Assembly: GCA_022393335.1 (NCBI GenBank) | Contig: JAJEKB010021383.1 | Coordinates: 1,214,684 to 1,278,683 of the forward strand | Length of the DNA stretch: 64,000 bases | From: Macrotrachela quadricornifera | Lineage: Eukaryota > Rotifera > Eurotatoria > Philodinida > Philodinidae | Direction of reading: 5' to 3' | Part shown: positions 1 to 64,000 of the stretch, one piece after another | How the letters are laid out: each line of letters begins with the position of its first letter | Numbering within the stretch: the first letter of the stretch is position 1 | Notes under the pieces: generated by a model | Seen by the model: the letters and a program-made list of their open reading frames with translations, nothing else | What the model was told of the DNA's origin: nothing | The model's database searches: none | Translations under genes and position numbers: made by a program

Positions 1-2149
1 TTTCAATAGACGTTCGTTTCTGAATAATCTTGTAAATTATAAAAAGAATAAGCACACTCATAGAGACATATGGAATCTACATATTGTAGAAAAAAAGAAC
101 TGAACTAGTTAGTTATACACTTAAGAATTTACAGGTTACTCGAGCATATAAATAAACATCACTTTCAATATTACAAAGAGAAGATTTACACTACTTGAAC
201 TGATGCACATACATACGTTACTATATGAATCATGAACTAAATTCGTGTTCTATGTGTTTTGCGGTAAAGAAAATGTTAGCCTGTCTGTAGGGCTAAGAGA
301 GAGGACGAGAGTGAGAATGTGTGCATATATCGTAGACTTTATTTTCGAAGAAAAAAAGCACGTTCGAGCAACAAAATCAAAAGAAAAACTCTCTTGTACA
401 CGAAAAAGAATGGTGTATATATAGTAAAAAAAAGAGAGAAAAAAATGTGATACTTGATCACATTTTTGGCACAACGCATCATGCATCATGAATCAAGAAA
501 AAGAAAAATGTGATCCTAGATCGTATGCTTAATAACATGCACATAAAAGAGAGTGATGACTTGAGTCATCGCTAACAGAAAAATAAAATTCTTTTTTTTT
601 CTTTTCCGTTTGGAACGAGAAAAGAAAAAAAAGTACCTCGCCTATTCTTTGCCATCTTTTCTAATTGAAAAAATCGTCTTAGTCTTTTCTGACGAGAAAA
701 ACGTTGATAATAACTTATATTTGCATTCATGAAAAGAAAACGTTGAGGAAAAAAGAAAAAGAAATGGAAAGAATAACGAGTACTCGTTTTATATTTCCTG
801 CGGTTTTATTCATCGTCTGTGTAATTTACTCTCCAGGGTGAAATGTACAAGCCAATCGAAAACCAAAGCAAGAAACGCTTCTTGATATCAACCACGGTTC
901 TCAATGGGTCGCCCACACCCTCAAGTTTCAGTAACCGTATTGAATTTAGTACAAACATAGCATCATACCATTAACCTTGAGATCATTCTCTTCATCTAAT
1001 TGAAGCTGACCGGGTAGTTCAGCGCGTATAGTGCTCGTTAACTTAATTCGATCAGTCTCGGTATCGAAACTCGGTCGCGGATTATGATGAAAACGATGTC
1101 CTAATCGTCGTTTGGCTCTGAATCCGAAACACCAATCAACAAGGAAGAGGCTTACGCCCAACGAATTCAGAATAGATGTTCGTACAAGATCCACAAGCAG
1201 AACGAAACATACTATTCTTCCGGATGTCATTACCGAATTCAAAACTACAGTACAAAACGAAATTGATGATCACGTAATCATCGAAATTTCTAGGCCCTCA
1301 CACCCTACCAAATAGCAACAGTGGATACCATATGAATCCAACAATATTTCGAGTGCGTCATCCACGATTTCTCACAGTATGCTCTTTGAGAAGCTTCAAG
1401 TGCAGCATACCTACCCACATATATTAACATTTTTAGAAGCTCTTAGTGACTTGTATCTACGCTGAAAACATGACACCGGTTCTATGGATAATAGTGGAGA
1501 TCGTGTGAACCCAATATCAACACTCATGCATTTTTCATAGATTTTCAGCAGTGTGGTCCACATGAAATCTCGAGCGCAGCATATTTACCCACACATATTA
1601 GCATCATTTTGAAGCTCTTGTTAAGCTCTATCTGTGCTGAAAAAATCGCGCTTTTCCATTTGACTCAAGTAAAAATTACCTGGATGGATTTATATCATAT
1701 TCAATAGTAATGCCGTATAAATACACCTAGAAGATTCACTCGTGGAATCTATTCTCAGGTGTCATGAAAAATGATGAATGTGAATCGAAAGTAGTGTAAT
1801 CTTGCAGGAAAAAACGTATAACCTAATATACGAGTGATATCAGTGAGGATAATCATTTAGGGCCGTTTCGTGGACAAAGGGTCCCCCTCCTATCTTTAAA
1901 AAAAAATACAAATTTTCATAGAGCTTGAAATTTTATATTAATCTATATGTTTATATTTAGTCCTCTGATTATATACTAAATGCCAATAATGAAATAATTA
2001 TCTTTATTATTTTATTTTATTTATTTGTTTGCATGAATAATTAATATGATTAATTTATAATAAAAAAAAGAACAATTATTCAGGAAGAGAAAAAATAGTT
2101 TTAATACTTAACATGACCGTCTTCAACAGACCGTAATTTTTAACCTTAC
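1..2149. other. Intergenic region without a supported gene
   Basis: I see no convincing coding sequence on either strand; the short open frames have biased, low-complexity translations. The stretch from about 830 to 1650 is visibly richer in G and C than its surroundings and carries the direct repeat listed separately. It may be an old insertion, but no domain or terminal structure identifies it. Confidence 0.5.
1384..1650. repeat. Degenerate direct repeat, two copies about 176 bp apart
   Basis: Two similar blocks of about 90 bases start near 1384 and 1562. Both run from a CAGCATA-type core through 'acccaca', 'atatta' and 'gaagctct' to 'gctgaaaa'. Divergence is clear but the order of words is kept, so this looks like two old tandem copies of a roughly 176-bp unit. 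No function is visible. Confidence 0.55.
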
Positions 2150-2620
2150 ATGAAAAAGAAATCTATATTTTTCAGAGAACTATTGACAAACTATGTCAAA
2201 AGCAAACAAAAATTGACACATATGATTTTCTTAAAGAAATATAACGAGCGTAATGTTATATCTAAAGATGTATATATTAAAAGTATAATGGACCTAAATA
2301 AAAATCGTCTCCTATTAAATAAAATAATAGAAAAAGTTCGTGATCACTTATTAGATAAAGGTTTAAACAAAAAAGATTAGTAACAAATGAATTAAATACA
2401 CAATTAAAAATTCTTAAATTATATTTTAACGGTAGTCAACCTACACGAAATTATAATGAAGATACAAATTAGAATAGAGAACCAAAATTAATTGAAAAAC
2501 ATAAGAATAAATTATATAAATTAATCTATAGTCTTAACAGAATAAACATTGATAGTAATAAAAGTATCATTCATCACTATGGCTTTTATTATTTGTTGAG
2601 ATGTTTTAAAGTGAACGGTA
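2150..2620 (+). pseudogene. Possible eroded coding sequence, unknown family
   Basis: A 76-codon frame opens at 2150 and ends at 2378-2380. The neighbouring frame continues with a plausible lysine/asparagine-rich translation through about 2610, interrupted by a stop near 2470. The predicted peptide is helical and charged, with leucines at regular spacing. I do not recognise the family. It could be a decayed gene, or chance openness in AT-rich DNA. I see no introns that would restore it. Confidence 0.25.
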
Positions 2621-4263
2621 AGAAATAGTTCACAGTTACTCGTCAGTGTCTCAAGGGACTATCACTACAAAGTGCTGGAATTTGTGTATGATTTAATATA
2701 GGGATTCATTTTCTCAGATACAGCAGAAATTTAATTATGTTTTGATTTGATACGTCTTCACTGGACGTTTATTCAATAATGAATATATTGCCTTTCTTTG
2801 TGAAACATTTGACGAGAAAAACATCTCGTTTCTTAATAATTATTTTATATTCACGGCAATAGTGCACAAAATTTACTATTTGAAGTAAAAATCAATATAC
2901 GTAGTTCAAGTTTGCATTTTATCAACATTTAAATTTTGACAGAATATCACGAGCTTGAACTGCATTCTTTTGATGAGTAATTCTTCATATTAGTCTTTAT
3001 AATCTAGTTCGTTTTTCAAAGTAATGCTTTTCTTTGGTTAAATTCATTAATAGAATGTATTATACAAATAGTATGTGTTTGACTTTCCGACTTTATCTCT
3101 TTTGTTTTTATAATATAATTAAGATAAACTTTATGAATAATACAACCCTTAATTTGCAAATAAAAGTTCTAATCTATCTGAATACATACGATACTTTACT
3201 GTTTAAACAAAGTATGAAAACTTTTAAAGTTTCACATTGAAAATCGGATAGAATCTTTGTTATATTTTCGATTATAAATATATGTTACATTATTTCAATC
3301 AAATACTAGTAACTTTTTCATATCTTTCGATAGATATATCTTCCTTTCAAAAATTTCGAGAAAATGTCTCCGAGCTAGTCTGCAATTAATTCTATACAGT
3401 ATATTGATTTTAAATATTCAAAATAGAGGTCAACTGATACGAATGACATTTAGCAAAGTATATATTATGACTGAGTAGTGGCGTTCTGAATAACCTTTAT
3501 GAATTTGATAAAATGTATTTATTTTGGTACTAACATATTGGAAGTAATAATCATAGATAGATTCTGATAAACATTTGTTCATTTGCGGCTCAGCTTGTAA
3601 AATTGATCAAGTGAGTTAGATATCGAGATGATTAGTTAATAAAAAAAAAGATCTAGGTAGGTTGAAAGGATACGAGCAAATAGAATGATTAAGCAGATCA
3701 TTTTCTTGCAAAAATAAAACGTCTGTCTTATGAAAATCTTCATCTCTATTCAATAGAAAATTAATTAACTCATTAAAATATGTATTTCAGTTTCATATTA
3801 AAAGTCACATAACCAAATAATAATTTTCTTCATAGTAAGAATAACATGCTCGATGTTATTGTATGAAATTTGTTAATAGAATAAAAAGTTTGCAAAGATA
3901 ACTTGGTGGACACGAACAAGCACATGAAAGAAGATAAGAATCGACAGTGAACAATATTTTTTGCAGGTAGATAACGTGTCATTTATTCTATGCAAGCATC
4001 AACCGGTAAAATGTAGTATACACTTATCTTTTGCCACAATAAGTCTGACAAAGTAGTTCTCATATATCGGTATATGATAACCTAAGAATACATGCTATTA
4101 AATTCAATCCGACAAAAGTTTAAAAATTGCTAACAGTGTCGATTAATTCTTTCTATATGACATAATAAATCAATTAGCATTATGGCACAGATCTCATATG
4201 TCACAAATTTTCTTTTTTTTTAGATTTAGCAGTGAAAAAGATAAGCATTTATATCTGTTTTAG
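2621..4263. other. Intergenic region, nothing recognised
   Basis: AT-rich sequence upstream of the aldehyde dehydrogenase gene. Apart from short frames with low-complexity translation I see no gene, RNA or repeat. The last few hundred bases presumably hold the promoter of the downstream gene, but no distinctive element stands out. Confidence 0.5.
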
Positions 4264-6523
<2,260 letters not shown>

Positions 6524-7191
6524 TACATTTTTAGTAGTTTTTTTTGTTGGTATTTTCAAAATAATTTATTAGATATCTTATTTCTATCTATGGAATAAAT
6601 AATCTTAGAGCAATGTTTAAGATTATATGCTTGCTTGGTGAGATGTATCACGGGGAAGGAAGAAATTGCAGAAAGTAGTATTATCTGAAAATCTATACGA
6701 CAAACTGAATAAAAAGTAAATATATTGTGCAATTGGTTTGTATACAATCTGCAAGTTAATGTGACTTACTATAACTTTTATATTTCATTATTAATTCTTA
6801 AATACGCTAAGAAACCATTTACTATCGTCTATCAAATTTGATTTGATAATTATTTAACTGTTTTCCCATTCAATAAAAGATTTTGTGAATTTATTATTAC
6901 CTTATCTTCACTTTCACGATAGTATTAGAATATTACTATGCAAAAAAAATGTGATTGTGCAATGAAATGATTTTAGTGTTTTTGCACAATAATCCTCTTA
7001 TGACATTTGATTTAAGCATTTATTTGCTCAACAAATCTGGATTTAAGTCTTTTTAATAAACTTATCTGTATACATTCTGTCCATTCATAAATATAAAGAA
7101 GAAATAGAGGCAAAATACTGTAGTCAATACACAGAAAATTTCCATCGAACATCTTTGTTCGTTTTTATTTACACATCAAACATTAATAAAC
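6524..7191. other. Intergenic region, nothing recognised
   Basis: AT-rich spacer between the aldehyde dehydrogenase stop and the secreted-protein start. AATAAA-like words near 6594 could serve polyadenylation. No gene is supported. Confidence 0.4.
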
Positions 7192-8139
7192 ATGGTTATA
7201 TTATCTTTGTCTTCGCTTGCATTCTTCACGATTATACTAATGAGTATTGTTACGAGGTACACGATAGCTTCAGGTTTGTAAACGATTATATTTCACTTGA
7301 ATTTGAATATATAAAAAAATCATATGATGATTGATTTTTACTTATCTATCTAGTTCATACTCTGAAATGTAGTTTGATTATAACGAATATTTTATCGTCA
7401 AATGGATTGTTAGATGAAAACAATTGGTTTGTCATCGCTGTAATTAAGATAGATAGACAGAATTGAAAGAGAATATAAAGTTTAAAGAGAAGAAAATACT
7501 GAGATAAGACTAATTGAAGATCTTCACTTACAGATCATTCGTTGTACAAACAGAAAATTAATAGCATAATATCTAATATTATCTGAGAAGCAATCAAAAT
7601 CAAGAAAGGTGCTCAAAATTCAAATAATGACTAGCTTCCATAAGAACAAGGATTCAATAAACTCTTCAACATGAATTGTATACCTATTGTTTTTTTTAGA
7701 TAAGCCTGATTGGAGTGGAATTTGGCGTGGTATGATGACTGTCTATCCGATGGAAGTCGGGCCTAATAATCTAGAAGTAACATTAGAACTAGGCCCTTTT
7801 CCTACCGTCGCCAACAACTGTACACTCTGGCATGGTACTTATAGGCAGGAGGGCAAAGTTCAAGTCATAAAAGATTATCGTCTATGCCGAAGAAATAGCG
7901 ATGAAGATTTGTTTACCGATGAGCGTAACGGCATCATACTTGATACACAATGGATCGGTGGTGCACTTGTTACACCATATAAGGCTGATAATGTATTTTA
8001 TATTGCTATTACGAGAATGCGTGGAGATATTCTTGAAGATGAAATATTAACAGTTGATGACAATAGCATTAGCAAAGGTGTGCAGTCATTGCGTACACGT
8101 GCTATTTATCGTACGGAAATGAAACGTGTAAAAGCATAG
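7192..8139 (+). CDS. Small secreted protein of unknown function, two exons
   Basis: Exon 1 (7192-7273) starts at an ATG and encodes a hydrophobic signal-peptide-like leader of about 25 residues. The intron (7274-7699) begins GTTTGT and ends in a T-run plus AG. Exon 2 (7700-8139) continues in frame to give 173 residues. The mature part starts near an aspartate/proline/tryptophan motif (DKPDWSGIWRG). It has alternating hydrophobic strands, two cysteines, one NCT glycosylation sequon, and an NGIILDTQWIGG block followed by a basic C-terminus. The tryptophan-rich start and beta-strand pattern would suit a small beta-barrel (lipocalin-like) fold, but that is a guess. I do not recognise the family. 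The open frame that begins inside the intron is an artefact of the acceptor T-run. Confidence 0.65.
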
Positions 8140-11100
8140 ATTTTGATTATTGAAATAATCGAACTAATAGATTTTGATTATCTTTTCTACGATTTTTCAG
8201 TTATGGTATTAGTTAGATTATTATTTGTTGTACTGCTTTCATCAACTTCAGTGTGAGAATGATAATTTTATGAATTGAATCTTGAGGGTGAGGGTGTGCA
8301 TGTCAAAAAGATTCGAGGTTTAAATATATGTACTTATAATTAGCAAAAATCTACTATACTCGTATTGCAGCTGTACTCATTAACGGAATAATGATTTAAA
8401 TGTATTTTTATTTTAGTTAATTTAACATTTAAAATGAATTTCTCTCGATAAATATGAAGTAACAAATCACATTTTTTTCTATTGCGATACATAGATAGAT
8501 GTACATGTAATTCTTTTACTTTTAATTGATTACTTAGAAGAACACGTATATTAGCAATAAAATATATTTGGTACAGTTTTTTCCTTAATTAAGACGTCGA
8601 ATATTCAAAAAAAACTTTATGTGCAATCAAACAAATACTAGTATTGTTTTATTTACACGTATGTATTGATATAAAAATACAAGTCTAAAAGTAAAATTTA
8701 TGCGTTGTATTTTAAATAAACCAGCAATTTCTATCTAATACCTGAATATTCTCCATATACAGTAGTGAACAATAGTCTCAATCCTAGACGAAAATTATCT
8801 AAATAAAAGTTGTTTGCTTTGGCACTTATACTGAAGCAAGAGCTTGGACAATCCTGATCACATGCAAAAGCTCAAGTCCTGTCCTTTTATTGAGACCGAC
8901 GTGTTAGGTGAAGATCAAAGATTTTTTTCTTTATATTTTCGACATAATTTTGGGATAGTTGAAGAAAATACTGTTATTATTCAATTTGCTGAAACAAAGA
9001 TAACGTATCGAAATGCTAGTTAAAATTTGGTTTTTTTGATTTAATGTTCTCATCTTGTTCAACATCATCTAAAACCTTTAAAACAAAATTACCTATTTAT
9101 ATATTATAATTCAATGTTCTGATCGAGAGTTATTTCTCAAATATGGTCTAAGATTGATCATTTTTTGACTAAAATATGTGTCAACTATCTTCAGTATATC
9201 AGCTGCCATTCAATCATTCTATGAGTCCTCAGATCAAATTTCACATATGTTGTACAACTTTTTCTCCTCTACAAAATAGTTCAAAAAAATTTTGAGTTTT
9301 CGCCGGAAAATGGCTCACAATATTGACTAATCTGGCAGCAGTTACATGATAAAATTACTCTGAGCAACCTTTTTCAATAAAACAACAAAAATTTCAGTAT
9401 ATTATGAATTGACCAGTGCACTTTCTATATAAGTACGGCATATTTCAATGAATATAGGATCAATATAAACTAATGAATTGACACTTGTTTTTTTTATATT
9501 CCCTCGACTGAAGGAAAAATGATTCAAAAAAAGAGTAAAATGCGTTTGTTTGTGCCAGATCAAAAAAACACGTTCTAAGAGAGGCAACAAGAAATCTTAA
9601 CTTTGAAAAAATCAAATCTTAACGCTTCGAGAAAATTAATAAATGAAAACTAAGTTGGCTTGCCAACTAATTAATAGTAAATAATATGAACTGTCTCCAG
9701 TAAAACTCCACCAAAGACAATTGACTATGAGAAATTGAAATCTGGAGTTAGTTTTTCAATATTGGTAGGTATTAAATAATGATAAATTAGTAAATCATCG
9801 TTTCTAATAAAACTTGGCTGATCATTATCAAGCACGGAAATTACGAATTCAAAGTCAGTAAAAATGTTTCCGATCTATTTTTTAGCTTTCTTTGATGAAC
9901 TGCTTGTTGTTTTAAGCTTGTCTCATGAATATTCAAGGATCGTGAATCTATGTTCGATACTGATTCTAATATAAAGTTTCCTTTGTTAATTATTATATGT
10001 CGGATCTTTGAGTGAGATTTATACAAAAATATGTAAAAAACAAAGCAACTTTTTGAAGTTCTATTGTTGAGTATCCATAGATATTACTCTATTTGTAGTA
10101 ATTCTTAAATAGTTCTCCAGCTTTAGCTTCTTCTTAACGAGCGTATTAACAAACACCCAGTAGTTTTTTGAGAATAATTTAAACAAGATGGATCCATTAA
10201 CTTCAAAGCTGAACTAATATTGGTCCATATAGTGGCATTAAATATGCAAACAGTTAGTCGTGAGCGGCCAACCAGAGGAAGGTCGACAAACGACTAGACG
10301 TTGATTTAAAAACGTCATTGTAAGTACAATAAGTGAGATTTGAAGTACCTTAATAAATTCTCAAATGACTGGATTCTTGAAGAAAAATAATTTTTTATTA
10401 GACATTTTATGTAACAGAGCATATCCAGTAAAGGAATTGTAAGTACTAACATAGTACTATTTGCTTATTATAGCGTAAGCAGAAATAGATATGTAGTTGT
10501 ATCGTCCTAAAAGTTTAAGAAGCTGTCCGGAATTCTCTAGTTTGGAAAAAGATATTTTTTTCATGGAATTGTGGTTTGGAGTGATCGCCACCTGATTATG
10601 CTATTGAACTTGTTGGACAAACTGAAACATCTGAATCCCATCTAATTCCGTTTTCTTAAAAAAACAATCATATTGCGATAAATATTACACTAAAAAGACA
10701 TGAATGTTTCTCTCTCCGTTTTTTTCAAACAAATCAAAATTCAGGAATAGAAAATATGATATCCCAAACCACTGAAAATAGTCAGATATCTGTATTAGAC
10801 ATCTCAATAGAAGATAAAGAACTCGAACTTGAGATTTGCTTGATATTTTTATATGAATTTATGTAAGAATATTTCTATGAAACGATCATCACTAGAGTGA
10901 ATGTTTGTTTCATAGTTTTCATGCAATCAAGGGGATTGAGATATAAGATAATCCAAATGAAAACTATTTTGAATGATAATCATACTAAATTTTTGTTTCA
11001 GAAAAGGATAAGCGCTACTTGTTTTTCTGATACAATCTATTAAACTTCTGTTATGGGTAAGCAATAAAACCAATACAATTTACTTTACCAATTCTACAAT

Positions 11101-12553
11101 AAGCAAACAATAAACTAAAACGATACATCTATTTGCTATCTAGATTAATCAAAATAATCTAGTTTTTAAATTCATATTCACATCTAGTGTTAATTTATCT
11201 TCGTTAATAATTATCACCTTCACAAAATACTCTATATATTTTAATTATGAAACAAATTGAAATATGCAAAAAAAATGATACGACATACTTCAGTTTTTTA
11301 TTAATCTTTATCCATTTATTCATTCTCCACATACTATTATTATCAAAAAATCATATTATTAAGATATAAACTCATGACAATAAGAAAAAAACAAGTATTA
11401 TTATTAATTATAGTTTTAGATATCGAATAACAGGATTTGTCTATATTTATGATTAAAAAATATTTTAATCAGTAAGTCAAAAAATAAATTATTTTGTTTA
11501 CTATTTATATTCTAACATTCGACAATATTATTCCAATCTTGACTAAATTTTAAGTTCATCTGTCATGAATTTCTGTTAAAAATGATGACATATCAGATAT
11601 CATATATTTGACAGTCAGAAAAGTTATAAATACTAAAACTTATTATAAATCTAAAACTGTAAATATAATCGATTTAAATATTATTATCGGAAGTCAATGA
11701 ATTCACATAAAAGATTTTTGCTTATATTTACAGATTTATATTCTATTTATTAATTTTTAGAATATATAAGTAGTTCATATTATTGCGTATTTTATTTTAT
11801 CACATTTGACCCAATTTAGCTTTCTTAGAAAAATTTTTCGAGGTGTTTATTTTCATGAACAGTTAACTTCTATTAAATACATTTAATGACCTTTTCGTTC
11901 TCTTCTTTATATCACTAGATAATGAGTCATTTTTTTCTGACGAACTGAATAATCGTTCGATATACTTTTTCATTCCTGTTCATATTATACGAAATATGCG
12001 CAGATGGTGCATTATATGTAATCTCTGGCCTAAGAAAAAAAGACACAAAAAAATATTTTTCTGGACGGTTTTTTCTTAAAATATAATGTGATCCATTAGT
12101 GGGTCACATCGGGTTGAATATGTTAAAGTGGATTTTATTTGATTCTACATAATATCAAAATTTTTCAAACAAAACAGAATGATAACTTTATATAAACAAC
12201 ATTTTAATCGATGTTTTGTATGAATATAAATAAAACGTATTATAATTAATGTTTGTTTTCAAAATAAAGAATAGATATATAAATACGGCCGAAATTTTCT
12301 TTTCATTCTCCTTGTATGACTAGTATAAATGTTTATAGAAGAACGAAAGGGAGATAAATATATATATATATATAAAATAAATACATAATCATACGAGTCA
12401 TTCATCATTTACGATTAATATTATCACAAACATTTTTTTTATTTAACTATACTGATTGACATAGTCCTTTCAATACAATATATTTATAAAATAATTCTTC
12501 ATATAATCTAGTATATATATTTATATTTAGATTATTTTTAAATCTACTATACA
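8140..12553. other. Long intergenic region
   Basis: About 4.4 kb without a supported gene. It holds a diverged dispersed repeat (listed at 10190-10560) and a short TA microsatellite at about 12355-12375. The rest is AT-rich, with short open frames whose translations have no domain character. Confidence 0.5.
10190..10560 (+). repeat. Dispersed repeat, related in inverse orientation to 23640-24300
   Basis: Blocks here match the reverse complement of the region around 23640-24260. One shared block runs from 'agatatgtagttgta' to 'gtccggaattct' near 10485-10540 (partner about 23650-23705). A second contains 'ctgaactaatattg' and 'aggtcgac' near 10210-10300 (partner about 24190-24270). The order of blocks is kept although both copies are diverged. 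No coding capacity or terminal repeats are visible. This is most likely an old non-autonomous transposon or retroelement fragment. Confidence 0.55.
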
Positions 12554-14037
12554 ATGAGCAAACTACGTATTGCAATTATTGGTGCTGGTCCAGCCGGTCT
12601 TGCACAATTATTAGCATTTAAACAAGCAGAACAAGAACAAAAAGTGGAACTTGTCTGTTTTGAAAGACAATCAGATTGGGGTGGTTTATGGCTTTATTCA
12701 TCTCAAATTGGTATAGATGCTCATGGTGAACCAGTTCATTCTAGCATGTATCGACAGTAAGTATTTCTTTTAAAAAATATTTTTTACTTGTTAAATAATC
12801 ATAAAAAAAAACCATGTATTAATCGTCTTCATTTTCTTTTTTCTTTATATGTAGTCTTTGGTCAAATAATCCAAAAGAATCAATTGAATTTGCTGATTAT
12901 ACATTCCATGATCATTTTGGTTGTTTTCTTCCATCATATTTACCACGACCTTTCATCTATGATTATTTAACTGGTAGAGCTAAACTTGGAAATATTCGAC
13001 AATATATTCGTTTTAATACAGCTGTTCGTCATGTTGATTTTAATGATGAGAGAAATGAATTTAATGTTGATATTGAAGATTTACATACTAATTCAATGGA
13101 ATGTTTAAAATTTGATCGTGTTATTGTAGCAACTGGTCATTATCATACACCGAATATGGTTGATATCGATGGAGTAAATAAATTTCCTGGTCGTGTTCTT
13201 CATTCACATGAATTTCGTGGTGCAGATGAATACGTAGGACTTAACTTATTAATTGTTGGTGGTAGTTTTTCTGCAGATGACATTGCTTTACAATGTTATA
13301 AATTTGGTGCTAAATCAATAACAATCAGTGCTCGACAGAAACATCCAGGTTTTAAATGGCCAAATCAAGTTAAAGATGCACCTATGCTTGTTCGTATGGA
13401 AGGACATACTGCTTATTTCAAAGATGGTTCAACTGTTAATAATATTGATGTTATTATTTTTTGTACTGGTTATCGTCATTATTATCCATTTATGGCTAAA
13501 CGATTTCGTTTACATGCTGGTGTAACTGAATTTGTTCCATCAAATCTTTACAAAAGTATTTTTTGGATTGATCAACCATATATTGCTTATATAGGTACTC
13601 CAAGATTAATCTATCCATTTCCAATGTACGATATACAAGCAGCATTTGTACGTGATGTCTTCCTTGGTAATGTCAAATTACCCGATAAAAATCAACAACA
13701 AATTGATGTCAATGAATGGCAAAAACGAGAAAAAGCAATAGCACCTAGTGATGTCATTAGTATGGTCATTTTTCAAGGTGATTATTTGCGTGATATACTT
13801 AGTTTATTACATGCTGATAAGTGTAATCAATATTTATCAAAATATGATTTTGATAAAATTGCTAATATAATGAAGAACTTTTTAGAAACTAAATTGGCCG
13901 ATGTTCTTCATTATCGTGATATATCTTACGAATCAGTTGTCGATACAAAAAATAAAAATATTGTTAAAACTTACAAACCATGGATTGAGAACAAAGATGA
14001 TACAATGGAAAGTCTTTTAATAAATTATCGAAAGTAA
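12554..14037 (+). CDS. Flavin monooxygenase resembling bacterial trimethylamine monooxygenase
   Basis: FAD- and NADPH-dependent monooxygenase. Exon 1 is 12554-12756, the intron 12757-12854 (GTAAGT...GTAG) and exon 2 12855-14037. Joined, they encode 461 residues, the length of bacterial Tmm. The FAD Rossmann motif GAGPAG is at residues 10-15, the FMO fingerprint FxGxxxHxxxF at 178-188, the NADPH-binding GGSFSADDI at 203-211, and an FCTGY motif follows. Blocks such as [28 protein letters not shown] and the C-terminal PWI...DD are those I associate with Tmm-type enzymes, which convert trimethylamine to its N-oxide, more than with vertebrate FMO1-5. Vertebrate FMOs also end in a membrane anchor that is absent here. 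Substrate is inferred. The likely source is horizontal transfer, with the intron gained afterwards. Confidence 0.88.
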
Positions 14038-15584
14038 TTGTAAACAATAAATTGGTATAAAATCTAATTGATCAAAAATTTTTATTTCTTATTCATTTTT
14101 TATTTTACATTATGTAATAATTTATAATATAAATAAAATAGAAAAAAAAACATAAGATTTTTATCATTCGAAATTCCAATTTTATTAATTGTATTGTCCA
14201 TAATAAAGGATGTTTCCAAAAGTTTCGACTTCTCTCTATAAATTAATGTTATTTATATTAAAAATTTATATGATTCACTAATGAAAATATACCATTTTGT
14301 AGGACGTCCTTATTATTCATGAGTAAACATTGTCTATTTTACCAGAAATATTTTTGGAATGTTTAAGTTATTAACGCTGATCAAACTATTAGTTTTTGTT
14401 TGTGTTTATTAGATAATTTTACATGATTTGATAGAATTTTACAAGCTTTACAAGAATGCGGCTATCAAAAAAAATTCTAGTGTTCTTTTCAAGATAAAAT
14501 TTTTAAGAAAATGGAAAGAGCATACCTAAGTATCCATAATGAGGGTGAAAATAGCTTTTCTAAACTTCAAAAATAAACAGAATTATTGATTAACTGAAGT
14601 TATTCACTATAAAGTATCCTCTATTCCTGAGACAAGATATGCCAGAGTTTTATTGATCTTTCTAGTTTTCTTCTAAGTTTTCGTGATGAACTCTATCAAA
14701 CCATATAAAGAAATATCTGTGAAACAATATGTTGCTGTACTTGTTACAATAATATTTTCGGTTTTGCGAAAAAAAAATGTAAGATAGACAATACTTATTC
14801 ATAAGTTCAACGTAGTTCAAATAAATTTTTATGCAGATGATAGTTCTAATCACGTTCTACAAGATGGTATATTTTCATTAGCGATTCAGATAATTTATTC
14901 AATAAGTCAAACTTATTTAATGATGACAGTTACATGTATCTAAATTTAAAATATCTGATAGGTATCAATTGTTCAGAAAACAATTAGATATAGGAAATGA
15001 AAATTATATATAATATGAGTAATCAATAAAATATCTTGAAAAGTGAAATAGAAAAAAAAATTTCTCTTTCATAAACAAATTAATTCTGCATGTATCTTAA
15101 GACAAAAACCTATCTTCTTTTTCTTTTGCAAATCTATCACATGTTTATTATTTTGACATGATTTAAGAACGATAAAATACTTTGATGTATTAATTTAATA
15201 ATATCGTCTAATTGTATGAAAAGTCTTGAGGATATATGAATGATTTCGTGTTAAAATGGAAAATATCTATGACTTCTATCTAGTTTTCTTTTGTATAGAC
15301 ATATCAGAATATAAAGCGAAGAAACACAAAAATACTTGAATAGAAATTATTTTTTTGTCTTATAGAAAATGAATGAAAAGCAAAAGAAAAGTAGACTAAT
15401 TACTTTTTCAATGGACTTATGGCTATTACCGAATATTGATCATAGTTGGTTTTCAATATTTTTTTTTGTTTTATCTCAGTAGTAACTAAGATGAATCGAT
15501 AAAATGTTCTTGAGGTTCATACAAGATCAAATTTGTCGTTAAAACAAAATTATTTATTGTTTTTTTATCAAATCTAATCATATC
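14038..15584. other. Intergenic region, nothing recognised
   Basis: AT-rich spacer after the monooxygenase gene. Short frames on both strands have no recognisable content, and I see no structured repeat. Confidence 0.45.
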
Positions 15585-15846
15585 ATGGCAAGACTTGATG
15601 AACGGAATGGTAAATATTGTTGTAATCTTTTGAATAAAATGAACTATAACTTAATTATATTACTTTATAGAATCATTGTGTAGATATTTTGATGATTGTG
15701 GATCATATTGTTGTGAATTTTAGTGTAGACCATATTTATTTGGTCAAAATGCTAAAAAAATTGATGACAGTATTATGTGTTATGCTTATTCAATCTGCGA
15801 AGAGTTTTTAACTACGCGTTGTTGTAGTCCATATGCTTTATGTTAA
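15585..15846 (+). pseudogene. Broken small cysteine-rich protein gene
   Basis: An ATG at 15585 begins an 8-codon first exon (to 15609). A 61-bp intron with GTAAAT and a TATAG acceptor follows, then a second exon from 15671. The second exon is open and cysteine-rich (Cys pairs before the stop and near the C-terminus) down to a TAA at 15844-15846. A single in-frame TAG at 15721-15723 interrupts it between two convincing halves. Either this is a recent nonsense pseudogene, or a second short intron removes the stop. I could not place such an intron with good signals. The family is unknown. Confidence 0.35.
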
Positions 15847-16507
15847 GAAGCTTGTTTCCTTAAACGTAGAGATATAATGTGAATAATTAAATAATATATT
15901 GAATATTTGGATTGAGGGTATAAGTAAATTAATTATTAATATCAACTAAATAATAAAAATAAAAATAGAATTATTAAAGTACAAGGAAGAGATATACTTA
16001 AATATTAATTTATAATTCATATAATATTTGTCTTATTTTATTGACTCAATAATTGAGTGTAATTTACTTGTTCTACGATAGTAGTTTGAAGTAATTGTTT
16101 ATTTTATTAGAATTCTCTCAATAAATTACAAAAACTAAACTTTGACAATAACAAAAATTTTTATCTAGATTTTTCTTAATATATTGAATAAATGTATACA
16201 ATTGAACATAGAAGAAAAAAAGGCGTATCTTGATTGGTTTATATATATCATTACTTAATAACCTTTATTTGATTATAAATATCTCTTGATATTCATCGAG
16301 AAAGAAAAAGTAACTATCGTTGTTTGGATTAAACGAAGTGTAACGGTATATAAAGATAATTATCAAATGCACATTTTTTAGTAGACAATTTTTTCACTGT
16401 ACAAAACATTCTTTGATATAAATATAGATATTTTATTCCTATTTTTTTTATGTATAATATTTTGTTAATTATTTTGTTAAAAGTTTTTAGAAATATATAT
16501 TTATTTA
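15847..16507. other. Intergenic region upstream of glycerol dehydrogenase
   Basis: Very AT-rich spacer with no recognisable gene. It presumably contains the promoter of the glycerol dehydrogenase gene, but no distinctive motif can be assigned. Confidence 0.4.
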
Positions 16508-17626
16508 ATGGAAAGAGTATTTCTTAGTCCAAGTCGTTATGTACAAGGAAAAGATATATTTAAAAAAGGTGGTACATATATTAGTAAATTAGGTAATAAA
16601 GCTTTACTTCTAGCAGATAAATTTGTATGGAATATAGCTGGAAATAATCTTGCAAATATACTTGAACAAAGTAATATTCAAGTAGAAAAAGTTGTATTTA
16701 ATGGAGAATGTTCAAATGTTGAAATTAAACGTGTTATTGATCTTAGTAAAAAAGCTAATTCAAATGTAGTTATTGGTATTGGTGGTGGAAAAACAATAGA
16801 TGCAGCAAAAGCTGTAGCAAATGACTTAGGTTTAATGTTAACTACTGTACCAACAACAGCTTCTACAGATGCACCAACTTCTGGTGTATCTGTTATTTAT
16901 ACGGAAAAAGGAGCTGTTGAAAGCTATAGATTTTATAATAAAAATCCTGATTTAGTTTTAGTTGATACACGAATTATTTCCAATGCACCACCACGTTTTT
17001 TAGTATCAGGTATTGCAGATGCATTAGCTACATGGATAGAAGCTAGAGCTGTTAAACAATCACATAGTCAAATTCTAATTGGTGGTATACCAACTATTGC
17101 TGGACAAGCTATTGCTGAAAAAGCAGAGGAAATTCTTTTTGCTTATGGTCTACAAGCAGTAGAAGCTAATAAAAATAAAATAGTGACACCAGCCTTAGAA
17201 AGTGTTGTGGAAGCTAATACATTATTAAGTGGTATTGGATTTGAAGCTGGAGGTCTTGCAGCTGCACATTCAATTCATAATGGTTTTACAGCAATTGATG
17301 GAGATATTCATCATTTAACTCATGGTGAAAAAGTTGCATATGGTACTATTACTCAACTTGTTTTAGAAAATAGATCAATAAATGAATTAGATCGTTATAT
17401 TAAATTTTATCTTCAACTTGGTTTACCAATTACATTAAAAGATATACATTTAGATAATGCTACAAAAGAAGAACTTTATAAAATTGCCGAAGTTGCAACA
17501 GCAGAACATGAAACTATTCATAATATGCCATTTAAAGTTACACCAGATGATGTAGTTATGGCTTTACAAGGTGTTGATGCTTATGTAAAAAATTATAAAA
17601 AGCGTCATAATTGGCATGATAAATAA
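16508..17626 (+). CDS. gldA: Bacterial-type glycerol dehydrogenase, intronless
   Basis: NAD-dependent, zinc-containing glycerol dehydrogenase (iron-containing alcohol dehydrogenase superfamily) interconverting glycerol and dihydroxyacetone. A single open frame of 372 residues has the usual family length. The NAD-binding [13 protein letters not shown] block is at about 89-101, followed by the [10 protein letters not shown] substrate/NAD loop at about 116-125. Metal ligands are Asp171 in [12 protein letters not shown], His254 in [10 protein letters not shown] and His272 in [11 protein letters not shown], matching Asp173/His256/His274 of the Bacillus enzyme. There are no introns, unlike the neighbouring genes. 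Codon use is as AT-rich as its surroundings, so the gene has adapted if it was transferred. GldA is a bacterial family rarely found in animals, which supports horizontal acquisition. Confidence 0.93.
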
Positions 17627-19219
17627 AAATCAAGTTATTTTAGTATGCATTTAAAATTATTCTTATATTTGAAACATTTTAAATGACGTAGAAGCGCATA
17701 TATATATTCATTTTTTTAATATTTTTTTTTCTTATTCTAATAAATAACATTTAAAGTTATACATAATGATGAACAGCACAATCGTTAGTTTTGTATAAAT
17801 TTAATATGATTAAACTTTGTGCATTTTCTACTGTTACCATATTTTTTTTCTCTTCACCAATTAAAAAAAAAATTACATAAGATAGAATATAAAGATAGCA
17901 CATTTTTCACCTAATAGCTTATTGAAGCTAACTTGAAAATAAATGTCTGATGAAGTGTTCTATAAGAAAGCGGATAACATCAATAGCTCATTCATCAGAT
18001 ATAATCGATTAAATTATAATCAATAACTTGTCGTTTTCGTTATCAAACTCAATGATATTGTTTGTTTATCATTTTTTTCACATTTCAAGAATTGAACAAT
18101 AAATTTGATAAAGATGAAAATAATTAAAGTTTTCTATTTTTGACTAATATTGGCGTCTGAATATAAGGCACCTGGTTGTTTTTTGAATAACTCAAAAACA
18201 ACTAGGTGCCTTATATTCTGGCGTCGATCATAGTTAAGAATTTCGTATCAAATTTTGATCTTTCTTATATAGAAATAAACAAATAGTTAATTAACAAATA
18301 AGTAGAATTGTTAAACTTGCTTTCTTTACAGAGTTTTTAATAAATCTTAATTGCTGAGCGAATATCTATATATATTCTACAGTAGTACATGAGAAGAATG
18401 AATTAAAATGTATTGTTAATTCAACTTTATTTCTCTTCTTCCTATATCAGTTTTTATCATTTTATAAATGTTTCCATTTTGAGAATATTGACTCAACACA
18501 AGCATCACTACAAAGTAGAGAAAAGTATCTGTCAACTTTTTAAACACCAGAGACTATGTAAAAAAAAAGATTAGCATTTCTAATTAGTTGGCTCTGACAA
18601 AAATAATGGTTATTTTTGTAAAAATTAAAGAATGAAAAGATAAGTAACTATTCATAAAGATTTTTATATAATTATGAAAATAGGATCTTTGAGATGAAAA
18701 ATATGAATAACAAAGTATTTGGTAAAGCAGTAAAATCTTCAAAAAACCGAAGAGATGGCAGCTCTGATCTACTATCGCAATATTATACTCAATAAATAAA
18801 AAGAAAAATTTTTCATAAAATATTCTAAAGACTTATCGATCATAATATTCGAGTAGAAGATTTTGTTTTTTGAATGAACTTTAAAATAAAACAATAATAA
18901 TAAAAATATTGGTTATAGTTATAAATTGATAGACATCGTATTAATTGGTTTGTAGTATCATTAAACAAGAAGTTAATAATCCAGGAGAGCAAAAGACGGG
19001 TAAAAAGACTAGTTAGTAGTACTAATCATGACGTTCCGTCAGCCATTAGTCTTTTTCTCAAAACGTCCTAGACATGACTAGTTTGAAACTGTTGGAAGTC
19101 AACACACCGCGTCCTGACTAGCTCACTGAAGGGCGTCATTGTAGCTAAAAAGTCTAGTCATTTTTACAAAAAAAGACTCGCTTTGATGATCCTTTACAAT
19201 GGGTTTTCGATATGTTTAC
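17627..19219. other. Intergenic region
   Basis: No gene is supported. The region contains a perfect-looking hairpin at about 18160-18217 (listed). Between 19000 and 19170 there is a more GC-rich stretch with repeated 'gactag' words that may be a remnant of a mobile element. Confidence 0.45.
18160..18217. mobile_element. Short palindromic element (hairpin)
   Basis: Two arms of about 25 bases (18160-18184 and 18193-18217), AATATAAGGCACC... and its reverse complement, flank an 8-base spacer. I see one mismatch in the arms (TGG against TAG). The hairpin is bordered by GGCGTC at 18152-18157 and again at 18220-18225, which looks like a target-site duplication. This is consistent with a tiny fold-back or MITE-type insertion rather than a terminator. 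Confidence 0.55.
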
Positions 19220-20136
19220 AAAGGACGGAGGCGGATAAGAACGCAAATCGGCCCACCCTCATATTTTCGAAAACAGTACATCACTGGATGCAGAATTTAA
19301 CGGTGATTCTTTTCGTAATAGATTAAACACGTATTGAAAAGAATTTCATCAATTTTGGAATTGATTTATAGGCTAATTTTTTCTCCAAATTTCTCGTATT
19401 TTCTAACAACCATTTTGAAAATTCCTTACTCAAAAATATTCAATCACTACTATCAAATAGTCTCATTTGATAGAGCTCTTCAAGCTCTACAATCTGGTGT
19501 ACTTTTCTCCATTTTTAGTCACTGGCCAAAAAAACATTTATAGTGAAACACTGTTAAAAAGGATGGAAATGTATGATGTCGATGACTTCATTTGAGTATA
19601 AATAAAAATAAAAGTGCGTTGATGATTGAGTTTCGTCTTGACTATTTGAGAGAACTCTTCAAGCTCTACAATCTGGTATACGTTTTTCCTTTTTTAGTCA
19701 TTGAAAAAAAAAATTATAGGGATACACTGTCTAAAATAGTGAAATTAAAATGAAGTCATCGACACCATACATTTCCATCCTTTTTGACAGTGTTTCACTA
19801 TAAATGTTTTTTTGGCCAGTGACTAAAAATGGAGAGAAGTACACCAGATTGTAGAGCTTGAAGAGCTCTATCAAATGAGACTATTTGATAGTAGTGATTG
19901 AATATTTTTGAGTAAGGAATTTTCAAAATGGTTGTTAGAAAATACGAGAAATTTGGAGAAAAAATTAGCCTATAAATCAATTCCAAAATTGATGAAATTC
20001 TTTTCAATACGTGTTCAATTTATTACGAAAACAATCACCATTAAAATCTCCATCTAGTAATGCACTTTTTTTGAAAATCTGAGGGTGACCCGATTTGCGT
20101 TCTTATCCACCCCCCCCCCCCCCCCCCCCGTCCTTT
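19220..20136. mobile_element. Fold-back element with about 350-bp inverted arms
   Basis: The left arm begins AAAGGACGG at 19220 and the right arm ends CCGTCCTTT at 20136. The arms (about 19220-19560 and 19741-20136) are nearly identical inverted copies. The two 69-codon frames at 19334-19543 (+) and 19798-20007 (-) are simply the same arm read twice. A third, shorter direct copy of the inner arm lies at 19651-19735. The right arm carries a run of 20 C at 20110-20129 that the left arm lacks. TAC borders both ends and may be a 3-bp target duplication. No transposase is present, so it is non-autonomous. Confidence 0.8.
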
Positions 20137-20971
20137 TACAATAAACTTCTACTGTACAATTCCTTATGAAGAATACTATTTCCAATTAGATACAATTATG
20201 TTGTCCCATCTTTTAAAAATACATATTTATAAAGCAAATCTGAACGTCATGTATATTATAACACATATATGTTGGATAATGAAGTATTTCTCTTTTTGTC
20301 TCTCTAATTTGGATAAATAAATCATATTAATTGTTTGTACTATCCAAAGGCAAATATTTCTAACTTAATTAGTCATCTACTCAATTTAATATTAAAACAA
20401 TTAATATTTAGAAATAAGTTTAATCATATTCACGGATAATTAGACAGCTTCATTCTTTTCTTTCTTCCTTTTTTATTTGAAATCAATGATAAACATTCAT
20501 TAATTCATTAATTGTACTAATTAGACGAGAGTATATCACTCTGTACTTATAGAAATACTTCTGTTTTCTCATTTCATCATCGTTCAGGACTCTATTCAAA
20601 TATCAATAATAATCAAGCCAAGTCAATTCAATACAATTCAAGGTAAGTTCTTTTATTCATTTTTTTACGATTTTTTTTTCTTTTCAGATTTATTTCCGAA
20701 ATATGTGTTCAACGACGATATATATTAGATTTATATTCCAAGGTAATTATTACTTTAAAACTACGAAGAACCTCTCTTAATAAGCGAAGTACAAATATGT
20801 CTCTGAAGGCTTGTTATACGTGTACGTATGTACATGTATTGCTTTACCGGTCAGCTATGTCCATTGTGTTTCAATTATTACAGAGAGTTTCTCTGTACGC
20901 GCGCGCAAGAAAGAGAAAAAAAGCAATTCAAGTAAGTAAAAACGATTTTCCTTTATTAATCAAATAATATT
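20137..20971. other. Intergenic region downstream of the ADP-ribosyltransferase gene
   Basis: AT-rich, with several long T-runs and a CGCGCGC word near 20900. No gene is recognised. The 3' untranslated region of the minus-strand gene probably lies at the right end. Confidence 0.4.
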
Positions 20972-22878
20972 TCACAATTTCTTTCTTACAAATTCTATGC
21001 TCTCTCGCACACCTTCAATATTTGGATGATTCGGAGGTAATGAAGCTTGAAGAATATTAAGAGCACGTTCATACAATGAGAGTGCTTTAGAATACTCTCC
21101 CATGTTGTAGTACACCCCGGCGGTGTTGTTGTNNNNNNNNNNTCAAGTGCTTTTTTGAAAAACGAAAGTGCTTCAGAATACTCTCCCATTTTGTTATACA
21201 CGGCACCGATGTTGTTGTAGGAAATAGCCAAATCAGGATTATTTGCTGGAAGAGTTTTTTGACGAATTTCAAGTGCTTTTTTGAAAAACGAAAGTGCTTT
21301 AGAATAGTCTCCCATATTAAGATATACCTCACCAATGCTACTGTAGGAAGTAGCCAAATCAGGATGATTTGTAGGAAGAATTCTCTGTTTGATTTCAAGT
21401 CCTCTTTCAAAATACCAGATGGCCTTGTCATAATCACCTTGACCATCCTTGACTAATCCAAGTTGAGTATAATAAAGTGCTTTATCACTCTCATCGGATG
21501 TCTGTTCGAGTAATAATGTGTAGAGCTCTTCCGCTTTATCCAACTGTTTTATGTGAAGCAATAAACTACCTATTCGTTGCCAACCTGTTCCACGGGCACT
21601 TTCTTGTATATATTTTGTGAGTGTTCGAAGTTGTTGATCATCATCTGATGTTAATGTAAGTTCCACTTGATAAAGTGGATTGTTTTTATCAATTTGCATA
21701 GTTTCCCCAATACGAAAGACGCTGTGCATAGAGAATAGAATTTCTTTTTCTGTCTTGAAATAACTAAATTTTTGGATGTCAGCGAAAGGGGTGGACGAAA
21801 CAGAAGGATCAATGAACATTTGAAAGAGGATGCCGACCATATCGGTTTTTGTTAATGCATCTTTTGCGAATCCAAGAGAAACTTCTCTTTTTGTAGTGGT
21901 GGAAAGGAAGTTGTTAAAAGACATTAGACCACCTTTTGTTTTAGAAAGTGTTTCAAAATCTTTAGTCGATAGACCTTGTCCTCGATAAACTGTAAATGGC
22001 TTTCCTTTGTATGAACTAACCTGTTGTTGATGTAATTGTTCAATTTGTTGATGAAGATCATGTATAAAGAAACCCATATTAATAATGGTGTCAGCTTCTA
22101 ATGCCCGAAGTGCTCTATTTAACATTTTATACATGAAACATTCACGTGTATACCAGTTAATAGCCAATTGTGGGCGATATTCATGTTCAAATTCACTAAT
22201 GACTTTTAATTCATCTATATTACTGCTGTGAAGTTTACGGCAGTAATTTGCTAAATCTTTCATTGATTGTTGATTATACTCCATTTCAAGGAGAATATAT
22301 TTGAATATTTGTGTGTACATAAAGTTGGGCTCCAGTTGATTTAAATCTTTACTGGAAGTCCCTTCATTCACGCTGACAAAACTTACTGGAATAGAATCTT
22401 GTTCACATTGTTTTACAACCATTTGCAATTTTTCACAAATGGGTGTAATTGATGTATATACACCCTTGATTTTCTTCCATTGTTTTACCCATTGTTCATG
22501 ATAACATTTATTACGACAGAAAATAAAAATAGCATCTAATTGTGACATACCATGAATATCAGGGACTAAATGTTGACCTAATGAGCCCGATGTAATGATG
22601 AATACTTTCTCATTATCAATGGTGTTGAGAAACTGAATACATTGTTGTGGATCAGTAAAAATATTGATTTGGTTAACAATGCCTCTCAATTGTGCCAATG
22701 TATTTTGTGAATCTTTGTTTGATTCACGGATATTGGCATCCACCCAAATTAACAAATAATTCTGGACGATCCGTCCAGTTGTATTGTCCGCTGTTGTTGT
22801 AGTTGTGACAGTATTGTTTGCTGATGTAGAAATATTATGTTTTGATTTTTTTGCACCCATGTAGTTTTGAATGATCAC
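20972..22878 (-). CDS. ADP-ribosyltransferase with C-terminal TPR repeats
   Basis: Arginine-type mono-ADP-ribosyltransferase fused to kinesin-light-chain-like TPRs, an architecture highly expanded in bdelloid rotifers. Numbering from the first Met (a second, equally plausible start is Met7), residues about 40-190 form an N-terminal module of unknown function. The ART domain carries the R-S-E signature: Arg299 in TVYRGQ, Ser326-Thr327-Thr328 in NNFLSTTT, and Glu377-x-Glu379 in TEKEILF. TPR units follow from about residue 440, with the last ones on a 42-residue period (...NNIGAVYNKMGEYSEALSFF...). A 10-N assembly gap at 21133-21142 shifts the apparent frame. Past the gap, the true TPR frame resumes in another phase and ends at a TGA read from 20974-20972. 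The gap lies inside near-identical repeats, so one or more TPR units are probably missing. Target and trigger are unknown. Confidence 0.88.
21133..21142. other. Assembly gap (10 N) inside the TPR repeat
   Basis: Ten N bases lie in the last TPR repeats of the minus-strand gene. The reading frames on the two sides differ by the placeholder length, while both sides separately encode good TPR sequence. The break is therefore an assembly artefact, not a mutation. Confidence 0.95.
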
Positions 22879-23335
22879 TTGGTTACAAATGTAATATTTT
22901 GTATAATTAGTTGTGTTTTTAGGCTAAAACAGAAATCACATCATCTATTTATATAGCTAATAGCTACTGCTTGATTGTTTTCACTACGCAAAATGTTTAT
23001 CTTTTTTTGATATTTAAGTACTAACTTCACCTGGTTTCTGTTGACAATACTGAGAAAAATATCACAAGTAGCACTCATTCTACGGATTCGCTGACCATTT
23101 TCTGAAAGAAAATTTACTACGATTATTACTTAAAATAATTCCAATTCTGACTATAATATATCTCATAGTCCTGGATCGAAAGAAAAACGGAAAACAAGTA
23201 TCAACTCTTTAGCAACAATCGTTTTATAGAAATATTCCTACCTCTGATTCATATATAAATGATAATCGTCATTTTAAATCATTTCCTGATGGAATAAACC
23301 TTATTTCATATATCCATGTTAAAGGCTATCACTAC

Positions 23336-23422
23336 CAGAGATGTCTATCGCGGCGCTGCCGCTACCGCTGCCACGATGGCGGTGGCGGTAGCGGCAGATT
23401 CTCAACCACGATTACATCTCTG
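23336..23422. mobile_element. 87-bp GC-rich hairpin element with terminal inverted repeats
   Basis: The ends are CAGAGATGT and ACATCTCTG, exact inverted repeats. Inside, a very GC-rich inverted repeat (CTGCCGCTACCGC... against ...GCGGTAGCGGCAG) folds around a CGAT centre. Flanking 8-mers ATCACTAC and ATCACACG are similar and could be a degraded 8-bp target duplication, as made by hAT transposases. Its base composition stands out sharply from the AT-rich surroundings. Confidence 0.65.
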
Positions 23423-23639
23423 ATCACACGTAAAAATTTGTACACGAAAATTTCAAACGCTTACTCTCAAACTGCTATGTCAAACAATATTACTTCTTAG
23501 TATGTAATGTGATTTCTTATAGCTAAACATATAAACCATCGTAGCCGATATCAACGTCTCGCCACGGGTATAATTAGTGTATCATTTAATGTCATTACTC
23601 ATTCTTTTGATAGCAGCAACTTTAAGAAATTATAAAGAT

Positions 23640-24300
23640 CATTCAAAACTATAGAATTCCGGATAGTTTCTTAAATTTTTACGACGGTACAACTACATAT
23701 CTATCCGTGTCCATGCTACTAAACGCAAATAACGGCATGCTAGCATCCACACATTCTTTACTACATAGATTCTGCTACGTCAAATGCCTAATAAAGAACG
23801 ATTTTGGTTCAAGAACCGATTCATTTGACAAATTATGAAGGTATCTCAACTCTCGCTTATTGTGATTGCGATAAATCATGTAAACAAACGTCTAGTCACT
23901 CGGCCACTTATGTCTAGCCGTTTTCATATAATGTATATTTTTCGATGTATCATATGTCGCATTAGAATTTTAATGCATATAAGAAAGAATTCACTGATAA
24001 CATACTGATTCATAACCGAATATTTCTAGCATTTAGAAAAAAATATTGTGTAGTTTTCAATTTTTTTTCATTTCAGCAAAATATTGTCGAATTTGTTCTT
24101 AAATCAGCATTAATTATGTTCTTTGAAAAATCCATCTAAACCAATTGAGACCCGTTTCAAAACTATCGTTTGAAATAATCTTTTAGCCAACGCCTAGTCA
24201 TTCGTCGACCTCTCACGGCTACCCATTTCCATATTTATTCGCACGCTACCTTACAATATTAGTTCAGATTGCTAGCAAATGGATGCATCTCATTGATATT
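23640..24300 (-). repeat. Dispersed repeat, inverse copy of the one at 10190-10560
   Basis: See the partner entry for the shared blocks. This copy is longer. It contains internally similar segments with an 'acgtctagtcactcggccac'-type word near 23890 and a related one near 24190, so the element itself had internal repeats. No coding capacity is seen. Confidence 0.5.
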
Positions 24301-25224
24301 CTTCTCAAAAGATACTATGCTATTGTTATTACACTCACGAAGACGAAATTAACAGAAGGAGAATTATCTAAAAAGTTACTAAAAAATAGAGCACATTACA
24401 TTGTAGCCTGAGAAGATTTTCGTTTACTTTGAATATTACTTTACGGTTCATGTCCACGAAGACTCAACAACGGACTGTAAGCGGCCACTTCAGTTTCTTT
24501 TACATATTTCTGTATAAGTCGTGCCCTGAAATCTGACGTGTAGTAATCAACAAAGAAAAATGTTAATATCAAAATCAATCTTGAACGTAGTTTCATCGAC
24601 TATCCTTCAGTCAAGCTTAAAATAACGGGGAGCTCGTCAAAAAAAGTCAACAAAAACATCAGAGAATTTTCCGTTGATTTCAAATTCGCATTTTTCGTGC
24701 TCGATAATAATCAGTCACTTATAAAAAGCTATGATTTAGTCATGAATCATTAATTAATAACTATCGATATTGAAAACTTAATCTTAGTTTTGAGTTCCTC
24801 ATAACCAATTCTTTTTGGCGAAAGGTGACTAGAGACAATTCATATTATTTATTATGCATTATTTGGTAAAATCAACTCAGTTCTGACTTGTCGAGTTTCG
24901 GTTAATTTGGACCAATCTTTTTTAGAAAAAGCATAAAACTAACTAGTAATTATTTATTACCCTCGTTACTATTCACAAATTTGATTCCAGATTCGAATTC
25001 TTTACCGTTGATTGACTTTTGTAGAAATTTTCCGAAGATGTCACAAGGTTTTATATAAATGTAGCCGACATCATTTTCCGCTTGAGTTGAGTACAAAAAC
25101 ATACGAACTAACTTCAGAAACAACCATATATGTAAAGTTGCAAACTTATTTTATGTTGTACGATCTCTCTTCCACTTAGAAAGCTAACCATTATTTTCTT
25201 AGAAAATGATCTTCTGCAATCAAA

Positions 25225-25545
25225 AACTCATTTCAAAAAACTTTTACAAAAGCTGATAATATCCATCGATTTTACAATCTCGAAAACCTTTAATCAAACT
25301 TCATACGCCAATGATTTTTTTTTCAAAAGTCCTTTTTCAAAAACAAAATATTTCATGGAAATGTCGAAAAACTAATGACACCAAGCGAATTCTCGGCGTC
25401 GAAAACTTTTGGTCAAACTTTGTAAGAAACTGATTTTTTTCTTAAAAAAATGTCTTTTTTTAATGAAAAAAAATTATTGAAACAATTTTTTAAAAACTGA
25501 TGGCATTAACCGATTCCTTAGTCTAGAAAATCGATGGGAAATTTT
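25225..25545. repeat. Degenerate tandem repeat, period about 120 bp
   Basis: Roughly three units can be laid over each other, each with 'aaactgat' or 'agctgata', then 'cgatt', 'tcgaaaac', 'tcaaact', and a T/A-rich tail with 'tttttcaaaa'. Divergence is high. The function is unknown and no protein is encoded. Confidence 0.5.
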
Positions 25546-26929
25546 TATATATTACGCACGAATCTTGTCGATCTAGCCATTTTCGTTTTCTGATTGCTAA
25601 GGACAGACAGACAAACTTTAAAAAATATTTACAGCTGTAAAATGCTTTCCTTCAGAAAAAGAAATAATTTCTCTTCATGAATTTTAAATTAATGAATTTT
25701 CGTAAAATTCTCAATGATATTTGATCAGATGTTTTATTCAAGTGATATTTAAATACTGCATAATTCCTATTTTTACAAAATCAGAAAAGAAGTTGAACAT
25801 CAAAAATTACAACCAGAAAGAATCTCAACTGATAAAACACCGAGCTTGACAATCTTAAGAGATATAATCAATAAAACGCATTACTTTGATATTCTGATTT
25901 TCATTTAAATAATAAGGTATTTCAGTTACATTTGTCTGTAAATGTCACTTACTAGTGATTGTGATTTTAACTGTCAAAAATGATTTGAAAGTAGTGAAAC
26001 TGCAGCTATTTCATTTCTTACATTTTGCCTCTCCTATCCTATGTCACTATCCTGGAAATGTCTTATCCTATCTTATTCTGTTCTACAACCATCGTAGTCT
26101 AATCCTACTCTGTCCAATAGCCACCATATCCTAATTCTATCCTGTCCTGAGGATTACGGTAGGACAGAGCACACCATGACAGGTTAACCCTGCACAATAT
26201 TCAACAAACTTAGAATGCTATTATTTCATAAAAATTAATTATTTCCAGCGACATCACATTTATTCATTTGTCTATCGATGTGTACTTTCCATTGTTCAAT
26301 CTGTCTATTGAATCATTGACGTATTAAGAATTGAATTGAGATAACTCATCTTAAGACTATGACTTATTTCTACATTAGCTTATCCAGTAAGCTCATGAGG
26401 ATCGGATGAAGTCAACCAAATTTGGCGCTAGCCAAACTGCACATCACATTCCGTATTTTACCATTCTTTTAATATATAAATAGAGAATGATTAAAAAATT
26501 ACTGCCGGTTGTTCATAGCGTTTTGACGAAGTTTTACATTATCTTCTACATGTTTTGAGTTCTGCTTAGTAGTGGCACTCGCATCTTCTTAAGGGCTACT
26601 TGATGATTGCACAGGTAACATTGAGGATATTTAGTAATGGTATGTGCTACTTTTAAAATCCTACCTGAACAGAATATCTACGACTAGCGGATCCCGTGTA
26701 TACTGCACGACTGTTTCCACCTTAAACATGATTTGAATCCTTAAGTCTATACTTGGTTGAAACCATGTCGGCGCTGAACAACTTCTGTACATCTAGAGAG
26801 CCCTGCCGTTTCATAATCATATATCGTATGTATTTTTACAGTACATCTAGCATTCGGCTTTGTACTCTTCTGTAGCTTTTATACCCTTTTCCTTGATTGT
26901 CTTCTGCGGAAATGTCTTGTATTCTAATT

Positions 26930-27070
26930 ACCATACACACTTTAGAGATAATAAGCACCTCTATATATTAGCTCTTCAGAATCTATGGATACTCCAAATA
27001 ATAGCCCTTGAGTACATATGGCTAGGCTAACAGAATAGCTCTTGAAGACCTAGGAGTACTTCTATATAAT
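26930..27070. repeat. Weak minisatellite, period about 40-45 bp
   Basis: The words 'ctctatatattagctctt', 'ctccaaataatagccctt' and 'cttctatataatag' recur with similar spacing and intervening 'ag..ctatgg'-like words. This is an eroded tandem repeat and is similar in style to the array at 30520-30830. Confidence 0.4.
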
Positions 27071-28502
27071 AGTGTTAGAGCATGTTCCTTATAGAAGTAA
27101 TTCGCTTTTAATCCTTGACCTGGAATCTGATTGGCCGAAAAAATTGATCGATAGGAAAGGAACCGGACGCGATACTCAACATTATTATAAAGATGATTTT
27201 TTCCTCATTCTTAAGAGACATTGGCATAACTACACTAGTGCAATCATTCGGTTTGGAAAGACGTGACGCTTGGAAAGGCGGAATTTAATCTATCTGTTTC
27301 AAACAGAGCCTACAGCAACGTCACAAACATTAAATAAAATTTATTCATCGGAAAGAAATCGACAATTCAGGTGCCTTCGATAACAATTATGATGACAAAT
27401 TCCAAGAAAAGCTTATTTTGATTTGAGCAAGACCAAAAAAAAGGGGATAGAAGCAAATTTCAGTTGTTTTTTACTTTTCAATTCATTCAGGCAGAGAATT
27501 AAGGAAAAAATGGATGTTTTTATATCTGAAAAGTGCACATTTTAGTGGGCGAAAATTTTTTTTCATAAAGGTAAACAATACTTGCAGCTTTAAGCAGGAG
27601 CAGCGTGTTTTTATACTCTTAAAATAACATTCTCTATACTAATGTATGTGCTTCTCGTGGATAAAAAATTCAACTTTTTCGTTTCTTGTCTGATCAGACA
27701 GTTGCTTATAAAACATCAATAATTTTGAAAGTATCACAACAGCAATCAGTTTAAGAAATCGTTCTTAAAAATTTATCTCAAATATAAGATGTTATTTAAT
27801 CGCATTTTACCGTTTTTTTTTATAGCACCAACCAGCATCTTTGAGAAATTTCTAACTTTTTCTGGGAGAGGGTGTAAAGGAAGAGAAATAAAGCAGGCTA
27901 GTTGTTTTACTGTTAGTCGAAAAGCTACGACGAACTGATCGTCATTCAAATTATATTATAGAATAGTTTAATGTAGAAGTTTTGTCTGTTCCCAAATTAA
28001 GACAAATGCTACTAATAGCCAAGCACTCATACCGAACTTATCCAATTTGATCATTCTCAATATCTGATTCTAGCAAGTGATCAAATATGATAACGACCAT
28101 ATCTAAGAATGACCCAAATCCGCGAAATCAAGCTGAGAAATTTCTTATCTGTAACAGTCTCAATCCATATCTAAATGTTGGTAATCGTTTTAAGAAGTTC
28201 CTTCAAAAATTGAAAAGCTCTCAAAGTTAATCACTGCTTTGTTTCGGCCCTACCTTGTCATTTACCCAATTCCTTTATGGCTTCCCCGTCGCCAGGGAAG
28301 ATTTCGACTGTCTCTGCTTCTAATCCCGGTAATGAAACCAGCATATTCCACAGAAGACACTGTCCGCTACTAACGTCCAGTTACAATGCATCTCAGATAT
28401 GATAGATACAAGGGTCGAAGGGAGTTCCTTCACAACCATAACCTTTTCCCTCCCCTTTTTGTTCCACTTGCAAGCAAGTGGCTTGTTATCAGACCTGTTC
28501 CT

Positions 28503-28970
28503 TTAGCTTGCCATAGCCAAATGATTCTTGATGATCCTGTTTGTTCCTAGAACAGCACTTCGCGCCATCCGCTCAATACAATCCTCCACTTTATTTTTAT
28601 TTATTTCCAAGTAGGTGATCATCTGATCACTCAAGCCCAAAGGTATTTCACCGCATGCGCCAATGATAACCGGAAGAAACCTAACCGTCCAACCCTCGGT
28701 TTGAAGTTCCGATTGTATACTGTCACCCCGAGGATATTCTTGATCAAGTTCCCCCTTGTAGTTACCATTAACACAGTAACGATTACTTTTTTTCTCAATT
28801 TGCCTCTTCATCCCAGTAAACCATGATACTGCAAACTCGATAATTGTGGCTACTTTAGTAACCTTATCAAATATTACAATATCAGGCTTATTATGCCGAA
28901 CAATCGCTCTTGTTTGTACTGGTTGATTCCAATACAACTTGATGCGATCATTTTCCATAACGGTTTCCAC
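28503..28970 (-). pseudogene. C-terminal fragment of a non-LTR retrotransposon polyprotein
   Basis: The 155-residue frame contains NKPDIVIFDKVTKVATIIEF, a PD-(D/E)xK-like pattern (PDI...IIE). Further on it has an FLPVIIGACGEIPLGL block. This order is familiar from the nuclease-like tail that follows reverse transcriptase in many animal non-LTR retrotransposon proteins. No reverse transcriptase YxDD region is found nearby in frame, so only the tail remains. Flanking sequence from 28230 to 29100 has the same higher GC and probably belongs to the same insertion. Confidence 0.6.
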
Positions 28971-29213
28971 TTGTTATGTATAGTGTGGCGGTTTTATCTT
29001 GTCATTATTTAAAAAGCTTTTCGATTGGCTTCCCCGACATGAATGTTGCTTCGCCGCTTCTTGCTTCGTTGGCAATGTGTTCCTCTACTTTTGTCGCAGG
29101 CGAATCATAATATCAACATGTAAAAAGTTCTAAAGATTATGATAGACAGATTAGTCAGACCACAGAAAGTGGCAGACGGGTAGGTTCGATCATAAAAAGG
29201 ACTAATTATGGAA

Positions 29214-29817
29214 GGGTCTTAACTGTCAAACCACTTTTGAGTCGAGACTAGGTGCGTTATGTAGACTCAAATCAGTTATAAATACCCTGAAAACTTTCGG
29301 GCCGCCAGCTTATTCCTATGCAGATATAATACTTTTACAATAATTTAAGATAAATCCCGTGGTCCCCCTCATGGATACCAGAAAAACTGATTTTCGAATT
29401 TCAACTTGAAACTTTGGATAGAGACAGACTTCAATGAGAATAGTTTACTGTGACTATTTTAGATTTTTTCGCCCTTCCTATCTTTGGATACAATTTTGAA
29501 TATCTTGTCTATATAAACTGGGAGATTTGATGCTCTTATTTTAGGATAAAAACAGATGAGGAAATCTCAATAACATTCACAATAAACTATTCTCATTGAA
29601 GTCTGTCTCTATCCAAAGTTTCAAGTTGAAATTCGAAAATCAGTTTTTCTGATATCCCTGAGGGGGACCACGGGATTTATCTTAAAATATTGTAAAAGTA
29701 TTATATCTGCATAGGAATAAGCTGGCGCCCCGAAATTTTTCAGGGTATTTATAACTGATTTGAGTCTACATAACGCACCTAGTCTCGACTCCAAAGCGAT
29801 TTGACAGTTGTGACCCT
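29214..29817. mobile_element. 604-bp fold-back element
   Basis: The ends are GGGTCTTAACTGTCAAA and TTTGACAGTTGTGACCC, imperfect inverted repeats. The arms (about 29214-29450 and 29570-29817) match for over 200 bases as reverse complements, including 'gggaccacgggatttatctta'-type blocks. A loop of about 120 bases separates them. There is no transposase frame. No convincing target duplication is seen, so the family is undecided; long arms of this kind occur in Mutator-like and Foldback elements. Confidence 0.8.
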
Positions 29818-32800
29818 TTCCTCGTTACTTCTAAAGCGGGAGCTTATAAGTCGCTCATAAGCGATAGAAAGCCTGGTCACAAGGCAAAAGGATATTCTAG
29901 AACTTATAAAATTTCACTATATCAGTTAACAGAGCTAAGAATGATTTTGAGTGTATGGGTATGTAGGGTACCTATGGTAATATATACCCACAAAATTCCA
30001 CACCGAGAAACATTATTGTTACAAAATGGCAAAATATAAAATGAATGGGTACCACATTGATGATCATTTTTTACCGGAGGGTGCTTCTATTGTGATTTTA
30101 ACATCTCAACAAGAACACGGTTTGAAAACGAAAAATTTTAGACAGTTTTATGCCTTACTTGGAACTACCTGTGGGCAAAGTTTTATCGAAATCCGTGGCA
30201 TCAATTGAGCACGTATGGTCGTATCTATCGTGTAGAGGCTCCTAGATTTTTTATTGATGTTTTTTAGCCTTTGATCTTAGCACAATAGGTTTAATTTTTG
30301 TGCCATTACGCTTGGTGCAATCTAGAAAAGAATTTTCGTTACTGAATAATAATGGGAGAAGAGTTCCATTTGCGCAAGTTTGACTAAGAAAGCACCATGT
30401 TCCGATCGTATGAAATGAACCATACGCCAACCAAAAGTTCTTTTCGCCTATTTTTCTTATAATAAAAGTAAATCAGTCGTAGAAAGTGAATCAAATGGGC
30501 TAGCCAAAGCGTTGTAAGTTTTCGCAGGCTATCTAAAGATGGTACTTACAAATTTTTGAGGACTATATTGAAGGATGATACTTGAAAGAATTTTAGGACC
30601 ATCTAAAGACGGTAACTGGCGGTCCTAAAAGGCTATCTAAGCATGGTACTTACAAGTTTTTACGGATCATGTAGACATAACATTTATAATCTTTTGAAGA
30701 CTACTTGAGCATGGCATTCGTATTTTAGAAAACATTCAAATATACTGCTTCTAATCTTCTTAGGTCTAGTTTCCTATGATATCTATATTCTTCTAAGCAT
30801 GATCTAAACATAACACTTCTATGTTCTTAATAATATTTGCATTATTCACTGAACAAAATTCACTACTACAATAGCTACCACTGCAAAATTAGTGGTACGG
30901 CTGAACTGAATTTTAGGAAAAACATATGAAAGAGAATGAAAGAACGAAAAAAGGAGAAGCCGAATACAATAAACTATATTACTATGGAAGGAAAGACCGA
31001 TGGTCAAAGAATAAAATTAATGAAGTTAATGGTAACATGGTGCCAACTGTTGACTCTAACACACATATGCTTTGATAAAACAAGTAGCGCTCATGCTATG
31101 GATTCGCTCACCCTTCTCTGAAACAATTGCTGTATTAGTCTATCGTGAAGATATAATAATAACTTATTATTATTCGTTTTGAAACGATATATAAAGAAAT
31201 CTTACTTGTAGTTATAGCAAATATTGAGCGTGATAGATCTAAATGCCTAACGACATTTGCAAAAACGTATAAAAAGTAAGCTTATCTGTGTTTATCTTGC
31301 AGTGAAATATACGAGCCACTAACGTTTTTATAGTTTTCGGTGTGCAGCTATTGCAGTTTTGTCGGCCAATAACATGCATCACTGATTTCTTCTGTGTTTT
31401 TTCTCCTTAAAGGTGAATTGAAAAGATATGCGATTTATATCGATCACCATTAGTCTTTTTGACAGCTCATTATCGATTCTCTATAGTAATTATTCAAGCA
31501 TGAAAAGTAGGGAAATCCCACATGAGTCTATGGGAGAAAATAAATGGGTGAAACCATGAGGACCCATCCACTTTTTGCAAAGGTGTTTTTTTCGATTTTT
31601 TTCGCGTCAAAGTACCAGTATGCTCTAGAAAACACTTTTGATGAAAAAAGTAGGTCCTTTCTATTAAAAATCCAAAGTTTTGAAGTAGTTTTTGGGAACA
31701 TCTATGATATGTTTTTTTATATAGAGAAAATGTTAAGAAAAAACCTAAAACTTGTTCAAAAGCAATTTTTTCGGAATTTTCTTCTGTTCAAAAATCTAAG
31801 ACAAGTCTAGAAACATGTTTTCTGAAAAACATTAAATCGGTCCTATTGAAAGTTCTGAGTGCTGAGTCATATTTCGTCAATTTAAGTTGCATTCAGTTAA
31901 TTTGAAGAATTTTCATTTTTCATTCCTCGTAGAGTATAACAACTTTTATGAGACTATCCTCTCAAAACGATGTTGAACTGATGACTTTGTCCACATTAAA
32001 AGAGAGATTTGCTGTTAAGCCATCTTGTAAAAGTGAGACCACGTAGTCAAAAAGGATAGTACTATCAAAATGATGAATTTTCCATTTCTCTGTAAGGACA
32101 TCTTTAAATGTAAAGTCTTATCCACAAATGTTGTGACTTCAAACGAATAAGATCACGAGATGAATCATTGAATATTAGAAAATATCGACTACCCACTAGT
32201 ACCTCTGTTTTTATAAATTGTATCCCAATTCCAAGACAAAAATGTTGTCAACATCCGACAAAACATGAAAAATCTGCACGTGTGCAAAAGGAGTAGTGGC
32301 TATGTCATCACATGTCAAAAACCTTTCTTTATGAAATGGCTCTTTTTCTTTATTTGATTAAATTGACAGTAAATAATCAAGTTTTTATATAAAAAAAATT
32401 GATGAAAATTGTCACAAAAGAGAATGATAAAAGTAAGTAACATTTATACATTTTTTATTAATAAAATAATTCTGTCTGTATGATCATTTTGATAAATTTT
32501 TAATAGATAGTCAAAGAGAAATTTATTGAGAATAATAAATTTCAAGTTTATTACCAATTAAAACGAACTCGATAATAGTTTCGTTTTTATATTTTCGAGG
32601 ATCTTTGTATCAGAATCAAAGTATCAAATTAAAATATTGTTTATGTTAAATAAATCACATCAATTAATATTTAATTATATACAATACAACTATTGGCTTT
32701 ATAGTTATGGACTAGACATAAAAAATATAATTCAATCATACTTTGTTTCACATTATATAAAAGTTGGTAAATATATTTTATCTTTAGAATAGAGAAAATT

Positions 32801-35098
32801 TTAACTATTTGATTATTAATAAATTGTCTATTAAATTTAAATTATAATAGTATTATATCAACAACTAGTATTAGATTAATACAATTGCACTTTACATCAA
32901 ATATAAATAATGACTCCAATCAGCAAACTTTTTAAAATATTATATTTTTTTCTAAATATTGTTTGTTAAGAAAAGTGGATTAAATATTTTGAATGTATGA
33001 AACATAAGACTATATTTATGGTGTATATGAAATACATCCGATGTTTGCGCAACAATATGATCTTTTTGATTGTTCACCTAACTATCTGATTAACAGATTT
33101 ACAAAAAGTAATAGAACAAATTGATGTTAGAAAGATTTGGTCTGAAAGCATTTTCCGTAGTGTCATGAGGTGACCAAGACTATGTAGATTAAATTATTCT
33201 GAGTATTTCATTTCACTTTCAAATCTCTGAAGTATGCATTATGCAACCATTTTTTTAATATGTAATCACATTTCCGTTGTATCGCTTGCGTCTAAATATC
33301 TTGAAAATTCATTCAATTTGTGTTGATTTTACAATATTTTATAACCTTTAGTAACTGAATATTTGGCAATTGAATATAGTTTCACATTGGAACGAATAGT
33401 TTAATTAATATATTTGAAAACTATCATTTCTTTTTTTTTCTTTATTAGTTATTTCTTGTGAAACTGAAAAATAAGTATTCCCAAAATATGAAATATCAAA
33501 TAAAAACAAATTCTAAAATAAGAAAAAATTCATCATTTTAAAACGAAAGAGACCGTATATAATTCATATAATATATTTCTTGCAAACTAATATGAGTAAT
33601 ATATAATTTCATAATAAAAAAAAATTTAGTTTAAATAAATGTATAAATGATGTTATATTCATAATGAAATATATTTTTATTGATGATTATATCACGACGT
33701 TTAAAGCTTGAAACGTTTTTAATAAACTAGATGAAAAAAGAAAAGTTCTTACATTAAAATTATCATCTTCTTGTTCGTTGATTTTTTGACCCACATCATA
33801 AATATATATAAGATAAATGATAATAGGAATATATTAATAGCAGCTTACATTCAAGCAGTTATGGAAATAGAATGATTAAAGCCAAAGATCTGAACTCTAT
33901 TCAGAATATTCATAGCTCATCTGGAGCTAAATGAAAGGCTACTATTCAGATCACAAATCGTTCGAAATTGTAGCCCTCATAAACATTCATAAATGAAGAT
34001 CATGTTTTCTTGAGAAATTCATCACAATCTACTTCTGAATAGAAACAAAATAATTCCTAGTTAGTTTGATTACGTTAAGAGGTTGGACACAAACTGTCAC
34101 ATTCTTATATCTAAGATCTTTCTCATAAATTGTTGAAATAAGGAAACGAATTCAAACATTATTATCACGTTTTATACAACTGTTGCATTTTTTAAATAAA
34201 TTCGAATCGCAAAAAGATCGTCATTATTAGTTAACTCGTCAATTGCTATTAACAAGCCTGTTCTAAAAAAATTTGATTTTTTAATATGCTTCCATAGGAT
34301 TAACCTTTGTATGTTGTAATACTGGAAAAGTACTTTCTATCCGCAGAAGTTTTGTGTTTTCCTTGAAAATATCATGAAATTTCTGGAAGGCATATTGCAG
34401 AAATTTTATTGTTTGGTTTCCAAAAAAAATTAATGGTTAATAGGTGAAAGAAGATAATATAGATGTAAAGTCAAAAGAACTTATTATTTTATTTCCATGA
34501 AACTTTATACTAGCAAAAGTCTGTAAATGTTTATAGCTTGTAAAAATCATGATTCTGCTAAATTATGTTCTTCCATTTAGACAACTTTAGAATGTATATA
34601 GTTTCATTCTGTCTATAAATTGCTAAAGATAATTAGTACCTTAAGGTGGACAAGATAAGCTTCATTTTTAATAATATTTTTTTATTAAGAAATATCAGCA
34701 TAATCATCGGAAATAAGAGTCTTATACCTCAATTTATAGCCGAATTCCGTAGTTATAATTTCATTAGTAATTAGTACTGAATGACTTTAGATATAAATGC
34801 TTGTCTTACCATGAGAATAAGCCTCAACAGATTGATCTTCTTCGATATGCATTACTTTACTGAGACTATAACCTTTAAATAGCAGAATTGATAGTTTCGT
34901 TATATCTCTTAAATCATATTGATACATCTATTACCTTTTTTAATTTTTAATATAGATTTCAAATTGTTTTATTTATATTTTTCTTTAAAAATTGTGTATT
35001 TTACAAAATAATCAAACTTTAAAATATACGAACGGACAAACAACATAAAACAAAAGAAAAAAATGTCTCTTTAAGTATGTTGCACATACTATTCATTT
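29818..35098. other. Gene-poor region of 5.3 kb
   Basis: Apart from the minisatellite at 30520-30830 I see no gene or structured element. The open frames at 30026-30208, 30936-31121 and 31544-31810 have no domain character and no convincing splice partners. From about 32350 the sequence becomes very AT-rich. Confidence 0.45.
30520..30830. repeat. Degenerate minisatellite
   Basis: Units built on 'ggctatctaaagatggtacttacaa' followed by 'ttttt.agga' repeat with drift (near 30526, 30596, 30641, 30700). The spacing varies, so this is an old, eroded tandem array. Confidence 0.55.
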
Positions 35099-36186
35099 TC
35101 AACATAATATTGTATTTCGTGGTTTCGTTTTTATTATATTAATACTATTAATATTTGTTTGTAATTCTTCTTGTTGTTTACCTAGAAATTTATATAACGA
35201 TTTAATAAATGTCTGTCGAAATAAACGACATGTTAATGTTGAAAGATAGAATGATTTAACATTATTTAAATAATATAGATTATTCGTAAGTGAAAGGAGA
35301 AAAATTTCAATATATCTTTGTTCAATACTTTTAACATAATTTCCAGTAACTGAAAAATATGTAAACATTAGTATCCATTGAAAAGAAATACAAGCTGTTG
35401 CTATAACTTGTGAAAAAATCATTATAATTAATTGATTTCGACTTCGAGATATACCTTGACTTTGTATGCCGCCCTTTAATTAACAAAAAAAATAACTAGA
35501 AATAATTTTTAAAAAAACATTCTTACAACTCGTTGACGACTTTTTATTATATTTTGATATGTCAGTAATACAAATATAGCCATTATTAATGGTTGTAATG
35601 CACCATTAAATATAATATAAAAAATACTGGTTACTACTGTTTGTGTTGAACTGCATCCTGAAAATGGTAAAATATCATAAAATATAATTACACGTAGTGA
35701 AGTTATTCCAGTGATAACAATAGTTATGATAATCATCCATGGAACCATTTTAGGTTTATTGAGTTGACGCAATGGTGATGTCAAACTACATGTACAAGCA
35801 TATCGATCAATGACAGATAAAACTAATAAATTTATTGATAATTGAGGAACAAATCCAAGATAAAATGTATAAATTTTACATAATGAAGAATTAATTACCC
35901 ATGCCATTCTTATACTATACTTTTGATTAAGATGAATTATTAAAAGATTAGTTAAAAGATTAATAAGATCAACAAAAGAACCAGAAAGAGAATAAATACA
36001 ACATGTATTATATCGAAGTGTTGGTTGAAGAAATGTAAAAACATTTCCAAGAAAACCAATAATACCAAGAATAATGAATATAAGTGAAAGATTCATAATG
36101 AATTTCTCCATCACTAAATTCAGAACAACAATAATTGAACTTGTTGAAAATGATGTATTATTGAAAATTGTATTATTATTCGACAT
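35099..36186 (-). CDS. Rhodopsin-like (class A) G-protein-coupled receptor, two exons
   Basis: Exon 1 runs from 36186 to 35527 and exon 2 from 35473 to 35099, with a 53-bp intron (GTAAGA...AAAG). The product is 344 residues. The N-terminus has several N-x-S/T sequons. Seven hydrophobic segments follow, with TM1 at about 32-53. Cys103 opens TM3, which ends in Asp127-Arg128-Tyr129, the class A DRY motif. TM7 has N-x-x-K-S-F-Y in place of the usual NPxxY, a variant common in invertebrate orphan receptors. The ligand is unknown. It resembles the large lineage-specific receptor sets of rotifers. Confidence 0.82.
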
Positions 36187-36349
36187 TTTAATAAACTATT
36201 TTTTTGTATAAATTTTACTTTTAATATTAAAGATAAAATAAAAAATGATTATGATAATAATATATATCTTTTTTCTCACTACAAAAGTTTTATTTTAGCT
36301 TGAGGATGAAAGAGAAAAATGTAAAATAATATATTTAGAAATAAATCAA

Positions 36350-36440
36350 TAGTAGCAGAACCATAAAAAAATTCTAGGGGAAACTCGTATATTTGTAGGT
36401 GTGATGAGTCTCCTCTAGATTACTTCTGGTTCTGCCACTA
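36350..36440. mobile_element. 91-bp MITE-like palindrome
   Basis: The ends are TAGTAGCAGAACCA and TGGTTCTGCCACTA, imperfect inverted repeats. The inner arms keep matching with 'tctaggggaaactc' against 'gagtctcctctaga'. A related fragment (AGTAGCAGAACTC followed by a short inverted TTCTC/GAGAA) is seen near 40446, so the family has more than one member here. Confidence 0.6.
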
Positions 36441-39400
36441 CAAGTCAAGCGGAAATTTTCAATAAAAACACAAATATATAGCTAAATTTAATATTTCTAT
36501 CGAACAAATAGAATATTAATGTTAATAAAACACTTTGTAATTATGCGAACATTATAAAACAGTCTCACCATCCTTTCTTTTTAATTTTTGTCGAATTCAA
36601 TAGTCAACATAATATATATAAAAAAAAACAAAAAAAAATTTTTCCTGTATTAACCTTTTTAGGCCCATGACTCAGCCATTTTTTTTGTTGTTTCACTTGT
36701 TGACTATTTATTTATATACATGTTGGGTTTCTTATAATAAAAATTAAAAACGGATCTTAACAAAGTTATTTTTGATCGATGAAGGGCTATCACAAAACCA
36801 ACTTTTGGAATATCGATAAAGGTCATCCCTAAGTTGATCACAACGCGGAAAACCGAAATATTTCGGAGACTGCAAAAGGGACCTATTTCTTCAGATTCGA
36901 CGTACTACATATAGTATGGTTTTTTTCAAATTTTGTAAACTTTGAATAAGTCGTCCATACAAAAAATATTCTGAAGGAATTTTCTTCGTTAAACAAAAGA
37001 GGCTGCAGCACACACATCTATATTAAAATTATAAATATAGTAAACTCATTCATGTGATAAATGTGATAAATATTTGTAAAACCATGATAAATAGAGTATG
37101 TTTAAAGATTATAAAACTTGAAAAAAGCGTAGTATATTAGACGGCCACATATGGTGACAGACGGCTTTATAATACTACCAGAGTCGATGTATAACTCAAG
37201 TCTAGTTAAAATATCTACGGAGTATTTTCTTGTTGAAGTTCTATGCTCTAGAGTAAAAAATAATGACGAAGTATATCCTGATATATATAAAAGACGAGTT
37301 TTAGGAAATTAGCAGCAATAGGTATATTATGTTTCACATTTTAAACCCATAGCGATCGTGCTAACAGCTTTTCAAACAGCATCGATTTCTCTTGGAACCT
37401 ATGCTAGTCGTTTTTCTCAACTGGATAATTTGTGGTTATTCATAGTATACGTAGATGGTTGCTAATAGTTTCCTCTTCTGTATATAGATCTTCTAGATCG
37501 TGAACAACTTTATTAATTGAGAATCAAATACTGGACTATGTAGAACAAACACACTGTCTCCACACCAGTCTTTGATATCGTCCAGCCATTTGCTACATGG
37601 ACGACCTCTTCGGGGCTTCCCGTCTATTTTAAAGTGATAGTAGAAGATGAAACAATGATCAAATGAACGTTTAACAACAGATGACAAAGTATTCAATAAC
37701 ATATTATTGATTACGAATAAAACCAGAGTCAAATCACTCGATGCTATACATAATAGATCCAATGCTTTTCTCCCTTTGTATGTTGATTTATTATTATTTA
37801 TTTTGCCGTATCCTAATGGTTACAGTGTTGAAGTGCTCAGAAAATAAAAAACAAAATATTTCTTACTTGTTTCACTCAAATTAGCAGCAGGAATATGTAT
37901 ATGAAGAAGACTGCGTTAATATAGAGTTCACCCATTGGTAATAGATATGGTGTCTAGGTCAGTACAAGGTTTATGTAGTTATAAGGATAAACATATAGGT
38001 ATTTAGTATTATTGGCAAATATATTAGAGACGACATCCAGATAGGTAACTTGATATTTTCAGGGGTGAGATGGAAAATGATTATGAAGAAAAAGAGAAAA
38101 TAGAAGACGAATGTAGCTCGTAATACAGCAATGTCTACCCTACTCTATAGTCACATGATTGGTTTTTTGTTAGATACTTTTATATGTATTGTACGATCTG
38201 TTTTATGTAGCATGAGTTTCACTCCGCTAGGACATGTACTACCTTTCTTTTTTTTACTTCCTTCTTTTTATGTGTTTGTTCTATATTGTATCGGCTCATG
38301 TTATTAGATACTGCTAGTCATGTTCTATGTTCCTATGTAATAGCACATTATAATTCCTTAGTATACTATTACAAGAAAACTTAAAGTGAACGTATCCTCA
38401 AACTGCACCTTTGATTGTTTGGACTATAGTAACTAATTTAGTTTTTGAGAAACGAGTAGCTCAAGTACAGAAAATTGCTGTATGTTGATCGGACTCATTT
38501 TTTATTAGATCATGTTATACCATTGTTCGATATATTATTCTGTATTTTTGTTATGAAGCTAGCAAGCCAAAGAAAGTTATTAACAATTATATAATAAAAA
38601 TAGTAATCCAGTCGTATCCATTTCTTTCAATCACTTTAGAATAGGAAGATAATCAACAAGAGCAATTTTTTTTTGTGTATATGAAATGAGTCTCACTTTC
38701 CACGACCTTTTTCTTTGGTGTACTTGAAGATGTCGACTACTTCAAGGTAGAAATATCCACATACCAGTCGGATTCGGACTCTGTATTTTCCACAGATCAT
38801 TTCTTGTTAAGTTGCTGGTAGCAACGAAAAGAAGGGGAGTGAGGATAAGCAAAGAAACAAGTTCTCAAAAGTTGTGTTGATATGCTTTTATTTCGGTTAA
38901 TCCTTTTCAATTTAGTGTATGATTGCTATATATCCTCAAGAAATTTATCCACTGTAGATTACAAGGACAGTTTATCTGTCTAGGCAAATTTGAGATATTT
39001 AAAAGATTTCATCATTTCCAGTACTGATTTGTTCATTTTAATCTGTATTTCTGGTCGTTCCACTTATTAGCATAGTTCAATAGATTTTGGCATATTTGTG
39101 TATTCGCTAGTTTTATAAAAATTCAGCATTTCCCTGGTAGCTAATATATTTCAATAGAACAATTAGAGTGTTCAAGTCATCTGTAAAGAGAGGAGTTGAA
39201 AAAGCGCCGGTACATTTGACTTTAACATATACGGACTTAATGAACTGCCTTATGGTAGATCGATATGAATGTTAAAAATTTTTGATTTCTTATTGCTGAG
39301 CACTACATATGCATGTCTGTTCTGTGATATAATTGGCTGTATCTGATCATTTTACTGTTGAATGAATATTATTTAGAATAGAATAATAACATCAGTAACT

Positions 39401-39735
39401 ATTAAGAATTTGTCAAGAACGAAGATTGTTTAACTAAGATGAGATATTTTCTCTTGCAACAATCTCCGAGATTTTACTAGATTGTTAGTGCTCGTGTGTC
39501 AGCTAGTCTACTCGGTTATATGCATATCTAAACGAAATCAACTTAATCAATTCTCAATAACAATCTCTCGTAGAGTGACCAAGAATTCTTTGGAGAGAAA
39601 AATTCTGATCTTTTTTATGCATTATTCACTCTCGATACGCCTTTATTAATTATTGACAAGAAACTTTTTACAATTGCGAAAAAAGAAACCTTTGAGAAGA
39701 TAAGATGTTGATTGAATATTTACACAAGACAATGT
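36441..39735. other. Gene-poor region with a retrotransposon fragment
   Basis: There is no supported gene apart from the non-LTR fragment at 37493-37640. The stretch from about 37900 to 39500 is less AT-rich than its surroundings and may hold further eroded retroelement sequence, but I cannot read domains in it. Confidence 0.4.
37493..37640 (-). pseudogene. Tail of a non-LTR retrotransposon protein
   Basis: The minus-strand frame encodes DGKPRRGRPCSKWLDDIKDWCG. Its G-R-P-x-x-x-W-x-D-D-I-K-x-W signature recurs at the C-terminus of endonuclease/reverse-transcriptase polyproteins of animal non-LTR elements. Nothing upstream in the same frame resembles reverse transcriptase, so this is a fragment only. 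Confidence 0.6.
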
Positions 39736-41438
39736 TTAATGAAAATACAGAAAAATGTTCAAGAAACAGAAACAACAGAGGAAAAGCAGAAAAATCTTTA
39801 AAGTACAGAATTTTTCTGCTAAAATCTGGACAGATGACAGCTTTGGTTGGTGTTGTTTACAACCTTCTACATTTTCTTCTTGACGATATTTTGCTCGACG
39901 ATTAGAAAACCATATCTTAATTAAAAAAAAAGACATAAACAAGAAAAAAATCAAAAATTTTTTATACTTGAATTAATGCTTCAGATACATGTATTTCTTG
40001 TGCAAGTTTTTCACGTACACATAAATCTGGATAATGTATTTTATAAAAAGCTAAATCAAATATTTATTCTATACAAAAAAATAAACAATAAAAGTAAAAA
40101 TACCTTGTTCTAAAACATCATTTTGTTCTTGTGTAAATGATTTATTACATCGTAATTGAAAATATTCTTGTATAGTTTCATCAGTTTCATTTAAAGTGTC
40201 TTCTATAATTGATTTACTAGCATTACTTGCATCAGTTAAATCTATGAAATGAGAAAAAAAAAGAAATACCGAAGATTTAATTTTCATTACAACTGAATGA
40301 AAAAAAAATAACGTTATCAATCATGTTGAAATAAGTCTTTCTTTTTTTCTAGTTAATCTAAGAATCATCTTTTTGTTATTGTTATAATATTTAAGGGAAA
40401 AATAAAAAATCAATATTTCTGTAGGATATCGAATAGTTAAATAAGTAGCAGAACTCAATTTCTCTTCTGGAGAAATTATTTTTGATACATTTATTTTATT
40501 TATTAGAGCCGGTTGGGTCCATTTTAAGTGAAAGTTTTCATTTCGCTATTAAGTTTTTTATAATCACTGAATAATATATTTAAAATATTTGTTACCCCCT
40601 AAATTTTCATGATGTTTACATTTTGAATTTGAATCCCCATCTGTTGAATAAGTATTTGATAATGTTTGCGTATTTACTGATTTAAAACCAAATTTTCTTA
40701 AAATTCGATGTATTGATGTTACCTAAAAAAAAATTCATATATATGTATATGGTTTTATTCGTTTTCTTTAAAATAGTTTCTTAAATTACGTACATTTGGA
40801 ATATTTTCGGGATTACCAAAATTTTCTTCGATAAGACGAGAACGAATTTCCCATGCAAATATGCACGGTATTTCACGTTTATATTGTACTATTTTTTGTA
40901 CAACATCATCTGTTACTGCACCAGGTTCTAAAACTCCTGTAGCGCATGGTTTTACTGAACCTGTTGCATAATAACCTTGTAAAATGTCTTGTACACAACA
41001 AGTTGGTACTTGTAAACAACGACTTATATCACACAGACGCATGCCATTATGTGCTAGTTCAACTATACGTGTTCGTGTACTATCAGGCAATGATGAATCA
41101 TTAACAGGTAAACTTCCACGATATTTAACTTCTGAATCACCTAGGTAAAACAAAAAAGTTTGGAAGAATAACAATAATAATATTCTCATTGCATATTCAT
41201 GATTAGCAAAAAAAGAACGGTAACAACACTCGAAAATTATTGCACCGTATAAATAAAAACTGTAACAATCGGTAGTGATTGATCATTTTCTAATTTCTTA
41301 TCAGAACAACAACAAATAATTACCTTATGGGCATTTGAATTTCTATTTTTTTTTTATTAATACATATATTTGATCTGATGCTTAAAGTAAGAATAACTTA
41401 CCTTGATGCGGCATAGATAGATCATTATTAATATCCAT
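39736..41438 (-). CDS. Pax-type transcription factor: divergent paired domain plus S50 homeodomain
   Basis: A DNA-binding developmental regulator. Exons on the minus strand are 41438-41402, 41140-40794, 40722-40596, 40241-40104, 40050-39968 and 39915 onward. All junctions are GT-AG and keep one frame. Residues about 14-137 form a paired domain (LPDSTRTRIVELAHNGMRLCDISRCL..., YYATGSVKP, FAWEIRSRL, and SIHRILRKFG at the end). A linker without an obvious octapeptide follows. Residues about 198-257 form a homeodomain (FTQEQNDVLEQ, YPD, IWFSNRRAKYRQEE) with serine at homeodomain position 50, as in Pax3/7 and Pax4/6 proteins. The lack of octapeptide favours Pax4/6. The paired domain is unusually diverged near its N-terminus. 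The 3' end is uncertain: past the homeodomain the frame to 39736 turns hydrophobic, so a further splice is likely. Confidence 0.85.
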
Positions 41439-42912
41439 TGGATAGATGAACTAGAATAACAAAAATAAAGAAAGTAATATCAAAATACACAAATGTTGTG
41501 GGCAAAATTAGAATTCCATTAGATATAAATCCATGCAATCAAAACAATTAATATCTGAATAGAACAATTTTTTTTATGCAAGAATATCTAAAAGTTTCTC
41601 TTCTGACATGCGCATTATATAGATGCAGGCAGAGGTCAAGCGGTCACGTGCGAGAGGACATGGATAGAGTGGACAAAGATAGAAGGTCAGTGCTAGGTGA
41701 AGAGGTCACAATACAGAGAGGATATAATATAGGGCAAATGAGCATAAATGTCAATGACCGTTACAATAACCATCGGTAACAATAAATTCCTATGTTTAGA
41801 TGCTTCTGAATAAAAAATCTATTCTACTCAGATTCGTTTTGATTGGATGAATTTTGCTTCATTCGAGTCCTAATTCTGCCTAGGCAATATCTAGTGAAAA
41901 TAAAAATTTCAACTTTGCTTACAACAACCTCGTCAAATAAGTATCTATTAATTGGTGATATTATAATCAAAACAATTACTTATAGTTAACTTATTATTTA
42001 AAAAAAAACGTTATTTTTATGAAATAGAAAAAGACAAATTATTTAGAAAATGTGAAATTAAGTTTTATTGATACTATGTATATTTGTCGAGCAATTCAAT
42101 CAATCCTATTTTTGTAGCTAATCAAAAGTAGATCTCTAAAATCTTACGTGTGGATTTATACGTCATATAAGTATATAGTCAGAACAGATTCTGCCATATG
42201 TGGGCATGGCCACGCGTTACGGAATTTCTTTGATTCTTCTATGAATCTTGGTATTCATTTCATATATGTAATACTTGAATTCAACTTTCAAGTTTGACAC
42301 TACTGAAAGTTACAGTATTTTTTATATCAGAGCGCAGTGTTCAAGAGATCTATCTATTTTGATTATAACACCATCAATTAATAGATAATTATTTGATATT
42401 TAGTTCATCTGAAGTGACTTCGACAATATTTGTTGTCAAAGTTATAACTTCGTCGGTCAGCGTAACTTCGATACGACAATGAAAAGAAATTTGAGAAGCA
42501 CAATGATGGTTTTGTTTATCTTATTAGTCTGAAATTTGATGTAAATTAGAGAAAATGAAAGATATCCACAAAAAGCCATGATGTAGTAATCGTGTTTGTA
42601 TTGAAAAGTTAAATAATTTTATTTTATTTTATTGTTGGTTTATATGTGAAAATATGCAGTTTTTCACGAACTATCTTCTAATGCTAAAATACTTTTGGGA
42701 GACCGACGCATTGATGTACTTTTAGGCAAAAATATAAAAAGTTCTCAGAAAAATGATGAAAAAGTAGATTTTCTTCTTTTCTCTTAAACAGGAGGGCACG
42801 GTTAATACTACAATTATTCTACCTTTGTCATTGATTTTATAGGAATGCTTTTCATTGAAACAATCAAGGCGAAAGAATTTGCTGTTGCCATCAAATTTGT
42901 TTCTCTTGACTG
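41439..42912. other. Intergenic region, probably includes the Pax gene promoter
   Basis: No gene is supported. A purine-rich patch at about 41620-41740 differs in composition from its surroundings and may be part of an old insertion. The rest is AT-rich. Confidence 0.4.
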
Positions 42913-43734
42913 TTATTGCCTAATATTCTCATAGTAACCAACACATCTTCGAACATCACCTGCAGATCCTTCCATTTCTTCGAGGTTGTGATCCGCGAAC
43001 TTACGCTTCGTTTGGCTGGTTGAACGTTCTCTTGGATCACGTTTCAAATTCTCGAATAGTTTGAAACGTCGAAGGCATGTATAGTATGTTGATGACTGAT
43101 CAGATATGTCTATATCTTGCTTTCCCTTGTTGTAATCGAGGACAACTTGTGCCTTCATAACGCACTCATTGGTTTTATTAGTTGTTTTGATATCTATCAA
43201 AGTTGCTGAATGTGATGGCTTTGTAGATATCATCAAAACATCTCGTTTGAACTTTTTCTGAATCACTCCATGCCCCAATTCTATCAGAGACATACTTACA
43301 AAGAAATTGTCAACTACTACAGTTCGATGAAATTTCAGAAGGTCATCTGCCAAATCGAGTACAACAGCTTGAGCGTGTCCAAGACTAGCCGTTGGATTCT
43401 GCTTACCAGTATAAACCATAAAATTATAGATGTATCCGTTAGTAGCCGCCAGCTTAGATATCTTGACTTCATATCTGTGCATTTTTCTGGGAATATATTA
43501 TTTAAACAAAAGTCTCCCTTTCCATGGTACCATTGTTTCGTCAATAGAAATAACTGAGTCAAAAACGTAAATTGGCTTGAATTTAGGTCTCAATAAATCT
43601 AAAAGTGGTCTCAGCTTAAACAACCTATCTTGATCTGCATACCCTTCTTGGTTGTTTGAGAAATGAAGAAATTTGAGAAATAATTCAAATCTATCTCTTG
43701 GCATCGTATTTTGAATGACTTCAGATCCAAACAA
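42913..43734 (-). pseudogene. Dead piggyBac-type transposase fragment
   Basis: Two overlapping minus-strand frames carry piggyBac transposase blocks: an N-terminal piece (43734-43498) with RFELFLKFLHFSNN and SIDETMVPWKGRL, containing the first catalytic Asp, and a second (43482-42913) with VVVDNFFVSMSL, containing the second Asp, then DYNKGKQDIDISDQ, containing a later conserved Asp. The frames are out of phase with a frameshift near 43490. A stop lies just upstream of the first piece, and sequence between the second and third motifs looks shortened. It is therefore inactive. A TTAA-flanked MITE at 57240-57470 could be mobilised by a relative. Confidence 0.85.
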
Positions 43735-44090
43735 CTCTACCGTCTAAATATATACTTGATTCAACAATGATTTGATAGTTGATATATTTCCACTTAACAA
43801 TTCTAAGAATGAATATTAAAATCCAATTTCTTGTCTTTCAAAACTTGAGGATTGATTTTAATGAAAATTGGAAGTCAGATTCAGATTTTCTATTTGAAAT
43901 TCTCTTGGGCAAAGTTTTATTCAAATAAATAATTATATATATGTAAAGAAAAATCAAGATTAAAAGTGTCTAAAATAATCTAAATCAACAAGTGTGAATC
44001 GAACAAAATATTTAATTTTTTTGCTTGACTACTATTCATTTATTATATATTCTAGAAACAATGATAGATAAAAATAAATGTCTTTGAAAT
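43735..44090. other. Short AT-rich spacer
   Basis: No feature is seen between the piggyBac relic and the stop of the receptor gene on the minus strand. Confidence 0.4.
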
Positions 44091-45044
44091 TCAAACTTTA
44101 GTATCTGATTGATCACTTTGCAATTTTTGAGCGGTAACTGAAGAATATTTTGACGTGGATGCCTCATTAGATGACGTAAAAAATGGCCAAATAATTTCTC
44201 TTATTTGTTTGTAGAGTAATAAATTAGCCAACATGGCGGATCCGGTAGCAGCTGAACTACCCATAAAACTAAGATGAAGTGCATAGGGTGGAGCTTGCCA
44301 TTGTCCACCGGTCAACACTGTACGAAAGAAGAAAACAAGAAAAATCAATCCGACACTGAGTAATAAAATAACTGGCAAAGCCAAACGAGCCAAGACTCGT
44401 TGTTCTCTGCGAATGCGTCTGTCAGAATTGATTTGTAATCGACACATTTGAGTTTCACGAGTCACATATCGAAGAATCCAATAGGAACAGATAATTTGAA
44501 GTGTCAATGGAATAAAATAAAGAGAGACTGCTGGATATAGAACACCGATTACATCATTTAATGCAATGTAACAAGCTTTTGCAGTTGGATAATATGGAAA
44601 TCTATTGTCTATTAGTAATGGTAATAATACTGTTAGACAAATCGAAAATTGTATCGAAGCCAAGAATATGAAGAAATATCGATTCTGCCAGTTACGACGT
44701 TGAAAAAAGACGGTAACAAATAGACGATGTAATGTTTGCAATGCAGTTGCCTGAAATATGTATAAACCACCGGCTGTAAACAAATAACCACGAATTGAAC
44801 AAAGTCGATCTTGTTTAGAATTTTTCATCATATAAATAACATGAAAAAACATTGAAATACAAGCAAGAAGTCCTCCAATGTTTAAATTAATAGCAAGTAG
44901 TAAAGCAAGATTCTGACGAAGTTCATGTCGTGTAATCACAACTAATATAAAAATAATACTGCTGATTAAACCAATAACACTAAAACTGAGTATAAGTAAT
45001 TCAATAGGAATCTTCCACCAGAACATGTTTATAAAATCTACCAA
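44091..45044 (-). CDS. Orphan class A-like G-protein-coupled receptor, intronless
   Basis: A single frame of 317 residues with seven hydrophobic segments (about 14-36, 44-68, 88-110, 125-147, 160-190, 215-240, 256-280). A cysteine precedes TM3 (DRLCSIRGY) and another lies in the second extracellular loop (KACYIALND), allowing the usual disulfide. The DRY motif at the end of TM3 is replaced by LHRLF, and TM7 has no NPxxY. The C-terminal tail is serine-rich and could be phosphorylated. It is unlike the other receptor in this window, and the ligand is unknown. The start is the first Met, upstream of TM1. Confidence 0.75.
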   Translation of the reverse strand: MVDFINMFWWKIPIELLILSFSVIGLISSIIFILVVITRHELRQNLALLLAINLNIGGLLACISMFFHVIYMMKNSKQDRLCSIRGYLFTAGGLYIFQATALQTLHRLFVTVFFQRRNWQNRYFFIFLASIQFSICLTVLLPLLIDNRFPYYPTAKACYIALNDVIGVLYPAVSLYFIPLTLQIICSYWILRYVTRETQMCRLQINSDRRIRREQRVLARLALPVILLLSVGLIFLVFFFRTVLTGGQWQAPPYALHLSFMGSSAATGSAMLANLLLYKQIREIIWPFFTSSNEASTSKYSSVTAQKLQSDQSDTKV

Positions 45045-45963
45045 ATTGTATTCATCAGTTATAAAAGATTTCTATCAAAAAACTAATAAAAAAAAGAAAG
45101 TTATAAATATGTTGATCGAAGACAACTGTAAATCTAATAAAAACTATCACGTATATACACAACAATATGGTAGTTTAACTTTCCTTTTATTAAAAAAAGA
45201 GAATCTGACGAAGCGCAAACAAATGACGTTCAATGAATAAAAGCATTAATACATTTGTTTACTCGACTATAAAGCATAAATGTGCATGCCTTTTATCTTC
45301 GCGTGAAGTTATTATAAAGGCTTCTTTTTTCTAACGAATATCCTTAACATCACGCAATCTTTTAAAAAAAATTAAAATCTTCATCTACTTCATCCATTTT
45401 GCAGGCGATTTACATATATACCAAAAAGCTTTAAAACGAGCGAGTAAATGCAAATTAGTAGATATCTCTTTTATAGTTCCGATCAGATTGAATTTCATTT
45501 GAAAATCATTTAAAAATCTCTATAAGTTACAATCTGTTAAACATCCATTTGTAACGATATATGAGTCAAAATAAATTGAATTTCGAAGTCGATAAATCTA
45601 GCTACAGGAAGTTTAAATGTCATATATCCTGAGTTAATATGTGGAAGATACGAGCACAACAACACAAAAAGAGGTCAAAAAACCCATTAAGTACTCACAA
45701 AATAGTATGGGAGAATAGTGATTGCTTGAAAACGAAGATATCTAACAAATGTATACTCATGAGTGTATGTTTCATCGAAACAAATTTACTTTGATTTCAA
45801 TCTTATAATCAAATTCTTTTGTGTCTTTATTCGTATTTTAGTGCGATGAGTGAAAGTGAGATTCTTAGAGGATTAATTTCAAATCGAATAATGATTAAGA
45901 AATACTCGTAAATGATTATCTGATGTTTCATATTGAAAAATAAAAAATAAAAATAGAGAATGT
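45045..45963. other. Intergenic region, nothing recognised
   Basis: AT-rich spacer between the receptor gene and the tRNA-like sequence. It is the likely promoter side of the receptor. No element can be assigned. Confidence 0.4.
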
Positions 45964-46039
45964 TGCCGGGACCTTGGAGTCGAACCAAGAGACCTGTCGA
46001 CCGGATGTCGACCGCTCTACCAGCTGAGCTACCCCGACA
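45964..46039 (-). tRNA. tRNA-like sequence, probably a pseudogene or tRNA-derived
   Basis: On the minus strand, 76 bases contain a textbook A box (TAGCTCAGCTGGTAGAGC, giving a D-arm with GCTC/GAGC stem) and B box (GGTTCGACTCC, with CTTGG/CCAAG T-stem). There is a 5-bp anticodon stem (GTCGA/TCGAC) and terminal arms TGTCGGG/CCCGGCA that pair with one G-T. T-runs suited to Pol III termination follow. Against a working tRNA, the anticodon loop CATCCGG lacks the invariant U33, and extra bases sit beside the acceptor stem. It may be an odd tRNA or a tRNA-derived relic, so I assign no anticodon. Confidence 0.55.
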
Positions 46040-49035
46040 ATTTTACATCGTTATCTTTTCACTTTCTTTTCTGTCCTCTCTTATATTCGCACACAAACTT
46101 TTATTTCTGAAAGAAAAACACTATGAATTTAATATCTATTTCTATGATTCTATTATCTTTTGCTTTAAAAGGCCTACCATATATCAATATTATACTGTTG
46201 AGACAAAATCATAAGATCTTCCTGTACGACCGACCTATAGTAAAACAAATGTTCTACTAAGGATTAGTAAAAGTAATCACGTTTGTAAGTAAAATCATAT
46301 TAAAAATAAATTGGTTTACTCTCTTAAGTATTGATGGTTTTTATTAAGTTTATATGGTTGAAAGCTGCTTAGTTTTCTACTGTTCGGTATGAATGATGAA
46401 AAGAACGATATTGCTCTAGAGAATATCATGAAAAAAGGATGCTTCTAACGAGCAAAATGTCAGAAAATGTATCGCTCGTGTCATTGAATAATCTGTCAAC
46501 ATTAATACTCGTCTACTCATCTAATATCTTCGCATGCAGGTAATTATTGTCATTATAATGGACAATAATTACATGAGAATACAATACATGGTTACATAGA
46601 CTGAATATTAACTTCGTACGAACCCTCGATCAACCATAAAATATAATTTTTAGAATAGAAATTTAAAAACTGTTCAACCTTTATATAGTAAATGATTTTA
46701 CCATATTTAAGGATAAAAATAGTTTTTATTTTCTATTTCTTCTAATGATAAATAATGGAAAAATGCACTTACACTGCTTTGTAGTATGCTTTGTAAGCTA
46801 TCAATCACAATATAAAATAATTCAAAAAAGGTAGATAGATAAATTAGTATCTGTAGAAAAAGATGTGTAGGTTTTTTTTTAATATAGTTATATATAAAGT
46901 TGAAAAGAGTTTCATGCACTTTAATAATATATTAAAAATATCAAGTAAAAAATTTTTTTTTCTCGGAAGAAATATAAAATAGAAAAGGAAAAAAAGAAAG
47001 ATATGATCTAGAAGATATATTTGAAAAAGAAAAAATGATAAAACTATACCTAGCTATTGTAAAAGTATAAGATGTCTAATTTAATTTGCACTATAAGCAT
47101 ATTTTCAAAAATTGTTTAGTCATTTTGAAAATAAATGATAAGACAATATATAAATACGATTTGACTATAAATCAAGGTAAAAGAATAAAATTTTATTTTA
47201 TTTTTTTCAATTTTAGAGTTAAGTGAAGTGTACAATTTATTGCACTTATAACAAATAATAAATGAAGAAAAATAAAATAATTTTTTTTTCTAATTTTATA
47301 GTAAAATGTTTTTTTTCATTTATCACTGCTTTATAAATTATATAGAAATTACAAAAAAAAATTTATTCTTTGTCTAAATTGATATTCAAGTGTCTCATTT
47401 AGTTGTCATGATTATATAAAACTATATATAAATAAAAGAAAATTTTTTATTATTTTTTCTAATCTGATATAAAGTATCTACTTCATATGTCACTTTTATA
47501 GAATTAATAAATATAATATAAGAAAATTTTAATTATTTTTCTAAATTTATAACATAGTACCTAGCTCATATACAGATGGCACAAAAATTATTCTTACTAT
47601 TTTGATTACAATAACATTTTTCATTCTTTTTGATTTCAAAATATTTAATTACAAATTCATTAGATACAGAAAAGAATAAGTGGCGTGTTCCTAATGTATT
47701 TTTGTGATGCTCATGTATAATATATCTAATTATACCTTTAATTTAAAGTTAAAGGTTTTGTATCATTTATAGACAAGTGATAAGTATAGGGTTATCCGAA
47801 ACTATGTGATCAAAATGCGGAAATTAGATCTTTTATATAAGCAAAGATATAATTTAGTATCCTATATGATGTCATACAGTATAAATAGAGGTTGAAGTAA
47901 CTGAAATGAACCTGAAGATAAATCAAAGGTATAATCACATATTTCATATGTGAGTACTATAACGTATTATTTGTACTTTTCTATATCGAATGACTTTATA
48001 ATTGAGTACTTTGAAATAAACAAAAATGTCATCATCATTAAAATTGTACGAATAATTTTTGCGATATTTGTATATTAAATCTTAACACGATAGATATTTA
48101 ACAGGCAAAATTTCAAGGGAACAAAAAAGATGGCTTAAATATCTAATCTATTTTCCAATCACACCAATGCAATATGTCTAATCTATATTTCAAACTTTCT
48201 ACAGGTTCATAAACAATCTAAATACTATTTAAAATAATTTTTGTTTCGATTTCCTTTCATTTTAATACCAATATAAAAGTGTATATGATAGAACATGGAA
48301 CTATCAAGAGTGAATAAGACTAATATTAAAATATGAAAACAAAATATAGCTGCTAGTGCTGATTGTAGAAAGATAAAATTTGACTATGAACTTATGGTTA
48401 ATCTCCTTCTTCAGAATAGACGGACAGCATCAGTATATACAGAAAAGATATACTACAACAGTCCTTTTAAATTTTGTTCTATAAAAAAATTTAAGTACAA
48501 AAATAAATCAAACCCAATTGAAATTTAAAGAAAAGCTGTTTTTTTTGCATATTATGATGTAAAAATATTAAAATTATTTCTAATCCATTTTATTAATAAC
48601 TTTTCTGTTATTCTTATTAGAGAAAAATATTAATATCATATCAATTAACGTTACTAAATGTCGATATCATAACGTAATAGACTGTATTTAATAATGAATT
48701 ATGGAGAAAAAAAGGATATGATTTTATATTTTTTTTTGTTTTTTGAAAATCATTTCATTTGTATAAATTAGTTGGGAAAGTAATTGAAAGGTCTGTATAA
48801 GATGAAGTTTGAATTATAAATCTGCGATGTTATATTGTCACATAAACATTTTCTTTTTAATTATTTTAATCTTTATGATGTTAAAAAAATTTTACATTAC
48901 TTTCAAAGGTATCTGAAATCTTAATCTTTTAAAATATTTGAATAGAAAAAAGAAAATAGCGTACATGTAGTCTAAATTATTTCATTGAAGAGTTTTTAAT
49001 CATCTGCTCAACTCTTGAGTTTATAAGCGTTGCTC
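46040..49035. other. AT-rich intergenic region left of the terpene-synthase array
   Basis: No gene is supported over about 3 kb. It contains a degenerate tandem repeat at 47270-47590 and otherwise low-complexity AT-rich DNA. Confidence 0.45.
47270..47590. repeat. Degenerate tandem repeat, about four units of about 80 bp
   Basis: Each unit starts with 'aaaatttttt' or similar, then 'ttctaa', 'tata', a 'gt..ctca..t' word and 'tttata.aa.tata'. Four diverged units can be aligned by eye. No function is evident. Confidence 0.5.
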
Positions 49036-50834
49036 AACATATCGATTCATTTCTAGCTGGCGTCATTTATTCAATGATTTCATGCAGTTTTCCATATCAA
49101 TTTCTTCAAACGGATGTAAATTATGTCAAAATTTCGATTTCTTTCATACAATAAATGAGAAGAAAGACAACAAAAGAAAAAGACTGAAATTTTGTTTTTT
49201 TTTCTTTTCTCATTTCTACTGCATAATACAAATAAATAAAGGTGAAAAACAAACTTGAGTCATTATTTAGTATGACGGTGAAATAGAATCGCTTATATAA
49301 TAGTGTAAACAAGAGAAAGAAAACTGAAAAACTATACATATTGAAAAAAACTAACGTGGGTATAGTTCAAAGGTTAATACCAATGAAAATGAATATGTTA
49401 AATCTACTTTTCTTTTTTTTTAAAATCGAATCACCGTAAATGAAGTAACAACCGTTTAGAAAACGATATTTAAAAGTAGAATATATGTCTTTATTATAAT
49501 CTGATGATTATTAAAACGGATAGATATATGAAATCTGTACTGTATAAAAAGATTCATAAGGAAAGCTGACTTATCTTTCATTTTCTTAAGATTGTGGTAG
49601 TTTCAAGTCATTAACACTCGTTTTTTCTTTCAAAAACTTGAAAATTCCAGTTCATTCAACATAAATTAAGTTGTATATTTAGAGAAGATATTTTTATACA
49701 ATAATTACATAGTTTAAATTTACCTATAAGTAGTTATTGATCAACGCCTTCAGTTATGAATGAGTAAGCATACAGCTCGTTCTGCATCGACAAAATTAGT
49801 ATATTCGTTTTTTTTCTTAAAAGAAAGGAAAAGGTAAAATAGTTTATGTATAAGAACGATGTATGAATTAGCCATCTACATGCTACTTTTAGTTTTACCT
49901 TATAGCAACATGAACAGGTATGACTTTATCTTATTCTTTCTCTTTCTTTTCAATGTAATACAGTACCTCCTTTGAATGAATTTGTCTGTGTATAGACACG
50001 TACTAATTACTGATACGAATGATTTAAAACGATGAATTTATTTCTAAATATAATATTCTATAAAAGATATGAGAAAATATACGGATTTTTGCTTTAAATC
50101 ATCTCACCATCTATGCGTTGCACGATGAAGACTGAAATGAGATGGTTAGTAGGATCTAATGTAGGATATATATTTTCACTAAGAACCTAAAAAAGAATCT
50201 TTAATGAATTTATCAGAGTTGGATTCGCGTCATGAAAATATAATCCATATCAAACATTGATATCTATTATATCAGAAATTGAGCATCTCCAATATTTTTC
50301 AGCGTTGGTTTAATCTCAACTTCAATCTCAGCATAAGGTTTATGGTACCTCATCAAATTAAATCTTGAAGATGAGGGTGAAAGACGCCTGTTAAAAAGTC
50401 AAAATTTGGATCTTTTTGGCTGTATAGAATTAATTTGAAAAGTAGAAAGATAGAAACTGCTACAACAACATTAATTTCACATATCTAACTAGTTAAATCT
50501 ATTGCATCTTTGCAGATCAAAGAAAAATCAATAAGTTCAAGTATTAATAGTATAAGTTTTAGATATGGTAGATACTAGCTCCTGTTGAGAGTACTATAGA
50601 ACCTATGTGATATAGACTGATCGAAAAGCAGTCATTTTTGTTTGATCAATACGACACAGAAAGCAACTACTTTAGCATACTAAAAATCTTTTTCTTCATA
50701 TTTTGTCAAAAATTGGTCCATTTTGAAAAGAAAAAGTATAACTAGAAAATAAGCGATGTTATATAAATTAAAAAATATTTTCTAAGCTTTTAATTTATTT
50801 ATGAATTTAAAATTTTTACTATTGTTCTATGTAG

Positions 50835-52327
50835 TGATGTGATTCAATTGCTATCTACAGCACATGAACAATGCTGTTCACATGATGTAGATCAGAATAC
50901 CGTATTAAATGAAAAAATATATCCTATTTCAGCAACAGATTGTGTTAATACAATTGAACAATATGATGGAATTGAAGAATTGTTATCTAGTTCAACAACA
51001 AATATGCAACGATTTGGAGAAATTCACTATAAAGACATTCGATATAATTTAATTAATATTTCTCTCGTTTATCCAAAACATTGGTGTCCTGAATTATTAT
51101 CTACGCAATCATTGCATCATATACACTGCAATAAGGAGAGAGAAGAAGAAATACAAGATTGGTTTGTAACAGCATTAGGTAATTGCTTGTTACCATCAAT
51201 GAAACAAAAATTATCCCTATTAAGAACAGCTGAATGGTCTGCATCGTTACAACCTTATGCATCAGATAATTATATTAAATTAATGGCACAAGCTTTAGCT
51301 ATATTTATTCTACTTGATGATTATGTAGTCGAAAAAAACGCTGCAATACAAAAAAATATAACATCAGAAGACTTAATACTATTTGCTGATATATGGAAAT
51401 TAGCATTTCAACGAAAAAAATGGTTATCAAGAAGAAAGTCAAAATTTAGCAATGAAAATACATGATATTGTATTGAGAACGAATATTAATTTTTTAGAAC
51501 CATTTTTTCATATGTGGTCTTCTATTGCTGATAATTATGTCAAATTAGGTGCAGATGAAATATGGTGTAATAGAATGTTTAATGCAATAAAAGAATGGTT
51601 CGTATTAGCAGTTAGAGAAGTAATACAAAATGAATATATGAAACGATCATTGGCATCAACAGATTCATTAGAAGATATTCCTGTTAAGCTAACTTCATAT
51701 GATCATACACCTTTTCAAGGGAAGAAAACTGTTAATTTAAGTGGTATGTCTTTATTAGAATTTCTTTTGCAACGAAGAATAAGAACAATTGGTGTAAGAA
51801 TAATGTCATTAATGATAGAACAATCATATGGTTTTAATTTATCTTCTTTCGATTGTTTATTACGTCCATTAATTGATATACTTTCAATAATAACAGCATT
51901 AGCGAATGAATTATTTGGTATGGCAAGAGATTTAAAAGGTGAATCAAATTTTTCATTAACTTATCGACATATATATAATTGTTCATTAGAAGAAAGTATT
52001 GATTTTACAGTTACATTACATGATCTTGCTATAGAATTATTTGATCAAAAAGCAGAGGAAATCCTTCATTCGTTAACATCTTCTCCTTCACAAGATCAAA
52101 TATCAAGTTTTATAGATTGTTTACGTATATTAGCTTATGGTTATGCACACTGGCATCATAGAGCAGGTCGATATGAGACTCTTATTGCAGTAGATGATCC
52201 TTATAAACAAATATTCGTATTTTCCGTTGCTGATGGAACAAATCAACGCTATAATGCCTTACAAGACATATTGCAACGATATAAAAAGCATGCAATCAAT
52301 AAACAGAAAGAAGACTTCAAATGTTAG
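50835..52327 (+). pseudogene. Terpene synthase copy A, first exon lost and frameshifted
   Basis: This aligns along its whole length with exon 2 of the intact copy at 57499-58990. The splice acceptor (TTCTATGTAG, ending 50834) is kept. The first exon found upstream of the intact copy is absent, because the upstream flank is deleted. A run of seven A at 51414-51420, six in the other copy, shifts the frame near residue 235 of the aligned protein and splits it into frames 50839-51465 and 51452-52327. The aspartate-rich DDYVVE motif (from 51316) lies before the shift. The metal triad after it reads NELFGMARD, with glycine where the other copy has serine. The loss of exon 1 does not depend on base-calling, so a pseudogene is the better reading even if the A-run is a sequencing error. 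Confidence 0.85.
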
Positions 52328-52443
52328 TATATATATATTTCGATGTGACCAGGTCATTTTCTTAACTATTTGTCTTTTTTTACATATAGAAAGTTATTTA
52401 TTTACTTATATGCTATTTTAAACCCTTGCAAATAATAATAAAA

Positions 52444-52870
52444 CAAATACAAATCCGAGACATTGTAATATCTATACATATAAAGAAGAATGTCTGTTTG
52501 TTCACTATGCATTTCAATACGGTACGAGCAAATACAATGAACTTTTGGATAAAATACCCCTTCGACCAGAGGAAGGTCATAGGATAATTTTCAACCCAAA
52601 ATTGTCACACCAGGAGGGTGTTTGCCTCCTTCTATTGTTGAATTTACTACAGTAAATGTCTTTTTCAAAGAATTTGTGCGTATTATTGTTTTCTCAACAA
52701 TTCAAAAACAAAAGTATATAAAACCATGTGCTTTTTGGAATTGGTCACGCGACATTTTAAGATAATCGAAAGAAAACGTAAAGACTGTATAAAATGAAGT
52801 GCAACCGTATGATTAAGAATATCTATCGAATAAAGAAAGTAAAATGTGAGATAAAATTCCGTCACTCAGA
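52444..52870. mobile_element. Remnant sharing the Helitron-like left end, common to units A and B
   Basis: From about 52473 the sequence reads TCTATACATATAAAGAAGAA followed by 'tgtctgtttgttcactatgcattt', closely like the left end of the Helitron-like element at 52879. Downstream, 'gtgtttgcctccttctat', 'ttattgttttctcaa' and 'gtcacgcgacatttt' match 60548-60838 in unit B. This insertion pre-dates the tandem duplication. I see no intact right end. Confidence 0.55.
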
Positions 52871-52878
52871 ACTCATAA

Positions 52879-53404
52879 TCTATATATATATATATATATA
52901 TATATCAAGAAGAAGTTGTGTTTGTCTGTCTGTCTGTCTGTTTTTTATGCATTTCGGCACCACATGAGCTAGCGGTGCCAAACTTTTCATGGCATACTCG
53001 TAGGTTCTGAGGAAGATCGAGAGAAGATCAGGATAACCGGAGAGAGGATTGGGCTGAAATTTCATACAGGTTATGATACATTGCAATTTTTCCCGATCTT
53101 TCAACAACTTTGGAGCATTTCCTGGCATTGTTAGAATATTCACCTCTTAGTGTCACTTTTTTTTGCATTGGATATTGGTATAAAGTATGACAATACGCAT
53201 GAGTTAAGAGAAAGACAGTCACATCTCCACACTATTTGCTGAATTATCCGATTTAAAAATGAATGTAAGTGTATGCGCGGCGTGACATACAATAATAATA
53301 GGTGAAAGGTCTTAAGCAAGCCATTTATACATATTCTGCCGTTTTCTGACGGGGTACGTTTTCAATATGGAGATTTTCCGAGCAACGCCGGGTACTACCG
53401 ATAG
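52879..53404 (+). mobile_element. Non-autonomous Helitron-like element, about 526 bp
   Basis: It starts TC at 52879 followed by a TA-rich run and 'aagaagaagttgtgtttgtctgtc'. It ends with GAGCAACGCCGGGTACTACC and ATAG at 53401-53404, where a Helitron would have a hairpin and CTRR (here CTAG has become ATAG). It is bordered by A on the left and T on the right, as expected for insertion between A and T without target duplication. No Rep/helicase gene is inside. It lies at the junction of units A and B and is absent at the B/C junction. Confidence 0.75.
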
Positions 53405-54779
53405 TTGTACATATCGTTTAGTTTCTAGCTGCCGTCATTTATTCAATGATTTCAAGATATTCGCCAAAATTCACATTCAATTCTGATACTATTTCATACA
53501 GACTTATAAATCCATTTCACCATGAGTAACTTCTTCCTCAGAGGTTCAAAGCTTAAATTGCATTTTACAAAAATTGTTATCCAAATTACTAACATTACTC
53601 AATGAGTTCATGCACTTTTCTATATCAATTTCTTCAAACGGATGTAAATTATCTCAATATTTCGATTTCTTTCATATAATAAATGAGAAGAAAAACAACA
53701 AAAGAAAAAGATTGAAATTTTGTTTTTTTTTCTTTTCTCATTTCTACTGCATAATACAAATAAATAAAGTTGAAAAACAAACTGGAGTCATTATTTAGTA
53801 TGACGGTGAAATAGAATCGCTTATGTAATAGTGTAAACAAGAGAAAGAAAACTGAAAAGCAATACATATTGAAAAGAACTAACGTGGGTATAGTTCAAAG
53901 GTTGATACCCATGAAAATGAATATGTTAAATCTACTTTTCTTTTTATTAAAATCGAATCATCGTGAATGAAGTAACAACTGTTTAGAAAACAATATCTCA
54001 ATATAGAATACATGTCTTTATTATAATCTGATGGTTATTAAAACGAATAGATATATGAAATCTGTACTGTATAAAAAGATTCATTAGGAAAGCTGACTCA
54101 TCTTTCATTTTCTTAAGATTGTGATAGTTTCAAGTAATTAACACTCGTTTTTTCTTTCTAAACCTTGAAAATTCCAGTTCATTCAACATAACTTAAGTTG
54201 TATATTTAGAGAAGATATTTTTATACAATAATTACGTAGTTTGAATTTACATATAAGTAGTTACTGATCAACGCCTTCAGTTATGAATGAGTAAGCATAT
54301 AGCTCGTTCTGCATCGACAAAATTAGTATATTCGTTTTTTTTTTCTTAAAAGAAATGAGAAGATAGAATGGCTTAGGTATAAAAAGCATATACGACTTAG
54401 CCATCTACATGCTACTTTTAGTTTTACTTTCAGCAACATGAACAGGTATGACGTTATCTTATTCTTTCTCTTTCTTTTCAATGTAATACAGTACATCCTT
54501 TGAATGAATTTGTCCGTGTATAAACACGTACTAATTATTGATACGAAATGATTTTAAACGATGAATTTATTTCTAAGTATAATACTCTATAAAAAATATA
54601 GGGAAATATACGAATTTTTGTTTTAAATAGCTCTCACCGTCGATTCTTCGTATGATGCAGGCCGAAACCAGAAGGCTATTGATATCTACCAGAGTTGGAT
54701 TCGCGTCATGAAAATATTACCCATATCAAACATTGATATCTATTATATCAGAAATTGAGCATCTCCAACATTTTTCAGT

Positions 54780-55700
54780 GTTGGCTTAATTTCAGTTTCA
54801 ATCTCAGCAGAAGTTTTAATGTACTTCACATAATTGAAATCCAGTATTTCCTTGACTCTTTCCATTTCTGACTACTAAATGAATCATAAACAAAGTTAAC
54901 AGAGAATTTTTCTCTAGCACCAGGTATATGTTAGTGATCATCTGAGATTGGATTATCCTAACAGCGAAGTGAGCCATAAGCTGTCTTAAACTTCTTGACA
55001 CATTAAAGATTCGAAGTCCTCTATTGAGTCCTTATAAAATCCTTCTAATTCAATATTTTCAATGATAGTTTACATTTGTAACCTTGTCTTAGGTAAGATT
55101 TTGTTACTAATTTTATTAATTTCGTCTCTTATGTGAATGCAGTTAAAAGCACATTATACACATGAAATCGAAAAAATTTGGTTTATAACAAAAGTAATCC
55201 TCTTTATATAGTATAATGAATCGCTCAGGGAGCGCTGTATATAGGACCTAAAATAGCTATTCTTTTTACCTTAAAAAAAACAATCAGCAAAAATCTGTCC
55301 ATATCATACAATTAAAACAAAAAAGGGAAATAAATTCTTTAGTTCTTTCATATGTCTTCTAAACTCATTTATTTGTGTTAATTTTTGTCTTGGAATAGAG
55401 GCAGTAGATTCAGATGGAATTAAATCATGACTCTAATGTGTCAGAGAGTTTTCAAAATATTGTCGTTTTTTCTTCCTTAGTACCATGGATACATCTTATC
55501 TTTCCTCCCAAAGTTTTTAGGCCTTAAGTTAGCTTATTAAAAGTCTGATGGATATTCAGTCAGATCGAATCAAATCACGAGAAAACTGAACTGTAACCAT
55601 CATTGAGAGGCGTTTGAAAAACATCATCCAAATTTATATACAGAAAAATGAATTAAAGCTAATTAAAAAGAATAGACGCTAAATATTTTTAGTATGACTT
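54780..55700 (-). pseudogene. Eroded coding sequence in the array flank, also in unit C
   Basis: On the minus strand, several separated stretches read like protein. One gives MERVKEILDFNYVKYIKTSA... ending at a TAA near 54759. Others include 'IRDEINKISNKILPKTRLQ' and 'SESTASIPRQKLTQINEF'. Stops and phase changes separate them. One 49-bp interval (about 54915-54963) has intron-like GT...CACTAAC...CTAG signals. Unit C (61860-62760) keeps the same layout with the same kinds of interruptions. I do not recognise the protein. It may be a dead gene or transposase duplicated with the array. Confidence 0.35.
55141..55480. other. Unusually conserved patch between units B and C
   Basis: By eye I count about six differences across roughly 335 bases against 62251-62590, while adjoining flank differs by something like one base in ten. 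The patch includes a small stem (CGCTC...GAGCG) and, on the minus strand, a TATATAAAG word. No long open frame spans it. Recent gene conversion or a functional non-coding element would both fit. Confidence 0.5.
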
Positions 55701-56539
55701 CAGCGACGTAGTTCTATGGCAGAAGTTTGAATTGATCAAGTCTGAAAACATTAAAAGCTTGAACAAGATTTTCCATATAAATTTTACCATGAAATGATGA
55801 AATTAGAATACAAAAGTAGTTTTATCCATATTGATAAATCAGTGAACACGTTAAATTGAACATGTAAAAGATATAAATGTCTCATGTTGCATAGTTCTTC
55901 TCAATTAAACTTCTCACTCATCACGTATTTTAGGTTTGATCATTTTTTGATATTCTGAGGACAAAATAATCCATCTCAAAAGTTACAACTCGATTATTTA
56001 TACTCACATACCCATGAACCTATTCTTCATAAAAATATGCAATTAAACAACTTCACTAAGTTTTGAAATCCATGATATGCTATGAATCGATGTTATTTAT
56101 AGTCTGTTGCTTAGTATAGAGAATTGTGTCTTATTAATATTGGTTAAGTCGAATTTTGTGAGTCGGTGTTATTCTTCACTAGTTTAAATTTCAATATTAT
56201 ACACATTAGAGTTTTAATATGTAAATAAAATATGAATGTTAAAACGTCAAAATCCGGATCTTTTTTACTGTATAGAATTAGTGTGAAAAGTAGATAAATG
56301 AGAATTGCCACAACAGCAATAATTTCACATTTTTTATTATCTTTTTTGATTTTCTACTTTTAGACATTAAAAAAGCATTTATTACTCATTTTTAAAACAA
56401 TCTCTCAACGACTTAACAACTTGCCAATCATTTCTGTCAAAATTTTCGTCTTAAAAATCTTACTGTGTTAATCATTTGAAAGAATTTTCAATCTTCATTT
56501 AGTTGCTGTCCATTTGTGTAAAACTTAAATAACAAAAAG

Positions 56540-58990
56540 ATGTATAAAATATGTAAATCTATTAGTAAAACAATTTTTAATAATCCAAAACAAACTAATT
56601 ATACTAAACAATGGTGGTCATATCGAAATATGTCGTAAGTTTTACAAAAGAATTTTTATTTTAATTATTTTGGAAATATATATTTCTTATTGTTATCATT
56701 TTATTCATATCACATATGTTTTACTAATATAATGATAATAAAATTTAAATAAGAACTATTTTTCTGTAAAACATTACTAATGTAAAACAGATTAAATGGC
56801 TATGCTTTACATTTCAATTTTCAATCACTTAATATGTTATATTGAAAAAACAAAATACATTACAAGATGTTATGTGAAAAGCTCTGTAACCTATAAAATA
56901 AATATTATTTTAATTGTCTATTTTTTGTTTTTAGAAAAAGTAAAATTCTATGTGATAAGTTTTCATCATGCCAAAAAAACTCTTTTAATAATTTGTTTCT
57001 GTAAATTATAGAGCTTTCCATATTGCATCTTCTAGGATATTTGGCTTTTTTTGATAAAACACATCTTTTAATAGAAAGATAACATAAGAAGGGACGAATT
57101 TACTTTTTACCAAAAAAAGCTTTTCTTCACATTGTTGAAAATTGGCTCATTTTGAAAACAAAACGTACAACTAGTAAATAAGCGATGTTCCATAATTTTT
57201 AAAAAGTTTTCTAGGCTTTCAATTTATTTATGAATTTAATCCCTTCAGGACGGGATTACTTTTCACATAAAAAAATTTAGCGAGACCTCCTCCATAACCT
57301 GTATTCAATTTATTAAAAATTTCACTCATCTTGTTCTCATCAGCTTTCTAGCAGCCGCTATTTCGTTTATAAATGAAATAAACGCTTAAGGTATTATGTG
57401 AAGCATACCTAAGTCTCTTATGAGTCCATCAATATCATAACGTACATATACGTGATCCGTCCCGAAGGGGTTAAAATTTCTATTATTTTTCTATATAGTG
57501 ACGCGATTCAATTACTATCTACAGCACATAGACAATGTCGTCAACATGCTGAAGATCAAAATACAGTATTACATGAAAAAATATATTCTATTTCTGCAAC
57601 AGATTGCGTTCATCAAATCGAACAATATGATAGAATTGAAGAATTATTATATAGTTCAACAACACACATGCAACAAATTGGAGAAACTCATTATAAAAAC
57701 ACTCGATACAATTTGATTAATATTTCTATCATTTATCCGAAACATTGGTGTTCTACATTATTATCTACACCATCATTGTATCATAAACATCAGAATAAGC
57801 AAAGAGAAGAAACAATAGAAGATTGGTATCTATCAGCATTAGGTAATTGTTTATTACCATCAATGAAACAAAAATTATCTCTTGTAAGACCAGCTGAATG
57901 GTCTGCATCACTACAACCTTATGCAGCAGATAATTATATTAAATTAATGGCACAATCTTTGGCTATATTTATTCTACTTGATGATTATGTAGTGGAAAAA
58001 AAAGCTGCAATACAAAAGAATATAACATTAGAAGACTTATTACTATTTGCGGATATATGGAAATTAGCATTTCAACGAAAAAATGGTTATCAAGAAGAAA
58101 GTCAAAATTTAGCTATGAAAATACATGGTATTGCATTAAGAACGAATATTAGTTTATTAGAACCATGTTTTCATATATGGACTTCTATTTGTGATAATTT
58201 TGTTAAATTAGGTGCAGATGAAATATGGTGTAATAGAATGTCTAATGCAATAAAAGAATGGTTTGTATTAGCAGTTAGAGAAGCAATACAAAATGAATAT
58301 ATGAAACGATCATTGGCATTAACAGATTCATTAGAAGATATTCCTATTAAGTTAACTCCATACGATTATGTACCTTTTCAAAGAAAAAAAATTGTTAATA
58401 TGAGTGGTATGTCTTTATTAGAATTTCTTATGCAACGAAGAATAAGAACAATAGGTGTATCAATAATGTCACTAATGATGGAACAATCATATGGTTTTAA
58501 CTTATCTTCTTTTGATTGTTTATTACGTCCATTAATTGATATAGTTTCAATGATAACAGCATTAGCGAATGAATTATTTAGTATGGGAAAAGATTTAAAA
58601 GGTGAACCAAATTTTTCATTAACTTATCGAGAAATATTTAATTGTTCATTGAAAGAAAGTATTGATTTCACAGTTACATTACATGATCTTGCTATAGAAT
58701 TATTTGATCAAAAAGCAGAGGAAATCCTTGATTCCTTAACATCTTCTCCTTCACAAGATGAAGTATCAAGTTTTATAAATTGTTTACGTATATTAGCTTA
58801 TGGTTATGGATATTGGCATCAAAAATCAGGTCGATATAAGTCTCTTATTGCAGTGGATGATCCTTATAAACAAATATTTTTATTTTCTATTGCTGATGGA
58901 ACAAATCAACGCTATAATGCCTTACAGAATATATTGCAACGATATAAAAAGCATTCAATAAATAAACAGAAAGTACATTTCAAATGCTAA
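56540..58990 (+). CDS. Class I terpene synthase-like enzyme, intact copy B
   Basis: Predicted to ionise a prenyl diphosphate with Mg2+ and cyclise or rearrange it to a terpene. Exon 1 (56540-56634) starts at the first ATG after an in-frame stop at 56519-56521. The intron 56635-57498 is GTAAGT...TATATAG, and exon 2 (57499-58990) joins in frame to give 528 residues. The aspartate-rich motif DDYVVE at 193-198 (DDxxxE, as in geosmin synthase DDHFLE) lies in a hydrophobic helix. RRIRTIG at 345-351 fits the diphosphate-sensor region. NELFSMGKD at 389-397 fits the NSE triad N-D/E-L-x-S-x-x-x-E/D. WHQKSGRY ends in Arg477-Tyr478, the C-terminal RY pair of microbial enzymes. The DD-to-NSE spacing (196) and N-terminus are longer than in bacterial enzymes, with an insertion before RR. 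No targeting peptide is obvious. Animal terpene synthases are few, so transfer or deep divergence is likely. Product unknown. Confidence 0.82.
57240..57470. mobile_element. piggyBac-type MITE in the terpene-synthase intron
   Basis: A 231-bp element is bordered by TTAA on both sides (57236-57239 and 57471-57474). It has terminal inverted repeats TCCCTTCAGGACGGGAT and ATCCGTCCCGAAGGGG. The same intron position in copy A reads through one TTAA without the insert, a natural empty site. No coding capacity. TTAA targets and C-rich ends are typical of piggyBac elements, and a dead transposase of that family lies at 42913-43734. Confidence 0.85.
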
Positions 58991-59099
58991 TATATATATA
59001 TGTATATTTCGATATGAAAAAAGTTATTTTCTTAAATGCTATTCTAAACATTTGTAAATAATATTAAAACAAATATAAATCCAAGATATTGTAATATCT

Positions 59100-59174
59100 T
59101 CTATATATATATATAAAGAAGAAAGTTTGTTTGTGAATCTGTCTGTTCTTCATGTATTTGGGCGCGGTACGAGC
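59100..59174. mobile_element. Left part of the older Helitron-like remnant, unit B
   Basis: TCTATATATATATATAAAGAAG followed by 'tttgtttgtgaatctgtctgt' matches the left ends at 52473 and 52879. Its continuation is displaced to 60548 by the hAT-like insertion, so the two pieces at 59100-59174 and 60548-60838 were once contiguous. Confidence 0.6.
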
Positions 59175-60547
59175 TAGGGATACAACAAACCCAAAGCTTT
59201 GGGTTTGATCCCAAAAAGATTTGAGTTTCAATTTAAAAACAGATTTGGTTTGGGTTTGGGTTTGGATTTGGATTTGTTCTAAAAGTCTCAAACCCTTTAG
59301 GTTTGCCAACTCAAAATGTTTTTAATTATACATTCTGTTTTATTCAAGTATACATGTGGGATGAATTTACGATTCAAAAATCTACTTTTAAAAATACAGC
59401 TAGGTGGTATCTCTAAGCTATTTTAGAAGCGAATAAGCGTTTCAAGTGTTACAGAATTTTATCAATTTTCACTTATCTGAAAAGGAACCTTGAACAACGT
59501 ATATAAAATTCCTTGAGAAATGAATTCACACTGTTTTACTGAAAAAGAAATCCAAATATTTTTATATCTAGACTGGCTGTCTTGCTTTTATCCTTTTACT
59601 GATATACCGTTGAGAATTTCTCATCGATCCGTTCGATGAAAATGTAAAATGTCACAACTAGAAACTTAAATCTATGCTGAATTTCATTGGTATATTACGA
59701 ATTCAAAACATGCTGCAAGTGAAAGTAGAGAAAATAGTAATTTCAAGTCTAGTAACTTGGTGTATTTAATTTTTCTAACAATCTTTTGATACTAATTTCT
59801 CAATTGAAAAAAAATTCAAAGAATTCTTTGCATTATATTTGTGGAATTTGACGTAATTGATCAGTAAAGTATCATGCAGAAAACATTTACTCTATACAAT
59901 CAGTCGCATACAAAGTGTCAATTTGCTTTGTTGATGTCGTTATAAAAGAACATTGGACTGAAAATAAAATTTCTGTAATGTCATGTTCAACAGACAAAAG
60001 TCTTCTCTAAGAAGTATTCAATATGTCGATGAAAAATTACGTTAATCTGCTTGAAATTATAGAAATTCGGCCAAAATTTTGAAAGTATTAATCATTAAAA
60101 CAGTATACAATGTCAAACTAAAATCGAAATTTCATGATAATCTTTCTCAGTTTTTCTCTTTCATAAAGTTTTCTCTTTCTATATTGAAGTCGACGTCGCA
60201 CGTATCTTAGTAGCGAGCGACTATTAGAGCATTTTGGTTGAAGAGGCTCATTTCGCTATTTGCATATATGTATATCTACAGAGAAAACAACCTATTTCAG
60301 TAAAACTAGACAGGGATAAAGGCTTCAAACCTATTTGGAAGATTTGTATCGTAAGAAAACAAATCCAATACCAAATATACAAATTCTTGAGAGTCCAAAT
60401 CTGAGATACAAATCTTATATCAGAACCCAAATCCCAAACCCAAATTCAAACCTATATCCAAATCCCACCAACAAATTCAAACCCAAATCCAAATCTGTAA
60501 GATTTGATGACAAACCCAAATCTTTCCTGAGATTTGTTGCATCCCTA
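59175..60547. mobile_element. hAT-like non-autonomous element, 1373 bp
   Basis: Terminal inverted repeats TAGGGATACAAC and GTTGCATCCCTA are flanked by GTACGAGC (59167-59174) and GTACGATC (60548-60555), an 8-bp target duplication with one change, as hAT transposases make. Both ends carry clusters of GGGTTTGG/CCAAACCC and ATTTGG words, on opposite strands at the two ends, resembling subterminal transposase-binding arrays. No transposase frame is seen. It splits sequence that is continuous in unit A, so it inserted after the duplication. Confidence 0.85.
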
Positions 60548-60837
60548 GTACGATCAAATGCAATGAAATTTTGCACAGAATACCCTTTCGATCTGAAATT
60601 TTCATCCTAAGGGGAGTGTTTGCTCCCTTCTATATTTGGATTTACTACACAAAAATTCCTTTTTCAGAGAATTTCTGCATATTATTGTTTTCTCAATAAT
60701 TCAAGAACGAAAATACATTGAAATGTGTGGTTTATGCTATTAGTCACGCGACATTTTAGGATAATCGAAAGAAAACGAATAGATTGTATAAGATCAAGTG
60801 TAACCGTATCATTGAAAACATTCATCGAATTAAAAGA

Positions 60838-63800
60838 CGTCCTTTTCTTGTCTCATTTCTAATGCATAACACAAATGAGTAAAGGTAAAAAACAAACTTG
60901 AGTCATTATTTAGTATGATGATAAAATAGAATCGCTTACTTAATAGTGCAAACGAAAGAAAGAAAAACGAAAAGCTACACATATTGTAAAAAAAACAACG
61001 AGGACATATTTCAATGGTTAATATCAATGAAAATAAATATGTTAAATCTGCTTTTTTTTTTTATTAAAATCGAATCGCCATAAATGAAGTAACAGCCGTT
61101 TAAAAAATAATATTTAAATGTAGAATACATATCTTTATTACAATCTGATGATTATTAAAACCAACATAAATATGAAATCTGTACTATATGAAAAGATTCG
61201 TAAGAAAAATTGAATTATCTTTCATATTCTTAAGATTGTGATAGTTTCAAGTGACTAACGCTCTTTTTGTCTTTCTAAACCTTGAAAATTCCAGTTCATT
61301 TAACATAACTAAACCTGTATATTCAAGGTGAATATTTTTATATAATAATTAGGCTAAGTTTACGTACAAGCAGTTACTGATCAACGCCTTCGGTTATGAG
61401 TGAGTGGGCATTCAATGTGTTCTGCATCGAGAATATTATTAGATTCTTTTTGTTTTGTTAGAAGAAAGGGAAAAATACAATGGGTTAGGTATAAGAATGA
61501 TAAGCGAAATAGTCATATATCTGCCATTTTTAATTTACTTTTTTGACAACATGAACAGGTATGACGTTATCTTACTCTTTCTCTTTCTTTCCAATTTAGT
61601 AAGGCACAATCTTTGAATAGATTTGTCCGTGAACGAATACGTGCTAATTATTGATACCAATGATTCTAAGCGATGGATTTATTTCTATATATAATGCTCT
61701 ACAAAAGATATAGAGAAATATACGAATTTTTGCTTTAAATAGCTCTCACCGTCGATTCTTTCTATGATGCAAATCGAAATTAGAAGGTTAGTGACATCTA
61801 CCAGAGTTAGATTCGAATCATGAAAATATGACTCATATCAAACATTGATATCTATTATATCAGAAATTGAGCATCTCCAACATTTTTCAGTGTTGGCTTA
61901 CTTTCAGTTTCAGTCTCAGCAGAAGTTTTAATGTACTTCATATAATTGAAATCTAGTATTTCCTTGACTCTTTTCATTTCTGACTACTAAATGAATCATA
62001 AATAAAGTTAACAGAGAATTTTTCTCTAGCACCAGGTATATGTTAGTGATCATCTCAGATTGGATTATCCTAACAGCGAAGTGAGCCATAAGTTGTCTTA
62101 AACTTCTTGACACATTAAAGATCAGAAGTCTTCTATTCTGTTTTTATAAGATTCTTGTAATTCATCATTCTCAATGTTAGTTTACATTTGTAACCTTGTC
62201 TTAGGTAAGATTTCGTTACTAATTTTATTAATTTCATCTTTTATGTGAATACAGTCAAAAGCATATTATACACATGAAATCGAAAAAATTTGGTTTATAA
62301 CAAAAGTAATCCTCTTTATATAGTACAATGAATCGCTCAGGGAGCGCTGTATATAGGACCTAAAATAGCTATTCTTTTTACCTTAAAAAAAACAATCATC
62401 AAAAATCTGTCCATATCATACAATTAAAACGAAAAAGGGAAATAAATTCTCTAGTTCTTTCATATGTCTTCTAAACTCATTTATTTGTGTTAATTTTTGT
62501 CTTGGAATAGAGGCAGTAGATTCAGATGGAATTAAATCATGACTCTAATGTGTCAGAGAGTTTTCAAAATATTGTCGTTTTTTTGTTCGTTAGTACCGTG
62601 GATAGATCTTATCTTTCCTCCCAAAGTTCTATGTCCTTAAGTTAGCTTGTTAAAAGTCCGATGGATATTCAATCAGATCGAAAAGACCACGAGAAAACTT
62701 AACTGTAACCATCATTGATAGATGTTCGAAAAACATCAACGAAGTTTAAATGCAGAAAAATGAATCGAAGCTAATTGAAAAAAAATAGATGCTAAATATT
62801 TTTATTATAATTTTAGCGACGTAGTTCTATGATTAGAGATTAAGCTGATCAAGTCCGAAAACATTAGAAGCTTATACAAGATTTTCTATAACAGCTTTAT
62901 CATGAAATGATGAGGTTGGTATACAAAAATGGTTTTATCCATATTGATAAATCAGTGAACAGGTCAAATTGAACATGCAAAAAATATAAATATCTTATAT
63001 TAGACAGTTCTTTCCAAGTAATGATCTAAAAATTTTGACACACTCTAAGTTAAGTATGGCGGTCTGTGCATTACGAATAATCACTAGAGGTTTAGTTATC
63101 CTCCTATAGCAAAAAGTAGTGACCATTTTTGTAAGTGTTTGGTTTACACCTATTCCAATGAGAAGTTTCCCAAAAACTTATAGTCCATAAAACTTTGATC
63201 TAGCTCTTTTCTTCGCGACTATCTCTGATTATTGTCATATTTATTCATGCATAAAAGTAAATGCTTGAATGATGTTTCAGTGCATCTAGATATAAAAATA
63301 GACAAAAGCAGATATTTTTTCAGACTATCTATATCCTTTTACTCTCACATAATGCTATAACAGTCATTGTGTGTAAACAATATGTACAGTTCGTAGAACG
63401 ATTGAAAGTATTGGATTACTAGTCTATCAGAGTTATGTTGTGATAACTTTCTTTTACTTATACACATATCGTTATAATTGACGCATGCAGTTTGTTTCTT
63501 TTTAAATCAATATTTGAGTCTAAAGAATATATTGATAAAATTTAATGAACTATGATCATGTCATGATTTCAATAGAACTTAGAAAGGTTGTGTAACTGCA
63601 AATTTTTGTAAAGAACAGGTTTGTTATCATGTAATTTTATTCTCAAAATAGAAAAACAATCTTTCAACAAAGTGAAGAATTTTCTACGCCATTGTCATTC
63701 TTCACTAGTATAAATTTCAATATTATACAGATTTGAGTTTTAATATATAAATAAAACATGAATGTTAAAACGTCAAAATTTGGATCCTTTTAACTGTATG

Positions 63801-64000
63801 GAATTAGTTTGAAATGTAGAAAATAAGAAATGCTACAACAACAATAATTTCACATTTTTTAACTACATGGATATTAACCGTATATGTTTAATGACAATGC
63901 ACCTGAATAGACCGAATATTTTTTCACAAAAATTTACATTTTTTATTATCTTTTTTGATTTTCTACTTTTAGATATTAAATAAAGAGTTATCGCTCATTT
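60838..64000. repeat. Tandem unit C, upstream flank only (cut by window end)
   Basis: It matches unit B from about 53720 to 56391, with small indels including an extra block of about 95 bases near 63858-63945. The last bases (TTTCTACTTTTAGATATTAA...) correspond to a point about 150 bases before exon 1 of the terpene synthase in unit B. A third gene copy is therefore expected just beyond the window. The eroded minus-strand coding region and the conserved patch (62251-62590) are both present. Confidence 0.85.

Follow-up and report, generated by a model that had tools for sequence, protein, structure and literature searches.

A putative microbial-type class I terpene synthase gene and other terpene synthase families in a bdelloid-like rotifer genome

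Gene structure and genomic setting

A terpene synthase gene and its surroundings were evaluated in a stretch of rotifer DNA of 64,000 nucleotides, which is called the window here. The gene runs on the plus strand from an ATG at 56540 to a stop codon ending at 58990, and its two exons encode a product of 528 residues. The features of the locus are given below.

50836..52324, plus strand: broken tandem paralogue
56540..56634, plus strand: exon 1, with the start codon, the N-terminal 31 residues and two bases
56635..57498, plus strand: intron, GTAAGT..TATATAG (GT..AG)
57499..58990, plus strand: exon 2, with the terpene synthase domain and the stop codon
57980..57997, plus strand: DDYVVE acid-rich metal motif (DDxxxE), residues 193-198
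58436..58456, plus strand: RRIRTIG block, beginning at residue 345
58568..58594, plus strand: NSE motif NELFSMGKD, residues 389-397
58814..58837, plus strand: WHQKSGRY motif, its C-terminal RY being residues 477-478

A spliced gene for a protein of this length had been proposed from the letters alone (the sequence-only reading), and the comparison of copies bore it out. The donor GTAAGTTT and the acceptor ..CTATATAG were common to the window gene, a copy on contig C4411 and a downstream copy (C4677), and the bases of exon 1 were identical at 93/95 and 91/95 positions in these two other copies. The N-terminus of a Rotaria protein (P0002, 530 aa) resembled that of the window protein, with 12 of 33 positions equal in an ungapped comparison. 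Hence, the gene model was backed by the recurrence of exon 1 and its splice sites and by the similar Rotaria N-terminus. The peptide encoded by exon 1 was basic and acid-free (6 K/R and 0 D/E in 31 residues); it is presequence-like by charge alone and could represent a mitochondrial presequence.

The contig that contains the window measures 2.4 Mb, and the assembly 450 Mb. C4411 was identified as the colinear second haplotype, which matched window positions 33665-49082 and 53409-59134 at 93-95% identity and carried at least one gene copy at the colinear place; the sequence is N from about 3.6 kb into L009 onward, and further copies are possible there. The window contig held three tandem copies, two inside the window and one just past its end. 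The first of the three was broken: its open sequence is divided between 50794-51462 and 51404-52324, two stretches that overlap but differ in frame. It was 78-79% identical, and an ungapped scan over the preceding 1.5 kb recognised no exon 1. A copy on a further contig, C4504, was 46% identical, and no other match of at least 150 bases to the window was found within the 20 kb compared there. The gene thus has copies on several contigs. The dN/dS values were 0.50-0.78 among the close copies and 0.55-0.62 against the C4504 copy, which suggests weak constraint on the family.

The two GPCR-looking ORFs nearby matched nothing in Pfam at E<=0.001, so that the animal neighbours invoked by the sequence-only reading are supported by other features; the animal context was upheld by the long contig and its colinear haplotype. 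Other neighbours were also recorded. An FMO-like monooxygenase (12823-14034) and an iron-containing alcohol dehydrogenase (16481-17623) lie on the same strand, about 40 kb from the gene, and might conceivably take part in terpenoid tailoring. The minus strand carries an ADP-ribosyltransferase and TPR-repeat protein (20998-22923, a stretch with a short N run), a Paired-box/HTH transposase-like ORF (40758-41282) and a DDE_Tnp_1_7 transposase fragment (42916-43497), which is presumably of the piggyBac type.

Family membership, predicted fold and alternative explanations

The DDxxxE motif, the RR-x-R-T-x-G block, the NSE-like triad and the C-terminal RY announced by the sequence-only reading were all present, in that order. 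The window protein was aligned with eight relatives (alignment A1, nine members), and D193, D194, E198, N389, D397, W471 and R477 were invariant in 9/9. According to counts made by eye, the middle NSE ligand was S in 3/9, including the window protein, and G in 6/9; the RY pair had R in 9/9 and Y in 7/9, with RF in the other two. One arginine of the RRIRTIG block, which we take to be the helix G arginine region, was invariant in a mixed alignment of 10 rows.

That reading had also called for a search with the Pfam model Terpene_syn_C_2, and it had named a best match to a different alpha-helical family as a ground for doubt. The sole Pfam-A family matched by exon 2 at E<=10 was this very model (PF19086, E 1e-7, 32.4 bits against a curated cut-off of 23.7), and the assignment to the microbial-type class I terpene synthases was thereby supported. 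All nine A1 members matched PF19086 at E<=1; the C4504 copy reached 18.7 bits, which is under the cut-off. The polyprenyl synthetase family PF00348 was not matched by exon 2 at E<=10, and it was absent from the three families that the nine members matched at E<=1. The NCBIfam models listed for A1 were terpene cyclases, all far under their own cut-offs, except for a histidine-kinase model in 2/9. The lowest E among them (2.5e-8) belonged to f2_encap_cargo2, for which the window protein scored 30.4 bits against a cut-off of 400.

A PDB search with the window protein as a single sequence returned nothing significant (best E 0.035 for a nitrite reductase, then 0.1 for a sesquiterpene cyclase). The same search with the family profile returned 20 distinct chains at E<=1, the best at 0.0011, and all were named terpene synthases or cyclases, or variants of SVS, presumably spiroviolene synthase. 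In hhalign, the family was matched to 20 prokaryotic terpene synthases (19 bacterial and one archaeal) at 97.9% (E 6e-13, 310 columns), and its DD, NSE and RY motifs aligned at the sequence level with their counterparts in the bacterial enzymes. The value was 26% against the second rotifer family described below (5 rows), 9% against the third (3 rows) and 1.3% against GGPPS-type domains (3 rows), all three figures being partly lowered by the thin profiles.

A special kinship with 2-methylisoborneol (2-MIB) synthases was also considered. It was hinted at by the DDxxxD/E spacing and by f2_encap_cargo2, a model for family 2 encapsulin cargo cyclases which we take to include these enzymes. In size-matched hhalign comparisons of four rows each from the same prokaryotic set, the MIB-type rows gave 92.7% and the others 96.7%, which points the other way, and the idea was dropped.

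The AlphaFold model built with bacterial terpene synthases in the alignment had a pLDDT of 70.3 and a pTM of 0.74. All 50 Foldseek rows and all 50 VIA rows listed for it were terpene synthases, some of them ancestral or mutant, with a structural alignment (VIA) identity of 11-18%. A model from six rotifer rows only was uninformative (pLDDT 39), and its Foldseek list was set aside as not meaningful. Modelling thus failed without bacterial rows, and the better model carries a bias in favour of the class I fold. The window protein is predicted to adopt the all-alpha class I fold; a different fold, another ground for doubt in the sequence-only reading, did not emerge, although it was only with bacterial rows in the alignment that the class I fold appeared. 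The insertion noted earlier between DD and NSE corresponds to about residues 303-335 (exon-2 residues 271-303) and was disordered in the model (pLDDT <50).

A search among about 5.8 billion proteins returned five clusters, all named Rotaria, and it is these homologues that suggest a bdelloid source; the search depends on shared 5-residue words, and distant donors could escape it. The mixed alignment returned just two Rotaria rows. A tblastn search of plasmids gave six weak records (E 0.07 to 9), and in each of the five examined the motifs read as those of a terpene synthase; four were actinobacterial (one so annotated) and one was haloarchaeal. In the latter (NZ_CP071308.1, L019:589-2010), the C-terminal part of an 'SRPBCC protein' gene reads as a terpene synthase and adjoins a polyprenyl synthetase. 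No donor clade for the window family was found in these protein and plasmid searches.

The window gene probably encodes a microbial-type class I terpene synthase that reached a bdelloid-like rotifer lineage by horizontal transfer and was domesticated there; domestication is suggested because the gene has an intron, has been duplicated and keeps a conserved frame. Class I terpene synthases ionise a prenyl diphosphate with three Mg ions, and cyclisation or quenching follows. As in the family at large, the DDxxxE and NSE motifs would hold these ions, and the diphosphate, gripped by the RY motif and the effector arginine, would depart from a linear prenyl chain in the class I pocket. Cyclisation or quenching of the carbocation would then yield a small terpene, which would probably be used in chemical defence or signalling. 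The points counted against this explanation were the null PDB search with a single sequence, the bias of the model, the weak constraint, the NSE glycine in 6/9 members, the hhalign values of 26% and 9% and the searches that found no donor clade.

The microbial type of the enzyme could also reflect contaminating microbial DNA in the assembly. Such an origin is extremely improbable, and the earlier argument against it held: the intron is retained in three copies, the 2.4-Mb contig has a colinear second haplotype, the gene GC of 0.28 lies inside the window range of 0.24-0.38, and homologues occur in Rotaria-named records. It is also very unlikely that the gene is a decaying or non-catalytic relic, as the broken tandem copy and a dN/dS as high as 0.78 might suggest. 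The listed motif residues are invariant in 9/9, and about 490 codons remain open at a dS of 0.7 from the C4504 copy. In a rough neutral simulation at matching distances, 8 to 28 stops were expected on average, and stop-free frames were obtained in 0/2000 cases at that distance and in 1/2000 at a dS of 0.09.

An enzyme of class I fold that turned from cyclisation to prenyltransfer onto a small molecule, like the N-prenyltransferases DabA and KabA, was judged unlikely. DsKabA and DabA were among the Foldseek matches of a poor first model, aligned over 106-108 columns at a non-significant E of 1.4-3.3, and terpene synthases were listed with them. The change from S to G in the NSE motif of 6/9 members, the weak constraint, and the long N-terminus and insertion of the window protein would fit such a shift. 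However, the family retains the DDxxxE and NSE metal motifs together with the arginine block and the R of the RY pair, and the 50 VIA rows listed for the better model were terpene synthases, a comparison in which the fold alone cannot separate the two activities.

Other terpene synthase families and a candidate chimera

Searched with PF19086, the genome gave 22 matches at 17 loci, each of them exceeding the cut-off; 14 control genomes gave no match. Adding the C4504 copy brings the terpene synthase loci to 18, several of which are haplotype or duplicate pairs. According to our own reading of the sequences, they sort into at least three distinct families. The window family has five loci. The second family has nine, in which exon 1 carries the acid-rich motif and ends inside the NSE motif, with an intron that splits N|D in 9/9. 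The third family has three single-exon loci, C4683 (L039), C4640 (L040) and C1374 (L041), with 53-62 bits to Pfam TRI5, the trichodiene-synthase family; the PDB entries nearest to the one member searched were longiborneol synthase, SydA and trichodiene synthase. A partial locus, C4555 (L042), has its exons split and matched PF19086 at 29.5 bits. For the second-family loci C5280 and C1139, an origin from contaminating DNA is less easily excluded, because their contigs measure only 17 and 20 kb; both carry the N|D intron. The origins of the second and third families were judged from PDB and Pfam scores.

Two second-family loci, C4980 (L032:3160-6085, plus strand) and C2477 (L031), had six exons and five GT-AG introns, which join into one open frame of 688 aa each. 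The frame comprises an N-terminal cyclase, a 38-residue linker and a C-terminal geranylgeranyl-diphosphate synthase (GGPPS), the prenyltransferase (PT) part; it is predicted from genomic sequence, with linker exons picked by hand for an open frame. At C948 (L033), the frame was open to the end of the stretch fetched (616 residues). At C896 (L034), it was open through the first PT exon and ended a few codons past it (496 residues), the second PT exon lying 1.4 kb further on. C1139 had a stop in exon 1 of the frame. The linker exons were in phase in four copies, one measuring 58 nt in all and the other 56, 56, 56 and 41 nt, and the intron between them varied from 334 to 801 nt. The dN/dS values were 0.39-1.7 in the linker exons (few sites), 0.21-0.26 in the PT and 0.26-0.42 in the cyclase, which suggests that the linker is little constrained and the PT well constrained.

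In PDB scores, the cyclase reached 139 bits with AcCop4 (Antrodia) and 125 with Copu9 (Coniophora), compared with 80 bits for the best identifiable bacterial chain (9m25, Streptomyces) and 26 for the fungal prenyltransferase-terpene synthase (PTTS) 7wij; it thus appears nearest to mushroom sesquiterpene synthases. The PT reached 306 bits with chains of stand-alone GGPPS, presumably from human and other animals, up to 255 bits with the PT domains of copalyl-diphosphate synthases, presumably fungal, and up to 202 with fungal PTTS. By these scores, descent from fungal PTTS sequences was found for neither domain. Moreover, the PT and the genome's separate GGPPS gene are 55-56% identical and have in common one intron, alike in position and phase; a further intron is present in the separate gene but not in the fused domain. 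The simplest history would be the fusion of a cyclase of foreign origin with the GGPPS that the animal already had, and the frames at C4980, C2477, C948 and C896 probably encode an animal-made bifunctional chimeric synthase. It is possible that they instead hold two separate neighbouring genes, a cyclase and a GGPPS.

Several cis-prenyltransferases lie near terpene synthase loci. One, at C4504:51472-52296 (L013:5938-6762, PF01255 at 144.8 bits), is 3.2 kb upstream of the window-family copy on the same strand. Its scores with plant and bacterial enzymes exceed those with DHDDS, and nothing closely similar to it occurs elsewhere in the genome, where four further matches show 28-33% identity. This hints at Z-configured substrates. 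Two others, DHDDS-like by eye (C4286:397720-398370, L097, and C4631:1798887-1799537), lie 6.5-6.8 kb from second-family synthases, which may be coincidence. A chance estimate for such neighbours was post hoc and counted two DHDDS-like types as independent, although they seem to have arisen from a single native gene by duplication, and it is given no weight here.

Significance and comparison with known systems

Taken together, the loci point to a terpenome in this rotifer that has more than one origin and includes a probable home-made bifunctional synthase. In its full form, the case for a multi-family terpenome with at least three acquisitions of class I terpene synthases, a self-built cyclase/GGPPS fusion convergent with fungal PTTSs and the possible recruitment of cis-prenyltransferases is slightly favoured. 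Insects are among the few animal lineages known to have terpene synthases. If at least three distinct families exist in a rotifer, one more phylum would join these lineages, which include octocorals and sponges according to PMC12685057. In PMC11258130, bdelloids are described as raising horizontally acquired NRPS/PKS clusters against a fungal pathogen; the string 'terpen' is absent from its main text. Alongside these clusters, terpene chemistry would become an aspect of bdelloid biology that can be tested. If the chimera of a fungal-type cyclase and a host GGPPS is true, a PTTS-like design would have evolved twice, once in an animal, through a traceable fusion. In open-licence PMC texts, no paper that names both bdelloids and a terpene synthase was found, and the three that name rotifers and a terpene synthase were, by title and start of abstract, not on rotifer enzymes.

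The window protein shares the domain PF19086, the motif order and the predicted fold with bacterial and fungal monofunctional class I enzymes such as selinadiene, pentalenene and trichobrasilenol synthases. In contrast to them, it has about 100 extra N-terminal residues (the VIA and hhalign alignments start at ~102 and 110) and an insertion of roughly 35-40 residues (by eye) before the arginine block, and its gene is spliced and animal-encoded. The IDS-type terpene synthases of insects make terpenes and descend from prenyl diphosphate synthases, whereas the window protein matches PF19086 without PF00348. Octocorals and sponges have animal-encoded class I terpene cyclases (PMC12685057), and the rotifer protein resembles these in being a class I enzyme encoded by an animal. 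The fungal chimeric PTTSs, which were stated to occur "only in fungi" (PMC8307374), consist of an N-terminal cyclase, a linker and a C-terminal prenyltransferase, as described for fusicoccadiene synthase (PaFS) in PMC8190136. The second rotifer family, and not the window gene, has the same layout in one predicted frame; its cyclase appears nearest to mushroom sesquiterpene synthases and its PT nearest to stand-alone GGPPS, unlike the fungal PTTSs.
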